From Flavobacteriales bacterium (lineage in GTDB: Bacteria; Bacteroidota; Bacteroidia; CAIKAF01), in NCBI GenBank assembly GCA_025055575.1, contig JANWWP010000017.1, positions 1-64,000 on the forward strand: a stretch of DNA of 64,000 nucleotides, in the 5' to 3' direction. Numbering within the stretch: position 1 is the stretch's first letter; every line of letters starts with the position of its first letter. The notes beneath the pieces were generated by a model. The model saw nothing but the letters and a program-made list of their open reading frames with translations, did not search any database and had not been told where the DNA came from. The translations under genes and the position numbers were made by a program. Below are positions 1-64,000 of this stretch, one piece after another.

Positions 1-133
1 TCCCGGGGCTCCAGGCGCAGACAGGGCTGCAGCTCCAGGCGCGGCAGGGGGTGGCGCGGGCGCCGGCGCTGCAGCGGGGCCCGGGGCTCCGGGGGGGCCC
101 GCCCCCACATTTCAATCAGCTTATCCCCCCTTA

Positions 134-2677
134 TCATCGCAAAAGTTCCTGGCGCAGCAAAGGCGAAATGATGCGCACCGCATCCCGCACCAGCACCCAG
201 GCCTCCCGCACGCCCCGCGCCGTGCCCTGCGCCAGATTTTTCCAGGCGCCCTCCAGCACCACACGGAAAAAATGAAACACCAAAAGCCGCCGGCTCCGGT
301 TCAAAGCCGATAGCAATGCCAACGGCTCGGCAGCACGGCGCCCGCCCCGGTTCAGATAGTCGAGGCAGGCCGCCCGCATCCCCGGATGCCGCATCGTCTG
401 ATACAGCGCATCCGCCAAAATGTTGATGGTGGCATTGGCCCGGTGTTCCCGCCGGATAAAGCGCCGCAAAACCCCTTGAAGGTTTTGGCCTGACAGCTTT
501 TCAGGAGGACAGGCATCCAGCAGGCAGCCCAGGGCCCACACGTCTGTGAGCGTGCCCGTCATGCCCCCGCCTGTCAGCGGATGCCGCATATTCAAGGCAT
601 CTCCCAGCAGGCAGGCCCCTTTCAAACGAAAACGCCGGGCATTAAATCGGTGGTTCGGCATCATTTTAAAATCGCCCTTCTCCAAGGCCGCCTCAAAAGC
701 CGCCTGGAGACCCTCCGGCAGCAAGGGCTTCAAATGCTGGCGCAGATACCTCGTCAATTCCGCGCCCGGCCGGGGGGGCGCATCCGGCGGAAAATCAATC
801 AGAATACGGGTTTCCGTACTGCTGATAGGATACACCAGGCAGGTATGGGGGCCGGCCAGAACCACATGTCCATGGGCCGGGTGCGGCAGAGTCGCGTTCT
901 CCAGGATCAGACCCAAAAAATATCCGGTGGTCACGGGCTTTTCCCCACACACATCCATCCTGAAGCGCGAAAAAGGCCCGTCAGCCAGCACAGTCAGGGG
1001 CGCCTTGAGGACTTGGCTTCCCCCCTCCATGCGCACCCACACCCCTTCCACGGCGCCCGTCTTTGGGTGGGTCAGCAGTTTCTCAGCCTCGGCCGTAATG
1101 CACCGGATGTTGGGATGGGCTTCGGCCATGCGGCGCAGATTTTCCAAAAGCCGCTTGTGGTGAAAAGCCTTTCCCTGGCCACCCTGGGGATAGGCAATCA
1201 CCACATCTTTGTCGTCATGCATCAGAGCGTAGCCCTCAATTGTTTGGGCGTCAATGCCTTGCAAAGCCGCGCCCAAACCTAGTTTTTCCAGCAAGAGCAT
1301 ACCGCCCGGCTGCATCAGTTCGCCAATAATACGTTCCGGCACGCGGGGATTTTTTTCCACCAGCGCCACCCGCCAGCCTTTTTTGGCCAGTGTGAGGGCT
1401 GCTGCCGTACCGGCTAATCCGGCGCCCACCACCAGCACATCCACTGTTGGCCCGGCCTCGGGCGTGGGCTCCTCCGGCAGGCTTTGATGCAGCCAGGCGC
1501 TCAGCCGGGCAGCGCCATCGGTGTCGGTGCGCAGGGCGATGTGGCTCAGCCGCTCGGCCACCATGGCGGCCGAAGGCCGGCCGCTCAGACGGGTCCGCAT
1601 CTGCCGAAGGGCCTTAGAAAACACCTCGCGCACATCGTGCATTCCATGGGTGTCCAACATCATGGCCGCCGCCTGCCCTTTTCGAATTTTCACCTCTTTC
1701 CTGTACACATCGGTGGAGCCAAAAAGTTCGGCCAGGGTGGCAATGGCCATCACTTGCGGTATGGCGCAAAACCTAAAAATATCCGGGTGGCTGAGGCTTT
1801 CCATATATCCCAGACATAGGGGCACGTGGCGCAGGGCATCTGCAATCAAGCCATCCAGGCAGGCCAGTTGGGCGTCTTCCGGCACAGCATTTTGAAAATC
1901 TTCCAGGCGGGATGCAAAGGGTTTCCATAAGGTTTCCGGCCAAAACCGACGCTGGCTTTGGATATCCTCCAGATAGTCGCGGATGATGTTGGTTTTTTGC
2001 AAAAACAATCCCATAGCGTTGGAAGCTTCTTCATTGCGCGCCTCCGAGGGCTTTTCATAACCCGAAATCTCAAAGAGTTGGGAAAGCCCAATACCCACCA
2101 AACCGGCTACGTAGTGACAGTACAGGTCATAATCGGCCAGGCTCACCACCGGCTTCTCCGTGAATTCGGCCATGCCGGCGCCCATCCGCCGCGCAATATC
2201 CAGTATCACACTCTGGTAGGCCGGATTCAAATCTTGCAAAACGCGCAACACCTTGTCATAGTGGTGCACCAGCACCCGATAGTCGGGTTTGTCGCCAATC
2301 CCCTGCAGAATGTTGCTTTCCTCAGGTTTAAGACGGTAAAAGGTGGTCAGCAGGTCTTTTTTCAGGGCGCTGCTCAGTTCCGGATCGTCTTCAATGGTGT
2401 CCAAGGCCCGACACACCAAATAGAAAACGGAGACCGCCTCCCGAAGCCCCTCAGGCAGGTGCATGATCACCACCGCAAAAGATCGGGACACTTTTTTGAG
2501 GGCGTTGTAGCAAAAAGTAAGGTCATCATCGCGCTGCCCGGAGAGCCGCAGGTCTATCCCTGAAGGACTGGCATAGTAGGCCGATTGACGAAGCCGCATT
2601 AAAGCTTTCAGCTCTTCGGGACGTGGGGTGTGGGTCAACAATTCTCTGAGCATTTTTGCCGGCAGTTTGAGGGACAA
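134..2677 (-). CDS. Fused squalene synthase (N-terminal) - squalene epoxidase/monooxygenase (C-terminal), 847 aa; likely start may be internal ATG at 2653
   Basis: N-terminal half: KKVSRSFAVVI, FYLVCRALDTIEDD, YCHYVAGLVGIGLSQLF, NAMGLFLQKTNIIRDYLEDI (both Asp-rich motifs of eukaryotic-type squalene synthase). C-terminal half from about aa 412: VDVLVVGAGLAGTAAAL (FAD GxGxxG), ERIIGELMQPGG, LLGDALNMRHPLTGGGMTGTL (squalene epoxidase). Single uninterrupted ORF. Annotated start is TTG. Confidence 0.93.
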   Translation of the reverse strand: MSLKLPAKMLRELLTHTPRPEELKALMRLRQSAYYASPSGIDLRLSGQRDDDLTFCYNALKKVSRSFAVVIMHLPEGLREAVSVFYLVCRALDTIEDDPELSSALKKDLLTTFYRLKPEESNILQGIGDKPDYRVLVHHYDKVLRVLQDLNPAYQSVILDIARRMGAGMAEFTEKPVVSLADYDLYCHYVAGLVGIGLSQLFEISGYEKPSEARNEEASNAMGLFLQKTNIIRDYLEDIQSQRRFWPETLWKPFASRLEDFQNAVPEDAQLACLDGLIADALRHVPLCLGYMESLSHPDIFRFCAIPQVMAIATLAELFGSTDVYRKEVKIRKGQAAAMMLDTHGMHDVREVFSKALRQMRTRLSGRPSAAMVAERLSHIALRTDTDGAARLSAWLHQSLPEEPTPEAGPTVDVLVVGAGLAGTAAALTLAKKGWRVALVEKNPRVPERIIGELMQPGGMLLLEKLGLGAALQGIDAQTIEGYALMHDDKDVVIAYPQGGQGKAFHHKRLLENLRRMAEAHPNIRCITAEAEKLLTHPKTGAVEGVWVRMEGGSQVLKAPLTVLADGPFSRFRMDVCGEKPVTTGYFLGLILENATLPHPAHGHVVLAGPHTCLVYPISSTETRILIDFPPDAPPRPGAELTRYLRQHLKPLLPEGLQAAFEAALEKGDFKMMPNHRFNARRFRLKGACLLGDALNMRHPLTGGGMTGTLTDVWALGCLLDACPPEKLSGQNLQGVLRRFIRREHRANATINILADALYQTMRHPGMRAACLDYLNRGGRRAAEPLALLSALNRSRRLLVFHFFRVVLEGAWKNLAQGTARGVREAWVLVRDAVRIISPLLRQELLR

Positions 2678-2732
2678 ATATCGGAATTCGTATTAACATT
2701 TCATTAACTTAGCTCATTATTTTGTTAACAAC

Positions 2733-4922
2733 ATGCAGAAGTTTGATTTTTGGCGCTTTGAAAGCGATAATGGACGCCAGCGCTGGCGCTGGACCCCGGA
2801 ATTTGAGGAACGCCTGAGCGGCGATTTACTCCGGGATGTGGCCTGGTGGGTACAGTTGGAACCGGCGTTTCAGAAAACGCGTCAGGCCCATTCTGCCGAC
2901 CTGGGTCTGAGGCCCCCAGTGTTGGAAACCCTTGGCTCCAAAAACCAAGATGTAGAGAGCGCACTGGTGCGTGGGGTCCAATTTTTCCACACATTACAGT
3001 GCGCGGATGGGCACTGGCCCGGCGACTACGGGGGCCCTCATTTTCTTTTGCCCGGTCTTGTGATGGTGTGCCATGCCTGTGGTCATGCCCTCCCCTACCC
3101 TCAAAAAGTGGTTATGGCGGCCTACATGCTCCAACATCAGAACGAGGACGGAGGCTGGGGTTTGCACATCGAATCGCCCTCCACCCTGTTTGGCACCGGA
3201 ATGCAATATGTGGCCCTGCGCCTCCTGGGCATTCCGGCAGAAGATCCACGCCTGCAAAAAGCCCTTCATTGGATCCAGAGCCATGGCGGCATCACAGCCA
3301 TCCCGTCCTGGGGCAAATTTTACCTGGCAATTCTGGGTTTGCTGGACTGGCGGGGGGTGAACCCACTTCTTCCTGAGCTCTGGCTTTTACCCCGGTGGAT
3401 GCCGATCCATCCTTCGCGAATTTGGTGCCATGCGCGCATGGTGTATTTGCCCATGAGTTATGCTTATGGACGGCGCTTCGTATGCGCCCAGGACGCCACT
3501 TTGGAGGCCTTGCGCCAAGAATTGTATCCCCAGGGCTATGACCGCATACGTTGGAATGCCGTGCGCTACGCCTGTTGCCCGGAAGATGTGTACCACAAAC
3601 CCACAGCGGTAATGAAGGTGGCCAACGCACTCATGCGGGGCTTTGAAAAGCTGGGGCTGAAGCGACTCCGGAAAAAAGGCCTGGATTTCGCCTTTCGGTA
3701 CATCTGTGCCGAAGACGTACAAACCCGTTTCATCGACATCGGGCCTGTGAATAAAGTGCTCAACATGCTGTGCGTGTGTATTGAAAAGGGCTCTCAGAGT
3801 CCCGAATTCCAGCGCCACACCGAACGTTTGGACGATTATCTGTGGTGGGCCGAAGACGGTCTCAAAATGAATGGTTACAACGGTTCACAACTTTGGGATA
3901 CCGCTTTTGCAGCCCGGGCTTTGGCCGAGGCTCAGCATCCCGTCGCATCAGAGGCCCTGCGGGCTGCTTTTCGGTATCTGGATTTTGCCCAGGTGAAGGA
4001 GGAAGTTCCAATGCAAAAGGAATTTTTCCGGCACCCCTCGGTGGGCGGTTGGCCCTTTTCCACCCCTGATCACGGCTGGCCCATCACAGATTGCACTTCC
4101 GAAGCCCTGGATGCGGCCTTGGCAATAGCCCGCCTACCGTTTCTCCAGCCTTTTGAGGGCTTGCCCAAGCACCGCCTGCAACTCGCTGCGGACTTGATCC
4201 TTAGTTTCCAGAACCGGGATGGCGGCTGGGCCTCCTACGAATTGACCCGCGGGCCCCGCTGGCTGGAATGGCTCAATCCTTCTGAGGTGTTTTCTGCAAT
4301 TATGATTGACTATTCCTACACGGAATGCTCCTCCTCCTGCATCCAGGCACTCTGTGCTTTCCACCAAGAATTCCCGGAATACCGGTCTTCCGAAATATTG
4401 AAGGCCATCCGCCGGGGTGTGGATTTTATTTTGAGCAAACAAAACGAAGAAGGGCTGTGGTATGGCTCCTGGGGCGTGTGTTTCACCTACGGCACCTGGT
4501 TTGCTTCGCAGGCCCTCTCAGCCGCTTCCGCCCATCTAAATCCGAACGTCCGACGCGCATCCGAAAGCGCCTTAGCCCGCATGGCTGCTGCCTTGGCTTC
4601 GCGCCAGAATCCCGACGGAGGCTGGGGGGAGCACTACACTTCCTGCCTCCGAAGGGAATGGGTGAACCACTCCAGCCAGGTGATTCAAACGGCATGGGCG
4701 GTACTTTCTTTACTAAACACCCCCCACACGCCATTGGACAGGGTCAAACACGGCCTTCGTTTTATCCTGGAAAGTCAGGCACCTCACGGCGATTGGCCCC
4801 AGCAGCAGATTTCCGGTGTGTTCAATAAAACCTGTATGATCACTTACGCCAACTACCGCAATATTTTTCCGCTCTGGGCGCTGGGCAAAGCCCTCCGTAT
4901 CGGCATTCGAAGCGTTTCCTGA
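2733..4922 (+). CDS. Oxidosqualene cyclase, cycloartenol-synthase-like active site
   Basis: SRIWCHARMVYLPMSYAYG, MNGYNGSQLWDTAFA, DHGWPITDCTSEALDAAL, GLWYGSWGVCFTYGTWFA, FNKTCMITYANYRNIFPLWALG, QW-type repeats (QNxDGGW). DCTSE matches the OSC DCTAE motif, not the DxDD of squalene-hopene cyclases. Confidence 0.95.
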   Translation: MQKFDFWRFESDNGRQRWRWTPEFEERLSGDLLRDVAWWVQLEPAFQKTRQAHSADLGLRPPVLETLGSKNQDVESALVRGVQFFHTLQCADGHWPGDYGGPHFLLPGLVMVCHACGHALPYPQKVVMAAYMLQHQNEDGGWGLHIESPSTLFGTGMQYVALRLLGIPAEDPRLQKALHWIQSHGGITAIPSWGKFYLAILGLLDWRGVNPLLPELWLLPRWMPIHPSRIWCHARMVYLPMSYAYGRRFVCAQDATLEALRQELYPQGYDRIRWNAVRYACCPEDVYHKPTAVMKVANALMRGFEKLGLKRLRKKGLDFAFRYICAEDVQTRFIDIGPVNKVLNMLCVCIEKGSQSPEFQRHTERLDDYLWWAEDGLKMNGYNGSQLWDTAFAARALAEAQHPVASEALRAAFRYLDFAQVKEEVPMQKEFFRHPSVGGWPFSTPDHGWPITDCTSEALDAALAIARLPFLQPFEGLPKHRLQLAADLILSFQNRDGGWASYELTRGPRWLEWLNPSEVFSAIMIDYSYTECSSSCIQALCAFHQEFPEYRSSEILKAIRRGVDFILSKQNEEGLWYGSWGVCFTYGTWFASQALSAASAHLNPNVRRASESALARMAAALASRQNPDGGWGEHYTSCLRREWVNHSSQVIQTAWAVLSLLNTPHTPLDRVKHGLRFILESQAPHGDWPQQQISGVFNKTCMITYANYRNIFPLWALGKALRIGIRSVS

Positions 4923-4992
4923 ACCCCTTTCCTCCCGCTCCTATCTGAGCTCCCGAAAAATCTAAGGAACGCTCTCTAAAACTGCTTATCCA

Positions 4993-5634
4993 CTATTTCC
5001 GGCCAAAATCTGCCGGGATTTCACCCCAGGCCGCCGTATCCCATTTTAGAAGTGGATTGCGCCAGTGGTGGCGTTGCAGCCACTCTTCCGCTTTTTGAAT
5101 CAAGTCATGGACGGGCGAACCGGTAGCTGGGGCGGCCTTGCGCGTATTGGCTTTTTTCTTACGGACCCAGGCCAGTGCTGTCTGACTGTCGGAATACACC
5201 GGGAGGTCCCAAAATCCATGTTTCTGACAGTACGCCAAAGCGTGCACAAGGGCCAGAAATTCTACAATATTGTTGGTGGCATGCGGAAAAGGCCCTCCAT
5301 GAAAAAGCAGTTGACCGTCCTTTAGATTCACCCCGCGGTATTCAGCCGCACCGGTCACCATGTTACAGGCGCCATCCACCGCGATGCCAAGGCCGGGACT
5401 ATTTGCTGTTGGGACGGCTATTGATGGGGTTTTCTCGAGCCGCTTTTGCCTAGATTTTGATGGCGGACCCGCCTTCCAGGCTTCTTCCGCTTCTTCACGA
5501 CTGGGATAACCTTTGTATAAAGCCCCAGGAAACCCTTTGACCGAATTTTCTGCTTCTTTCCACGTGGTGAACACTCCAGTCTGCCGACCTTTCCATACTA
5601 CGTAAAAGCTTTTGCCACTTGCGCCGGAAGGCAT
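4993..5634 (-). CDS. rnhA: Ribonuclease H with N-terminal RNase H1 hybrid-binding (caulimovirus VI-like) domain
   Basis: FYVVWKGRQTGVFTTWKEAENSVKGFPGALYKGYPSREEAEEAW followed by AVDGACN...NNIVEFLALVHAL...VYSDSQTALAW. Confidence 0.88.
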   Translation of the reverse strand: MPSGASGKSFYVVWKGRQTGVFTTWKEAENSVKGFPGALYKGYPSREEAEEAWKAGPPSKSRQKRLEKTPSIAVPTANSPGLGIAVDGACNMVTGAAEYRGVNLKDGQLLFHGGPFPHATNNIVEFLALVHALAYCQKHGFWDLPVYSDSQTALAWVRKKKANTRKAAPATGSPVHDLIQKAEEWLQRHHWRNPLLKWDTAAWGEIPADFGRK

Positions 5635-6449
5635 TAATTAGAACGGTTGGAGTCTGCTAATTTTTTCACATAAATATTTCCCGCGGCCGTTTCAGCCACT
5701 TTTTTTGGAAGGTAACGGGCCAGGGCTGCTCCCATTTTGTTCACCAGGCCGGGCACCACTTCTGTTTTGCCGGCCAACATGGCTTTTATGGCAACACGTG
5801 CCACGGCTTCCGGGGTCATGCCCACCGCATCGGACATTTTCCTTAAAGGCTCCATACCGGCTCTGTCAATAAAATTAGTTTTTGTGGCGCCCGGACTCAC
5901 GCAAGTAACACTCACGCGCAGCCGCTGACGTTGACATTCCTGGCGGAGCCCTCGCGACATCTGTACCATGAAAGCCTTGGAGGCTGCATACACCGACATC
6001 GTGGGCAGCGCCTGATACGCCGTGCTGCTGCTGATATTCAGAATGTAGGAAGGCCCATTCTGATGAAGAATCGGAAGAAAGGCATGACTGAGGATGAGCG
6101 GGGCCTGCACATTCACGTGCAACATACGCAATTGCTCCTCCAGGGGCAGGGTCTGAAACCAACCCCACATGCCGTAGCCGGCATTGTTCACCAAAATCTT
6201 CAATTCTGAAGCGAAGCGATCCCGAGCGTAATCAACTAATGACTGAACCTGGGATGGGATCGATAAATCCGCTGGAAACACATCAGCTTGCACAGAATAC
6301 TCCTTGCGGATGGCTTCTGCCGCCGATTCCAGCTCAGCCAGGCTGCGCGCCGATAATAACAGGTCGTAGCCGCGCGTGGCCAAACCGCGGGCCAAGGCCA
6401 GGCCAATACCTTTGGAAGCGCCGGTAACCAGCGCCCTGGGTCGTTTCAC
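5634..6449 (-). CDS. Short-chain dehydrogenase/reductase (SDR); GTG start overlaps the stop of the upstream gene
   Basis: VTGASKGIGLALARGL, NNAGYGMWG, ISSSTAYQALPTMSVYAASKAF (YxxxK). Confidence 0.9.
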   Translation of the reverse strand: MKRPRALVTGASKGIGLALARGLATRGYDLLLSARSLAELESAAEAIRKEYSVQADVFPADLSIPSQVQSLVDYARDRFASELKILVNNAGYGMWGWFQTLPLEEQLRMLHVNVQAPLILSHAFLPILHQNGPSYILNISSSTAYQALPTMSVYAASKAFMVQMSRGLRQECQRQRLRVSVTCVSPGATKTNFIDRAGMEPLRKMSDAVGMTPEAVARVAIKAMLAGKTEVVPGLVNKMGAALARYLPKKVAETAAGNIYVKKLADSNRSN

Positions 6450-7261
6450 TTTACAAACTTATAAAGGTACTGATAGAGTTTCGGTCGGGCGTTTTCTTTT
6501 CTTGGCTTGTATTTGCCGGTAACGAAAGGAATGTACATCACCCGGCGTCGGCTCTCCTCACCTGTGACAGAGGACTTTTCCACACGATGCCAAAGGCGGC
6601 CGTCGTGCACTGTGAGGTCCCCGGCTTGAATGTCCAGCCCCACTTCCTCGGGATCAGGGGTATGACTGATAAAGTATTTTTTTCTGAATAAAGTGCTCCA
6701 GGCCGATTGGTTGTGGGTGCCGGGAATCACCCTGAGCCCCCCGCGGGCAGCCGGGTAATCATCAAAATGCAGGCCCACGTTCAGCATGGGCATTAGTTTT
6801 TTAAAGTAAAAGACATCGCGCAGGGCATCGGTGTGCCAACCCAAACGACTGTAGCCGCTCTTGTCGCAGTTAACATAATGGTTGAACACAGCGCCGTCTT
6901 TTTCCATTACTCCAATGCGACAATCCTGAGGATCGCAATTCAATAAGGGAAAAAGGGCCTCCAGCCTTTTGTCAGAAAGTATTTTGGCCACTTCCTGACT
7001 GTATAAGGATGTGAAAGCCATTCTTTGCAGCAGGGGCTTCCGGTCAATATCCAAACCAAATTTCAGAGGCACTCCCCGAACCCTCAATATTTCGTTTTTT
7101 AAAATATATTCCTGCACTTGGCGCATATCTTCCAGCACCGCTTGTACTTTTTCCCTGGAAATGAAACCTCTGAATTGCAGAAACCCATTTTCCTCAAAAA
7201 AATTCAGTTGCTCCTCGGTGAGCCTCTCTTCCAAATAAAAGATGACTTTATTCACCCGCAT
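6446..7261 (-). CDS. Phytanoyl-CoA dioxygenase (PhyH) family Fe(II)/2OG oxygenase
   Basis: GWHTDALRD (HxD) ... GDLTVHDGRLWHRVEKS (distal His), RGGLRVIPGTHNQS. Confidence 0.82.
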   Translation of the reverse strand: MRVNKVIFYLEERLTEEQLNFFEENGFLQFRGFISREKVQAVLEDMRQVQEYILKNEILRVRGVPLKFGLDIDRKPLLQRMAFTSLYSQEVAKILSDKRLEALFPLLNCDPQDCRIGVMEKDGAVFNHYVNCDKSGYSRLGWHTDALRDVFYFKKLMPMLNVGLHFDDYPAARGGLRVIPGTHNQSAWSTLFRKKYFISHTPDPEEVGLDIQAGDLTVHDGRLWHRVEKSSVTGEESRRRVMYIPFVTGKYKPRKENARPKLYQYLYKFVK

Positions 7262-7325
7262 TTTTCAAAGTTTTTTGGGTTGTGGCATCAAAAATATTTC
7301 CACCAAATCCTAACAAATTGTTAAT

Positions 7326-7351
7326 GCAAAAAATCCCCTAAAAAGGGGATT
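7326..7351 (-). terminator. Hairpin terminator downstream of the YwqK-like repeat gene
   Basis: Minus strand AATCCCC-loop-GGGGATT followed by T run, right after the stop of 7351..9612. Confidence 0.75.
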
Positions 7352-9612
7352 CAAGGCACCCCCATTTGCTTTTCGGTGCGCACTTTGCCATTTTTATCAT
7401 AAAACAGCCACTTCCCCGTTTTGACGCCCATGTTGTAAGTGCCTTTCACCTGTAATTTCCCGTTGGGATAGTAACGCACCATGTCCCCATCCATCACATC
7501 CCCATTGTATTGAATCCTTGAAGCCAGGGAACCATGAGGATACCAGGCTTCCCATATCCCATATTTTTTCCCGTTGCGATAGAGGCCACGGGTGCTCATT
7601 TGACCCGTCTCATAATATTCGATGGAAAGCCCGTCCATAACTCCTGCTTTATAATAAGTTTCATCCTTCACATGCCCGTTTTCATACCAGTGAATCCAGC
7701 GCCCTTCGGGCGTTCCCAACCGATATTGCACCTGGTATCGGGGTTTTCCGTCGGGATAGTAGCCTTTCCAAAGCCCGTCCATGAGGCCTTTTTTAAAAGT
7801 CCCTTGATCTTCCACTTGCCCGTTGGGATAAAATGAAATAAAAGGCCCCTCCTCCTTCCCTTCCAAAAATTGCCCGCGGTGTTCTTCCTGGCCGTTTTCG
7901 AAATAATGGACCCAGGGGCCCTCTTTCTTATCGTTCCTGAAGTACCCTTTTTTCCAAAGCGTGCCCGTGGAATCATAGTATATCCACAGCGAATCCTTGA
8001 GGTCGTTCTTGTAATAGCCAATACTCTGCAGGATGCCGGATGGATAAAATTGTTTCCATACGCCGTGGCGCTTATCTCTTACAAAAGTGCCCGTCATATC
8101 CACCTGACCGTTGGGAAAATACCAGGTCCAGAGGCCATGACGCAAACTGTCGAGGTAGGAGAATTCGCCGGAAGGCCGGCCGTTCCTGTAAAAGCTGCGC
8201 CACAGCCCGTGCGGTTTATCCTGAAAATAACGGGCTTCTTCTGCCAGCTGGCCATTGTCATGATACAGGAGCCAAAGGCCTTCTTTTTTGCCGTTTACCC
8301 GGCGCCCACTGAGTTTTATCTGACCGTTTTCGAACCAGACCCATGTACTGTCGTTGTCATGATTTACCACTGAACGTCGGGCCCCGTTTTCATAATAATA
8401 TAACCAACGCCCCATGGGCTTGTCCTCCCAATAATGTTCTTCTGAGCGCAGAACGCCGTTCTCAAACCAGGTGCGGGCGACGCCATGTTTGCGACCTTCC
8501 TGGAAAGGCGTTTCCAGTTCCAATTGGCCGTTTTTATACCACGCCCTTGCCACACCGTGCTTTTGTCCTTTAGCATTATAGGGCACTTCTTCTGTCAATT
8601 GCCCTTCCGGGCTAAAGGATTTCCAAAGACCCTGTCGTATCGAATCAACGGTCATTCGGCCCTCCAACATCAACTTTCCTGTTGGATAAAATTCCCGGTA
8701 ACTTCCGGTATTGGCATCGAATTCCTTGAGAACCTGGCCCTCGGGAGCAAATTCCTGGCACAGGCCTTTGGGCCTGCACCCGGCGTCGAATGAACATGAG
8801 AAAGCCACCTTAGCGCCTGGATGATAGCGCGCGCAGGGCCCATCACAAGGCCGCCCGGCGCTATAATGACACACTTCCTTTTTTTTGCCGTTCGGGAAAA
8901 ATTTTTCCCAGAGCCCTTCTTCCAATCCGTGCACAAAGGTCCCCCGTGCCAGCACTTTTCCGCCCACGCCCAATTCCGTGAATGTGCCGTGGTACAAACC
9001 ATCGCTATCCATATCCGCCTCAATCTGAAGGCTGCCATCCGGATAAAAGATCTGTTTCAGCCCCCGATCGTAGTTTTCCACTTTGCGCACGGCCCCGTCC
9101 GGATAATATTCTATCCATTTCCCCGCTCTCTTTCCCTCCCGATAGCGGCCTTCTGAATTTTGATTTCCAGACTCATACCATGTGCGAAAAGGGCCATGCA
9201 ATTGTCCATTTCTGTAAAAAAAACGGCTTTCGATCCGTCCGTTTTTGAAGTAGCTGACCATAGGCCCGTTTTTGATACCTTTTCGAAACTTTTGCACCGA
9301 CTTTAAAGTGCCATCCAGGCGATACTCTCTCCACACCCCATGGGGTTTTTCGTTCAACAAAGGACCGGCCATGTGCACCGTGCCATCCGGATACAAAATT
9401 TTCTGGAAACCCCGGTCATAGTCTGTTTCAGCCACTTTGGCCCCGTCGGAAGCATAGATATGCCAAAGGCCCACCTTTTTTCCATCTTTCATGGGGCCTT
9501 CCGCACGGCGCCCCGTTTCGGCCTGAAGGGGGGCCTTGGACACCTCCTGCTGGGCCGTCAGACAGCCCGATAGGATCCACAGCGCAGCGAAAAAAAAAGT
9601 CTTTCGAATCAA
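7351..9612 (-). CDS. Secreted/lipoprotein toxin-antitoxin YwqK / MORN-like repeat protein
   Basis: Signal peptide with Cys (LWILSGCLTAQQ) and roughly 30 tandem units of about 23 aa of form G.W..Y..NG......Y..G...G. Confidence 0.85.
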   Translation of the reverse strand: MIRKTFFFAALWILSGCLTAQQEVSKAPLQAETGRRAEGPMKDGKKVGLWHIYASDGAKVAETDYDRGFQKILYPDGTVHMAGPLLNEKPHGVWREYRLDGTLKSVQKFRKGIKNGPMVSYFKNGRIESRFFYRNGQLHGPFRTWYESGNQNSEGRYREGKRAGKWIEYYPDGAVRKVENYDRGLKQIFYPDGSLQIEADMDSDGLYHGTFTELGVGGKVLARGTFVHGLEEGLWEKFFPNGKKKEVCHYSAGRPCDGPCARYHPGAKVAFSCSFDAGCRPKGLCQEFAPEGQVLKEFDANTGSYREFYPTGKLMLEGRMTVDSIRQGLWKSFSPEGQLTEEVPYNAKGQKHGVARAWYKNGQLELETPFQEGRKHGVARTWFENGVLRSEEHYWEDKPMGRWLYYYENGARRSVVNHDNDSTWVWFENGQIKLSGRRVNGKKEGLWLLYHDNGQLAEEARYFQDKPHGLWRSFYRNGRPSGEFSYLDSLRHGLWTWYFPNGQVDMTGTFVRDKRHGVWKQFYPSGILQSIGYYKNDLKDSLWIYYDSTGTLWKKGYFRNDKKEGPWVHYFENGQEEHRGQFLEGKEEGPFISFYPNGQVEDQGTFKKGLMDGLWKGYYPDGKPRYQVQYRLGTPEGRWIHWYENGHVKDETYYKAGVMDGLSIEYYETGQMSTRGLYRNGKKYGIWEAWYPHGSLASRIQYNGDVMDGDMVRYYPNGKLQVKGTYNMGVKTGKWLFYDKNGKVRTEKQMGVP

Positions 9613-9708
9613 GGATTGAACTTTACTGAACTAAACGGCAAAATTCTTGCTTATTATTTATGTGAAATAGTATTTGAAAATTTTATACCAACAATAGTTT
9701 TGTGGCCA

Positions 9709-10272
9709 ATGACAGATAAGGATTCGGATGTTCAGGTAGGGCAAGGCACGCTGTTGGTGGCTTCGCCCTTTCTCCGGGATGGCAATTTTCGCCGCTCGGT
9801 GGTGCTGATTGCCGAGCACGACGCCGAAGGCTCGCTGGGCTTCATTCTGAATCAAATGACCTCACTCACCCTGGGCCAGGTGCTGCCCGGGATTGCAGAC
9901 CATTGGCCCATTTATTATGGCGGGCCTGTAGGCAACGACAGTCTTTTTTATCTTCATTCGCTGGGGCCTGAATTGGAAGGCGCCCGTCACATTTTGGGAA
10001 GCCTCTGGTGGGGTGGGGCTTTCAATCAACTTCGCGCTTTACTGGAAAAAGACCAGGTGCCCCGGCATGCTCTCAAATTTTTTGCGGGCTATTCAGGATG
10101 GGGTCAGGGTCAGTTGGCCTCGGAACTGGAAGAAGAATCCTGGATTCTGAAGCCCGGCGGCACATTGAATGTCCTGGAATCCGAAACCGACCACCTCTGG
10201 CGCCGGCTGATCCTGAGTGAGCCGGCCTATGCTCTGTGGTTCAATATGCCCGACGCCCCTTATCTCAATTGA
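9709..10272 (+). CDS. YqgE/AlgH family protein (start set at 9709 rather than 9616)
   Basis: VGQGTLLVASPFLRDGNFRRSVVLIAEHDAEGSLGFILNQ; TAnnTTTG box at 9695-9702 lies between the two candidate starts, supporting ATG 9709. Confidence 0.9.
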   Translation: MTDKDSDVQVGQGTLLVASPFLRDGNFRRSVVLIAEHDAEGSLGFILNQMTSLTLGQVLPGIADHWPIYYGGPVGNDSLFYLHSLGPELEGARHILGSLWWGGAFNQLRALLEKDQVPRHALKFFAGYSGWGQGQLASELEEESWILKPGGTLNVLESETDHLWRRLILSEPAYALWFNMPDAPYLN

Positions 10273-10814
10273 TGTTTTCACGAGTACTTTGGGGCTGCCT
10301 GACGATTGTGTGGTTAGGATGGCATTGCTCCGGCGCCGGGTCGGCTGCTCAGATCATCGTGAGCCGCGGTGTTCTGCGCCTCGCTGTGCCCGGGGATTTT
10401 CATCTCAACCCTGCCGACAGCGCCTGGATTTCCAAGGACGGAAAAACCCGTATTCAAGTATTCCACAAAACCCGCAAAGACACTCTCCAGCCCAACTTTT
10501 CCCTCTCCGCCGAAGATTGGGTGGTCCACGTGCAGGATTCCCTATTGCATGAGGCCGGCTATTATTATATCAGCCGGCCCATGAACCGTTTCACAGGCGC
10601 CCTGCGCGGATTATTTTTTGTAGCGGCCCGGGATTCGCAATCCCTGAGCAGGGAGCGCCTTGAAGTTTTGATTCTGGAAAGCCCGGAATGGTTTCACACA
10701 CTCCAAGTTCATCTGAAAGGCCCACCCTTCCGTCTAAACCGGGATGAACTGGACGAGCTGTATGACTCGGCTTCCGAAATTCAGAAGCGCACCACAAGCC
10801 CCTCCGGCTCCTGA
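10272..10814 (+). CDS. Hypothetical exported protein; ATG overlaps AlgH stop (TGATG)
   Basis: MFSRVLWGCLTIVWLGWHCSGAGSA signal-like N-terminus; translational coupling to the upstream gene. Confidence 0.7.
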   Translation: MFSRVLWGCLTIVWLGWHCSGAGSAAQIIVSRGVLRLAVPGDFHLNPADSAWISKDGKTRIQVFHKTRKDTLQPNFSLSAEDWVVHVQDSLLHEAGYYYISRPMNRFTGALRGLFFVAARDSQSLSRERLEVLILESPEWFHTLQVHLKGPPFRLNRDELDELYDSASEIQKRTTSPSGS

Positions 10815-10853
10815 AAATCAGCCGCCACAGTTGTCGGCTAATTTTGGCCCCGG

Positions 10854-12137
10854 ATGAAGCTCAGGGTCTTTAAATTCGGTGGCGCCTCGGTGCGGGATGC
10901 CGAGGGTATTCGCAACATCACAAAAATTGTTCGGAATGCGCTTCAACAGGGTACGCGTTTGGCTTGTGTGGTATCTGCCACCGGCAAAACAACCAACGCC
11001 CTGGAGCACATTTTAAAAACTTGGTTGAAGGCCCCTGAAGCCGGACTTCGGGCCCTCCAAGAACTGGCGGCACATCATGTGCAGATCGCCAGGGATCTGT
11101 TGAAAGATCCGGCTCCTGCCATTCGTGAAATTGAATCCATTCAGGAAAGGATCGCTCAGGGGCTGGCCCATCCTTCAGGGGTCCTTTTCGACGCGTTGTA
11201 TGACCAGGTGGTAAGCGAAGGCGAACGGATGGCGACGGCTCTGGTGTCGGCTTATTGGCAGTCGGAGGCCCTTCCCCACAGTTTACTGGACGCCCGTCAA
11301 TTGATCCGCACCAACCCCACCTGGCGCGAAGGCGAAGTCCTCTGGGAACCCACTCGAGAGGCGCTGCGAGCCAGCGGAGCGCGATTGTGGGAACAGAACC
11401 CCGGGCAGGTTCTGCTGACCCAGGGATTCATTGGCGGCGGCCCTCACGGCGAGAGCGTCACACTGGGCCGGGAAGGCAGCGATTACAGCGCCGCTCTCAT
11501 TGCTGCGGGCTTGGAAGCCGAGGATGTGGTGATCTGGAAGGATGTGGCGGGGGTCTATAACGCCGACCCCAAAGTTCACCCGGGCGCAGTGCTGTTCAGC
11601 CGGCTTTCCTACGACGATGCCCTGGAGTTGGCCTGCTACGGGGCCACAATCATCCATCCCAAAACCATTTTCCCCTTAAAATCTTCGGGCATACCATTGC
11701 TTGTAAAATCCTTTCAATATCCCGAAGCGCCGGGAACACGCATTGACAACAACCGCACGCTGGCCTTGGTGCCGGCTCTGATCCAGAAACCGCGTCAGGC
11801 CCTTTTGCAAATCCGGACGAAAAACGGAGAATTTTTGAATGAAAACCATCTGGCCACAATCTTCCAATGCGCCCGTCAAAGCCGCCTGAAAGTCAATGCT
11901 TTGCACCACACAGCTCTGGAAATAAACCTGTGTGTTGAAGACGATCTGCACCACATCGACGAATTTTTAAAGGCCTTGGCTATGGATTTTTCCATCACCA
12001 CCCGGCGCAAGCTGGAATTGATCACCCTCATCCATCCCAGCCCTACACTGACTGAAAACGTCCTGGGATCCAGGAAACCACTTCTGGAACAATCCAACCA
12101 CAGAGTGATGAGATTTGTGGCAGAAGCTGTAAATTGA
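10854..12137 (+). CDS. Aspartate kinase
   Basis: VFKFGGASVRDAEGIRNI, VLLTQGFIGGGPHGESVTLGREGSDYSAALIAAGLEAEDVVIWKDVAGVYNADPK. Confidence 0.95.
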   Translation: MKLRVFKFGGASVRDAEGIRNITKIVRNALQQGTRLACVVSATGKTTNALEHILKTWLKAPEAGLRALQELAAHHVQIARDLLKDPAPAIREIESIQERIAQGLAHPSGVLFDALYDQVVSEGERMATALVSAYWQSEALPHSLLDARQLIRTNPTWREGEVLWEPTREALRASGARLWEQNPGQVLLTQGFIGGGPHGESVTLGREGSDYSAALIAAGLEAEDVVIWKDVAGVYNADPKVHPGAVLFSRLSYDDALELACYGATIIHPKTIFPLKSSGIPLLVKSFQYPEAPGTRIDNNRTLALVPALIQKPRQALLQIRTKNGEFLNENHLATIFQCARQSRLKVNALHHTALEINLCVEDDLHHIDEFLKALAMDFSITTRRKLELITLIHPSPTLTENVLGSRKPLLEQSNHRVMRFVAEAVN

Positions 12138-12637
12138 TTTAAAAAACCCAATCCTAAGGCGACTCTTTCAAAGAAAATTATTAGCCTATCACCACGAAAA
12201 AATTTAAATGTTTATTTTAGGAAGCCATTATTAAAATTCAAATATTTCACATATTAAATAAGCTTTTTGTCTTTTATATTTTATCAATCTACGTTTTTAT
12301 TTTATATAAATTTGTCTATAAAATTATTGATTTTTTAAACTACTTACACGTTCAATTTTAAGGCTAAAAAGAAAAATAATTTCATGTATTTTAAACAGGA
12401 TTCATTTAAAAATAATTCTTTTTTTAAAGGGTAATTTATGGATTTAAACCCAAAAAAATGCTCCTAAACTACTTGAATTGTATTTTCCAAATTCTGCGTT
12501 CCAAACTTTAATGATTCTGAAAGAGTTATTGAAATTGTATTTAAAATATTGAAATTTAATTATTTAAATCATTATTTTAAAAACAAAATAAGTAATTTTT
12601 ATAGGAATTTTTTTTTGGTTACCCAAATCAAAGAATC

Positions 12638-12645
12638 TAAATTTG
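12638..12645 (+). promoter_or_regulatory. Bacteroidota-type -7 box TAAATTTG (with upstream TTG near 12615) for 12666..14459
   Basis: TTG-N20-TAnnTTTG, 20 nt before ATG. Confidence 0.7.
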
Positions 12646-12665
12646 TATAGCAAAAAATTAAAGTC

Positions 12666-14459
12666 ATGAAAAAAAGTATCTTTTCTTTACTTTTTGCCAT
12701 ACTTGGGTTCTCCTTGCCAGGACACACACAGCCAAATCCTTGCTTAATAGACATATATCCCATGGGCTGGCCTAACACATTTCCCTATTACTGCACAGGA
12801 GATACCTTAGGATTTATGTTTTACAGTCCGGGAATAAATACTCAATATGATTCCCTAATTATTCATTGGGGGGACGGAACTTCCAGCGGTGTAAATACCA
12901 ACAATTTTCAAACAGTTGTGATGCACGTGTACACGCAGTCCGGCACCTACTTTCCTTTCCTTGAGGGGTTGGGGGGTACCTGTGGAGATACCCTCATGCC
13001 TTTCCAGGTGTATGGAGATGTAAATCCTGGAGATACGCTCCAATATGGTATCATCAATTACATTGAAGTGTCGGACGGATGTGCCTTGCAGTCGGGAAGA
13101 GCCTTCATCGATTCGGACGGCAACTGCACCTACTCCTCCAATGATGTGCCCTTAGCAGGCAAATCTGTGCTGGCTTATTCAGGGAATAATGTAATAGGTC
13201 TTGTTTTCACGAACCAGGATGGCATATTTGCATTTAACGGGCCGCCGGGTGTGAATTTCAAAATATATAATTATCAATTGAGCAGTTCACTTTTTCCCAA
13301 TTGTGGCACAAGCAGCTCTGGTGCGGAAACCACTGCAAACAGCACGAATGATTTCGTTTTCAATTGCAATGGCGGTTTTGATCTTTCCATCACTTCAGGA
13401 AGTACCTTTTTGGCTCAAACCATGTTTACGCCTATCTTTTTCAATGTGTGCAATGAGGGCTGTACTGCTGTGTCCAATCCCACAGTCACGTTTCAATTCC
13501 CCTCACAGGTAATACCTGAGAATCCTGGTTCGGTGGTTGTGTATTTACCTGGGAGCTGGACACAGCTCATTCCTACGGTTAGCGGTTCTTCCGTGTCTTT
13601 CACGATTCCTACTATCCTGACCCCGCAGACCTGCGTTTCAGGCTATCTGAAAGCTCAAGCCAATCCTCAAAACACCATATTAGGAACGGAAGTTTGTGTG
13701 GTTTTCTCTGTGGAACCCTCGAGTGGGGATTCTAACCCCAACAACAACACTTCTTCGACTTGCATGACTGTCGTCACATCCTACGATCCAAATGATAAAC
13801 AAGGACAATGCGACAATAAGAACGCCCAAGGCGATATTGAAGCAAACAAACCCCTCATCTACACCATCCGCTTCCAAAATGAAGGGAATTTCCCTGCCCG
13901 TGATATCCGAATCACCGATACCTTGGATGTGAACCTCAATTGGAATAGCGTTCAGCTTTTAGGGTGTAGCCATCCGGTTCAAGTGTGGATGAACGACAAT
14001 GTGCTTACGTTCTTTTTTGATGAAATATGGCTCCCTTCCATGGCGGTGAACGAGCCCGCCAGCCATGGCCATGTAATTTTCACCGTGCATCAGGATCCCA
14101 ACCTGCCGCCTCAGACAACCATAAAAAACAACGCGGATATTTTCTTTGACTATAATGCCCCCGTGCGCACCAACACCGTTGTGAGCGTCATTAAATCTAT
14201 TGGATTAGAAGAAGACCAAACCTCCTCCTTCCGAATGGCGCCCAATCCCGCCCAGGAAGCCCTGTATCTAAATGGAAAAGTGGACGTTCCGATGGAATTT
14301 CGGTTGTTGGATGCGACAGGGCGCACGGTCCTCAGTCAAATCCTCACCAAGGAAGGCCAGCACGTGCACCTACACAATGTGAAAAATGGGATATATACGG
14401 CCCACCTCACTCTAGGTGGAAAAAGCCTGACCGTGCAGAAAATCATCGTGATGCGTTAA
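12666..14459 (+). CDS. T9SS type A sorting domain-containing surface/secreted protein with DUF11/DUF7619-like repeats
   Basis: Signal peptide; YDPNDKQGQC...IRFQNEGNFPARDIRITDTLD; C-terminal MAPNPAQEALYL...LLDATGRTV...GIYTAHL. Confidence 0.85.
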   Translation: MKKSIFSLLFAILGFSLPGHTQPNPCLIDIYPMGWPNTFPYYCTGDTLGFMFYSPGINTQYDSLIIHWGDGTSSGVNTNNFQTVVMHVYTQSGTYFPFLEGLGGTCGDTLMPFQVYGDVNPGDTLQYGIINYIEVSDGCALQSGRAFIDSDGNCTYSSNDVPLAGKSVLAYSGNNVIGLVFTNQDGIFAFNGPPGVNFKIYNYQLSSSLFPNCGTSSSGAETTANSTNDFVFNCNGGFDLSITSGSTFLAQTMFTPIFFNVCNEGCTAVSNPTVTFQFPSQVIPENPGSVVVYLPGSWTQLIPTVSGSSVSFTIPTILTPQTCVSGYLKAQANPQNTILGTEVCVVFSVEPSSGDSNPNNNTSSTCMTVVTSYDPNDKQGQCDNKNAQGDIEANKPLIYTIRFQNEGNFPARDIRITDTLDVNLNWNSVQLLGCSHPVQVWMNDNVLTFFFDEIWLPSMAVNEPASHGHVIFTVHQDPNLPPQTTIKNNADIFFDYNAPVRTNTVVSVIKSIGLEEDQTSSFRMAPNPAQEALYLNGKVDVPMEFRLLDATGRTVLSQILTKEGQHVHLHNVKNGIYTAHLTLGGKSLTVQKIIVMR

Positions 14460-14485
14460 AAATACCGGCATTCACCCCCTTCCAA

Positions 14486-14518
14486 GCCGTCTGCCGATGG
14501 AAGCGGCAGGCGGCTTTT
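14486..14518 (+). terminator. Rho-independent terminator after 12666..14459
   Basis: GCCGTCTGCCG-ATGGAAG-CGGCAGGCGGC-TTTT, 11-bp stem with one G-U pair. Confidence 0.85.
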
Positions 14519-14586
14519 CTGTTTCCGGGGAAAGCCCTTCCGATGCCTCCGTCATCCTGAATAAGAGAGGTTTTATCCCCCTGTAT

Positions 14587-16191
14587 TCAAAAGATTTTAT
14601 GCCGCATCCAGCGCTGCCTGAGCGCCAAAAGTAAAAGAAGCCCCCCCACCAGCAGCCCCAGCCTTCCGGGCCAGTCGCCGTAGCGGGCAAAAAAGGTGGG
14701 AGCTCCGGACGTGGGAATTTCCAAGGTTCGGTGCAGAATCGCCGGTTCCCAATAGTGCGTTTGAGCCAGCACGTCGCCCTTGGGGCTTATGAAACCGGAA
14801 ATGCCCGTGTTGGCGGACTGCACCACAGGCACTCCCAAAGAAACGGCCAGGATGCGGGCATAGGCAAAATGCTGCCGGTAACCCGGTGTGTCGCCCCACC
14901 ATCCGTCGTTGGTGATGACGGCGATAAGGCGGGCTCCGTTGCGCACAAAACCCGCCATAAAATCCGGAAACACGGATTCATAACAAATAGAGGGGGCAAT
15001 GCCCAGTTCACTTCCGGGCATTCGAAATACGGATCTTTCTTTTTGGGTGCCAAGGTTGCCGATCATCCCCCCCAGACGCCCGAACACCTTATCCTGTAAG
15101 GGCTTCAGAATTCTGGGGAAAGGCAACATTTCCGGACCGGGCACCAGTTTGCTTTTATGGTATAGCTGCGGAGGCTGACCGGAGGTCAAAAAGGCGGCGG
15201 TGTTATAATCGTCAACGTACAACCCGTCGCCCACAGGTTCTGCGCTGGGGGGCACACCCTCCGAACTTTCCCTGAAGACATCCTGGGTGCTCAGTCCTAA
15301 AATAAAAGCCGAACCGGGATATGCCTCCACAAAAGCCTGAAAACGGCCAAACAAACTGTCTTTGTACAATTCCTTTTCCCAAAGCGCTATAGGTACAGCG
15401 GTTTCCGGGGCCACATACAAATCTGCCGGGGCGGAACCAGCCATGGCCAGCAACTTGACCACCTGGGCCTGCGGCGTCAAGCCATCAAATTTTTCATTCC
15501 AAGGGTCAATATTGGGCTGCAGCAGGGTGATGCGCAGGGAACGTATTTCCCTTTTGCCTTTGGCGAAATACATGAAATAGGAAAAAATAACCGGCAGACC
15601 TATCACCAGAAGCGCCGTAGCCAGACGCTTTGCAAAAAAAAGGGGATCGGCCGACCGAAAAAGCCGGGCCACGGCATAGTTGCAACCCAAAATCCATGCA
15701 CTGCCGCCCAGGGGCCCGGTCCATTGATACCACTGCACCCACTCAGGCATGGTGGCGAAACCAAAACCCAAAGTGAGCCAGGGCCAGGCCAGATCCCACC
15801 TTTGATGCAAAAATTCAAAGGCCAGCCAAAGGCTCACCAAACCGATGGCCCCGCGCACCACACCCATATTGCGCCGCACAAACAGGCCCATCCTGAAAAC
15901 AATTGCCATAAAAAGACTGTTAAACAGTATGGCCGCCACCGCCCCTTCCGGCGAAGCATTCCACACCCACCAGGTGGTGCAGAAGTTCCAAACCAGAAAG
16001 GCCCAATAGCTGAGCAGAAAAAAGCGCCCCCCACGGATTTGGGGATATATTTCCGGCAATGCCAGCATGGGCGCCAACGCCACAAACTTCAGCCACACCA
16101 GGCCATCCGCAGGCCACGACAGCCAGAGTATCAACCCGCCGGCCGTAGCCGCAAGAAATTGTTGAAAAAGAGGGATTTTTAAAAATTTCAT
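14587..16191 (-). CDS. lnt: Apolipoprotein N-acyltransferase (start set to internal ATG 16191)
   Basis: Polytopic N-terminus, C-terminal CN-hydrolase: APETAVP, YHKSKLVPGPEMLPFP, CYESVFPDF, ITNDGWWGDTPGYRQHFAYA. Confidence 0.93.
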   Translation of the reverse strand: MKFLKIPLFQQFLAATAGGLILWLSWPADGLVWLKFVALAPMLALPEIYPQIRGGRFFLLSYWAFLVWNFCTTWWVWNASPEGAVAAILFNSLFMAIVFRMGLFVRRNMGVVRGAIGLVSLWLAFEFLHQRWDLAWPWLTLGFGFATMPEWVQWYQWTGPLGGSAWILGCNYAVARLFRSADPLFFAKRLATALLVIGLPVIFSYFMYFAKGKREIRSLRITLLQPNIDPWNEKFDGLTPQAQVVKLLAMAGSAPADLYVAPETAVPIALWEKELYKDSLFGRFQAFVEAYPGSAFILGLSTQDVFRESSEGVPPSAEPVGDGLYVDDYNTAAFLTSGQPPQLYHKSKLVPGPEMLPFPRILKPLQDKVFGRLGGMIGNLGTQKERSVFRMPGSELGIAPSICYESVFPDFMAGFVRNGARLIAVITNDGWWGDTPGYRQHFAYARILAVSLGVPVVQSANTGISGFISPKGDVLAQTHYWEPAILHRTLEIPTSGAPTFFARYGDWPGRLGLLVGGLLLLLALRQRWMRHKIF

Positions 16192-16206
16192 GTGCTGCAA
16201 ATTTGT

Positions 16207-16214
16207 TAGATTTG
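16207..16214 (+). promoter_or_regulatory. -7 box TAGATTTG for 16232..18949
   Basis: TAnnTTTG match 17 nt upstream of the GTG start. Confidence 0.6.
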
Positions 16215-16231
16215 TATAAATAATACTAATT

Positions 16232-18949
16232 GTGCGCTGTTTTGTCTTTTGTCTTTTCATTCAGGTCTTTTTGGGTGGAGGATCCCTAAAAAGTCAGACC
16301 TTTTTCTACCGCACGGCCGCCAGCGGCCGGTGGAATGTCACTTCCACATGGGAACGGGCTACCAGTATGTCGGGCCCCTGGAGTGCCGCCACAGCCACCC
16401 CCACCAATGCCAATTCCGATACCATCATCATCCGCAGCGGGCATATTGTGCGCAATACTGCGGCCGTCACAGTGGATCAGGTGTACATCGAATCGGGCGG
16501 GACCCTGCGCCTCACGGCCGCGGCCATGACCTTTGCCAACGGCCCGGGCGCCGACATTCTTGTGGATGGCACTCTGATGGATTCCTCCAGCACCGCCGTG
16601 GTTTTCAACACCGGCGCCCGATGGCGTTTGGGCAGCAGCGGTACGTACATAAAAACTTCCGGTTCTTCGGCCGTGGTATGGCGGGATAATTATGACGGCG
16701 GCATCAGCACTATTCCATCCACGGCCCACTGGCGCATCCAAAAAACCGGAACCATGAATCCTTCGGTAGTCACTGTGGGGGGGATGCACTACCCCAATCT
16801 CTACATCGAAAATTTTACGACCACCATGTACACCCCGGCCGTAGCCGGATATTTCCAGGGAGCTACAGATTACCCAAGGATAAAAGGCAGTTTTGACCTG
16901 GGCGGTACTGGTTCCAATTTTGTAACATTCACGGTGGACGTGACCCATGCGACCCGCATCCCAGTGGAAGGTGATTTTATCGTCCGCAGCGGCAATATTT
17001 TGCGGCTGTGGGGCAACGGTTTCAACATTCGGGGCAACATCACGGTGGATGGCACTGTGCTTTACGACCACGATCATGGCCGCACCTTTGAGCTTTCCGG
17101 CGCTGCATCCCAAACAATTTCCGGTTCCGGCCCCTTCAAAATCTGGAACCTGCGCATCAATAAAGACGCAGCCTCCCACACTGTGACGCTGAACCGTCCC
17201 CTCACCGTGGACAACCGGGTGGAATTCGTGACCGGAAGAGTGGTCACATCCTCATCCAACCGTCTCATTTTCAACGTCTATGCCGGACACACCGGCGCTT
17301 CGGCCAGCAGCCACGTGGTGGGCCCTGTGCAGAAAGTGGGCAACGCCCCCTTTGAGTTCCCCGTGGGCAAGAGCGGTATCCTGCGCCCCATTGCCATCAC
17401 CGATTCCACAGCCTACGTGTGGTTCGAAGATTTTGGAACAGGTTGTTCCACAGGTACGGCAGCCCATGGCTTCACTTCCGCGAACGGCACCTGGACGGTC
17501 ACTTCCACAGGCACTAACGAAGCCAACGCTAACGTTTGGTATGTGAGCGCCGAGGAACAGATAGGCGCCGGCCGCTGCGGCGAGGCCTGCGGGGGCAGCA
17601 ACAACCGTACGCTGCATGTAGGGGCGGAGGCTTCCATGGGGGGCGACTTGGGCGCCAGCTATTTTGAGAGCAGCCCTACAATCTGTTCTTTTTTCGGTTG
17701 GTGTTCCATCACCAACCTCCGTGTCCAGTCGCCTGTAATCAATCTGACCGGTTACTCCAACATCACGCTCACCTTTGATTACATCGAGTTTGGAGAAGGC
17801 TCTAACGACAACGCCACTTTATGGTACTTCAACGGCACTTCCTGGTCCCTGCTCGAGGATCTTCCCAAAACCAACTGCTGCGGCGGGGTGTGCAACGGAT
17901 CGCTACAGGGTGGCTTTGTGCGCTACCATGTGGCCCTGCCCGCTTCTGCCAACAACAACCCCAATGTGCGCATTGGCTTCAATTGGACCAACAACGGCAA
18001 CGGAACGGGCACGGACCCATCCTTTGCTGTGGACAACATCCTGCTCACCGCCGATGCCTTCACCGCCGAATTTTTCCGCTCCAATCCCAAAGTGGACATC
18101 GGCACGCCTTTGGATGCCACATTGGACTCCGTCAACAGCTGCGAATACTGGATTCTGGACCGCGATTACGGCAATGCCTCCAAAACGGTGCGCCTCTCCT
18201 GGGGCAGCGGCTCCTGCCCCACCCCAGACCTCTCCACCCTGCGTGTGGCCCGGTGGAATGGCAGCCTCTGGGCTGACCATGGCAACGGCGGCACCACGGG
18301 TTCTCCCTCCGCCGGCACCCTCCTCACCGATGCCCCCGTCTCTTCCTTCAGTCCCTTCGGCATCGGGCATCTGGGCGGCCCCTTGCCCGTGGTGCTGGGC
18401 CCGGTGCACTTAGCCTGCCCCGAAAAGGGCCAGGCTCTGCTCTCCTGGATCACCTTTTCCGAATCCAACAGCCATTACTTCGAAGTGCAGATTTCCCAAG
18501 ACCTCACCCACTGGCAAAGCCAGGACCGAATCACGGCTTCCGGTTGGAGCCATGCCCCTCTGGAATATAGATCGGTATTTCCCATCCCGCCCGGCCAGTC
18601 CCTCTACGTCCGTATCAAACAAGTGGATCACGACGGGCGCTTCGAAATCTTTGGTCCCTGGAGTCTCACCTGCGATGCGCAGGAGGAATCAAGCGCCCCC
18701 AGCCTTTTCCCCAACCCCGGACAGGGACTTTTTTTCCTTAGCCTGTGGATTCCGGAGAACAGCCTGCCGCCCACGCTCCATATTTTCGACAGCCAGGGCC
18801 GCACCGTGCACAGCCTTCAAATACCCGCCGCTCACGGCCGGCAGATCGTCCCGATACAGACTCACCTACCCCCTGGATTATACTTGGTGCGCTTAGAAAG
18901 ATCTGGTCAGGAGCTGTTTTCCACACGCTGGATCAATCACCAGCCCTGA
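16232..18949 (+). CDS. T9SS sorting domain-containing large secreted protein
   Basis: 905 aa; jelly-roll-like regions; C-terminus SLFPNPGQGLFFLSL...IFDSQGRTVHSLQI...LPPGLYLVRLE. Confidence 0.82.
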   Translation: MRCFVFCLFIQVFLGGGSLKSQTFFYRTAASGRWNVTSTWERATSMSGPWSAATATPTNANSDTIIIRSGHIVRNTAAVTVDQVYIESGGTLRLTAAAMTFANGPGADILVDGTLMDSSSTAVVFNTGARWRLGSSGTYIKTSGSSAVVWRDNYDGGISTIPSTAHWRIQKTGTMNPSVVTVGGMHYPNLYIENFTTTMYTPAVAGYFQGATDYPRIKGSFDLGGTGSNFVTFTVDVTHATRIPVEGDFIVRSGNILRLWGNGFNIRGNITVDGTVLYDHDHGRTFELSGAASQTISGSGPFKIWNLRINKDAASHTVTLNRPLTVDNRVEFVTGRVVTSSSNRLIFNVYAGHTGASASSHVVGPVQKVGNAPFEFPVGKSGILRPIAITDSTAYVWFEDFGTGCSTGTAAHGFTSANGTWTVTSTGTNEANANVWYVSAEEQIGAGRCGEACGGSNNRTLHVGAEASMGGDLGASYFESSPTICSFFGWCSITNLRVQSPVINLTGYSNITLTFDYIEFGEGSNDNATLWYFNGTSWSLLEDLPKTNCCGGVCNGSLQGGFVRYHVALPASANNNPNVRIGFNWTNNGNGTGTDPSFAVDNILLTADAFTAEFFRSNPKVDIGTPLDATLDSVNSCEYWILDRDYGNASKTVRLSWGSGSCPTPDLSTLRVARWNGSLWADHGNGGTTGSPSAGTLLTDAPVSSFSPFGIGHLGGPLPVVLGPVHLACPEKGQALLSWITFSESNSHYFEVQISQDLTHWQSQDRITASGWSHAPLEYRSVFPIPPGQSLYVRIKQVDHDGRFEIFGPWSLTCDAQEESSAPSLFPNPGQGLFFLSLWIPENSLPPTLHIFDSQGRTVHSLQIPAAHGRQIVPIQTHLPPGLYLVRLERSGQELFSTRWINHQP

Positions 18950-19000
18950 CGAAGCCCATGAAGCCCTGACTTTTGACAAGTCAAGGGGATCCTAAATTTT

Positions 19001-19200
19001 TGGGCGTGCCCCCGGCGGGCCGGCAGCCGGAGGGCCGGCCTTTGCTCCGCTCGGCCAGCGCTTGCCGCCGGCCCGCCGGGGTCGGGCTGCTGCGGGCTCC
19101 GCTCCCGCTCCGGCAATCCCTTCGCCCGCTGCGCGGGCTCAGGGCAGTGCCGGCGCCTTCGGCGCCGCCCTCCGCATCCCTCACGCAGGGCAGGCGCGGT
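19001..19200. other. GC-rich structured non-coding element (GGGCGTGCCCCC...GGGGTCGGGCTG...CATCCCTCACGCAGG)
   Basis: 15-bp perfect stem 19010-19024/19067-19081 plus a 7-bp CGGCGCC/GGCGCCG hairpin near 19150; no credible ORF; sits between annotated genes. Confidence 0.65.
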
Positions 19201-19632
19201 GGCTCAGTAAGCGCCCCCGGCGCCGTACCGAAGCTCCGTCATGGCAAGGCCCGAGGGCTCCAAAGCCTTCCGTTTGGGAACAGCGTGCATACCCGGATCC
19301 AGGCAATTTTTTCGGGGCCCTATCACCCAGCCCTTGCCCTAAGATGCCCGCCCATGGATTCGCTCTCATCAGAGGCAAAATTCCAACAGAAAAAAGACCT
19401 GAAAAACCGGTCCTTCGTTACGGCTTCCTGCGCAAGCCCACTCCGGAACCGGAAAAGTGTCTTTGCCACACCAACGCTATGAACACTGAATCGAAGCCCC
19501 CATCCAGAAGGTCCGCGTCCCATGGCCTAGAAGAGGCGTCCCATATTAAACCAACAGCCCAGGCCCCCACCAGGGACGGAATCCCTTTAAAAAACAAAGC
19601 CAGGATATCCGGATGGGTCTTATTATTGCAGC

Positions 19633-20445
19633 GTGAGTAGCCTGTTTTCTCTAGAGGGCCGCGTGGCAGTGGTCACGGGCGCTGCGGGCCTTTTGGGCCG
19701 GGCGCATTGCGAAGCGCTCCTGGAAGCCGGAGCCAGGGTGGTCGCCTGCGACAAATCCCTGGATTTGCTGAATTCGGCTTTTGCCGCTGAAAACAAGCCT
19801 GAAAAGCTGTTCTTTTGGTCATTCGACATCACCCAGGAAAACGAAGTAGCATCGGCCGCGCGCGCTGTGGAAGAAAGTATGGGCCGGGTGGACGTGCTTG
19901 TGAACAACGCCGCCCTGAACGAAAAATTTGAAGATCCTCTCTTGGGTCCTGACGAAAGCCGCTTTGAAAATTACGCCCCGGATAAGCTGCGCCAGGCTTT
20001 TGAAGTGAACGTGCTGGGCGCAGTGTTGTGCGCCCGCTTTTTTGGGCAGGTAATGCTCAAGCAGGGCCGGGGCAGCATCATCAACATGGGCAGCACCTAT
20101 GGCATGGTGGGTCCGGACCAAAATATCTACCGCCGGCCCGATGGAACCCAGGACTTTTTTAAATCACCGGCTTATCCCATCACCAAAGCCGCCCTGCTCA
20201 ACTTCACCCGTTATCTCGCCGCCTATTGGGGACCGCGTGGCATTCGGGTGAATACACTGACGCCCGGCGGCGTCGAGAACCGCCAGGAAGCCTACTTTAT
20301 CGAAAATTACGCTGCGCGCACCCTGCTGGGGCGCATGGCTCAACCCGGCGATTTAAAAGGAGCGCTGCTTTTTCTGGCCTCAGACGCCTCGGCCTACGTG
20401 ACGGGCGCCAATGTGGTCGTGGATGGGGGCTGGACAGCTATTTAA
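19633..20445 (+). CDS. SDR family oxidoreductase (GTG start)
   Basis: [41 protein letters not shown]...[26 protein letters not shown]. Confidence 0.88.
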
Positions 20446-20458
20446 AAAATTTGCCCGC

Positions 20459-20965
20459 ATGTCCCAAAATCAAATATTCAGGAAACTCGAAAAAATACGC
20501 GCCCTGGCCACCGACGTGGACGGTGTGCTCACCAACGGCGCCGTGTATTACGGCCCGGAAGGGGAAAGATTGAAACGGTTTTACATCCGCGACGGTATGG
20601 GCTTTGAACGCCTGCGCAATGCCGGTTACAAAGTGGTGGTGATCACCGGGGAAAATTCCGAGTTGGTGCACAGGCGCATGGAAAAACTCTTGGTGGAACA
20701 CTATTTTCCAGGAGCCAAAGACAAATATTCTTTGCTCGTGAACTGGTGCCGGGAACAACGCTTGGATCCATCAGAACTAGCCTACCTGGGCGATGATGTG
20801 AACGACATCAGCGCCATGCAAATGTGCGGCTTCAAAGCTTGCCCTTCGGACGCTTTCCACCAGATCCGAACCCTGGTGGACTACGTGTGCCACAGGCCGG
20901 GCGGATTAGGGGCTTTCCGCGAAGTGGCAGAACTGATGCTGGCCCATGGGCCATTCCGGCTTTAA
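20459..20965 (+). CDS. kdsC: KdsC-family HAD phosphatase (3-deoxy-manno-octulosonate-8-phosphatase-like)
   Basis: [58 protein letters not shown]. Confidence 0.88.
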
Positions 20966-22098
20966 AAGCCAAAAATGCCTTTTCCTTTAGATGAATTTTT
21001 GTTACCGGCCGGTTTAAAATTTGGAGAATCGCGGAGCTTTTCAAGCATTTGGCGTTCCTCCCGCGAAAGGTTTTCAGGGGTGTACACTTGCACCACAATG
21101 CGCTGATCCCCGGTGCCTCGGCCGTTGAGGTCCGGAAACCCTTTGCCACGCAGTTTGAGAATTTTTCCGCTTTGGGTGCCGGCCGGAATTTTTATTTTGG
21201 CTTTGCCGGACAAGGTGGGCACCTCCACTTCTGCCCCCAAGGCAGCTTCAGGAAAGCTCAAAACGAGGTGGTACACCACATCGTTGCCATCCCTTTCGAA
21301 GACTTTGTTTTCTTCCTCTTCAATAAGCACCAGCAAATCGCCGGGAACACCCCCCCGAGCGCCCATATTGCCCCGGCCGCTGAGAGAGAGCTGCAAACCC
21401 GGATACACGCCGGGGGGAATGTTGAGCTCCACGATATCCTCTTTGCGGGCCACACCGTCGCCAAAGCATTTGGTGCATTTGTCACGGATCACCTGGCCGC
21501 TCCCGCCGCATTCGGGACAAGTGGTCACCGTCTGCATACGCCCCAAAAAAGTGTCGGTGATACGACTCACCTGTCCCTGACCCCGGCATGTTGGACAGGA
21601 ATCCGCACGGCCAGTGCGGCTGCCACTGCCGTGACAGGCATCGCAAGCCACCAGTCGATTGATCTTAATTTTCTTTGAAACGCCCTGGGCCATCTCCTGC
21701 ATAGTGAGACGCAATTTCACGCGGATGTCTGAACCTCGGTTTACGCGGCGTCCCCGAGAGGCAGAGCCAAAACCAAAGCCGCCAAAATCTCCGAAAATAT
21801 CACCAAACCGGCTGAAAATGTCTTCGATGTCCATGCCGCTGAACCCGCCCCCGGCACCATTGCCGGCCGGCCCCCCAAGGCCTTCATGGCCAAAGCGATC
21901 GTAGCGTGCCCTCTTTTCAGGATCGCTGAGCACCTCATACGCTTCCGCAGCCTCTTTAAATTTCTGTTCGGCCTCTTTATTTCCGGGATTCTTGTCCGGA
22001 TGATACTGAATCGCTTTCTTGCGGTAGGCTTTTTTTATTTCCTCCGCAGAAGCCGAACGAGGTACTTCCAAAATTTCGTAATAGTCTCTTTTGCTCAT
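20962..22098 (-). CDS. dnaJ: Chaperone DnaJ
   Basis: J-domain [41 protein letters not shown]; CxxCxGxG zinc repeats. Confidence 0.98.
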
Positions 22099-22112
22099 CT
22101 CCCAGAATGATT

Positions 22113-22715
22113 TTATTCCCCAACCACCACTTTGGGAAAGCGAAGCACCCGATCATGCATCATAAAACCCCGCTCCACCGTGTCTAAGATGATACCTGAC
22201 TTATCCGGACCCGCCGGCACTCGGGCCACCGCTTCATGCTTCTCAGGGTCAAACAATTGTCCGCTGCAATCGGGGGTTGTGACGCCCAGTTTTTCTAAGG
22301 TGTCATGAAATTTTTTAAAAATCAGCTGAACACCTTCCTTCACGGATTCCACATCCTGAGTGCCTTCCATATTCTTCAGCGCCCGCTCAAAATCATCCAG
22401 AACAGGCAAAAAAGCCAAAATGACATCACGACCGGCCATTTTGGCAAATTCTGCTCTTTCTTTCATCCACCGTTTCTTAAAGTTGTCAAATTCCGCAAAA
22501 AGCCGCAGATATTTGTCCTTCCACTCTTCCAATTGTTCCTCCAAACCAGGCCCTGTGGCCGTAGGTTCCTTGGCTATAGAATCTTCTGCAACAGACTCAT
22601 TAGCCGTCATTTCCTGAAGGTCATGATGCGCCGCAGAGCTGTCCGCATCAGAGCTAGAGCCATGCTTTTCCGTGTTTTGATCTTGGATATTATTGAAGGA
22701 GGTGTTATCAGTCAT
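22113..22715 (-). CDS. grpE: Nucleotide exchange factor GrpE
   Basis: [33 protein letters not shown], adjacent to dnaJ. Confidence 0.96.
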
Positions 22716-22816
22716 AGGGAATTAACGCGAAATATTGAGCTGCAATAAATCCGCCAAAGACGGGGTTGCGTCAAAATGACAGAAGCCATTCCCAGTTACT
22801 CTTAATCCAATAATGA

Positions 22817-23695
22817 TTATCCTCCGCCGCGAAACAGTTCTTCCCAAAAAGTGCGGGTGGAAGCTGTAGGTCGCCCCAGCAGATGTTGAAGCGTTTGCGC
22901 GGGATCGGTATTGTCCCTGAAGAGAAGCTGAAACTGGTCGTAGCTGATAATTTCCGGAAACCAGACAGAAATGAAGTTTTTCGTAACAGGCTCCACCAGG
23001 GCCTTGGGAATTTCCACAGGAATGGTACGCCGACGGCGCACACGGTTGGCCATGGCCAGAAGATCTTTGAAGGAAAAAGCTTCCGGTCCGGCACAGGGAA
23101 TCACATTCTGGGAAAATGGATTCTCCATAAGCCGGATCACACTTTCTAAAATATCCTCCGGCATCACAGGCTGAATACGTGTGTTCAGAAAGCCTTTGGG
23201 AACGGGGGTAAGATTCAGCAACAATCGGCCCATCTGAAGCAACAGTTTGAACTTTTGTACCAACACATTTTCCGGAAGGCAGATAATAGAAGGTCTCAGG
23301 ATAAAAACATCCGGATGTTGGAGCAGCAGAGCGTCTCCGATGCCTTTGGATTTCAAAAAAGCAATCGGATTATACTCGTCCGCGCCGAGAACGGAAAAAT
23401 GAATTATTCTGGGTTGGCCAATCCGTTCTCTGTGCTGCAGAATATTTTTTACCAGTTGCACATGCACATCAAAAAAAGCAGAGGCTTTGGATTCACGCAG
23501 GATGCCGGCACAATTGATCAGAACGTCCACACGCCCCAGCAAATGCCAGTCATCCTTTTCGGGATCAAAGCACATGTAACCGGGCAAAGCCGGATGCCGG
23601 GATAAAGCCAACACCTCGTAGCGCCCGATGGCTCTGAGCCGGACGGTTAAATGCCGGCCCAGCATACCCGAAGCTCCAATGATAGCCACGCGCAT
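22817..23695 (-). CDS. NAD(P)-binding epimerase/NmrA-like (NDUFA9-like) protein, internal start
   Basis: MRVAIIGASGMLGRHLTVRLRAIGRYEVLALSRHP. Confidence 0.75.
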   Translation of the reverse strand: MRVAIIGASGMLGRHLTVRLRAIGRYEVLALSRHPALPGYMCFDPEKDDWHLLGRVDVLINCAGILRESKASAFFDVHVQLVKNILQHRERIGQPRIIHFSVLGADEYNPIAFLKSKGIGDALLLQHPDVFILRPSIICLPENVLVQKFKLLLQMGRLLLNLTPVPKGFLNTRIQPVMPEDILESVIRLMENPFSQNVIPCAGPEAFSFKDLLAMANRVRRRRTIPVEIPKALVEPVTKNFISVWFPEIISYDQFQLLFRDNTDPAQTLQHLLGRPTASTRTFWEELFRGGG

Positions 23696-23748
23696 TGCCG
23701 CACGAAAGTATTTCAAAACGGGCGGGCTTTGACCGGGTTGAAACCAGG

Positions 23749-24951
23749 ATGAAAACCCTTCCAGAATTACTTTTATCAACGGACATGATCCTCCCTGCCA
23801 AAAAGCCTGGACTAACCTTGGCGAACCGATGGCGGATTTCGGATGGTGGGATAATTTTTTCAGGGGTTTTGTTTTTTCTGACCTTAGGCTGGATAAGCCC
23901 CCCCTCCGGATGGGAAAGCAGCACGCTCCAGAGCCTGGCCAGCGGCCCTGACGACTGGAATCGCTATGCCCGTCATGCCTTGGAAATTCATCGGAATGGC
24001 CTCCTCATGCCGGGAGCACCTTGTCCTTATGACGGGCCAGGCGGGTTTCTGTACGCATATTTTCTGGCGGCTTGTGCCGCCGGGGGCTGGAACAATTCAG
24101 GTGATTTTTACCTTCTGCAATCCGCTTTGCTGGGGCTGAGCTGGGGTTTGTGGACAAGCGCCAGCCGAATCTTTTTCCGCAGCCCTTGGCTTTGGGGCCT
24201 TTTCGCGGTCAGCTTGGCTGTGGTTTTCTTTTTGGACGTTTACAGACATTATGTGTTCCGCTTGCTCAGCGAAAATCTTTTTCTTCCACTTCAGGCCGTT
24301 TGGTTTTACAGCTGGATACAGGGGTCAAATGCTGCAGATCACGGGAAAATTGAGCGATATTTTTGGCCCAGTATCTCCTGTATTGCTGCCACTTGGATGG
24401 CGTTGGTTCGGCCGCAGCTGATTTTGTTCCCTTGGCTGTTTTTAGTTGGCTCTATTGGGTTTTACAGGTACCGGGGAGAAGTAAAAAAGTCAGTGTTTTG
24501 GAGTTTTGCCGTTTTTATCACCGCCACGGAGATGTTTTTGTGCTTTCGAAATTTTTGGGTATGTGGCGTTCCCTCCTGTCTGCCGGAGGAGGGCATGTCT
24601 TACGCTCTTTCGCAAGGCTGGAGGCAATCAGGAGGATTTTTCCAAAAACTGGCATTTATAATGGGATGGCTTCCAGCCCTAGCCCCTGAGTATCACATAC
24701 GTCCGCACTGGCTTTTGGCCTGGGCTGGGATCCTGGGTGGAGGAACTTGGAGTGGGTTGAAAAGAAGGGTTTCTCTGTCCCATTTCGGAATGGGGTTGCT
24801 TTTTATTCTCTACTACGGGGCCACATTATTCTGGGTGGAGCTTCCTTCTTATGGCTTTCGCTACATTTTACCCCTGATGCCTCTGCTTTGGATTTATCTT
24901 TTTATCGTGCTGCAGTCATGGGTGTGCCCATCACAGGTTACACACCGATAA
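23749..24951 (+). CDS. Uncharacterized polytopic membrane protein (glycosyltransferase-like topology)
   Basis: Multiple hydrophobic segments; no recognised motif. Confidence 0.6.
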   Translation: MKTLPELLLSTDMILPAKKPGLTLANRWRISDGGIIFSGVLFFLTLGWISPPSGWESSTLQSLASGPDDWNRYARHALEIHRNGLLMPGAPCPYDGPGGFLYAYFLAACAAGGWNNSGDFYLLQSALLGLSWGLWTSASRIFFRSPWLWGLFAVSLAVVFFLDVYRHYVFRLLSENLFLPLQAVWFYSWIQGSNAADHGKIERYFWPSISCIAATWMALVRPQLILFPWLFLVGSIGFYRYRGEVKKSVFWSFAVFITATEMFLCFRNFWVCGVPSCLPEEGMSYALSQGWRQSGGFFQKLAFIMGWLPALAPEYHIRPHWLLAWAGILGGGTWSGLKRRVSLSHFGMGLLFILYYGATLFWVELPSYGFRYILPLMPLLWIYLFIVLQSWVCPSQVTHR

Positions 24952-25291
24952 TCCAGGCTAAAAAGCGGATAAGTTGAAGCAATAAGCTCAGAAAATAAAA
25001 GGAAAAAATAAAAACATTCTGGAGGCGGACCGGATATTCCGAAAGGCGGCCACGTATCTGGATCGCCAAATGTCCGATGGCCATGATGTGGAAGCCGATG
25101 GAAAATACCAACCACACCATTTCTCCGGACAAGGTCCAGGGCCAGGTGGCCATGGCCATCACTCTGTAGTGTCCGGTGGTCAAATATTTATAAGATTCGA
25201 GGCCGATTCCCGTGAGGATGTGCAGAATGAGATACAGATGTGCCAGGTAAAAGGTAGCAGGAAAGTTAACGGTTGTTTTCGGTTGGGTCAT
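24938..25291 (-). CDS. Small integral membrane protein (about 4 TM), start at internal ATG
   Basis: MTQPKTTVNFPATFYLAHLYLILHILTG... hydrophobic. Confidence 0.6.
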   Translation of the reverse strand: MTQPKTTVNFPATFYLAHLYLILHILTGIGLESYKYLTTGHYRVMAMATWPWTLSGEMVWLVFSIGFHIMAIGHLAIQIRGRLSEYPVRLQNVFIFSFYFLSLLLQLIRFLAWIIGV

Positions 25292-25301
25292 AGGCCAAAA
25301 G

Positions 25302-25883
25302 TCATCCGTGAACGGCCACGCCCTTGCTGTATTTTTCAATTATATCAGCTTCAAATTCCAGAAGTTCATTCCACCGTTCGTCGGTGGCAGTGCGGCCTGT
25401 GAGCCGGCGGGCCAATGTGATAAAAACCGTGTAATGACCGGCCTCGCTCTCCATCAATTCCCGGTAAAAATTTTTCAATTCCGGATCGGCCACATTTTCA
25501 GAAAGCACACGAAAGCGGTCGCAGCTGCGAGCCTCAATCATGGCGCCCACCAGGAGATGGTCCCGGAGCCGCACCGCAGCGTCCCCTCCTTTATGTCGCC
25601 AGGCCATCAACTCATTCACATATTGGTCTTTGCGTTGGGGACGAAGGGATAGACCGCGCCGGCGCATCATGGCAATCACCCGCGCGAAATGCTCCAGCTC
25701 TTCACGCGCCAGTTCCGTCATAGCATCCACCAATTCAGGACTGTCCGGGTAGTGGTTGATTAAAGACAGCGCGGTGGCGGCGGCTTTTTGCTCACACCAG
25801 GCATGGTCGCTCAAAATTTCTTCCGGATCGCGAACGGCTAAGGCAGCCCAGTAGGGGTCGGTGCGCAGCCTCAGGCGGAACAT
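25302..25883 (-). CDS. miaE: tRNA-(ms2io6A)-hydroxylase MiaE-like diiron protein
   Basis: DHAWCEQKAAATALSLINHYPDSPELVDAMTELAREELEHF...LVGAMIEARSCDRF...YRELMESEAGHYTVF. Confidence 0.9.
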   Translation of the reverse strand: MFRLRLRTDPYWAALAVRDPEEILSDHAWCEQKAAATALSLINHYPDSPELVDAMTELAREELEHFARVIAMMRRRGLSLRPQRKDQYVNELMAWRHKGGDAAVRLRDHLLVGAMIEARSCDRFRVLSENVADPELKNFYRELMESEAGHYTVFITLARRLTGRTATDERWNELLEFEADIIEKYSKGVAVHG

Positions 25884-26022
25884 AAATTGGAATTTTAAGG
25901 ACAAAATTAACCGAAAGAACGCGGGGGAGGGCCGAAATCAAATATTTTTGAAGACTCTGGAACGCACTCCCACGTTTGAAAATCCCAAAAGATTTGCTGA
26001 AAATCTGGGGTCGAGAGACCAC

Positions 26023-26880
26023 TCATTTCTCTTTTTCTAACACCCACACATCCTGAAAAGCTACGGGATGGGATGGCGGTATTCCCCTCCAACTCCCCGG
26101 AACCGCCAGCCGCACCCGCCAACCGGCCGCGCGACAGGCTTCCTCCAGAAACTCCGGACTGTATGCAACATTGGCCCGCTGCACGTTCAGGTCCATCAAT
26201 CCATAATGCCCAAAATTGTGAGGAAATGAAAAGGATCCCCGCACTTCGGACTCCTTGCCCGTGAGCAGAAAAAATGTGGCCACAAAACGGCCTCCGGGCT
26301 TCATCACGCGGGCTGTCTCATGGAGGTATTGACGGGTTTCAGCAGGCAGCAAATGGGTGAAAACTGAGATGGCGCATCCAAAGTCAAAGGTGGCCGCATC
26401 ATAAGGAAACTTGAAACGATCGGCCGCCAGGCCATCAGCAGTGTACAAATCATTGTGCAACCGCACATGACGGAAATGAAATTGGGGATATCGTGATGTT
26501 ATATGCCTTTGGCACCAGCGTACGCCCATTTCCACCACATCAAAGCCTTCGTAGGGTCCCGAGAGAAACTGGGTCAGGGGCCGGGCAATACGCCCGATGC
26601 CGCTGCCCACATCCAAAAAATAATGGTGCGTCTGAAGCCCCTGATCCTGAAAAAATCGCAACCAATCCTCCCCCTGACGCACAAAATCGCCCCTGCCGGT
26701 ATACATGAGACGACGGGGCGGAACCATGGGCGGCGGAGGATGCAAGAGATCATAGGGTAGGTAGCGAAGCCAACGCGCAGCCAGGCGCCAGGCCGGAGAG
26801 AGCAGGTAATAGAGCCTGCGCCACATAGGCTGCAAAAATAGGACAACCCCAAGGCCCTTATTTTTTATGCCCTGATGCAA
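26023..26880 (-). CDS. Class I SAM-dependent methyltransferase
   Basis: HYFLDVGSGIGRIARPL, FDFGCAISVFTHLLPAETRQYLHETARVMKPGGRFVATFF. Confidence 0.85.
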   Translation of the reverse strand: MHQGIKNKGLGVVLFLQPMWRRLYYLLSPAWRLAARWLRYLPYDLLHPPPPMVPPRRLMYTGRGDFVRQGEDWLRFFQDQGLQTHHYFLDVGSGIGRIARPLTQFLSGPYEGFDVVEMGVRWCQRHITSRYPQFHFRHVRLHNDLYTADGLAADRFKFPYDAATFDFGCAISVFTHLLPAETRQYLHETARVMKPGGRFVATFFLLTGKESEVRGSFSFPHNFGHYGLMDLNVQRANVAYSPEFLEEACRAAGWRVRLAVPGSWRGIPPSHPVAFQDVWVLEKEK

Positions 26881-26910
26881 GGCTTAACCTTTTCTTAATA
26901 AATCGGCCCC

Positions 26911-26918
26911 TACATTTG
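26911..26918 (+). promoter_or_regulatory. -7 box TACATTTG for 26934..28220
   Basis: TAnnTTTG, 15 nt before ATG 26934. Confidence 0.6.
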
Positions 26919-26933
26919 TCCATCCTTTTCAAA

Positions 26934-28220
26934 ATGCGCACTTTAAAAATTGTTTCCTGCATCGGGTTCACTGTACTTACAAGTTTTTCTGCCCATAGCC
27001 AGATTGCCATCAGCGAAATCAATTACAACTCCGATTCGCTGAACAGCCCGGGCGACTGGATTGAATTGTACAATTACTCCGGCAACTCCGTGGATTTGTC
27101 CAATTGGAAAATTATGGACAGCCAGCCTGTAAATGCCTTCACCATTCCAGGTGGCACCGTGATTCCGGCCAACGGGCGGCTGGTGCTGGCAGAAAACTTT
27201 ACCAAGTTTGACCAGCGTTTTCCGGGCATCCCCCGCATCGGACCCCTCAGCTTCGGCCTTGCAGGATCCGGAGAGCAGATCACACTGATGGACCAAAATG
27301 GTATTGTCAAAGTGCAACTGACCTACGATGACAGCCTTCCCTGGAGCAAATGCGCCGATGGCATGGGGCGTACACTGGAAATCATCAATCCCCAGGGCAA
27401 CGCCAACGACCCTTCCAACTGGCGCTGCGGTTGTGTGATGGGTTCTCCCAATGCAGCGTTTTCGCCCTGCACGAGCGAAGTGGTGATCGTTTCTGAAATC
27501 AACTATAATTCCGACTCGGTGGCCAATCCTGAAGATTGGTTTGAGCTTTGGAACACCAGCAACGGGGTGGTCAACATCAGTGGTTGGTATGTGCGGGATG
27601 ACAACAACAGCAACGTTTTTCAGTTCCCGGCCAACACCGTGCTCAATCCCCAAGCCCGCCTCGTGGTATTTCGGGATGCCGCGGCCTTCGCGGCCCAGCA
27701 TCCAAATGTCAGTAACAAAGTGGGGCCTTTTTCCTTTGGATTGAGCAATTCCGGAGATTGTATCCGTTTGTATGACAACCAGAACCGGATAAAATTCACA
27801 GTTTGTTACTCGGATAAATCTCCCTGGCCTGTGGAAGCCGATGGCGGGGGCTACACACTGGAGTTGGATACCCTATTTAATAACAGTAAAGATGTTTGCT
27901 CGCCCGCATCCTGGTTCGCGGGATGCAAGGGCGGCTCGCCGGGCAAGGCTTTTAGCCCTTGTAATGCCAGCCTACCTGAAGACCTCCTCGCAGGAATTTC
28001 TATTTTTCCCAACCCGGCTTCTGAAATTTTGTATTTTGAAACCGAAAAGCCTGTTGAGGAAATAACCCTGACCGACTTGAACGGGAAAATTTTAATGCGT
28101 TTTAACGGCCCACCCGACAATGGTTTTTTAAACTTAAGCCCGCTTCCTGGAGGGCTTTACATTCTTAAGATCCGCTTCCGGGAAGGCTTTGCTGCCCAAA
28201 GGCTGGCCATCGTCAGGTAG
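26934..28220 (+). CDS. Tandem lamin-tail-domain (LTD) protein with T9SS sorting domain
   Basis: ISEINYNSDSLNSPGDWIELYN... and VSEINYNSDSVANPEDWFELWN... repeats; C-terminus ISIFPNPASEILYFETE...GGLYILKIR. Confidence 0.87.
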   Translation: MRTLKIVSCIGFTVLTSFSAHSQIAISEINYNSDSLNSPGDWIELYNYSGNSVDLSNWKIMDSQPVNAFTIPGGTVIPANGRLVLAENFTKFDQRFPGIPRIGPLSFGLAGSGEQITLMDQNGIVKVQLTYDDSLPWSKCADGMGRTLEIINPQGNANDPSNWRCGCVMGSPNAAFSPCTSEVVIVSEINYNSDSVANPEDWFELWNTSNGVVNISGWYVRDDNNSNVFQFPANTVLNPQARLVVFRDAAAFAAQHPNVSNKVGPFSFGLSNSGDCIRLYDNQNRIKFTVCYSDKSPWPVEADGGGYTLELDTLFNNSKDVCSPASWFAGCKGGSPGKAFSPCNASLPEDLLAGISIFPNPASEILYFETEKPVEEITLTDLNGKILMRFNGPPDNGFLNLSPLPGGLYILKIRFREGFAAQRLAIVR

Positions 28221-28235
28221 AAAGCGTCCATTTCA

Positions 28236-29576
28236 TTACAATAGTTCATTGGCCAAATTAGCCAGCATGCTGCGCTCTCCTTTCTCCAGAGTGATGTGGG
28301 CATGCAAGGCGTGGTGGTGAATTTTGTCAATGAGGTAACTAAGTCCGTTGCTTTCGGTGTCTAAGTAAGGCGTGTCAATCTGGAAAATGTCCCCGGTGAA
28401 AACAATTTTGGTACCTTCTCCGGCCCGTGTAATGATGGTTTTGATTTCGTGGGGCGTGAGATTCTGGGCTTCGTCCACGATGAAAAAAACATTGCTTAGG
28501 CTGCGGCCGCGTATGTAAGCCAGGGGCTGAATCACAAGTTTTTCAGTTTCCAGCATCTCATTGATTTTCCGGGCCTCTTTATCATTTTCCCCGTGGCGGC
28601 TTTGAATGTATTTCAAATTATCATACAGCGGCTCCATGTAGGGGTTGAGTTTGCTTTTTATGTCGCCGGGCAGGTATCCGATGTCCTTGTTGCTGAGAGG
28701 CACGATAGGACGGGCGAGGTAGATTTGCCAATAGTCCCGACGAAGTTCAAGAGCCGCGGCCAAGGCCAGTAATGTTTTGCCGGTGCCGGCCACCCCTTGG
28801 AGGGTCACCAGCCGCACCTGGGGATTCAACAGAGCGTGGAGGGCAAAAACCTGCTCTACATTGCGCGGCCGGATGCCATACGCTTCGCGCCGTTCCAGGC
28901 GCTCCACACGCTGCGTTTCGGGATTCATGTAAGCCAGGACGCTGCTGTTTTCGCTGGTGATCAAATAGTAGTGGTTGGGGAAGCGGGGAACGTCTTCAGG
29001 CAAGTCAGACAGAGCACAAAATCCTTTTTGATAAATCGCTTCAATGAGGTCGGGTTTGGCCACCCGGATTTCACTTTTACCTGTGTACAATGCAGAGATA
29101 TCGCGTACCTTACCTGTCTCAAAATCTTCGGCCTCAATGAGCAGACTTTTGGCTTTAATGCGCAGATTGATATCTTTTGTCACCAACACCACGCGCCGGT
29201 TAGGATATTGGTTTTTTAAGGCCAGTGCGGCATTCAGAATTTTGTGGTCAGGCTTGGCATCTCCAAATATTTCGCAGGCATCCGGATGGGCGTGTTCATC
29301 CATCACCACGCGGAAGTAGCCTTTGTCCGAACCGTTGATGGGAATCCAATCATTGAAGGTGGTCCCTTCGCTGTAATCATCCATCATTCGGATAAATTGC
29401 CGCGCCTCAAAATTTTTGGTATCATTCCCTTTTTTGAAATTGTCCAGCTCTTCCAGCACGCTGATGGGAATGGCCACATCATGTTCTTCAAAACAGTTGA
29501 TGGCGTTGTGATTGAAAAGGATTACAGAGGTGTCCAGAATAAAAATTTTTTTTTCTTTCCTTCTGCGGGGCGTCAT
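28236..29576 (-). CDS. PhoH-like ATPase with N-terminal PIN domain
   Basis: FILDTSVILFN (PIN), LQGVAGTGKTLLALAAALE, FIVDEAQNLTPHEIKTIITRAGEGTKIVFTGD. Confidence 0.95.
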   Translation of the reverse strand: MTPRRRKEKKIFILDTSVILFNHNAINCFEEHDVAIPISVLEELDNFKKGNDTKNFEARQFIRMMDDYSEGTTFNDWIPINGSDKGYFRVVMDEHAHPDACEIFGDAKPDHKILNAALALKNQYPNRRVVLVTKDINLRIKAKSLLIEAEDFETGKVRDISALYTGKSEIRVAKPDLIEAIYQKGFCALSDLPEDVPRFPNHYYLITSENSSVLAYMNPETQRVERLERREAYGIRPRNVEQVFALHALLNPQVRLVTLQGVAGTGKTLLALAAALELRRDYWQIYLARPIVPLSNKDIGYLPGDIKSKLNPYMEPLYDNLKYIQSRHGENDKEARKINEMLETEKLVIQPLAYIRGRSLSNVFFIVDEAQNLTPHEIKTIITRAGEGTKIVFTGDIFQIDTPYLDTESNGLSYLIDKIHHHALHAHITLEKGERSMLANLANELL

Positions 29577-29663
29577 AAGATAGGATGGTTTCTAAAATCC
29601 CGAAATAAAGTTACCCGATCCACTCACTGGACGTATGCAGAAAACCGAAATTTTTTACCGTAA

Positions 29664-30320
29664 TTACAAACAAGTCTCCCGCCCTGTTATCCAAGCCTCA
29701 GCGGTTTGTTGGAAAAAATCCAAAACGGTTTCCCGACCGGACTTCTCTAAGATAGAGACGGAAAGAACCACAGGTACTTTTTCCAGAAAATGCCCAAGCT
29801 CCTGAAGGCGTTTTTGAACGATATGTCGGGCACTGCTGCGCGGAAGTTTATCACACTTGGTGAAAATGAGCACCCAGGGAAGACCCGATTGCTCCAAGTT
29901 CTGCATCACAGCCAGATCCGAACGCTGCCAAGGCACGGACACATCCACCAAAAGACACACCAAAGCTAAATTGGGCCTGTGCCTGAGGTAGGCGTTGAGA
30001 TGACTCTGCCAGGCTTCCCTTTCTTTTTGGCCCGCGCGCGCATACCCATATCCGGGGACATCCGTAAAGTACCATTTTTGAGAAACCTCAAAGTGGTTGA
30101 TGGTGCGCGTTTTACCAGGCCGAGCCGATGTGTGGGCTAGATGCTTGCGCCCGGTCAAAAAATTCAGCAAGGAGGATTTGCCGACATTGCTACGGCCCAG
30201 GAACACAAACTCCGGTTTGTCGGGCGGAGGAGCCTCCGTGTAGCTGAGACTGCTTTTTAGAAAGCGGGCATCCAACGGAAGAGGCCAGCGGCTCAGTTGG
30301 GCACGGGATTGCGCAACCAT
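29664..30320 (-). CDS. engB: Ribosome biogenesis GTP-binding protein EngB/YihA
   Basis: FLGRSNVGKSSLLNFL, PGKTRTINHF, DVPGYGYA, FTKCDKL. Confidence 0.95.
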   Translation of the reverse strand: MVAQSRAQLSRWPLPLDARFLKSSLSYTEAPPPDKPEFVFLGRSNVGKSSLLNFLTGRKHLAHTSARPGKTRTINHFEVSQKWYFTDVPGYGYARAGQKEREAWQSHLNAYLRHRPNLALVCLLVDVSVPWQRSDLAVMQNLEQSGLPWVLIFTKCDKLPRSSARHIVQKRLQELGHFLEKVPVVLSVSILEKSGRETVLDFFQQTAEAWITGRETCL

Positions 30321-31057
30321 CCCTCCAACAGCCTGTTAAAAGTTTCGGGATGCTCCATCATGGGCGCATGCCCGCATTTATCAATCCAAAACAAAGCCGA
30401 GTTGCGAAGGCGCTGATGAAATTCCTCGGCCACTTCCGGAGGGGTAATAATGTCGTTTCGGCCCCAAATAAGACAAGTGGGTGTTTGAATGACGTGCAAC
30501 TCATCGGCCATGTTGTGGCGAATGGCGGACTTGGCAATGGAAATGATACGAACCAGCTTGCTTCGGTCATTGATAATTTCAAACACCTCGTCCACGAGTT
30601 CCTTCGTGGCAATGGCAGGATCATAAAATGTGATTTCTACTTTCTTCTTGATGAATTCATAATCTCCCCGTTTGGGATAAGAACCTCCGAAAGCATTTTC
30701 ATAAAGACCTGAAGATCCTGTGAGAATCAAATGTTTTAAGAGGGGCTGATGGTTCACGGCATACACCAAAGCCACGTGACCGCCCAAAGAGTTCCCCAGC
30801 ATGGACACCTGCTCATAGCCTTTAAACTCTATAAAATCACGGATATATCGATATAACGGTTTCACTCCGGCATCCAGAATGTTGATCTCAAAAATGGGCA
30901 TGAGCGGAATCACCACTCTGTAGTCTTTTTTAAAATGCTCCACCACCCCTGAAAAATTACTCAGGGCGCCCATGAGACCATGCAACAACATAAGAACGGG
31001 GCCCTCGCCCTCCTCAAAATACGCAAAACCGTTTTCCCGTATCACCCTATCTTCCAT
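30293..31057 (-). CDS. Alpha/beta hydrolase
   Basis: LMLLHGLMGALSNFSGV, MLGNSLGGHVAL (GxSxG-like nucleophile elbow), CGHAPMMEHPE. Confidence 0.9.
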   Translation of the reverse strand: MEDRVIRENGFAYFEEGEGPVLMLLHGLMGALSNFSGVVEHFKKDYRVVIPLMPIFEINILDAGVKPLYRYIRDFIEFKGYEQVSMLGNSLGGHVALVYAVNHQPLLKHLILTGSSGLYENAFGGSYPKRGDYEFIKKKVEITFYDPAIATKELVDEVFEIINDRSKLVRIISIAKSAIRHNMADELHVIQTPTCLIWGRNDIITPPEVAEEFHQRLRNSALFWIDKCGHAPMMEHPETFNRLLEGWLRNPVPN

Positions 31058-31073
31058 GCCTCAATTTGGGAAC

Positions 31074-31081
31074 CAAAAGTA
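31074..31081 (-). promoter_or_regulatory. -7 box (minus strand TACTTTTG) for 30293..31057
   Basis: TAnnTTTG on minus strand 17 nt before start. Confidence 0.5.
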
Positions 31082-31136
31082 AAAATTAATTCCCACCCGC
31101 TTGTTCCCCCCTCGAAGTGGGCAACAGGACAAAATC

Positions 31137-31628
31137 CTAGTAGAGGCCGCAATAACCGACAAAAGGTATAACCCGGCTCAGTCCTTTGGCATCGAGAATT
31201 TGAATGGAGCCCGACTTCCGGAAACGATTCGAACCCAAACTGCCTTCTTCACGGATTTTCAAAGCCATGGAATATTCGCTGTTTTGATACTTTTCTTCCA
31301 CGTCGAATTCATTGAGATTCGAGGAACCCGTTTTGTACATTAAGGAGAAGGCATTATTTAAACGAATGACGGCTATTTTGTCCATATCGCTCACAAATAT
31401 GAATTGTTTGTTTGCGAGGCCCGAGGAGTCCCGGGCAAAAAAACATCCACAGCCCCGGATGTCGAAAGGTATTTCAGAAAAAGTTTGAGGTTCAAGAAGG
31501 TCCTCTCTTTGAGGTGTAAGTTGGCTTCCACTCACCGAACTTGTGAGCCCCCCCTCATTGCATCCCATCAAAAATAGGGAAACAAAAGTGAGCCAACAAG
31601 AGCCGGCTGAAACGGAAAGAGGAGCCAT
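31137..31628 (-). CDS. Hypothetical lipoprotein
   Basis: MAPLSVSAGSCWLTFVSLFLMGCNEGG lipobox-like. Confidence 0.6.
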   Translation of the reverse strand: MAPLSVSAGSCWLTFVSLFLMGCNEGGLTSSVSGSQLTPQREDLLEPQTFSEIPFDIRGCGCFFARDSSGLANKQFIFVSDMDKIAVIRLNNAFSLMYKTGSSNLNEFDVEEKYQNSEYSMALKIREEGSLGSNRFRKSGSIQILDAKGLSRVIPFVGYCGLY

Positions 31629-31760
31629 AATGGACGTTTTGGGCGAAATGCTCTGCAAGTATAATATTTTTTTTAATACATGCAAATTCTTGTAACCTAA
31701 TCTTGGGGAAAATGTTTTTGTTTTAGATTAAAAGCTTAACTTTCTCTCTTTTGGTCACAT

Positions 31761-31768
31761 TAACTTTG
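31761..31768 (+). promoter_or_regulatory. -7 box TAACTTTG immediately upstream of ATG 31776
   Basis: TAnnTTTG, 7 nt before ATG. Confidence 0.6.
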
Positions 31769-31775
31769 AAACAAA

Positions 31776-34130
31776 ATGAACATGAGAATAATTGAGAATT
31801 TTCTGGCTTTAACTTTTATTTGTATTAAAATATTATCTGCCCAGGTTTCGAAATATGATCTCATGCGTATCCGCCTGTCCGCGGATAGTTGGGAGGTTAT
31901 TTCCGGGTCAGGGCTTTTGGATTGCGGGGTCCACGTGAAGCCCGGTTGTTGTCTCATAGGAGACTTTCCTGAAACTGTGGCAGGAGAATTAAATCCCTTG
32001 GATTTCGAGATCCTTAAACGTCCGGCCATCGCTTTGGAAAAGTCCGGCTCAGGAGCTTGTGAGAAGGGGACGTTCCCTTCCGTTCAGAATTTTCAACTGG
32101 GCAGTATGGGTGGTTTTTACCGGCTGGCAGAGGTGGACAGCGAGATGGCCCGAATGCGTCAATTGTTTCCCCAATATGTATCTCAAAAATACACGATACC
32201 CGGCCTCACCACACATCAGGGCCGGCCCTTGTCCTATTACAGAATTTCGGACAATCCGCACCTCAACGAACAAGAACCGGCTATATTCTATGGGGCTGCC
32301 ATCCACGCCAGGGAACCCATTTCGGTATCCAACCTCATCTATTTCCTTTGGTTTTTGCTTGAAAATGCCGCTCAAAGGCCGGACTTGCAATTTTTAATTG
32401 AAAACTCTGAGTTGTACGTGATGCCCATGATCAACCCGGACGGCTATTATTATAACGAAACTACAGCGCCAAACGGCGGGGGCAACTGGCGAAAAAATAT
32501 GCGCAACAACGGCGATGGCACATGGGGCGTGGACTTAAACCGCAACTTTCCGTTTGCCTGGGGTTGGGATGATTTGGGCAGCAGTCCGGATCCGGCTTCT
32601 TTCACCTACCGCGGCCCCTCGCCGGCATCAGAACCGGAAGTTCAGGCTGTGATTTGGCTGGCCAATCAGGAAAAATTCAAATTCAGCTTGATGCACCATT
32701 CTTATGGAAATTTTCTGATCCATCCCTGGAATTACATCCCCCAGGCAGCCCCAGACTCCCTGATTTTCCGGTCGGCCGGGCACTATTTGACTCTAGAAAA
32801 TAATTTTTTATCTGGCACCTGCCAGGAAACGGTAGGATATTTAGCCAATGGAGGTTCGGACGATTATCTGTACGGGGATACCTCGGCGCCCAAAGGTCGG
32901 ATCCATGCCTTTACTCCGGAAACAGGCACCTATTACGATGGCTTTTGGCCTATGCAGGAACGCATCATCCCGCTGTGCCACCGGAATTTATGGATGAATC
33001 TGGCCCCTCTTTATCTCCTTTTTCCGACGCTCCAGCACAATCTGACGCCGCCGGTCATTTTGCCTAGCGGCCAGGAACACGTACTGCGCTTTCAATGGCA
33101 ACGCGTTTCCGATACCAACGCCGTGTTTTTGCGGAGTGTTCAAAGTCTGAGTCCTTACATCCAAATACCCGCTTCCCTTGCCCAGCGTCAAATTTTTTAT
33201 CCGGCGGCCTTTACCGCCCTGGACGACTCCCTCGTTTTAAACGTTTTGTCGGGCGCCCCGCAAGGCACCTCCGCACGCGTTGTACTTTCATGGCACAATG
33301 GAGTTTTCGAACGCACAGATACTTTATCTTTTATTCTTGGCGTGCCGGAAACGATTTTTTACACTGCCTGCGACAATAATTCGCCCGAAACCTTCACCGC
33401 CCAGGGCTGGGGATTTTCTTCTCAGTCGTATATAAGCCCCCCGGCTTCGATCACGGACTCGCCTTTCGGAAATTATCCACCCAATGCAGAACAAACCCTT
33501 ATTTTTAACAAAGTCATCAATCTGGCGGATGCGCTGGCAGCAGAACTCCGCTTCAGAGCCCGATGGGAAACGGAAAAATCCTATGATATTGTAGTTCCCT
33601 TTGCCCGGATATTCTTGGGGGATGAGGTGCCATTGTGCGGTCAGTATACCTTTCCTGTATTTTCAGCCCCGCCCTCTGGCCCTGCCTCAGAACAACCGGC
33701 TTACGATGGTATGAGCGCAGGGTGGATCGAGGAACATATTTCGCTCGCAGGTCTGCTGGGAGAAAAATTCCAACTGGGCTTTCGGCTGTATTCAGACAGC
33801 TATGTAGAGAAAGACGGTTTTTACCTGGATGATGTTCAGATTATCAAAATTGGTCCTTCCTCGGCCGTAGTTCCAGCTGTAGAAACTTCCGGTGAAAAGC
33901 CTTTAATAATTGTACATAAGCCCGGTCAGGAACAGCTTTTAATTCATATTCAAAATGTTCCTGAGGATGCCTACATTTACATATACAATATAGCCGGCAC
34001 CCTGATGTGGTCAAAAAAAATTTATAAAGAGGAAAGAAACATTAACATTAATTTGAACAGCTGGCCTTCAGGCGTTTACATGGTACGTCTCAACGAATGG
34101 TGTGAAAGGTTTATTGTGAAAAAAGATTGA
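31776..34130 (+). CDS. M14 family zinc carboxypeptidase with T9SS-type C-terminus
   Basis: YGAAIHAREPIS, YVMPMINPDGYYYNETT...NWRKNMRNN...GVDLNRNFPFAWG; C-terminal IYNIAGTLMWSKKI...PSGVYMVRL. Confidence 0.92.
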   Translation: MNMRIIENFLALTFICIKILSAQVSKYDLMRIRLSADSWEVISGSGLLDCGVHVKPGCCLIGDFPETVAGELNPLDFEILKRPAIALEKSGSGACEKGTFPSVQNFQLGSMGGFYRLAEVDSEMARMRQLFPQYVSQKYTIPGLTTHQGRPLSYYRISDNPHLNEQEPAIFYGAAIHAREPISVSNLIYFLWFLLENAAQRPDLQFLIENSELYVMPMINPDGYYYNETTAPNGGGNWRKNMRNNGDGTWGVDLNRNFPFAWGWDDLGSSPDPASFTYRGPSPASEPEVQAVIWLANQEKFKFSLMHHSYGNFLIHPWNYIPQAAPDSLIFRSAGHYLTLENNFLSGTCQETVGYLANGGSDDYLYGDTSAPKGRIHAFTPETGTYYDGFWPMQERIIPLCHRNLWMNLAPLYLLFPTLQHNLTPPVILPSGQEHVLRFQWQRVSDTNAVFLRSVQSLSPYIQIPASLAQRQIFYPAAFTALDDSLVLNVLSGAPQGTSARVVLSWHNGVFERTDTLSFILGVPETIFYTACDNNSPETFTAQGWGFSSQSYISPPASITDSPFGNYPPNAEQTLIFNKVINLADALAAELRFRARWETEKSYDIVVPFARIFLGDEVPLCGQYTFPVFSAPPSGPASEQPAYDGMSAGWIEEHISLAGLLGEKFQLGFRLYSDSYVEKDGFYLDDVQIIKIGPSSAVVPAVETSGEKPLIIVHKPGQEQLLIHIQNVPEDAYIYIYNIAGTLMWSKKIYKEERNININLNSWPSGVYMVRLNEWCERFIVKKD

Positions 34131-34177
34131 GCCGATCCTAAATTTAATATACATCATGCCATAATTAAAAAATGGAA

Positions 34178-35182
34178 TTATGGCCCGTATATCAGTTTTT
34201 CAGCTACGATTTCAGGAGCCACTTTCTCCATACATGAACAGGAGTGCGGGATGCATTTTTTAGAACAATCCAGCGCCCCGGTGAGCGCCAGCACGCGCGG
34301 GCCTATGGGGGCCCATCGGCCAGGATGCATGGGGCTGCGCGGCACAAACAGACCGATGGTATTTAATCCTAAAGCTGCCGCCACATGCAAAGGGCCTGTC
34401 GAGGGCGCTGCAATACTGTGGCAGGTGGCGATAAAACGTATGAATTCCTCCAGATTAAATTGCCCGCACACATTCAGAGCCTTTACGTTCCCGGATTCCC
34501 GGATAAGATATTCCGCTTCAGCTTGATGTTCTGAAAGTCCAGAAACAAATATTTCTGCATTTTTTAACGACCCGAGAATCCTGAGAAGGGAAATCCAATG
34601 CTTGCGGGGCCAAAGGGGTGCACTTTTGTTGCTGAAAGGATGAAGTAGTATGCGCAGCGAGCCGGCAGAATGAGAATTCCCATTCAGGGACCAGAGCTTT
34701 AATTGGGATAATTCATCCAGAGCGCAGGGCCACACACGCGGCAAAAATTTTTTAACCAGCACCAGGTTGAGTTGGGTCTCATGCCAAGGAGAATGCCGGC
34801 GAGAGAAAAAAATTCTTTCATTGGAATATAACCAGTGCCACCACCGGCCCGCTGTTCCTGTGCGCCGTCGAAAATTCAGTTTCAGAGCCATCCGGGCTTC
34901 TTCAGGCCGGCTGTAGAAAAAAACGATGTGACTGCGTTCTGTTTCCGGCCATGGCACACGGCCTTCCATAAAATCTTCAAGGGCCACCCAGGAATCCAAA
35001 AAAGTGCAACGCTGCACCAAAGGCTCCCATGACTTGCGACAAATAAAGCGAAGAGCCCAATCCGGATATGTGTGGTGTATCCAACGCAATGACCACAGGC
35101 TCACCATGACGTCGCCCATGTTGTCGCTGCGAAGAATGGTGAGCGAGGGCTGTGGAGATGGTTCTTCTGCCGATAATTTCAA
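34178..35182 (-). CDS. Glycosyltransferase family 9 (heptosyltransferase-like); probable TTG start overlapping the cphA stop
   Basis: LTILRSDNMGDVMVSLWSLRWI, ILLHPFSNKSAPLWPRKHW, CHSIAAPSTGPLHVAAALGLNTIGLF. Confidence 0.83.
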   Translation of the reverse strand: MKLSAEEPSPQPSLTILRSDNMGDVMVSLWSLRWIHHTYPDWALRFICRKSWEPLVQRCTFLDSWVALEDFMEGRVPWPETERSHIVFFYSRPEEARMALKLNFRRRTGTAGRWWHWLYSNERIFFSRRHSPWHETQLNLVLVKKFLPRVWPCALDELSQLKLWSLNGNSHSAGSLRILLHPFSNKSAPLWPRKHWISLLRILGSLKNAEIFVSGLSEHQAEAEYLIRESGNVKALNVCGQFNLEEFIRFIATCHSIAAPSTGPLHVAAALGLNTIGLFVPRSPMHPGRWAPIGPRVLALTGALDCSKKCIPHSCSCMEKVAPEIVAEKLIYGP

Positions 35183-37806
35183 ATGCTGATGAGCTCGCGG
35201 TCTTCTTCTTCTTTGTATGCCATAATCTGCTCCAAAGCGTCCGGAACCACATCGCTGCAAATGACGATAAAACTGCCTTTTTCCGCAGTTTTCAAAGCAT
35301 GATCTATGGCTTCGCGCTCGGTCTTTATCACTTCCACAGGCTTGGAGGGGTCTGTGCCTTGAATGCCCGTAGTGAGCAACTGAATGATTTCGTCCTCCGA
35401 ACGACCCCGCAGATTGCGATCCTGCCGAATGATAATTTTATCAAAATACCGTGCCGCTTCGGCCCCAAGGCTGATGATGTCCTCATCGCGGCGGTCACCC
35501 ACGCCGGCAATAATGCCCACCTTGGGCCGGGCATCCACCCGGGAAATAAATTGTCCGATGGCGTGCAAACCGGCGGTGTTGTGAGCGTAGTCCACCATGA
35601 CGGTGAAATTGTGAAAATGGAAAATATTCATTCGGCCCGGGGTTTGGGCAGGGGAAGGGATGAAGGTATTGAGTGCGATACGAATATCTTCCACCGAAAT
35701 GCCTTTAACAAAAGCTGCCAGGACGGCCGCAAGGGCGTTCGCCACGTTAAATTCAGCCTTACCACCAAAAGTGATGGGCACGTTGGACACCCGTTCCACC
35801 CGTATTTTCCAGTTCCCCTTAAGCACGGTGAGATAACCGTTTTCATAGACGGCCGCCAGACCGCCTTCCTGACAGTGTTTGCGCACACGGGGATTGTTTT
35901 CGTCCAGAGAAAATAAGGCAATACGGCATGTGAGATCCTGGCGCATGGCATACACGCGGTCGTCATCCGCGTTCAAAACCGCATAACCTTCCGGGAAAAC
36001 ACTTTGCGGCACCACACTTTTCACCCGGCTCAACTGATCCAGATTATCAATACCCCCAAGGCCCAAATGATCGGCGGCAATATTGGTGACCACGGCCACA
36101 TCGCACTGATGAAATCCCAACCCCGCACGGAGAATGCCACCTCGGGCTGTTTCCAATACCGCAAAATCCACTGTGGGATCCTTCAATACGAATTCCGCCG
36201 ATACCGGCCCGGTGCAATCTCCTTTCATCATGAGTTGATTCTGAATATACACGCCATCCGTTGTGGTGTACCCCGGCTTGTAACCGGCCTGTTTCACGAT
36301 GTGGGCTATCAGGCGCGTTGTGGTCGTTTTTCCATTGGTGCCTGTAATGGCAATAATGGGTATGCGCGCCGAGGTGCCGGGGGGATACAGCATGTCCAGG
36401 ACAGGCTCAGCCACATTGCGGGGCAGGCCTTCGGTGGGCTCCAAATGCATGCGAAAGCCGGGCGCTGCATTTACTTCCAGAACAGCGCCGCCGTTCTCAG
36501 ACAAGGGCGTGGATAGGTCCGGGGCCATAATATCTATGCCGCAGATATCCAATCCAATGATGCGCGCGATGCGTTCGCACATAAAAATGTTGGAGGGATG
36601 CACCAAATCGGTGACGTCGGTAGCCGTACCTCCCGTGCTGATATTGGCTGTTGGCTTGAGATAGAGGGTTTCGCCCTCCGGCAAAACGGAATCCAGAGTG
36701 AGCCCCTTGTCTTGCAAAATTTTTTCAGTGAATTCGTCCACTTTAATGGACGTGAGGACTTTCTCATGCCCATAGCCGCGCCGCGGATCGGAATTCACAA
36801 TATCAATCAGTTGCTGAATGGTGTGGACACCATCGCCTGTGACGGCCGCCGGTGTGCGGCGGGCAGCGGCCACAAATTTGTAATTGATGACCAGCACCCG
36901 ATGGTCGTGACCGGTAATAAACTTTTCTACAATGACACCCCGGCTGTATTTGCGGGCGGCTTCAAAACCGGCCACCAATTCCTCCCAGTTTCGCAGATTG
37001 GTGGTGGCGCCCTTTCCATGATTTCCGTTCACGGGCTTGGTAACCAAAGGATATCCTATGCGGCGCGCGGCGGCTTCCAAGTCTTCCATATCATAACAAA
37101 TGCGCCCTTTGGGAACCGGAATTTCAGCGGCTTCCAATAGATTTTTCGTATCTTCTTTGTCGCAGGCTATCTCCACGGCAATGTTACTGGTTTGACTGGT
37201 AACCGTGGCCTGAATGCGCTTTTGGTTTACGCCGTACCCCAGCTGTACCAAAGAATGACGGTTGAGCCGAATATAGGGTATTTTGCGCCGTATGGCTTCT
37301 TCAACGATCGAAGCCGTACTGGGCCCCAATCTTTCTTCTTCGCGAATTTCCCGAAGTTTTTGAATGTCTTCGCTGAGATCATACTCTGTGCCATCCACAA
37401 GCGCCTGGGCAATCCGAACGGAGGCCTTGGCCGCATATATACCGGCTTTTTCTTCGTAGTAGCTGAACACCACGTGGTACACTCCTTTCTGAGATGTTTC
37501 CCGCGTGCGGCCAAAGCCTACATCCATGCCGGCCAGCGTCTGCAATTCCAAGGCAATATGCTCCACCACGTGCCCCATCCAGGTGCCTTCGGCCACGCGA
37601 CTGAAAAATCCGCCCGGGACACCCTCGCTGCACCTGTGTTCATACATCGTGGGGAACAGGCTGGTGAGTCGGTCATAAAAACCAGGTATTTTGCTTGTGG
37701 GCTTTTCTTCCAGGTCCTCCAAATCCAAAAGCATGACTATCAGTTTATGCCTGCGTATGGACCAGTAGTTAGGCCCTTTCATCACTTTTATGTCTAGAAT
37801 TTTCAT
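35179..37806 (-). CDS. cphA: Cyanophycin synthetase
   Basis: 875 aa; N-terminal domain + ATP-grasp (VTKPVNGNHGKGATTNL) + Mur ligase (IAITGTNGKTTTTRLIAHIVKQAG, GGILRAGLGFHQCDVAVVTNIAADHLG). Confidence 0.96.
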   Translation of the reverse strand: MKILDIKVMKGPNYWSIRRHKLIVMLLDLEDLEEKPTSKIPGFYDRLTSLFPTMYEHRCSEGVPGGFFSRVAEGTWMGHVVEHIALELQTLAGMDVGFGRTRETSQKGVYHVVFSYYEEKAGIYAAKASVRIAQALVDGTEYDLSEDIQKLREIREEERLGPSTASIVEEAIRRKIPYIRLNRHSLVQLGYGVNQKRIQATVTSQTSNIAVEIACDKEDTKNLLEAAEIPVPKGRICYDMEDLEAAARRIGYPLVTKPVNGNHGKGATTNLRNWEELVAGFEAARKYSRGVIVEKFITGHDHRVLVINYKFVAAARRTPAAVTGDGVHTIQQLIDIVNSDPRRGYGHEKVLTSIKVDEFTEKILQDKGLTLDSVLPEGETLYLKPTANISTGGTATDVTDLVHPSNIFMCERIARIIGLDICGIDIMAPDLSTPLSENGGAVLEVNAAPGFRMHLEPTEGLPRNVAEPVLDMLYPPGTSARIPIIAITGTNGKTTTTRLIAHIVKQAGYKPGYTTTDGVYIQNQLMMKGDCTGPVSAEFVLKDPTVDFAVLETARGGILRAGLGFHQCDVAVVTNIAADHLGLGGIDNLDQLSRVKSVVPQSVFPEGYAVLNADDDRVYAMRQDLTCRIALFSLDENNPRVRKHCQEGGLAAVYENGYLTVLKGNWKIRVERVSNVPITFGGKAEFNVANALAAVLAAFVKGISVEDIRIALNTFIPSPAQTPGRMNIFHFHNFTVMVDYAHNTAGLHAIGQFISRVDARPKVGIIAGVGDRRDEDIISLGAEAARYFDKIIIRQDRNLRGRSEDEIIQLLTTGIQGTDPSKPVEVIKTEREAIDHALKTAEKGSFIVICSDVVPDALEQIMAYKEEEDRELISI

Positions 37807-37991
37807 GCGCGGTCAGGGTTTTCAGGTAGTAAAAATAGAAGAGAAAAAAACATTCGCACGCCCACCTTCTACCGACCATTAACCTTTGAGTCCTATCTTA
37901 TGCCATGCAAAACCAAACTTAAAAGTTATTTACTGGAAGTTTCTGAATTAAAGTTCTATTTTATTTAACGACATTCAGAGTTTATGTAGTT

Positions 37992-38420
37992 TTGCATATT
38001 GAAAGAAAGGACTTGCGCATTCCCAACTTTAAATATCCGTTGTCCTTTTTGGCTCTGACGCTCGTTCTTTTTCTGAGGACGGATTTACACCAAATCCTAC
38101 GCGCGCCCATTCTTTGGCACCATTACTTAGAGCACAAGGCTCTGAATCCAGATTGCAGTTTTTGGGATTTTCTTAGCCTTCATTATGGTGGAATAATTTC
38201 CCATCCTGATGACAACCACCACGACCACGAAAATCTCCCCTTCAAGCCTTTTGACGCAAAAATTCTTCATTTTTTCTCTACTCCTTTTGATTTGGATTCC
38301 CGGATCCTCGTCGGAAAGATTTTTGGTATAGAAAATCTCTTGAGGGATATCGTCTGCTTCTGCTTACCCGAGGGTTGGAGATCCAACATTTGGCAGCCCC
38401 CTAAATCAAATTCTATTTAA
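37992..38420 (+). CDS. Small hypothetical protein with His/Asp cluster upstream of metal RND pump; start uncertain (TAGTTTTG box at 37987-37994 overlaps the annotated TTG)
   Basis: HPDDNHHDHENLPF; signal-anchor-like N-terminus; same strand as czcA-like gene. Confidence 0.5.
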   Translation: MHIERKDLRIPNFKYPLSFLALTLVLFLRTDLHQILRAPILWHHYLEHKALNPDCSFWDFLSLHYGGIISHPDDNHHDHENLPFKPFDAKILHFFSTPFDLDSRILVGKIFGIENLLRDIVCFCLPEGWRSNIWQPPKSNSI

Positions 38421-38526
38421 GAGAAAAAGAGGCCATTCAGCTCGAGAATTGCTGCATTAGCCTTCGGGAAATTCTCTCCTACCCCTCAATTTTTATTAAA
38501 GTATATCCCAAAATAACATTCTGGAT

Positions 38527-41500
38527 ATGTTTTCTAGATTAGTAAATTATTCAATTAAAAATAATTACTTAGTATTAATAGGAATTTTTTTAGGTGTGAT
38601 ATGGGGCATCTGGGAAGCCCGTAACCTGGCGATTGATGCTGTCCCCGATATCACCAACAATCAGGTGCAGCTGATCACGACGGCCCCAGCCTTTAGCGCC
38701 GAGGACATGGAGCGTCTGGTCACCTTCCCACTGGAACAGGCCCTGCGCAACATTCCCGGGTTGATGGAAATGCGCAGTTTTTCCCGGCTGGGTCTTTCAG
38801 TCATCACGCTTGTTTTCAATGACGAAACCGATGTGTATTGGGCCCGACAACAAATTTCAGAACGTCTGCCACAAGCCCGGGAACAGTTGCCGGCCGGAGT
38901 GGCACCGCCATTTTTGGCGCCGGTCACCACCGGCCTGGGGGAGATTTTTCAATATGTTCTCAGGCCCGCTCCCGGATTTGAAAAACGATACGATGCCCTG
39001 GCCCTGCGCTCCATCCAGGACTGGGTGGTGCGCCGTCAACTGCTGGGAGTGCCTGGTGTGGCAGATGTCAGCAGCTTTGGCGGGCGGGTGCTGCAGTACG
39101 TGGTGAGCTACAACCCAGCGGTTCTAAAAACCTACGGCCTGTCGCCCGAAAATCTGGCGGAAGCCCTAAACCGGGCCAGTGGCGTTGCGGGCGGCGCTTA
39201 TATTGAAAAAGGAAATAGGGCTTTTTTTCTGCGGGCTGATGGGCTTTTTAATACCCCACAGGATATTGAAAACACCGTGGTGGGAATAAGTTCGGATGGC
39301 ACGCCCATTCGAATTCGGAATGTGGCCAAAGTTCATACAGGCTTCGCCCTGCCTTACGGGGGCATGGTCTACAACGACAGCCTGGAAGTGGCCGGCGGGA
39401 TTGTGATGATGCTGAAAGGAGAAAACGGCAACCGGGTGGTTCAAAATGTGAAAAAAAGGATAGAGGAAATTCGAAGCACCCTGCCAGAAGGTGTGATTCT
39501 GGAACCGTTTCTAGACCGGAGCAGACTGGTGGGAAGTGTCCTGCGGACCGTTCGAAATAATCTTGTGGAAGGCGCCTTAATTGTTCTGGGAGTCCTTTCC
39601 ATATTGTTAGGAAGCATCCGGGCCGGACTTATCGTGGCCTCAGTGATTCCTTTAGCCCTCCTCTTTGCGGTGGTGATGATGAAACACTTTGGCCTAAGCG
39701 GAAACCTAATGAGTCTGGGAGCGCTGGACTTTGGTTTGATTGTGGACGGTGCCGTGATCGTGGTGGAGGGGGTTCTGTATGGCCTGCATACGCATGTGTC
39801 GCGCCAGATGCACGGTTCAGAAAGAGCTTTTCTTGCAGATATTATTCAAAAATCCAGTGGGCGCCTTCTTCGCAGCGCCTTCTTCGGGCAATTGATCATA
39901 CTGGCTGTGTATCTCCCCATCCTGAGCCTGGAGGGTATTGAAGGAAAAATGTTTCGACCCATGGCCCTCACTGTGATTTTTGCCCTGGCCGGAGCCTTCA
40001 TTTTATCATTCACGTATGTTCCAGCCCTCACCACTCTGGTGCTTCGACGCGCTGACGGTCACCATTCCGAAAAAGCTGAAAAGCTCTTGGGGCCTTTAGC
40101 GAAGTTCCAGTCCAAAATTCTGTTCTTTTTATTAAGAAGACCTTACTGGGTGGTGCTGGCATTGTTGTTCATGCTGCTCATATCAGTTAGCCTAATCCGT
40201 CGAATGGGAGGCGAATTTATTCCCACTTTGCCGGAGGGAGATTTAGCCATCGAGACACGGCTGACCACGGGCAGCAGTTTAACTTCTTCCCTTGGAACAG
40301 TGAAGCAAGGGGCCGCTTTATTGCTTAAGAAATTTCCTGAAGTCCTTAGGGTGGTGAGCAAAACAGGAACCGGCGAAATTCCAACAGATCCTATGCCAAT
40401 GGAAGCCAGTGATATGATGGTGGTCCTGCGGGACAAATCGGAATGGGTATCGGCCAGAACTTGGGCGGATCTCATTTCACAAATTCAGGATTGTCTGAAA
40501 GGTATTCCCGGCGTTTATTTTTCTGTTCAATATCCTGTGGCCATGCGTTTTAATGAATTGTTGACAGGGGCCCGGCAGGATGTAGTGTGCAAGGTGTTCG
40601 GCGAAAACCTGGATACCTTGGTAATGCTGGCCGAACAAATTGGACAGGAAGCGGAAAAGATTCCCGGGGTGGCCAGTGTCTATATTGAATCCTTGAAAGG
40701 CGCTTCCGAAATTCGAGTTCAAATACAGAGAGAGCAAGCCGCCCGATTAGGAGTGGACATGGGCTCCCTGGCCCTTGCTTTGAGCACGGCTTTTGCCGGC
40801 CAGCAAACCGGGATGTTATTTCAAAATGAACGGCGGCATCCTATCGTCCTCCGGCTCGATTCGGCACTCAGATCCGATTTGGAGACATTGGAAAGGCTGC
40901 CGGTGGCCACCAAGGCGGGAGGATGGGTGCCTCTGGGCCAGGTAGCTTCCATCTACGTTGGAGAGGGCATCCATCAAATCCAGCGCGAAGATGCCCGACG
41001 GCGAATTGTGGTGGGCTTTAATGTGTTGGAAGCAGATGTGGAATCGGTGGTGCAACAACTGCAAAGGCAATTGAGCCTTCATCCGCTGCCTGCAGGTTAT
41101 ACCCTGAAAATAGGGGGCGCCTATGAGCATCTGGTCTCGGCGCGGCGCCGCTTGTTTTTGGTAGTGCCCTTGGCTTTGGCTGTCATTTTTATTTTTTTAT
41201 TCATGGCATTCAGGAGTTTATTGCCGGTCTGGATCGTGTTTTTAGCGGTTCCATTCTCTGCGGTGGGAGGCCTAATGGCTCTTTCCCTTCGTCACATGCC
41301 CTTCAGCATCAGCGGAGGGGTTGGTTTTGTCGTGCTTTTTGGGGTTTCTGTCCTCAATGGGATTGTTTTAGTGAACGAAATCCGCCGCCTGATGTCGGAA
41401 GAAAAGTATTCCCTCTACAGAGCCGTGTTCAAAGCCAGCCAGATAAGACTTCGGCCCATTTTAATTACCGCCCTGGTAGCCTCTCTTGGTTTTCTTCCTA

Positions 41501-41658
41501 TGGCCATCAGCACCGGCAACGGAGCTGAGGTGCAACGTCCATTGGCCACGGTTGTCATTGGCGGACTAATGATTTCCACCTTCCTGACGCTCATTTTGTT
41601 ACCCTTTTTCTTTATTATTTTCTCAAAATTATTTAAAACTAAAACAGAAAATCATTAA
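38527..41658 (+). CDS. CusA/CzcA family heavy-metal efflux RND transporter
   Basis: 1043 aa; NLAIDAVPDITNNQVQLITTAPAFSAEDMERLVTFPLEQAL; DFGLIVDGAVIVVEG (HME-type TM4 motif). Confidence 0.93.
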   Translation: MFSRLVNYSIKNNYLVLIGIFLGVIWGIWEARNLAIDAVPDITNNQVQLITTAPAFSAEDMERLVTFPLEQALRNIPGLMEMRSFSRLGLSVITLVFNDETDVYWARQQISERLPQAREQLPAGVAPPFLAPVTTGLGEIFQYVLRPAPGFEKRYDALALRSIQDWVVRRQLLGVPGVADVSSFGGRVLQYVVSYNPAVLKTYGLSPENLAEALNRASGVAGGAYIEKGNRAFFLRADGLFNTPQDIENTVVGISSDGTPIRIRNVAKVHTGFALPYGGMVYNDSLEVAGGIVMMLKGENGNRVVQNVKKRIEEIRSTLPEGVILEPFLDRSRLVGSVLRTVRNNLVEGALIVLGVLSILLGSIRAGLIVASVIPLALLFAVVMMKHFGLSGNLMSLGALDFGLIVDGAVIVVEGVLYGLHTHVSRQMHGSERAFLADIIQKSSGRLLRSAFFGQLIILAVYLPILSLEGIEGKMFRPMALTVIFALAGAFILSFTYVPALTTLVLRRADGHHSEKAEKLLGPLAKFQSKILFFLLRRPYWVVLALLFMLLISVSLIRRMGGEFIPTLPEGDLAIETRLTTGSSLTSSLGTVKQGAALLLKKFPEVLRVVSKTGTGEIPTDPMPMEASDMMVVLRDKSEWVSARTWADLISQIQDCLKGIPGVYFSVQYPVAMRFNELLTGARQDVVCKVFGENLDTLVMLAEQIGQEAEKIPGVASVYIESLKGASEIRVQIQREQAARLGVDMGSLALALSTAFAGQQTGMLFQNERRHPIVLRLDSALRSDLETLERLPVATKAGGWVPLGQVASIYVGEGIHQIQREDARRRIVVGFNVLEADVESVVQQLQRQLSLHPLPAGYTLKIGGAYEHLVSARRRLFLVVPLALAVIFIFLFMAFRSLLPVWIVFLAVPFSAVGGLMALSLRHMPFSISGGVGFVVLFGVSVLNGIVLVNEIRRLMSEEKYSLYRAVFKASQIRLRPILITALVASLGFLPMAISTGNGAEVQRPLATVVIGGLMISTFLTLILLPFFFIIFSKLFKTKTENH

Positions 41659-41703
41659 TATTTTTAGTTTTTATCATAGTTTGATTTATTATAATTCAAA
41701 AAA

Positions 41704-42864
41704 ATGGAAAAAAAAGTATATTTAGCAGTCCTTTTTAACTTTATTATTTTTTGTTTAATTTTTACTTTGAGTTGCAGAAAAAATCTCTCCCAATTATCCT
41801 CCACCCCGGAGGCGCCAAAAACCGACACAATTAAGCCGGGTCCACCCGGCAATTTAATTCTCAACCACCTGCATTTGGGAAAATGGGTGCCATGCTCCTT
41901 CTCTTCTTTTTTCCAATCCGATGGCGTGGCTGAGTTGGTGCCTTCCGCAAGGATAAGCTTGTCTGCGCCGGTTTCTGGCCGGGTGGCTGAGTTATTTATC
42001 AGACCAGGCATGTCCGTGAAAAAAGGTCAGGTTCTGGCTGTGTTGGAAAGCATAGAATATATTAACATTCAAAAGGATTACCTTACCGAAAAATACATTT
42101 TAACCCAGGTAGAAAGTGAATATAATCGGCAGAAATCACTAATTTCAATGCGCACGGTAAGTGAAAAATCATTCGAAGAAATTGAAGCCCGCCTGGGCAG
42201 CCAGAAAGCCTCACTGAAAGCGTTGGAAGAAAAGTTGCGTTGCATGGGCATAGAACCTTCGGGCGTTCAGGAATCCAATCTCAGCAGAAAATTGCTTTTA
42301 CGCGCCCCTTCCAATGGCCTGGTGGCTTCGGTACAGGTCCATATGGGCAAACAAGTAACCCCCCAGGAAGCGCTCTGTGAATTGTGGGATCTTGCAGGGA
42401 TACAGCTCAAATTTCTGGTATTTGGAGACGATCTTCAAGGGGTCTCTGTGGGGCAACCAATAGAGGCCTGGAGCACTTTTTCCCCGGAAACGAAATGGAA
42501 AGGACGGGTGGAATATGTGGGGGCAATGTCTGAAAAGGAAAAATACACACCCGTGTATTGTTCTTTAATGGAAGGAGGTCAGGAAATACGCCCGGGCTGG
42601 CCGGTTTCGGCCCGTTTTTTCAATGCGCCAAAACCCGCCTGGAAAGTTCCAAACGGGGCGCTGGTTTTTTTAGGAGAACGCTCCTTAATTTTTAAAAGCA
42701 AAGCGCTGGGGCAATTTGAGCCCATACCTGTCAAAGTGCTCCAGCTTGGTAAAGATTCCAGTATAATCAAATGTCTTGAAAAAGCCTGCTCGGATGATGA
42801 CATTTTCTTATTCTCACAGGCCAATGTTTTATACGGCATATTAAAATCTGGTAGTGCGGATTAA
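41704..42864 (+). CDS. Efflux RND transporter periplasmic adaptor subunit (CusB/CzcB-like)
   Basis: Lipoprotein-like N-terminus (FTLSCRKN); SAPVSGRVAELFIRPGMSVKKGQVLAVLES; follows RND pump. Confidence 0.85.
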   Translation: MEKKVYLAVLFNFIIFCLIFTLSCRKNLSQLSSTPEAPKTDTIKPGPPGNLILNHLHLGKWVPCSFSSFFQSDGVAELVPSARISLSAPVSGRVAELFIRPGMSVKKGQVLAVLESIEYINIQKDYLTEKYILTQVESEYNRQKSLISMRTVSEKSFEEIEARLGSQKASLKALEEKLRCMGIEPSGVQESNLSRKLLLRAPSNGLVASVQVHMGKQVTPQEALCELWDLAGIQLKFLVFGDDLQGVSVGQPIEAWSTFSPETKWKGRVEYVGAMSEKEKYTPVYCSLMEGGQEIRPGWPVSARFFNAPKPAWKVPNGALVFLGERSLIFKSKALGQFEPIPVKVLQLGKDSSIIKCLEKACSDDDIFLFSQANVLYGILKSGSAD

Positions 42865-42902
42865 TGGAGGGGCCAGGTGCTTCACTTTCCAGTATTAATC
42901 CT

Positions 42903-42910
42903 TACATTTG
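42903..42910 (+). promoter_or_regulatory. -7 box TACATTTG only 4 nt upstream of ATG 42915
   Basis: TAnnTTTG. Confidence 0.6.
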
Positions 42911-42914
42911 AAAA

Positions 42915-44216
42915 ATGGGGTGGATTTCCGGCGCAGTTTGGCTTGTGTTGTGCGGCGCCTGGATCATGTGGGCAGGCCGCCATCTGACGCCCCGTGTCTC
43001 GCAACGTTGGCTGGGAGGGCTGTGGGCGTTAAAAATAGCCGCGGGGTTTGCGATATGGTGGATTTATGCCCATTACTATTCGGATGAAAAAACAGGAGAC
43101 ATTATCTCCTATCATGCGGATGGTTTAGAGCTGCGAAAAATTTTCTGGCAGTCGCCCTTAAAATACGTTCAGGTATTGTTGGGGATGCACAACAACTATG
43201 AGGAAGAATTTGCCCCACTCTACAACACCATGCGCTATTGGTACGAGGAATGGAAAGGCAGCAACCTGATCATTGAACCGCGGAACATGATCCGTCTCAG
43301 TTCCCTGGTAGGCTTGCTGACGGGCGGCTGGATTTTCTCACACATTGTGGTTTTTTCCTGTTTGGCCATGCTGGGGATTTTGTTTTTGACAGCCGGATTT
43401 CGGAGCGCTGGCATTTTTTCGGACGAACGGTGGCTGATGGCCGGCGCCACCTTAGCGCCATCGGCATTGGCCTGGACTTCGGCCCCCATGCGCGAGGCGC
43501 CTATGATGCTGGGTTTGGGTATGGCTGTGGCGGGCGCCGTGTGGGTCCGTAGAAACCTTTCATTCAAGGCTTTTGCTACGCTTCTTGGTGGTTTTTGGTG
43601 GCTGGCTTATTTTAAAACTCATGTGGCTCTGACTTTATTTATGCCGGTTGTATTGTATTTGCTAGCACCTGCTGACCGACGCCAAGCCCTGGTATTATAT
43701 GGAGGCTCCCTTCTGGCGCTCCTGATATTTCTCTACGCCACCCCGTCAGGCGCCTTCGTTTTGAAAGTGGTAGCCAAAAAGCGGATAGATTTTATCCATG
43801 TGGCTGAGGTGTGGGAGGCCCGCAGCCGCATTCCGGTGCCGGAAGTCCCCCAACGTTTGGAACAACTTCCACAAAGTGTGGCCCACGCCCTCACCAATAC
43901 CTTTTTTCAACCTATGCCCTGGCGGGTCAAGGGCCTGCTGGACAGCTTGGCTTTGGGAGAAAACATTTTGTTTTCTGCCCTTTTGGCTTTATCGCTCTGG
44001 CGGATCTGGCGGTTCCAGAATTTACCACTGAATTTTGTGATGCTGGTGGTTCTGTTCAGTTTTTTTCAGGCCTTACTGATAGGGCTTACCACTTCTGTCG
44101 CCGGTGCCATAGTGCGCTATAAATGCAGCATTCTGGCGATACTTACGCCTTTTCTTTTGTTAAGCCTCCAGCCAAAAAATGCGAGAGAAACAAAAAATCT
44201 CAAAACCGATGAATGA
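42915..44216 (+). CDS. Uncharacterized polytopic membrane protein
   Basis: 433 aa, multiple TM segments; no clear motif. Confidence 0.65.
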   Translation: MGWISGAVWLVLCGAWIMWAGRHLTPRVSQRWLGGLWALKIAAGFAIWWIYAHYYSDEKTGDIISYHADGLELRKIFWQSPLKYVQVLLGMHNNYEEEFAPLYNTMRYWYEEWKGSNLIIEPRNMIRLSSLVGLLTGGWIFSHIVVFSCLAMLGILFLTAGFRSAGIFSDERWLMAGATLAPSALAWTSAPMREAPMMLGLGMAVAGAVWVRRNLSFKAFATLLGGFWWLAYFKTHVALTLFMPVVLYLLAPADRRQALVLYGGSLLALLIFLYATPSGAFVLKVVAKKRIDFIHVAEVWEARSRIPVPEVPQRLEQLPQSVAHALTNTFFQPMPWRVKGLLDSLALGENILFSALLALSLWRIWRFQNLPLNFVMLVVLFSFFQALLIGLTTSVAGAIVRYKCSILAILTPFLLLSLQPKNARETKNLKTDE

Positions 44217-45147
44217 CGGTGATGGCGTATCCGTCAAGTTCCTTCCGGGCTTTTTCAAGATCTTCCGTAAAACCTAGCAGATAACCGCCACCGCCCGAAC
44301 CGCACAACTTCAGGTAATAAGCCTCTGTTTCCAGACCGCGCTGCCACACTTTTTTGAATTTGCCCGGAATCATAGGGGTGAGATAGCTGAGCAGAAAGCG
44401 GCTCAGGTCTTTGACGTTGGCCAAAAGCTCCCGGGTCTCCCCTTTCAGAAAGGCTTTAATGCAATTGTCGTTAAATGGAATCATCTCCTTTTTCAGGAGT
44501 TTAAGGAATCCTTTTTCTTTCCGGCATTTATCCAGGAAAAGATTGACGAGCGGCTTGGTGTTGCCGGGCGTCCCCGTGTTGATCAGGAAGATTCCACCCT
44601 TGCCGTTCAGACGCGATTCCGGGATGCCCACCGCATCAATGGCCGATTTGTTACGAATGAGAAGTGGGTGTTCTAAGTAACAAATTAAGGGGTCGATGCC
44701 CGAACTGGTGCCATGAAAATAGCTTTCCATGGCGGCCAGGTGGTTTTTCAATGTGAGAATTTGATCCCCTGTTATGGACTCGTCGTTATAAATTTTATCA
44801 AAAGCGTACCTGTCATACACCGCCGCCACCAAGGCGCCGGAACTCCCCACCCCAAAGCCCTGCGGTATGGTGCTGTCAAAAATCAAACCTCTTTCTACAT
44901 CACGCTCCAAGGCTTCAATATCCAACCGAAAGCCCAGGGAACCTTCCTCCTGTTTTTTCCTTAAAAAAGCCGCATATTCTTTGAGGCTAAGGTTGGAGGC
45001 ACGGGCCTCCTCTTCCGTCAAATTGGAGGAGCTGAAGGCCAGTTTGCCTTTATAAAAATCGAAGGGAATGGAAAGCCCCATAGAGTTGTGAATGAGACTG
45101 TATTCCCCAAACAAGAGGATTTTAGATTTGAAAGTGTCTCTTTTCAT
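44200..45147 (-). CDS. Mevalonate kinase (GHMP family)
   Basis: KILLFGEYSLIHNSMGLSIPF, IPQGFGVGSSGALVAAVYDRYA, GTSSGIDPLICYL, KLCGSGGGGYLLGF. Confidence 0.87.
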   Translation of the reverse strand: MKRDTFKSKILLFGEYSLIHNSMGLSIPFDFYKGKLAFSSSNLTEEEARASNLSLKEYAAFLRKKQEEGSLGFRLDIEALERDVERGLIFDSTIPQGFGVGSSGALVAAVYDRYAFDKIYNDESITGDQILTLKNHLAAMESYFHGTSSGIDPLICYLEHPLLIRNKSAIDAVGIPESRLNGKGGIFLINTGTPGNTKPLVNLFLDKCRKEKGFLKLLKKEMIPFNDNCIKAFLKGETRELLANVKDLSRFLLSYLTPMIPGKFKKVWQRGLETEAYYLKLCGSGGGGYLLGFTEDLEKARKELDGYAITVIHRF

Positions 45148-45151
45148 GGTT

Positions 45152-46246
45152 TCAGAGGATTCTTTCGGGCCCTGTACCTTCCTTATCTTGAATGATGTCT
45201 TCGGGACGCAAATTTAAACCGGATTTGGATATTAAGAAGTCATTAACATTTTCCTTTTCACTGTCCGGAAAAAGGAGATGCAAATTGGGCCCTGCGTCCA
45301 GGGTGAAGGTGACTCGGCATCCGGTGTTGGCACGGAAGGCTTTTAACGCATCCAACAGCGCAAGGGTGGTGGGTTTCATTAAAATAAACCACGGCCGGGA
45401 GGTCATCATCATAGCGTGCAAGGACAGCGCTTCGTGTTCAGTGATAAATGAAAAGGTCTCCCAGTCTCCAGAGACCAGGGCCATTTTCATCCTTTCAATA
45501 TTCTGAAAAGCCTGGCGGAAACGCTCAGCAGCGTAAGGATGCCCATTCATAAGGCCATGGCCTGCGCGGCTGCTTACGGCTTTTTCCTGTCGATCGCACA
45601 CCACAATCCAGTCGTTTAGACCCCGGAACTCCGGGTGAATATTCCATGAGACGGGAAAGGCTTCTTCGTCCGAGGATTTTTCTTCTAAAGGATGCTTTCC
45701 CCACAAGACAAAACCACCATACACAGAGCGGGAAGCGCTGCCCGAAGCCAGGCGCGAAAGGCGCGAGGCTTCGCTGAAAAAGTCTTCTTTTTTGGCTAAG
45801 GCGCCCGTGCATTCGTTTTCCAGTGTGCATAAAGCCAGGCAAAACGCGCTCATTCCGGAAGCTGAAGATGCAATACCCGCCGAATGCGGAAAGGTATTCC
45901 GCGAACGCACCCACAAGTGCTTTCCCTTGAGAAAAGGCTTTTGCGGCAGGAGGGATTGACAAAATGTTTTCAGCTTGTCTTCAAAAGCAGGCTTAGGCTG
46001 GCCGTCCAAAAGAAAAGATACCTCCATGGCACCGCTTTCGGACTCCGTGCAGACCACTTCCGTTTCCGTGTAACAAGCAGAAAGGGTGATGCTCAGGGAA
46101 GGATTGGCCGGCAGCTGTCCTTCAAATTTTCCCCAATATTTCACCAGCGCAATGTTGGAAGGACTTTTCCAGGCAGTGCGCACTAAAATTTGGGAGGGAT
46201 CAGGAAACCGGGCTAACGAAGCGCTGGGCCATTCACTCTGTGTCAT
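45152..46246 (-). CDS. Diphosphomevalonate decarboxylase (start at MTQSEW...)
   Basis: SPSNIALVKYWGKFEGQLPANPSLSITLS, FPHSAGIASSASGMSAFCLAL, SGSASRSVYGGFVLWG, AGPNLHLLF. Confidence 0.93.
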   Translation of the reverse strand: MTQSEWPSASLARFPDPSQILVRTAWKSPSNIALVKYWGKFEGQLPANPSLSITLSACYTETEVVCTESESGAMEVSFLLDGQPKPAFEDKLKTFCQSLLPQKPFLKGKHLWVRSRNTFPHSAGIASSASGMSAFCLALCTLENECTGALAKKEDFFSEASRLSRLASGSASRSVYGGFVLWGKHPLEEKSSDEEAFPVSWNIHPEFRGLNDWIVVCDRQEKAVSSRAGHGLMNGHPYAAERFRQAFQNIERMKMALVSGDWETFSFITEHEALSLHAMMMTSRPWFILMKPTTLALLDALKAFRANTGCRVTFTLDAGPNLHLLFPDSEKENVNDFLISKSGLNLRPEDIIQDKEGTGPERIL

Positions 46247-47156
46247 AAATAAATTCATGATATTGAAACACTGGCCATAGATTGCGGGTTTCAAAATAGT
46301 TTTTTACTTCTTCAGGAGGTCTTTTGGTGTATGCCAGAAGGAAATCGCCACCCCATGCACCCAGGGATTTGACCACTCCCTCAAAGTCTTGAAATTGCAG
46401 AACCTGTATGGGAGTTTTCTGTATTAACAACCCAATTTGGTTTTCATGTTCTTTAAGAACTTCAGAGGCTGTTTCGAAATCGGAAGCTTTCAGAAAAGCT
46501 TGCGTGAGGGCCGAAATTCTCTCCACTATCTCCTTTTTTTTATTGGACGACACCTGACGATAACGATGGATTTCATCGGAGGAGGACTGTTTTCGGCCAG
46601 AATACACAAAATAAAAATACCGTCGGACTTCAGGTGCAATGGAAACCGGCGCCACAAAGGGATTAGATACCTGCGTGCGCTGATACAAAATCGGACCTTT
46701 AGCGAAGGCACAGGCCACGTCATAGCCCGATCCGCCGAAAGTATCGGCCTGCAGAAGATAGGGGTTCACCCCGGAAAAAGCGGCCAGAAGAGCCAGCAAA
46801 GTGGCGCTGCTGCCCAAGCCCCAAAAACGCGGATAATCCGTGGCAGTGGAAATCTTGGAAGAAAGAAATAAATTCCTTTGACCCGACAAAATCCGAGCGC
46901 TGGAAAGAATATGACCCAGCCGCCTAGCCAGTTCGGAATCGGTGGTTTCTACCACCTGAAGCTGCTTGTCAAAAACAGCCTGAAACCAGAGCTCCCCTTG
47001 GTCTTTAGCTTCCCAATGGAGCGACTCCGAAATATTTTTTTCCCAACGCATGCTTTGGCCAAACACCACCGGTAGAGCCACACTTAAAGCCCCATCCAGA
47101 ATGGCATACTCCCCCATGAGCAAAACCTTCCCCCGGGCCTGGAGTATTTCTGGCAT
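46233..47156 (-). CDS. GYDIA-type GHMP kinase, candidate phosphomevalonate kinase
   Basis: ARGKVLLMGEYAILDGALSVALP, FWGLGSSATLLALLAAFSG, GGSGYDVACAFAKGPILY; between HMGR and decarboxylase genes. Confidence 0.82.
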   Translation of the reverse strand: MPEILQARGKVLLMGEYAILDGALSVALPVVFGQSMRWEKNISESLHWEAKDQGELWFQAVFDKQLQVVETTDSELARRLGHILSSARILSGQRNLFLSSKISTATDYPRFWGLGSSATLLALLAAFSGVNPYLLQADTFGGSGYDVACAFAKGPILYQRTQVSNPFVAPVSIAPEVRRYFYFVYSGRKQSSSDEIHRYRQVSSNKKKEIVERISALTQAFLKASDFETASEVLKEHENQIGLLIQKTPIQVLQFQDFEGVVKSLGAWGGDFLLAYTKRPPEEVKNYFETRNLWPVFQYHEFIYDTE

Positions 47157-48559
47157 CAGGATAATTTAATATCGCTGATCACCTCAGGGGAAATTTTCTC
47201 AGCAGAGCCTTCAATCAGTCCCTCGCGCAAAGCTACCAGGTAACTCCGCACCGCATTGAAGCTCACTTTGTTGTGCTTGAAATATTCCACAGCCAATTCT
47301 TTTTCTTTTTCGGTGGCTTCAAAATGGTTCAAAATGTTGAGGAGGTGCATCTTCATGTGCCCCTTTTGTATGCCGGTGGTGACGAGAGATTTGAGGGCTG
47401 CAAAATTGTTGGCCATACCCATGGTGGCAGCTATCATCATCAGCTCCTGGGCCGAGGGATGCCCTAAGAGCTCCAGCGAACGCCGCGCCATGGGATGCAG
47501 ACGGGTGAGGCCACCCACCACGCCCAGGGCCATAGGCACTTCCAGTACATAGCGAAAACGCCCCTCGGAGCTTTCCATGCGTGTGAGCGACCGATACTGA
47601 CCATCCCGGGCGGCATACGTGTGCCCGCAGGCTTCTACGGCACGAAAATCATTTCCCGTAGCCAGAACCACCGCGTCGATGCCGTTATAAATGCCTTTGT
47701 TGTGGGTTGTGGCACGGTGGGGGTCCACCTGAGCCACTTTCACAGCTAAAGAAAATTTGCGCATAAATTCCTGCGCCGAAAGGCCGCCATCAAAAGTCCC
47801 CAATTCTTCCACGGGACACTCCACCACACATTCTACTTTGCAGTTAGGGGTGTAATTGGATAGAATACTCATGATCACTGTCACCTCTCTCTCCGTGGCT
47901 TCAAGACCTTCGGCTTCCTGCATAAATTCGCGGAGGATCAAAGCAAATTCTTCCAGACAGGAATTGATAAAATTGGCGCCCATGGAGTCGCAGGTATCGA
48001 AAATGGCCTTCACCTGATAGTATCCTGGCTCATGGTGCGTCATGTCCACGAGCTGGATGTCCAGAATGCCGCCGCCGCGTTTTTCCATATTTCCGGTGAT
48101 GTGGCGAGTGCCGGCCAGAAATTGAGTTTTCAGTTCCGGGAAAAGCGCTTTGAGTTTTTCAGGGCGTCCCATCCAAATAAAATGTACCTGGCCTATTTTT
48201 TCGACCGATACGACGCGGGCCTGAAAACCACCGCGGGTGCTCCAGAATTTGGCGCTTTTGGCCGCCGCAGCTACCACAGAACTTTCCTCAATAACCATGG
48301 GCACGGTATACGTCCGGCCGTTGATCACCACATTCGGTACTACGCCATAAGGAAAGAAAAAGTTGGTAATGGTATTTTCACTGAATTCATCCAATTGCTT
48401 CTGGATATTTGGGTCCATGTGCCAGAAGGAGCGTATTTCTCTTTCGGCCTCAGAAGCATCCGGAAACAAGCCGCAGATGCGTTTCAGTTTTTCTTCCTTG
48501 GTCAGTTTTGAGAAACCATCCATACGGAGAGGCTTTTCTGAAGGATGTACAGGATTCAT
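47156..48559 (-). CDS. Hydroxymethylglutaryl-CoA reductase (class II-like)
   Basis: ENTITNFFFPYGVVPNVVINGRTYTVPMVIEESSVVAAAAKSAKFW, DTCDSMGANFINSCLE, GVVGGLTRLHPMARRSLELLGHP. Confidence 0.95.
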   Translation of the reverse strand: MNPVHPSEKPLRMDGFSKLTKEEKLKRICGLFPDASEAEREIRSFWHMDPNIQKQLDEFSENTITNFFFPYGVVPNVVINGRTYTVPMVIEESSVVAAAAKSAKFWSTRGGFQARVVSVEKIGQVHFIWMGRPEKLKALFPELKTQFLAGTRHITGNMEKRGGGILDIQLVDMTHHEPGYYQVKAIFDTCDSMGANFINSCLEEFALILREFMQEAEGLEATEREVTVIMSILSNYTPNCKVECVVECPVEELGTFDGGLSAQEFMRKFSLAVKVAQVDPHRATTHNKGIYNGIDAVVLATGNDFRAVEACGHTYAARDGQYRSLTRMESSEGRFRYVLEVPMALGVVGGLTRLHPMARRSLELLGHPSAQELMMIAATMGMANNFAALKSLVTTGIQKGHMKMHLLNILNHFEATEKEKELAVEYFKHNKVSFNAVRSYLVALREGLIEGSAEKISPEVISDIKLS

Positions 48560-48593
48560 AATGGTTTAAATAACAGTTATTTGTAGATTTTTG

Positions 48594-49616
48594 TTATGAA
48601 TAATCCGAAAGTTTTTTGGGTTTCAAAAAGGCAAAAGCGGTTTGGAGCCCTTTGATTTGTGATTTTGTAAAGACGTCCAGGGCTTTAGCATCTTGGGCCG
48701 CATATTTTAAAAAGGCCGAAGCTTGACCGTAGATGGCCGGAAGCGGAGATTGAGATATCAAAAAGTAACCGTCAAGAAAATTTTTTATGCCACCGGATAC
48801 AATAATGTTCCGGGTTTGGATGGGAAACGCCTGTTTTTTATAAATTTTTTGCAGCATGGCCATCATTTCCACGGCCGAATGTCCCACCAGCGCTAGCGGA
48901 GCCAGGCCCTCTGCATCAGGATTCCGATGGTTTTCGAGACGCGTAAAATTTGTGCCGCCGAAGCTTCCAAAGTCCACAGCCAGCAAAGGAAGCCGAAGCA
49001 AAGCCTCCAGCGAGGCCGGCCCAAATCCCTGACCCACTTCTTTCACAATGATGGGGAAGGTGGCATGGTTCAGACATTCCTGAATGACATCCAAGGGTCT
49101 GCGGCCGAAGCGATCGCCCTCTGGCTGCATCAATTCCTGAAGAGGATTCACGTGAATAATGAGACCATCTGCCCCCAAACTGCTGACCAAGTCCTCTACG
49201 ATTTGCCACTCACTCTTTTGTAAAATGCGTTCAATTTGAGCGATGCCCAAATTCGCAAAAAAAGGCACATCCGGACCCAACACCGGACGCAGATTGAAAT
49301 CTGCCCATCGCGACCGGCTGTGCAGCAGGGGCCGGCAGGACCCCAGGCCCATGCCCAAACCATAGCGGGCACACACCTCCGCCAAGCGTTGGTTGATGGT
49401 GTAAGCCGCCTCCGTGCCGCCGGTCATACTGCTAATCCAAATCGGGTACTGCATTTCCTTATTTCCGAGCCGCACCGGAAGGGTGGCAGATTCCTCAGGG
49501 TGGGGTGCCAGCATAGGCTCATAAAAGAAACGGGAATCCGCTTCTGAGACGCTCACCTGGGATTCAAAAGCCAGCCGAATGTGATCGGATTTTCGGATAT
49601 CCAGTTCTTCTTTCAA
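48594..49616 (-). CDS. fni: Type 2 isopentenyl-diphosphate delta-isomerase
   Basis: RKSDHIRLAFESQV, ISSMTGGTEAAYTINQRLAEVCARYGLGMGLGSCR, IVKEVGQGFG, AVDFGSFGGTNFTRLE; ORF track start 49625 (TTG) lies inside a TACATTTG box. Confidence 0.93.
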   Translation of the reverse strand: MKEELDIRKSDHIRLAFESQVSVSEADSRFFYEPMLAPHPEESATLPVRLGNKEMQYPIWISSMTGGTEAAYTINQRLAEVCARYGLGMGLGSCRPLLHSRSRWADFNLRPVLGPDVPFFANLGIAQIERILQKSEWQIVEDLVSSLGADGLIIHVNPLQELMQPEGDRFGRRPLDVIQECLNHATFPIIVKEVGQGFGPASLEALLRLPLLAVDFGSFGGTNFTRLENHRNPDAEGLAPLALVGHSAVEMMAMLQKIYKKQAFPIQTRNIIVSGGIKNFLDGYFLISQSPLPAIYGQASAFLKYAAQDAKALDVFTKSQIKGLQTAFAFLKPKKLSDYS

Positions 49617-49622
49617 GGCCGG

Positions 49623-49630
49623 CAAATGTA
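49623..49630 (-). promoter_or_regulatory. -7 box (minus TACATTTG) for the mevalonate operon/idi2
   Basis: CAAATGTA on + strand; next in-frame TTG (49616) is 6 nt downstream. Confidence 0.55.
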
Positions 49631-49734
49631 CAAAAGTTAATGGAATGTTAATGCCGGAGTTTTAAAAATGCGCTTCTTTGGTTTGGATCCACTCGGCAAA
49701 ACAAATGATATGTGAAACGCCCTTTGAAAAACAA

Positions 49735-49764
49735 AAAATCCCAATCCGCGCGGATTGGGATTTT
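49735..49764 (-). terminator. 30-bp perfect palindrome, likely terminator of 49783..50574
   Basis: AAAATCCCAATCCGCGCGGATTGGGATTTT, followed on the minus strand by T-rich tract. Confidence 0.8.
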
Positions 49765-49782
49765 AAGGAATAAAGGGTTGAA

Positions 49783-50574
49783 TTATTTACCCAGGTGTAC
49801 AAAACGTTTTGTAATAGTTTTTCCCTGAAAGGAGAGAGAGTAGGTGTAAATTCCTGCGGGCAAATGTCGGAGATTCAGCTGATATTGATTCAGACCGGCC
49901 TGGCCCATGATATTTTTTTGTTCCACCACAGCGCCTGTGACGGAAGCCATTCTCAACTGAACCATACCATGGCGTGGTAAGGTGAAAGAAATTTGGGTGA
50001 AGTCTGAGGTGGGATTAGGGGAATTCTGTGACACACTGAAACTATTCGAGTTCACGGTCATTTCTTCCTCCGAGGCGCTGCAACTTGGATTGATTTCAAA
50101 AGGTATGTAAAAGGCCGTATCAATCTGCAATACGAAGGATGCGGGAGTGCAGGTGTTGCTGGCATGCACCCGTGCAGAAGCCGAGACTTTAATGTTATAG
50201 CTTCCAGCCACCGATCCATTGCCTAAGAAACGAAGGCAGGCACGTTCAAACTGATTGTTCTGAGGATTTAAATTAATTTGCTGGCCTAAACCTACCTGAT
50301 TGCCATCTTTATATAATTCCCACATCCAGGATCCGGGGGGCAGTTGGTCCACGTTGTTGACGGTCACTTGGCAAATGAATACCGTCAAAGGCCCTACCGT
50401 TGTATTGGTGGGAAGGGTTACCGTGGTAGTTTCGTTATAATTCACCCCGGGCTTTGCGCAGGGGAGGGGCAGAATACCGCCCGAAGTGGTGGTATCCACC
50501 GGCGTACATGGCTGGGCCAAGAGAGCTCCTGCAGTGATGACGGTGCTGAGAGAAAGGAATAGAATTTTTTTCAT
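49783..50574 (-). CDS. Small T9SS sorting domain-containing secreted protein
   Basis: Signal peptide MKKILFLSLSTVITAGALLAQ; C-terminal SVSQNSPNPTSDFTQISFTLP...GIYTYSLSF. Confidence 0.82.
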   Translation of the reverse strand: MKKILFLSLSTVITAGALLAQPCTPVDTTTSGGILPLPCAKPGVNYNETTTVTLPTNTTVGPLTVFICQVTVNNVDQLPPGSWMWELYKDGNQVGLGQQINLNPQNNQFERACLRFLGNGSVAGSYNIKVSASARVHASNTCTPASFVLQIDTAFYIPFEINPSCSASEEEMTVNSNSFSVSQNSPNPTSDFTQISFTLPRHGMVQLRMASVTGAVVEQKNIMGQAGLNQYQLNLRHLPAGIYTYSLSFQGKTITKRFVHLGK

Positions 50575-50594
50575 AGATCTATTTTAAACGTGGG

Positions 50595-50602
50595 CAAAAA
50601 TA
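50595..50602 (-). promoter_or_regulatory. -7 box (minus TATTTTTG) for 49783..50574
   Basis: TAnnTTTG 20 nt before start. Confidence 0.55.
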
Positions 50603-50603
50603 A

Positions 50604-50975
50604 TTAAATTCCGTTGTTTTTGGCAATATCATCCATGATGATGTATTCTATGGCCTCGGAAACAGTGGGTATGAGAGTAAGAATCTTATCTAACTGTGAA
50701 ATTTGAATAAGTTTTTTTGCAAAATCACTCACGCCGGTCACCACAAAGAGGCCATTGGACTGACGGCACTGGCGATCGCCAATCAAAAGAGCCGAAAGTC
50801 CCGAAGAGTCAATATATTTCGTGTGGGACAAATCCAGAATGATATTAGAATACCCTTTGCCTGAAAGCAATACGAGCTCGGCTTTTATTTTGGGGGCCAC
50901 CAGGCCGTCTAATTTTGGCACCAGCACCTCCAATACCGCGTAGCGGTCTTCCTCACGCACATTAAAAAGTTCCAT
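50604..50975 (-). CDS. STAS domain protein (anti-sigma factor antagonist-like)
   Basis: NIILDLSHTKYIDSSGLSALLIGDRQC. Confidence 0.88.
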   Translation of the reverse strand: MELFNVREEDRYAVLEVLVPKLDGLVAPKIKAELVLLSGKGYSNIILDLSHTKYIDSSGLSALLIGDRQCRQSNGLFVVTGVSDFAKKLIQISQLDKILTLIPTVSEAIEYIIMDDIAKNNGI

Positions 50976-51129
50976 GATGAATTATGGCGTCAAAAATAGA
51001 AAAGGTTCACAATGGGATTTTTTTAATAAAGTTATGTAGGGGTTTTAAAGATTTTCCGCTTTTTTCTTTTTGAGGTGGATAACCTGGCGCAAAGCCGGGA
51101 GGATGGTTCTGGTGTTAGGCCATTGGGGG

Positions 51130-54100
51130 TCACAATACGCCTTCGGCAGCGCTTGCTGGCAGACGGGAGGCGGAGCGCGCCGCCCAACGTAATTTCAACT
51201 TTTCAAAAATGTAATATATGCAAGGCACCACCACTAAGGTTAGCGCCAAGGAACTGGTCAAGCCCCCGATAATCACCCAGGCCATGCCATTTTTCACCTC
51301 CGCACCTGCACTTTTATTGAGTGCAATGGGCAACATACCAAATACCATGGCGAGGGTGGTCATGAGTATGGGCCGGAAGCGTTCGCGGCCGGCCTCAATA
51401 AGCGCTTCGGTAAGCGCCATTCCCTCTTCTTTTAGTTGATTGGTGAAGTCCACCAGGAGAATTCCATTTTTCGCCACCAACCCCATCAACATAATTATGC
51501 CAATAATGCTGAAGATGCTCAGGTCTTCCATGGTGAGCGCCAGCGCTAAGAAGGCGCCTATGCTGGCCAGCGGCAAAGCAAACAAAACCACGAAGGGATA
51601 CAAAAGGCTTTCGTACAGCGCCACCATCACCAGATACACCAGTAGGATGGCAATAATCAAAGAAAATCCAAGACTCGAAAAGCTTTCCTGCATGCGCTGC
51701 TGGTTGCCCACAAACTGCCATGTGACGTTGCTTGGGAGTCTCAACCGGCCAATGGCCTGGGCGACTTCGCGACCCACCGTTCCCGGAGAGCGCCCGACTA
51801 CGTTGGCGTTCACACGGACAGAAGGAAGCCGGTCGGTTCTCTCCAGGACACTTTCCCCCAGAGTTTCTTTTAAAACGGCAAATTGATCCAAATACACATT
51901 CTGGCCTGTAGCGGTGGGAAATGAAAGGCTTTTCAAATCCTCTGGACTGCGACGAAATGCCGCATCGTTCTGAACAAGGAGTGTATGTTCTTCCCCTTCC
52001 ACCGTCACTTTCAAGTCTTCATTACCTCTCACAGCGGTGGCCAACGTCAGGCCCACCTGAGCGGCATTCAGCCCGAGACGTGTCATTTTCTCCTTGTTCA
52101 GGACAATCCTTATTTCGGGTCTTGGAATTTTTGTGCTGAATTGGTGATATTTGGTTCCCGGGGTTTTTTTCAGAATCTCCATAATTTTTTCAGCGGCCAC
52201 CCTGAGACTGTCGCGGTTCGGGGATTTGACGGAAATAGAGACATCCGCCTCCCCCGTGTTGCCGGTGACGGTGATGGGCGCCACGGTGGCCATCACACCC
52301 GGAATGGTTGAAATTTCTTTTTCCACGAGCACGGCAAAATCGGTGGAGGACAGGCTTCTCTGCCCGGGGGGCACCAGGTTCACGGTGGATTCCGAAAAAT
52401 GCGGATTGGAGGAGGTGAGCCCTGTGAAGCCCGTGCTGGAATACCCTACATTAGTAAAAACACTTATCACCTCTGGATGGCTGAAGAGGATCCGTTCAGC
52501 CTGCAGGACGATGCGGTTGGTTTCCATAAGTGAAGTGCCGGGCGGCATTTCAATTCTCAGGTTGAATTGGCTTCGATCGCCTTGTTTCACGAAAGTGGCG
52601 CCTATGAACCCCAAGGCAGGAAGAAGGAAAGACCCCGCCATGGCCAAAAGGGTGCCTCCCAGCACATAGCGCTTGTGGGCCAGACTCCAGCGCAAAATCC
52701 GCGCATAGGCATCCCGGGCCGACGCAATTAAATTTTCAAAGGCCCTGTTCAGGCGTATCCAGAGCGAGGAACCCGTGAGATGCGTCAATTTTCCGAAACG
52801 GGAAGCCAGAAGCGGCGTGAGCGTGAAACACACCAAAAGACTCATCAAAGTGCTGGCCACCACCACCAAGGAAAATTCTCTCAGAATGTTTCCAATGATT
52901 CCTCCGGCCAAACTGAGCGGCACGAAGACCACCACGTCCACCAAGGTGATGGCTATTGCGGTGAAACCAATTTCGGCCCGGCCGTCCAGAGCGGCGCGCC
53001 GGCGGTCTTTTCCCATTTCCATGTGACGGTAGATATTTTCCAGGATCACGATGGCGTCGTCCACCAAGATGCCCACCACTAAGGAAAGCGCCATCAGGGT
53101 CATCAGATTGAGGGACATGTTCAAGGCATACATGAGAATGAATGTGGGGATCATGGACGTGGGCAGGGCCACAAGCACAAACAGGGAACTCCGCACACTG
53201 TGCAGGAAAAAAAGCATGACGAGGGCCACGATAAGGATAGCCAAAGCCAGATCCTCCACCACGGCATTGGCTGAAGCTAAGGTATAGGTACTCTGGTCGG
53301 ACGCAATATCGAATTTCAATTTTTTCTGAGCCCACTGTTTTTCTAGCTCTGCCAGCCGGGCCTTCACCAATGCACTCACTTCCACGCTGTTGGCGTCGGT
53401 TTGTTTCATAATGGTCAGTCCTATGGAAGGCCTGCCGTTAATCCGGCTGAGGGTGGAAGGCTCTTCTTCATCATCTGCGACCTCCGCCACATCTTTTAAG
53501 TACACGGTTCCTCCCGAGGGCGTCATGTACACCAGAAGATCTTGCAACTCTTCCGCACTGGTGAATTTACTGTCAAAGGTGAGTGTTAAATCGTTGAATC
53601 GGTCTTCCAGCGTTCCGGCCGGCACACTCAAACCCGAGGCCTGAAGCGCCTGGCTCACCATCACCGGCGTGAGTCCAAGGGCCTCCAGCCGATCTTTTTT
53701 CAGGTTCACCCGGAACTGGCGGGGAGTGGCTCCCAATACCTGAACTGCACCGACACCCGGCACATTGGCCAAAACAGGCCGAATGGTCTTATCCACAATT
53801 TCATATAATTCCCGATTGCTGAGTTCTGCGCTTAAGGCAATGCGTAAAACTGGAACATCATCCGTGGAGAATTTGGAAATGGAAGGCTTTTGCACCTCAT
53901 CCGGCAGCTGGGACATCACCTGATCCACCTTGCGTTGGGCATCGGCCAGGGCGTTGTTCACATCCACGTGATTTTTAAGTTCCAGAATAATTACGGATAC
54001 ATTCTGCTGGGAATTGGCGTTAATTCGGTCCAGTCCTTCCATACTGGACAAAGCCTCCTCCAACACTTTAGTAACAGAGGTCTCCACCTCTCGTGCAGAG

Positions 54101-54267
54101 GCTCCGGGATATACCGTTATTATGGTAAGCGTATTGGCATCGAACTTGGGTAGGAGGTTATAGTTAAGCCTTTGATAGGAAATAATTCCAAATAGAATGA
54201 GTCCCGTGAAAACGACTGTAACCAGAAGGGGACGTCGGATGGAGAGCTCTGTGAGGCGCATGGGCAC
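51130..54267 (-). CDS. AcrB-like efflux RND transporter permease
   Basis: 1045 aa; YNLLPKFDANTLTIITVYPGASAREVE, LSLVVGILVDDAIVILENIYRH. Confidence 0.95.
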   Translation of the reverse strand: MPMRLTELSIRRPLLVTVVFTGLILFGIISYQRLNYNLLPKFDANTLTIITVYPGASAREVETSVTKVLEEALSSMEGLDRINANSQQNVSVIILELKNHVDVNNALADAQRKVDQVMSQLPDEVQKPSISKFSTDDVPVLRIALSAELSNRELYEIVDKTIRPVLANVPGVGAVQVLGATPRQFRVNLKKDRLEALGLTPVMVSQALQASGLSVPAGTLEDRFNDLTLTFDSKFTSAEELQDLLVYMTPSGGTVYLKDVAEVADDEEEPSTLSRINGRPSIGLTIMKQTDANSVEVSALVKARLAELEKQWAQKKLKFDIASDQSTYTLASANAVVEDLALAILIVALVMLFFLHSVRSSLFVLVALPTSMIPTFILMYALNMSLNLMTLMALSLVVGILVDDAIVILENIYRHMEMGKDRRRAALDGRAEIGFTAIAITLVDVVVFVPLSLAGGIIGNILREFSLVVVASTLMSLLVCFTLTPLLASRFGKLTHLTGSSLWIRLNRAFENLIASARDAYARILRWSLAHKRYVLGGTLLAMAGSFLLPALGFIGATFVKQGDRSQFNLRIEMPPGTSLMETNRIVLQAERILFSHPEVISVFTNVGYSSTGFTGLTSSNPHFSESTVNLVPPGQRSLSSTDFAVLVEKEISTIPGVMATVAPITVTGNTGEADVSISVKSPNRDSLRVAAEKIMEILKKTPGTKYHQFSTKIPRPEIRIVLNKEKMTRLGLNAAQVGLTLATAVRGNEDLKVTVEGEEHTLLVQNDAAFRRSPEDLKSLSFPTATGQNVYLDQFAVLKETLGESVLERTDRLPSVRVNANVVGRSPGTVGREVAQAIGRLRLPSNVTWQFVGNQQRMQESFSSLGFSLIIAILLVYLVMVALYESLLYPFVVLFALPLASIGAFLALALTMEDLSIFSIIGIIMLMGLVAKNGILLVDFTNQLKEEGMALTEALIEAGRERFRPILMTTLAMVFGMLPIALNKSAGAEVKNGMAWVIIGGLTSSLALTLVVVPCIYYIFEKLKLRWAARSASRLPASAAEGVL

Positions 54268-54272
54268 AACAG

Positions 54273-55328
54273 TTATTTTACGACACGGACCGCGACCCCA
54301 TCGGCCAGATTATTTTGACCTGTCAGCACCACGGTTTCCCCGGGTTGCAAACCCGAAAGGATTTCCACTTTCTGGAGGTTCACCCTTCCCGTTGTGACTT
54401 TTTTCAAATAAGCCACACTATCCCGAACGATAAAAATTTCTCCCAGCGCCACACTTCCCCCAAAAGCTTGGCGCGGAAGGGAGAGCACTTTTCTCTCTTC
54501 AGTTTTTGTGAAAAAAACAGAGGCAAATCCACCGGCTTTAATTTTCAGCTGAGGATTGGGCAGCACCACTTCCACCTGAAAGTTCTGAGCTTGATCAGCC
54601 CTGGGGTTAATAAAGCGCACCTGGGCTTCCAGCGTGTCCTGGGGGGCGCTTTCTAGCACCACCTTGACGGGGTCTCCTGCTTTCACAGCCGAAAGTTCTT
54701 CAGCGGTCAATGCACAGAAGATTTTTAGCCTGGATAAATCTGAAATGCGCCCTAAAGGCATGCCAGGGTTCACAAATTCGCCTTTGTTAAGATTTTTTGC
54801 GCTGACAATGCCTCCCACCGGCGCGGTGATCCGGCTGTCTCGGATTTGAAGTTTCACTTGCTCCAGTTGGATTTCCGTATTTTCTTTCTGGAACTTAAGG
54901 TCCAGATAGGCGGCCTCGGTCAGGGCTTCGCCTTGGCGCAACTTTTCAGCTCTGTCCAGATCTTTTTTTAGCTTTTCCAGCGCCAATTCCAAAGCCTGAC
55001 GCGAAAGTTCTTTTTGGCGTATGTCGGTTTCGGCCAGGAGCTGTCCTTCCCGCACCTGATCCCCAGTCTGGAAATGAACGGCGGTCACTTGCCCCGGTTG
55101 TAGGGCCATTATAGCAGATTCTTCCCAAGGAAGGAGCGTGCCGGTTTTCACAACTCTAATGGACCAGGTTTCCAACCGGGCCGTGTCCACTTTGACAGGA
55201 ATCCGCACCTCCAGAGTTTCCAATTTCCTGGAAGCCTCCAGTTTCCTTTTATTTCTGGCAAGGGTAAAAGCTACAAAAACGCCAAAAGCGACTGTAATGG
55301 CACCGAGTACAATTTTTCTCAAAGACAT
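54273..55328 (-). CDS. Efflux RND transporter periplasmic adaptor subunit
   Basis: LQPGQVTAVHFQTGDQVREGQLLAETD...ITAPVGGIVSAKNLNKGEFVNPG. Confidence 0.93.
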   Translation of the reverse strand: MSLRKIVLGAITVAFGVFVAFTLARNKRKLEASRKLETLEVRIPVKVDTARLETWSIRVVKTGTLLPWEESAIMALQPGQVTAVHFQTGDQVREGQLLAETDIRQKELSRQALELALEKLKKDLDRAEKLRQGEALTEAAYLDLKFQKENTEIQLEQVKLQIRDSRITAPVGGIVSAKNLNKGEFVNPGMPLGRISDLSRLKIFCALTAEELSAVKAGDPVKVVLESAPQDTLEAQVRFINPRADQAQNFQVEVVLPNPQLKIKAGGFASVFFTKTEERKVLSLPRQAFGGSVALGEIFIVRDSVAYLKKVTTGRVNLQKVEILSGLQPGETVVLTGQNNLADGVAVRVVK

Positions 55329-55343
55329 GGCAGGCTTAATAAG

Positions 55344-56822
55344 TTATTGAATGTTAAGACTTTTCAACAAATTCCCGCTGGCTTTCCTAAGCGTGAGCTC
55401 CGCCTCGAGTTGGGCCAAAAGGGTATTATGATAATTCATGATGGATTGCTGCACTTGAATTTCGGCCTGTATCACCTGGGCCAAGGGTTGCTGCCCCTGG
55501 CTGAAAGCCAGTCGCGCTTGACCCAAAAGCCGGAGCGCCAGCGCCTGGTTGAGTTCCTGCTGGCGCAAATCCAAAAAAGCTTGCCGGCGGGCGAGGGCCG
55601 CCCCGTCAAACTGTAATTTTAGGAGGCGTTCTGTGAGGGTCATTTGATCCTGAAGCTGAAGCCACTGAATGCGGGCCTGACTGTACCGAGCCTCTTTCAA
55701 AAGCCCGTCGAACAAGGGAATGCTGAGACGAAACCCCACGCTCGAAAAATCGAACCAACGCCCCCAGAGATTGCTGAAATCGTTGTTGAGAGCCTGCAGC
55801 CCGTAGCGGGCATAGGCGCTCACAGTGGGAATGTAGCCATGACGCACCCTTTTGAATTGCACCTCCTGAATGCTCAGATTTTTTTTGAGAAGCCGATATT
55901 CCGGCAATAGCATAGGATCAAAGGGCGGATCGGAGGGTCCGGAACGGAGCAAATTCTTTAAGCCGGCGGTATCTGGAAGGATCGCTTCTGTTTCAGGAAC
56001 AAACATGAGCGCTTTCAGCCGCAGGAGTGCGGTTTCTTTTTTTAGTTGCAACTGGCTTATTTGCGCCTCCACATTTTTTAAGGCCAGTTGAAGCGTCTCC
56101 AGGTCAGTGGAGAGGGCGAACCCCTCCTTCACTTGTAACTCCAGAATTCGATGCAATTTTTCATAGCCCGTTCGGATTTCAACTAACGGAGCCGACTGCA
56201 TCATAACTATGGCAGCCTGGATATAAGCCTTTGCCACTTCAAAGGCCACCTCTTGCCGAAGTTTCTCGATGCTCTCTACAGCCGCTTCAAGAGCGGGTTT
56301 AAAGGCTTTAAAACCAGTGAGGAGAGACTGGTCATAGATTTTTTGTTCCACTTGAGCCGAGGCCACCCCGGCATACGTTGTACCAAATCTTACCTTGATG
56401 GGTTCAGGCCCAAAAATGCCGGCTGGAATGACATTGGTTTGAAGTTTTAAATTGTCGTCGAAGGTAAACTGGGCTGAAGCTTGTGGTAAATAAGGACTAT
56501 ACCCCTCCTTGATTTGAGCTTTGGCCGCCAGAAGGTTTAATTGAGCGTTGCGGATGTCTGGACGGCGTTCAAAGGCCATCTGAATGCTTTCCTGAATGGA
56601 CACCACTCTTTGGGAGGTGGCCACTGCAGTCGAGCTTAGAATCCCTATTCCGACCACGAACCCGCATACATTTTTTTTAGATTGTTTCATAGGAAGCCAC
56701 GGCATTTTCAAACAGCGCAGAATACAAAAACTCAGGAGCCGAGTTTTAATAAAAAAAGTGAATTTTTTAATACCGCCAGAAATTGAATGCGGGTGCAAAG
56801 ATTGAAAAAGTTTTTTGTGCAA
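55344..56822 (-). CDS. TolC family outer membrane efflux protein (start probably internal)
   Basis: VVSIQESIQMAFERRPDIRNAQLNLLAAKAQIKEGYSPYLPQASAQF; paired with RND/adaptor genes. Confidence 0.88.
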   Translation of the reverse strand: MHKKLFQSLHPHSISGGIKKFTFFIKTRLLSFCILRCLKMPWLPMKQSKKNVCGFVVGIGILSSTAVATSQRVVSIQESIQMAFERRPDIRNAQLNLLAAKAQIKEGYSPYLPQASAQFTFDDNLKLQTNVIPAGIFGPEPIKVRFGTTYAGVASAQVEQKIYDQSLLTGFKAFKPALEAAVESIEKLRQEVAFEVAKAYIQAAIVMMQSAPLVEIRTGYEKLHRILELQVKEGFALSTDLETLQLALKNVEAQISQLQLKKETALLRLKALMFVPETEAILPDTAGLKNLLRSGPSDPPFDPMLLPEYRLLKKNLSIQEVQFKRVRHGYIPTVSAYARYGLQALNNDFSNLWGRWFDFSSVGFRLSIPLFDGLLKEARYSQARIQWLQLQDQMTLTERLLKLQFDGAALARRQAFLDLRQQELNQALALRLLGQARLAFSQGQQPLAQVIQAEIQVQQSIMNYHNTLLAQLEAELTLRKASGNLLKSLNIQ

Positions 56823-56843
56823 CGGCCTATGGACAAGCGTTGG

Positions 56844-57635
56844 TTAGTGAAGTCCTTCAAAATATAACTTTAAATTTTCTTCCATCAAGGCTCTTACTTT
56901 CTCTCTCAGGTAAGGGACATCTTCTAAAGTGAGGCCCTGGGTAGAGATGGGATCCAGATAATGGATGCGCAGGGTGCCCTTACGCAGCAGAGGATTTCTC
57001 ATGGGCATTAGAAACCTGTTGTCCGGCAAAAGGAAGGGGATCACTGGACACTGCGCCCGGATGGCCATTTTAAAAGCGCCATCTCGAAACGGCAAAAGCA
57101 CACTATTGGTGCGGTTGCGCGTGCCTTCCGGAAATATCAAAAAGGGATGGCCCGACCGCAACACCTGGGTGCACCTTTCCAGGCTTCTGGCGCGGCTTTC
57201 GGCGTCGCTCCGATCTACATATACAGCCACCAAATTAAAATACAGTCTTAAAAAAGGAATTCGGCTGATTTCTTTTTTGGCCAAACCTTTAAAATTATCC
57301 GGAACGGCCAGGCCTGCTGCCAGCACGTCCAGCAAACTGCTATGGTTGCTCACTAATACATAAGCCGAATATCGGGAAAGAATCTCCCGATTTTTATACA
57401 CCACTCGAATTCCACAAAGCCTCAGCATGATTTTCAGATATGCCCTTGTGCATCGGACGAAAATGACGCTTCCGGAGTCCTTTTTCAGGATGAATAAGAA
57501 AAGAACCAGCGGATAATGTAAAACCAGGTACAGACCAAAGAGAAAGTAGGCCCAGACGGTGCGCAAATAATCCTGAAATTCGGCTTTTTTCGGAGCGTTT
57601 AAAGGCTGCTGTGCATTTTTGTCTCCGGGAAACAT
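56844..57635 (-). CDS. 1-acyl-sn-glycerol-3-phosphate acyltransferase-like (PlsC); start uncertain
   Basis: VLVSNHSSLLDVLAAGLAVP (HxxxxD-type), FLIFPEGTRNRTNSVLLPFRDGAFKMAI. Confidence 0.88.
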   Translation of the reverse strand: MFPGDKNAQQPLNAPKKAEFQDYLRTVWAYFLFGLYLVLHYPLVLFLFILKKDSGSVIFVRCTRAYLKIMLRLCGIRVVYKNREILSRYSAYVLVSNHSSLLDVLAAGLAVPDNFKGLAKKEISRIPFLRLYFNLVAVYVDRSDAESRARSLERCTQVLRSGHPFLIFPEGTRNRTNSVLLPFRDGAFKMAIRAQCPVIPFLLPDNRFLMPMRNPLLRKGTLRIHYLDPISTQGLTLEDVPYLREKVRALMEENLKLYFEGLH

Positions 57636-58257
57636 GCATTCAGAGTCATCCAAAGGTAAACTGTTTATTTTTTCAGCGCCATCAGGATCTGGGAAAACGA
57701 GCATTGTGAAAGGCCTTCTGCAAAAAGATCCAAACCTGGCCTTCAGTGTTTCCTGCACCACGCGTTCGCCCCGGCCCCATGAAATCGAGGGAGTGGATTA
57801 TTATTTTATCACCCGGGAGGCTTTTCAAAAGCTGATACAAGAAGGTGCCTTTGCCGAATGGGAAATGGTGTACAATGACGTATTCTATGGTACATTAAAA
57901 TCGGAAGTAGAGCGTCTCCGGGAATCGGGTCGGGATGTTTTGTTTGATGTGGATGTGGTGGGGGGCTTTCACCTAAAAAAAATTTACGGTGACGACGCCC
58001 TGTCATTTTTTGTAAAACCTCCTTCCCTCCAAGTTCTGGAACAACGTCTCCGGGCCAGGGAAACCGAGTCTGAAGCCATGGTTCAGCAACGCCTTAAGAA
58101 AGCCGTTCAAGAACTGACCTATGAACCTTTTTTCGATGTCGTCATTTTAAATGATGATTTATCCAAAGCCATCGAGCAATCTTACCATGCCATTTTGAAG
58201 TTCAAAAACAAAGACAATGCAGGAATCTCAAAGCCCACCTCCGGTGATAAGCACTGA
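57634..58257 (+). CDS. gmk: Guanylate kinase (start at ATG 57634)
   Basis: LFIFSAPSGSGKTSIVKGLL, FSVSCTTRSPRPHEIEGVDYYFITREAF, AEWEMVYNDVFYGT. Confidence 0.96.
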   Translation: MHSESSKGKLFIFSAPSGSGKTSIVKGLLQKDPNLAFSVSCTTRSPRPHEIEGVDYYFITREAFQKLIQEGAFAEWEMVYNDVFYGTLKSEVERLRESGRDVLFDVDVVGGFHLKKIYGDDALSFFVKPPSLQVLEQRLRARETESEAMVQQRLKKAVQELTYEPFFDVVILNDDLSKAIEQSYHAILKFKNKDNAGISKPTSGDKH

Positions 58258-59326
58258 GGAACTGGAACAGGCGCTTCAAATGGTGCCCAATCCGGCCGGC
58301 GAAGGCAACCTTCTGAGTGCTGGTAAAGTGCGGTATTTCGAAATTTTAGGCCAACAGATCCGGGTGGAAGTAGAGGGTCATAACGCCGCGCTGCATGCCC
58401 GTCAAAAGCTGGCCCAACAAGTGAAGGAGGCCGTGCGCGCGGTGGCTGGAGAACGCCCTCATCAGACCGAAGTGGTGGTGCACGTAGCGCCCTCCCCCAG
58501 CCTCACCAAAAAGGAACCCTTGCTCCCGGAAGTCCAGCACGTGGTGGCGGTGGCATCGGGCAAGGGCGGCGTGGGCAAAAGCACGGTAGCCGCCAACCTG
58601 GCTGTGGCCCTGCATCAGCAGGGCTTCCGTGTGGGACTTGTGGACGGGGATATCTATGGGCCCTCCGTGCCCACCATGTTTGATGTAGAAAACCGCAGGC
58701 CGGAAGTACGACGCATCGGTGAAAAACCTTACATCATGCCGGTGGAAAATCACGGCGTTCGCATGTTGTCCATTGGTTTTTTTGCCGGGGTCAATCAAGC
58801 CGTGGCCTGGCGTGGCCCCATGGCCTCCAAAGCTCTTCGGCAGATGTTCGCCGACGCCTGGTGGGGGCCCTTGGATTATCTTTTGGTGGACTTACCACCT
58901 GGAACCGGCGACATCCATCTGACGTTGGTGCAAATGCTGCCGCTTTCCGGCGCCATCGTCGTCACAACGCCCCAAAAAGTGGCTTTGGCAGATGCCCGAA
59001 AGGCCATAGCCATGTTCCGAATGCCGGCTATTCAGGTGCCGGTTTTGGGTCTTGTGGAGAACATGGCCTGGTTCAGCCCGCCCCTGCATCCTGAAGAGAA
59101 GTACTACATTTTTGGAAAAGAAGGCGGCCGCCGTTTGGCCGAAGAAATGGGAGTGCCTTTTCTTGGAAGCCTGCCTTTAGATGAAGAAATTTGCCTTCAC
59201 GCCGACAGCGGAACGCCCATAGCCCTCGAAAAAGATAAGCCCATCGCAAAGGCCTATCGGGTTCTGGCCCAAAACTTCTTGAAATCCCTTCAGCTTAAAG
59301 ATACTGAAAAAAAACAAGTTGTCTAA
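58217..59326 (+). CDS. Mrp/NBP35 family P-loop ATPase (Fe-S carrier)
   Basis: VVAVASGKGGVGKSTVAANLAVALHQQGFRVGLVDGDIYGPSVPTMF. Confidence 0.95.
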   Translation: MQESQSPPPVISTEELEQALQMVPNPAGEGNLLSAGKVRYFEILGQQIRVEVEGHNAALHARQKLAQQVKEAVRAVAGERPHQTEVVVHVAPSPSLTKKEPLLPEVQHVVAVASGKGGVGKSTVAANLAVALHQQGFRVGLVDGDIYGPSVPTMFDVENRRPEVRRIGEKPYIMPVENHGVRMLSIGFFAGVNQAVAWRGPMASKALRQMFADAWWGPLDYLLVDLPPGTGDIHLTLVQMLPLSGAIVVTTPQKVALADARKAIAMFRMPAIQVPVLGLVENMAWFSPPLHPEEKYYIFGKEGGRRLAEEMGVPFLGSLPLDEEICLHADSGTPIALEKDKPIAKAYRVLAQNFLKSLQLKDTEKKQVV

Positions 59327-59406
59327 TCCCCCACCTGCCATCGAAACTGAAAATTCGCCAGAAAGCCTGGTATTTTTCCACTCCATTTTATTCTTTTTAC
59401 AAAACC

Positions 59407-59414
59407 TAATTTTG
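59407..59414 (+). promoter_or_regulatory. -7 box TAATTTTG for sdh operon
   Basis: TAnnTTTG 28 nt before sdhC ATG. Confidence 0.5.
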
Positions 59415-59442
59415 CTCCCACTGTTTTAAAAGCAAAGCCAAT

Positions 59443-60231
59443 ATGGAAAAAAGAGCCCATTATGGTCTAATTCGTTCGCTTGTTGGGAAAAAAATATTTA
59501 TGGCCCTCACAGGGCTTTTTTTATGCTTGTTTTTGGTGGCCCATCTTTCTGGCAACTTACAGTTGCTTATTCCAGGTTACAAAGGACGTCTTCAATTTAA
59601 CAACTATGCTGTTTTTATGACCACTTTTCCTCTGGTGAAAATGGTGTCCTATGTATTGTATGTCAGTATTGTTATCCACGTTTTGGACGCCTTGGTGCTC
59701 ACTTGGCGCAACCGCAAGGCCCGGAAAGTGGATTATGCCGTTAAGAGCGGTTACGGCAGCAGCCTGGCCTCGCGCAATATGGGTGTTTTAGGCACCCTGA
59801 TTCTGGTATTCCTTGTGGTGCATCTGGCCAATTTCTGGTATGTATATAAGTTTGGCCAAACGCCATACATGACCACGCCGGAGGGACACTACATCACAGC
59901 CAAAGGAGAAGTGCTGCCTGACGCTGAGCTGCGCGACGGTCATTTGTTTGCCGGTGGATTGGATAAAGGACCGGCCATGAAAGATTTGTATGAAGTGGTG
60001 CGGCAGGCTTTCAGCGAATTTTGGATTGTGGCTTTGTATGTCCTCAGCATGGTTCCGCTAGGGTTTCATTTGGTGCATGGTTTTCAAAGCGGTTTTCAGA
60101 CTCTGGGATTGCGAAGTGGCCGCTGGGCAGGCCTTCTCCAAAAAACTTCGCTAGCCTTTGGCATAATAATCCCGGCCTTGTTTGCCGTGATCCCGCTCCT
60201 ACTTTTCTTTTTACCCGAGAAATTTAATTAA
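59443..60231 (+). CDS. sdhC: Succinate dehydrogenase cytochrome b subunit
   Basis: VGKKIFMALTGLFLCLFLVAHLSGNLQLL; precedes sdhA/sdhB. Confidence 0.92.
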   Translation: MEKRAHYGLIRSLVGKKIFMALTGLFLCLFLVAHLSGNLQLLIPGYKGRLQFNNYAVFMTTFPLVKMVSYVLYVSIVIHVLDALVLTWRNRKARKVDYAVKSGYGSSLASRNMGVLGTLILVFLVVHLANFWYVYKFGQTPYMTTPEGHYITAKGEVLPDAELRDGHLFAGGLDKGPAMKDLYEVVRQAFSEFWIVALYVLSMVPLGFHLVHGFQSGFQTLGLRSGRWAGLLQKTSLAFGIIIPALFAVIPLLLFFLPEKFN

Positions 60232-60252
60232 AACCGTGAAAACATTTTTCTG

Positions 60253-62199
60253 ATGGACACATCGTATTATAAAGTTTCCGAAAAAAAACTCGATGGAAAA
60301 TGCCCCACCGGGCCCATTGAAAACCGATGGAAACAGCATAAGGCCTCGATTCGTCTTGTGAGCCCTGCCAACAAGCGCCGGCTGGATGTCATTGTTGTAG
60401 GCACCGGACTCGCGGGCTCCTCGGCAGCCGCTTCCCTTGCCGAATTGGGATATAATGTAAAGGCTTTTTGTTATCAGGACAGCCCCCGGAGGGCCCACAG
60501 CATCGCAGCCCAAGGCGGCATCAATGCGGCCAAAAACTACATGAACGATGGAGACAGTGTGTATAGGTTGTTTTATGATACCGTCAAAGGCGGGGATTAC
60601 AGAGCCCGGGAAAGCAATGTGTATAGGCTGGCTGAGGTTTCGGCCAACATTATTGACCAATGCGTAGCCCAAGGGGTGCCTTTTGCTAGAGAATACGGTG
60701 GATACCTGGATAATCGTTCGTTTGGAGGCGTGCAGGTATCGCGCACCTTTTACGCCAAAGGCCAGACGGGCCAACAGCTGCTTCTGGGCGCCTATCAGGC
60801 CCTCCAAAGGCAAGTGGCCCGCGGCCAGGTGAAAATGTATGCCTCCCACGAAATGTTGGACCTGGTGGTAGTGGATGGTAAAGCCCGCGGAATTATTGCG
60901 CGCAATTTGATAACCGGTGAAATTGAGCGCCATGGCGCCCATGCTGTGGTGCTTTGCACAGGGGGTTACGGGAACGTATTTTTTCTTTCCACCAACGCCA
61001 AAAATTGTAATGTCACGGCCGCATGGAGAGCCCACCGGCGGGGGGCATTTTTTGGCAATCCCTGCTTCACACAAATCCACCCCACTTGTATTCCCGTCAG
61101 TGGCGACCATCAAAGCAAACTCACCCTGATGTCCGAATCTCTCCGGAACGACGGCCGTATATGGGTACCCAAAAAGAAGGACGATCCGCGAAAGCCCACC
61201 GATATTCCTGAAGACGAAAGAGATTATTATCTGGAACGCCGGTATCCGGCTTTTGGCAACCTGGTGCCACGGGATGTGGCTTCGCGTGCAGCCAAAGAGC
61301 GCTGCGACGCCGGCTATGGCGTGGGGCCTAGCAAAATGGCTGTATATCTCGATTTTGCGGACGCCATCAAGCGCATGGGAAGACAGGCTGTGGAAGCCAA
61401 ATACGGTAACCTTTTTGAAATTTATCAGCTCATCACGGATGAAAACCCTTACGAGACCCCGATGCGCATCTACCCGGCGGTGCATTACACCATGGGTGGA
61501 CTTTGGGTGGACTACAACCTGATGAGCACCATTCCCGGCCTATACGTCTGCGGAGAAGCCAACTTCAGCGACCATGGCGCCAACAGGCTGGGCGCGTCGG
61601 CCCTGATGCAAGGCCTTGCAGATGGATATTTTGTGCTGCCCTACACCATCGGCGATTATCTGGCAGACGATATCCGTACCCCCAAAATAGATGTGCGCCA
61701 CGAAGCTTTTGACGAAGCCGAAAAATCCGTGCAGGAGCGTATCGAAAGGTTGCTCTCAGTCCGGGGCAAGACCCCTGTGGATGTGCTGCACCGCAAGCTG
61801 GGTCTCACTATGTGGGACTTTTGCGGCATGAGCCGGAACGAAAAAGGACTTCAGAAAGCTTTGGGCATCATTGACGAACTGGAAGCGGAGTTTTGGAAAG
61901 ATGTGGCCGTTCCGGGGACATCCAAGGAATGGAACAAAGAATTGGAAAAGGCTGGACGCGTTGCAGACTTTTTCGAGCTGGCCCGCCTCATGTGCATCGA
62001 TGCGCTGCATCGGGAAGAGTCCTGCGGCGGCCATTTCCGGGAAGAATATCAAACCGAGGACGGCGAAGCGCTCCGGCGGGATGATGTTTACAGCTACGTG
62101 GCCGCCTGGGAATACACCGGGCAGGGCAAACCGCCTGTATTACACAAGGAGGAACTTCAATTTGAATATTGCAAACCCACCATGCGCAGTTATAAATAA
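60253..62199 (+). CDS. sdhA: Succinate dehydrogenase/fumarate reductase flavoprotein subunit
   Basis: [55 protein letters not shown]-type region, [53 protein letters not shown]. Confidence 0.97.
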
Positions 62200-62204
62200 T
62201 ACAA

Positions 62205-62954
62205 TTGGCCATGAAAGTATTTTTGAAAGTCTGGCGACAAAAAAATTCTGAGGATAGCGGTCGCTTCGTAGACTACACTGTGGAGGATATCTCCCCGGAT
62301 ATGTCGTTCCTTGAAATGCTGGATGTTTTGAACAACCGGCTCATTCGGGAAGGACAGGAACCTATTGCATTCGATCACGATTGCCGTGAAGGCATCTGCG
62401 GCACCTGTGGTCTGGTGATTAATGGCCGGCCCCACGGACCCGTGCACCGTGCCACGACGTGCCAAGTGCACATGCGGCATTTCCGGGATGGGGAAACCAT
62501 CGTGGTGGAACCTTGGCGCGCCAACGCATTTCCGGTCATTAAAGACCTTGTGGTGGACCGCAGTGCCTTTGATCGAATTATTCAAGCCGGAGGATATGTC
62601 TCTGTGAACACAGGACAGGCCCCAGACGGCAACGCTATCCCCATCCAGAAAGAGGAAGCCTCCAAAGCCTTCGATGCCGCCACATGCATTGGTTGTGGCG
62701 CTTGCGTAGCGGCCTGCAAAAACGCTTCGGCCATGCTGTTTGTCTCGGCCAAAGTGGCCCACCTCGCTCATTTGCCCCAAGGCCGGATAGAAGCTAAGGA
62801 ACGCGTTATCAACATGCTCAGTCAGATGGAAGAGGAAGGTTTTGGCGGATGCACCAACACCGGCGCCTGCGAAGCGGAATGTCCAAAAGGTATTTCTCTC
62901 GAAAACATCGCCCTCCTCAACCGCGAATTCCTAAAAGCTTGTCTTACATCGTAA
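62205..62954 (+). CDS. sdhB: Succinate dehydrogenase/fumarate reductase iron-sulfur subunit
   Basis: [48 protein letters not shown]. Confidence 0.97.
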
Positions 62955-63166
62955 GACATCATTGGAAATTTTAATTTTTTTCCAGAAAATACAAAGCCCT
63001 GGCAGGCCCTTCTGGATTTAAATTTTTTCCAATACATTAATTAATTTTATTACTTTTACAGAAATTTTCATTTTCTGCCAGATTTGTGGCTTGGTGTAGG
63101 ATTTTCTCTTTTCTAACCGAAGCGTGGAAGTTTCACCCTCCGCGGTTTGCAGATTTCAGAAATAGA

Positions 63167-64000
63167 ATGATGGTTTGTGCTACGGCGTTTTGGCCCGCTA
63201 TCCTTTTCAGTAATATGGCGTCACCTCTTAGGCCGGGTGGCCTGTCCGGTCATCCGCTTACCAGCCGCGACATCCGAATAACCCACCAAATTCTTCGCAT
63301 TTTTCCGGCCAAGGATTTCCGAACGGCGCAGTTTGTTGTTGAATACAGGATATCTTCAAACCGATCCGGTCGTCAAATTCCCATGCTTTTTTATGCGCTC
63401 CACCTGCGCGACAGCTTCAAGGTTTCTTTAGACGGACGACCGGTATCACTGTGGGTTGATCCCCGCTCAGCGCAACCTGAATTTCTTCTAGATAAATACT
63501 CTGGCGCAGACGATTCGGAAGAAATTACCATCCGCTGGCGGGAGGATGTTCAACGCACCTTCAAAATTTCGGATTTGCGATATTTTGAAATGGATTTGGA
63601 AGAAGGTCCCCATGAACTCCGAGTCGAATATGTATCCGATGTGTGGGAGAATGTTTCCGATCCGGTGAAACGCTACAGTTTTCATTACGCCTTAGAACCC
63701 GCCCGCTACTGGGCCTCCTTCGGTACGATGGAAGTGCATGTTGAGACCGTGGAACTTCCGGAAGGCATTTCCAGCAACCTGGGGGCGCCCCACGCGACGC
63801 CTGCACCAGGGCATCTTGTGTGGTATTTTAATCATTTGCCGGCCGATTCTTTCGAGTTGTCCTGGGAGCCTCAGGTGTCTTCTTTAGCGCGCTGGGTAAT
63901 GCGGATATCGCCGGCCGGAATGGCCGGGGCTGGAGGATGCCTACTGGCGATTCTACACTTCTTGGGGATGATCGCCTACCGAAAAAAAACTCCACACCAC
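63167..64000 (+). CDS. Hypothetical protein, truncated by window end (absent from supplied ORF track)
   Basis: Open frame from ATG 63167 to the last base: MMVCATAFWPAILFSNMASPLRPGGLSGHPLTSRDIRITHQILRIFPAKDFRTAQFVVEYRI...; contains a late TM-like segment (PAGMAGAGGCLLAILHFLGMIAY). Confidence 0.65.
   Translation, partial: MMVCATAFWPAILFSNMASPLRPGGLSGHPLTSRDIRITHQILRIFPAKDFRTAQFVVEYRISSNRSGRQIPMLFYALHLRDSFKVSLDGRPVSLWVDPRSAQPEFLLDKYSGADDSEEITIRWREDVQRTFKISDLRYFEMDLEEGPHELRVEYVSDVWENVSDPVKRYSFHYALEPARYWASFGTMEVHVETVELPEGISSNLGAPHATPAPGHLVWYFNHLPADSFELSWEPQVSSLARWVMRISPAGMAGAGGCLLAILHFLGMIAYRKKTPHH

Follow-up and report, generated by a model that had tools for sequence, protein, structure and literature searches.

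The window, the whole 64,000-nucleotide stretch that was analysed, is predicted to encode, with two genes, a bacterial route that leads from farnesyl diphosphate (FPP) to cycloartenol. From the sequence, we put the probability of this reading at roughly 80%. The N-terminal half of a fused squalene synthase-squalene epoxidase (SQS-SQLE) would use NADPH to condense two FPP into squalene, with presqualene diphosphate as intermediate; the C-terminal FAD enzyme would form 2,3-oxidosqualene from squalene and O2; and a divergently transcribed oxidosqualene cyclase (OSC) would produce cycloartenol. The pathway probably ends at cycloartenol, as we recognised no enzyme that would remove the C-14 or C-4 methyl groups. 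All three domains are present, in keeping with the original prediction that two genes cover three steps from FPP. The locus is real and predicted to be functional, and it represents a variant of an already known bacterial pathway. It offers a minimal, testable route of two proteins to a sterol, in which two consecutive enzymes are naturally joined.

The fused gene and its locus

The window corresponds to bases 1-64000 of the 83,763-base contig C68, from a 2.44-Mb genome that is 99.8% complete and 0.1% contaminated; its predicted assignment to the Bacteroidota was borne out. The window starts at contig base 1 and the fused gene sits at the contig edge. This position could point to an assembly error or a chimeric contig, which we consider exceedingly improbable: in an independent congener genome (G015), the two enzymes are likewise fused in frame and the OSC is divergent, and the cassette's neighbours on the contig are bacterial, with T9SS sorting tails. 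The eukaryotic or chimeric contig named at the outset as a potential refutation is thereby excluded. At the contig end, window positions 1-130 consist of a GC-rich repeat coding Ala/Gly/Pro, probably the cause of the assembly break there. The cassette is adjoined by a gene for a 753-aa protein composed almost entirely of MORN_2 repeats (7351-9612, -).

The expected arrangement of an SQS-SQLE fusion and a divergent OSC was confirmed by domain matches and by two ORFs, both open end to end: 134-2677 (-), which encodes 847 aa from a TTG, and that of the OSC (Table 1). The SQS part of the former matches SQS_PSY/TIGR01559, squalene synthase, at 388.7 bits, exceeding the curated TIGR01559 cut-off of 286.75, and contains both Asp-rich motifs. 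Downstream of this match lies a squalene epoxidase domain (PF08491; 241.7 bits, cut-off 20.1). Assignment as a squalene epoxidase was based on the FAD Rossmann motif and an SE domain with GD..NMRHPLTGGGMT, found by PF08491 and by alignment to human SQLE. The closest solved structures for the two halves are human SQS and human SQLE. In the SQS domain, D80, D84, D219, D223, Y171 and F288 are conserved, and all 14 residues checked are as in the human enzyme, including its substrate and Mg motifs. An AlphaFold model of the fusion, calculated for two sequences, had a mean pLDDT of 39 and was discarded. A joint SQS and SQLE alignment of 46 rows was apparently misaligned and was left out of the results.

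ATG 2653 (MLREL...) is a more likely start of the fusion than TTG 2677, as it aligns with MVREL in the congener and with MIKDI/MLKDL in the family's separate SQS proteins. With this start, the gap to the OSC is 79 bp; the original prediction was correct as to the divergent layout but probably not as to the length of the gap, given as about 55 bp.

In the literature searched, no previous description of a natural SQS-SQLE fusion came up. Fused SMO/OSC homologs exist in metagenomes (PMC10070321); these likewise join neighbouring sterol-pathway enzymes in uncultured bacteria, but link epoxidase to cyclase, whereas the fusion in the window links synthase to epoxidase. Conceivably, synthase and epoxidase work as one natural bifunctional enzyme in which squalene would pass from the former to the latter without release, so that the two-protein pathway would lack a pool of free squalene; we regard this as tentative and somewhat doubtful.

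Table 1. Coordinates of the predicted sterol cassette in the window.
Feature	Position	Strand	Details
Fused squalene synthase-squalene epoxidase	137..2653	-	839 aa from preferred ATG; stop at 134-136
Squalene synthase domain	1538..2653	-	aa 1-372; DTIEDD at aa 85, DYLED at aa 226
Linker between enzymes	1445..1537	-	aa 373-403; without transmembrane segment; congener linker is of another length and sequence
Squalene epoxidase (monooxygenase) domain	137..1444	-	aa 404-839; GAGLAG FAD motif at aa 408, GDALNMRHPLTGGGMT at aa 684
Intergenic region	2654..2732		79 bp
Conserved block ATTAAC-N5-ATTAACTTAGCT, candidate regulator/promoter site	2692..2714	+	
Oxidosqualene cyclase, predicted cycloartenol synthase	2733..4922	+	729 aa; Y381/H449/I453, human numbering

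The cyclase and its predicted product

The OSC matches both SQHop_cyclase domains. It was assigned as an OSC on exceeding the TIGR01787 cut-off (655.9 bits versus 322.7) and on the presence of D455-C456 rather than the DxDD of hopene cyclases; against the hopene cyclase model it scored 273.7 bits, below the cut-off of 431.1. Human lanosterol synthase is its best match among solved structures, and 13 of 13 non-signature residues checked are the same in both, including D455, C456, C533, H232 and Y503. From the human enzyme, we take D455 to be the OSC acid and C456 and C533 its hydrogen-bond cysteines. The cation-stabilising aromatics checked are all conserved. The score against TIGR03463, a 2,3-oxidosqualene cyclase model, was 696.2 bits and missed the cut-off of 851. 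This cut-off is too narrow for these cyclases, as the Fluviicola-like cyclase of genome G323 (657.9 bits) and every other cyclase tested also missed it.

Lanosterol and cycloartenol synthases were told apart at positions 381, 449 and 453. The window, its congener and all Bacteroidota cyclases found but two (Y/Q/I) have Y/H/I, the signature of cycloartenol synthases. Methanotroph cyclases have mostly Y/N/V or Y/Q/V, the exception being two Methylothermaceae MAGs with Y/H/I. In the bacteria tested by Wei et al. 2016, I453 versus V453 matched cycloartenol versus lanosterol (PMC4919349). By this signature, the enzyme is most likely a cycloartenol synthase, under a residue-to-product rule that was drawn from few bacterial products, all from other genera.

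An unmodified end product fits what is known of Fluviicola taffensis, also of the Bacteroidota, in which GC-MS identified cycloartenol as the only sterol (PMC4919349). Like the window, F. taffensis has an SE (Fluta_3221) and a cycloartenol-type OSC (Fluta_3214) without downstream sterol genes. The SE-to-OSC spacing in G323, whose cyclase is Y/H/I, equals that of the Fluta_3221/Fluta_3214 pair. In G323, separate SQS, SQLE and OSC genes lie in one co-directional run of isoprenoid genes, whereas in the window the first two are fused and the OSC is divergent. The G323 run (locus L048, 818-11732) comprises SQS, SQLE, mevalonate-pathway-type genes, a prenyl synthase and OSC on one strand, and looks like a complete operon from mevalonate to sterol in a member of the Bacteroidota. 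Of the outcomes first envisaged, an unmodified 4,4,14-trimethyl sterol thus agrees with both the residue signature and the F. taffensis comparison. Counting against the prediction, both genes are present in the myxobacterium Corallococcus coralloides, in which no sterol was produced (PMC4919349).

The original prediction noted that the 64 kb lack CYP51 and a Rieske-type C-4 demethylase, and this absence holds for the whole genome. No P450 was found in the 99.8% complete genome, using a search whose control was positive in 7 genomes; thus, there is no CYP51. The two Rieske proteins are a small one of 145 aa and a ring-hydroxylating oxygenase on C62; genome-wide, none reached SdmA grade, the best scoring 26 bits against a cut-off of 600. 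Of the other enzymes proposed for this search, an FPP-type synthase has a candidate: two polyprenyl synthases lie on other contigs, one being the closest among these to FPP-type short-chain enzymes. The ERG24-type reductase profile had no match in the genome, but its control was silent everywhere too. Seven genes of the FA_hydroxylase (fatty-acid/sterol-desaturase) family (L131-L137) occur on C13, C19, C22, C31, C59 and C72. In the five scanned, the best match was ornithine-lipid hydroxylase, below its cut-off, and neither these nor the ring-hydroxylating Rieske oxygenase included an equivalog of a known sterol enzyme. The genome has one cyclase and no squalene-hopene cyclase; cycloartenol, bound for the membrane, would therefore be the sole cyclic triterpenoid of the cell.

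Two alternatives concern the product. The same pathway might yield lanosterol, parkeol or a mixture if residues outside the signature matter on a divergent branch, and the internal branch of the window genus within the Bacteroidota cyclases is indeed long, at 1.2-1.4 changes per column. We judge this quite unlikely, given that window and congener both have cycloartenol-type residues at the three signature positions and that V453 is the mark of lanosterol in the bacteria tested (PMC4919349). A tailoring route of an unrecognised kind is possible, in which unlinked enzymes would modify cycloartenol. Some bacteria alter sterols without known enzymes (PMC4919349), and candidates are at hand in the FA_hydroxylase-family genes, the C62 oxygenase, an SDR (5634-6449) and a PhyH dioxygenase (6446-7261). 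However, neither the SDR, the PhyH nor other tailoring genes recur beside the trio in other Bacteroidota, where FPP synthase and mevalonate genes do; together with the low Rieske score and the lack of a P450, this makes tailoring unlikely. Cycloartenol as the unmodified end product remains our preferred reading.

Distribution of the cassette and origin of the fusion

The order in the genome set used consists of one family of 16 genomes, four of which are public MAGs named Flavobacteriales or Bacteroidia. OSC was found in 10 of the 16; one genus of six genomes lacks both OSC and SQS-SQLE. The trait is rare: only one genome in the class sample (396 genomes) has an OSC outside the family, and in a 399-genome sample of the phylum the fusion protein had a strong match in the window genome alone. 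A family-alignment scan for OSC across 85,488 species genomes yielded 80 named loci; a single-sequence OSC scan of genome contigs gave no match.

The divergent layout is not special to the window genome. Apart from the two fused loci, 18 of those examined have the SQS-SQLE pair and OSC in head-to-head orientation with 52-248 bp between them: six from the family, 11 named Bacteroidota and one labelled Chlorobiota. The survey of Bacteroidota MAGs first suggested for this pair was thus positive. For example, DDEZ01000010.1, JANWXI010000056.1 and JAHCHW010000002.1 (L057, L081 and L056; uncultured Bacteroidota) have the same three enzymes, orientation and Y/H/I residues, but separate SQS and SQLE genes. 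FPP-synthase-like genes lie near 15 loci and mevalonate-type genes near a few; no recurring tailoring neighbours were found beside the surveyed trio loci. Methylococcales operons also place OSC and SQLE side by side; unlike the window, they run co-directionally from OSC to SQLE, are of the lanosterol type (V453) and in some cases have an sdmA-type Rieske gene nearby. A sterol cassette of conserved gene order scattered through uncultured Bacteroidota bears on the source of bacterial sterols and on the reading of sterane fossils as eukaryotic.

The fusion itself was found only in the window and G015, its one congener (61% identical), with SQS and SQLE separate in 25 other loci. The cassette predates the fusion, as the divergent trio is widespread and the fusion limited to these two. 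In G002 and G004, the SQS stop is followed by one codon and the SQLE start, all in the same frame, so that loss of one stop would fuse the pair. The fusion probably arose in this way inside the Bacteroidota, from an SQS-SQLE gene pair through loss of the intervening stop. Long open frames had suggested G002, G003 and G004 as fused; a stop between the genes in each ruled this out.

As originally proposed, separate trees were built for SQS, SQLE and OSC. For all three proteins, window and G015 were joined with full support on a long branch; the genus was not firmly placed among the Bacteroidota. Direct acquisition of the cassette from a eukaryote by the window lineage, an idea raised initially, could draw on an SQS that is eukaryote-like rather than HpnCDE, on a GC3 of 0.68 in the fusion versus 0.57 ± 0.04 in 23 other window genes, and on the loose position of the genus relative to the bacterial cyclases once human and plant, the only two eukaryotic cyclases in the tree, were added (80/92). 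Nevertheless, the idea is weakened by the unfused trio across the Bacteroidota: the 18 other loci, nearly all of this phylum, share the three genes and their divergent arrangement. In addition, the window cyclase is closest to Bacteroidota cyclases (823 bits versus 656 bits to human), and family monophyly was not rejected (p-AU 0.08). A recent transfer from eukaryotes is unlikely, and direct acquisition by this lineage very improbable. Because gene order is conserved across the phylum, we favour a bacterial cassette, either inherited or exchanged among bacteria, over one recently acquired from a eukaryote.

Other loci show irregular groupings. L054 and L064, from gammaproteobacterial Methylothermaceae MAGs, have a Y/H/I cyclase and a divergent SQLE, and in a tree without eukaryotes their cyclases group with Bacteroidota, away from other methanotrophs; this reflects either transfer or mis-binning. 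For L107 and L109, a Chlorobiota-labelled MAG with the full divergent cassette, possibly mislabelled, groups with a Bacteroidales MAG, and an Akkermansiaceae MAG cyclase groups with a Chitinophagales cyclase.

The intergenic region

The shared regulatory region that had been proposed between the genes received modest support from a conserved 13-bp block. Specifically, CATTAACTTAGCT (2702-2714) is identical in the congener intergenic region, and a second ATTAAC lies 11 bp upstream of it in both. A shared 13-mer occurred in 2 of 2000 dinucleotide-shuffled pairs. ATTAAC-N5-ATTAAC has three copies in the genome, and the reversed control none. We consider the block a lead, a candidate shared operator through which the two genes might be co-regulated. 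A search of 22 intergenic regions for TAnnTTTG, the promoter motif of Bacteroidota, turned up no clear signal (9 observed versus 5.4 expected). The ATTAAC repeat of the intergenic region recurs almost unchanged, as ATTAACATTCCATTAAC, at window 49636-49652 (-), just upstream of an uncharacterised ORF (48594-49625, -), and is followed by a TACATTTG box; this copy possibly marks the same regulator or promoter class.

Follow-up and report, generated by a model that had tools for sequence, protein, structure and literature searches.

A predicted cycloartenol synthase gene beside a squalene synthase-epoxidase fusion in a Flavobacteriales genome

The cyclase gene, its fused neighbor and the host genome

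The window, by which we mean the whole 64,000-nucleotide stretch of Flavobacteriales DNA analyzed here, carries an oxidosqualene cyclase gene at positions 2733 to 4922 (plus strand) that is complete, with an ATG start, no internal stops and a product of 729 amino acids. Both cyclase domains are full length (PF13249, 179.8 bits; PF13243, 214.7 bits), the NCBIfam model TIGR01787 is matched at 655.9, above its cut-off of 322.7, and a phmmer comparison with human lanosterol synthase (1w6k) covers residues 69 to 720 with an E value of 7.7e-196. Family membership and residue alignment are both far beyond chance, and the oxidosqualene cyclase that an earlier note had placed here is confirmed. The best NCBIfam model is TIGR03463 (2,3-oxidosqualene cyclase), which scores 696 bits and under its curated cut-off of 851; the protein is therefore not assigned to that subfamily, the model having probably been calibrated on other bacterial cyclases. 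The DCTAE-type catalytic motif is kept as D453-C-T-S-E. In the sole other genome of the genus (G001), the cyclase is 71% identical and matches Flavobacteriales MAG SKYG26; against this relative, NG86 estimates of dN 0.24 and dS 1.71, the latter near saturation, indicate purifying selection.

On the other side of a 55-bp intergenic region (2678 to 2732) common to both transcription units lies a divergent gene at 134 to 2677 (minus strand) that encodes a squalene synthase-squalene epoxidase fusion. It is 847 amino acids long from a TTG at 2677, or 839 from an ATG at 2653, which would widen the intergenic region to 79 bp. The squalene synthase domain (1538 to 2524, minus strand; amino acids 52 to 380) matches TIGR01559 at 389 bits against a cut-off of 287. 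The FAD/squalene epoxidase domain (221 to 1447, minus strand) has its FAD motif from amino acid 411 and a PF08491 match of 242 bits at amino acids 558 to 819, so that oxidosqualene supply is encoded in the genome. We infer from these domains that the protein is bifunctional and would feed the cyclase with oxidosqualene.

The second genome of the genus carries the same single-ORF fusion (L111, 597 to 3149, plus strand; an open frame of 851 amino acids, 60% identical), both copies placing squalene synthase at the N terminus and squalene epoxidase at the C terminus, and its recurrence in a different assembly makes an assembly error unlikely. Because squalene synthase and epoxidase are separate at other Bacteroidota loci, on the same strand and usually adjacent (gap of -67 to +309 bases; 1.8 kb at one locus), the fusion probably arose by the joining of such neighbors. 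A 1141-amino-acid ORF in a Polyangiaceae MAG (L061, 4451 to 7876, plus strand), directly upstream of a cyclase with the Tyr, His, Ile (Y,H,I) triad discussed below, has the epoxidase N-terminal and squalene synthase C-terminal, and this reversed order probably reflects an independent fusion event. Our literature search found no description of a natural bacterial squalene synthase-epoxidase fusion, which is not proof of absence.

Isoprenoid precursors probably come from mevalonate, since genes of that pathway occupy 44200 to 48559 (minus strand) of the window, including those for HMG-CoA reductase (47156 to 48559, minus strand) and diphosphomevalonate decarboxylase (45152 to 46294, minus strand); two polyprenyl synthases are encoded elsewhere in the host genome. 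The window also encodes, no more than 20 kb apart, two efflux pumps of the AcrB type with adaptors of the HlyD type (38527 to 41658, plus strand; 51130 to 56822, minus strand) and a gene for a cyanophycin-synthetase-like protein with a PF18921 N-terminal domain, Mur ligase domains and ATP-grasp (35179 to 37806, minus strand).

The host genome (2.44 Mb, 99.8% complete) contains no match to cytochrome P450, and the usual C-14 demethylation is therefore missing. It also contains no ERG4/ERG24-type reductase by a search that was positive in two myxobacterial control genomes, and no separate hopene cyclase was found in it. Among 31 Bacteroidota-type cyclase neighborhoods, all with the cyclase itself, squalene synthase occurs in 21, epoxidase in 20 and polyprenyl synthase in 13, and no tailoring enzyme is a conserved part of these neighborhoods. 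Two genes of the window, encoding an SDR (5634 to 6449) and a phytanoyl-CoA dioxygenase-like protein (6446 to 7261), were weighed as candidates for sterol tailoring and set aside because neither is a conserved neighbor at Bacteroidota cyclase loci. The cyclase is present in nine of the 15 other genomes of the window's family and absent from all six of genus g5. Of 395 evenly sampled Bacteroidia genomes, only 11 carry a sterol cyclase; 10 of these, counting that of the window, belong to this family and one does not, so that within this sample sterol cyclases are rare in the class and concentrated in the family.

Residues that steer the product

Alignment with 1w6k pairs Tyr382 (codon 3876 to 3878) with human T381, His447 (4071 to 4073) with C449, Ile451 (4083 to 4085) with V453, and the catalytic proton donor Asp453 (4089 to 4091), within the DCTSE motif, with D455, all on the plus strand. 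The codon positions given for these residues in the earlier note agree with this alignment and with arithmetic from the start at 2733. In human numbering, the enzyme carries the cycloartenol synthase (CAS) signature Y381/H449/I453, and the lanosterol synthase (LAS) marker Val453 is absent, Ile451 standing in its place. Other sterol-cyclase positions are kept (human Y98, W192, W230, H232, W387, F444, C456, Y503, C533, W581 and F696). Arabidopsis CAS1 has Y410, H477 and I481 at the three triad positions, and its motifs TADHGWPISDC and KMQGYNGSQ (PMC7060231) are nearly identical to DHGWPITDC and KMNGYNGSQ of the window enzyme.

The three positions differ in how much they say about bacterial products. 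Across 90 bacterial cyclase rows, some of them duplicates of one gene, we counted 64 Y,H,I, 18 Y,N,V, five Y,Q,V and three Y,Q,I triads. These rows were partly selected by motif: one of two scan patterns, DG[MLA]KM[NQ]G[YT], accepts no residue but Tyr or Thr at position 381, and the second puts no constraint there. The alignment-based contig scan returned 80 loci and the single-sequence contig scan none; a cyclase found later via protein search alone (L112) is also Y,H,I. Because Tyr381 is invariant in all 90 rows, including the methanotroph Y,N,V enzymes and those pairing N/Q449 with V453, it conveys no product information in bacteria. Likewise, His449 is not decisive by itself, since it also occurs in the Y,H,V lanosterol enzymes reported from the group of bacteria to which Methylococcus and Gemmata belong (Dahlin 2016, PMC5101207). 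Among bacteria with analyzed lipids, the choice between I453 and V453 correlated completely with product (Wei 2016, PMC4919349), and within bacteria only this position discriminates product. A triad swap in the Saprolegnia enzyme, meant to probe whether Y,H,I is sufficient, did not yield mutant protein (PMC5101207).

In bacteria, the full triad of the earlier note thus does not amount to three independent lines of evidence. The choice of cycloartenol rather than lanosterol that had been drawn from it is well supported as a prediction, resting on one residue and not three. Two cyclases from genus g3 of the window's family (L010 and L011) have a mixed Y,Q,I triad in the motif FEQGWPITDC, with a LAS-like residue at 449 and a CAS-like residue at 453, and their product is not predictable.

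Phylogeny and the ancestral triad

Cyclase trees were built from 79 rows, and from 44 rows with bootstraps, with human lanosterol synthase as the only eukaryotic sterol cyclase and plant CAS left out. The window cyclase groups with that of its genus mate (support 100/100), and the two together branch off first within a clade of Bacteroidota and Methylococcales cyclases (100/95), as sister to the rest of it (99/98). This clade is mostly Y,H,I, and biochemically characterized CAS enzymes are absent from the tree. The Y,H,I rows of myxobacteria lie outside it. The clade corresponds to group 2d of Wei 2016 (PMC4919349), in which Fluviicola taffensis would fall by elimination from the counts given there. 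When an AU test was applied to a single clade for the cyclases of the window's family, the p value was 0.045; this speaks against monophyly only marginally, and nothing here rests on it.

Enzymes of methanotrophs with Y,N/Q,V nest in this clade, which apart from them and the Y,Q,I cyclases of genus g3 is Y,H,I throughout. The 79-row tree requires a minimum of one change at position 381, seven at 449 and five at 453, and parsimony places Y,H,I at the base of the clade with the methanotroph type derived. We are therefore inclined, with some reserve, to regard H449 and I453 as ancestral in the clade and the methanotroph lanosterol-type cyclases as converted cycloartenol synthases (H to N/Q, I to V). 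The Y,Q,I enzymes in the window's family indicate that a mixed state can exist.

The survey also turned up Y,H,I cyclases in other hosts. Two from Methylothermaceae MAGs (L021 and L029) are nested among Bacteroidota, unlike the Y,N/Q,V enzymes of Methylococcaceae, and represent either cycloartenol-making methanotrophs or mis-binning of the MAGs. Others come from two Spirochaetota MAGs (L086 and L088) and a Chlorobiota MAG (L055), and neither phylum is among the sterol-cyclase carriers in Wei 2016 (PMC4919349).

Predicted product and known systems

Taken together, we consider that the gene probably encodes a working oxidosqualene cyclase with cycloartenol as its main product, a reading from sequence to which we assign a probability of about 0.82. 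In the proposed route, the divergently encoded fusion would convert farnesyl diphosphate to squalene and then to (3S)-2,3-oxidosqualene, and Asp453 of the cyclase would protonate the epoxide. The substrate, folded chair-boat-chair, would give the protosteryl cation, and methyl and hydride 1,2-shifts would carry the charge to C9; the course from Asp protonation through the protosteryl cation to C9 is established oxidosqualene cyclase chemistry. A pocket shaped by His447, Tyr382 and the bulky Ile451 may then direct loss of a C19 proton with closure of the 9,19-cyclopropane, in place of the C8 proton loss that gives lanosterol. Because genes for demethylation and reduction were not found, cycloartenol is probably the end sterol, presumably with a role in the membrane.

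Alternatively, residues outside the triad may steer the final deprotonation, so that the main product is parkeol or lanosterol, or a mixture of these with cycloartenol. Second-sphere residues reportedly affect the product profile, according to a study cited in PMC4919349. Pocket positions outside the triad do vary by lineage, such as K698, where other Bacteroidota and methanotrophs mostly have F, H, G or Y. Furthermore, the window enzyme belongs to a divergent, deep-branching lineage that shares about 50% identity with the nearest cyclases of other genera, and its product thus has no anchor from a close characterized relative. The TIGR03463 score under the curated cut-off also counts against the cycloartenol reading. 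In favor of that reading, CAS enzymes invariably have Y,H,I (Dahlin 2016, PMC5101207), the pattern found here. The V453 that marks the tested bacterial lanosterol makers is absent, and we regard a different or mixed tetracyclic product as unlikely.

It is less likely still that the enzyme converts oxidosqualene to a non-steroidal triterpenol, of the arborane type or another pentacycle. A bacterial oxidosqualene cyclase that makes arborane triterpenols was reportedly described by Banta in 2017, and the bacterium is said to be Eudoraea adriatica, another member of the Bacteroidota. The Eudoraea cyclase is labelled LAS, that is, V453, and placed in group 2a (Wei 2016, PMC4919349); an arborane producer typed in this way would mean that the residue rule misses some product classes. 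Group 2a is nevertheless different from group 2d, whose counterpart is the Bacteroidota and Methylococcales clade that holds the window enzyme. That the gene has decayed or encodes a squalene-hopene cyclase is highly improbable, as both readings are already contradicted. Hopene cyclases have the Pfam SHC fold domains in common with the window protein, but the hopene-cyclase model TIGR01507 scores 274 bits and does not reach its cut-off of 431, compared with 656 to 696 for the oxidosqualene models. The DCTSE motif with its catalytic D453 and the adjacent squalene epoxidase gene also argue against that reading, and the stop-free frame under purifying selection argues against decay.

A cycloartenol-type cyclase in this genome is an expected example and overturns nothing, since a Bacteroidota cycloartenol producer was already reported in 2016. 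The main by-products of interest are the squalene synthase-epoxidase fusion and a tree pattern that suggests conversion of CAS-type to LAS-type enzymes in methanotrophs. When sterols occur in rocks they are taken to indicate eukaryotes, with cycloartenol as a plant-type precursor; every bacterial cycloartenol synthase with good support makes this interpretation weaker. Such enzymes also bear on which product came first, and the window gene adds a deep Bacteroidota branch to those available. In addition, a natural squalene synthase-epoxidase fusion could help feed oxidosqualene in laboratory hosts.

Our findings can be set beside several known systems. The earlier note had named myxobacteria such as Stigmatella as the bacterial source of cycloartenol, which is correct for Stigmatella and Cystobacter and incomplete, since cycloartenol was also detected in Fluviicola taffensis (Bacteroidota) and in Methyloceanibacter caenitepidi, an alphaproteobacterium; each of the two has a squalene epoxidase and lacks genes for steps beyond the cyclase, and F. 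taffensis makes only cycloartenol (PMC4919349). By its published description, F. taffensis Fluta_3214 resembles the window enzyme in being a Y,H,I predicted CAS from Bacteroidota without downstream sterol genes, whereas the window has squalene synthase and epoxidase fused and lies on a deep branch. The Stigmatella and Cystobacter enzymes are likewise of the bacterial CAS type, with cycloartenol detected in those organisms, yet fall in a different clade. Arabidopsis CAS1, compared over its motifs, has the equivalent triad and near-identical flanking sequence, while the gene organization of the window is bacterial. The lanosterol-type enzymes of Methylococcales (Methylobacter and others) belong to the same large clade and also have an adjoining squalene epoxidase, but their triad is Y,N/Q,V and those organisms make 4-methyl and 4,4-dimethyl sterols (PMC4919349). 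Finally, human lanosterol synthase (1W6K) is a full-length homolog with 46% identity and the same catalytic Asp, and differs in its product-steering triad, which is T,C,V.
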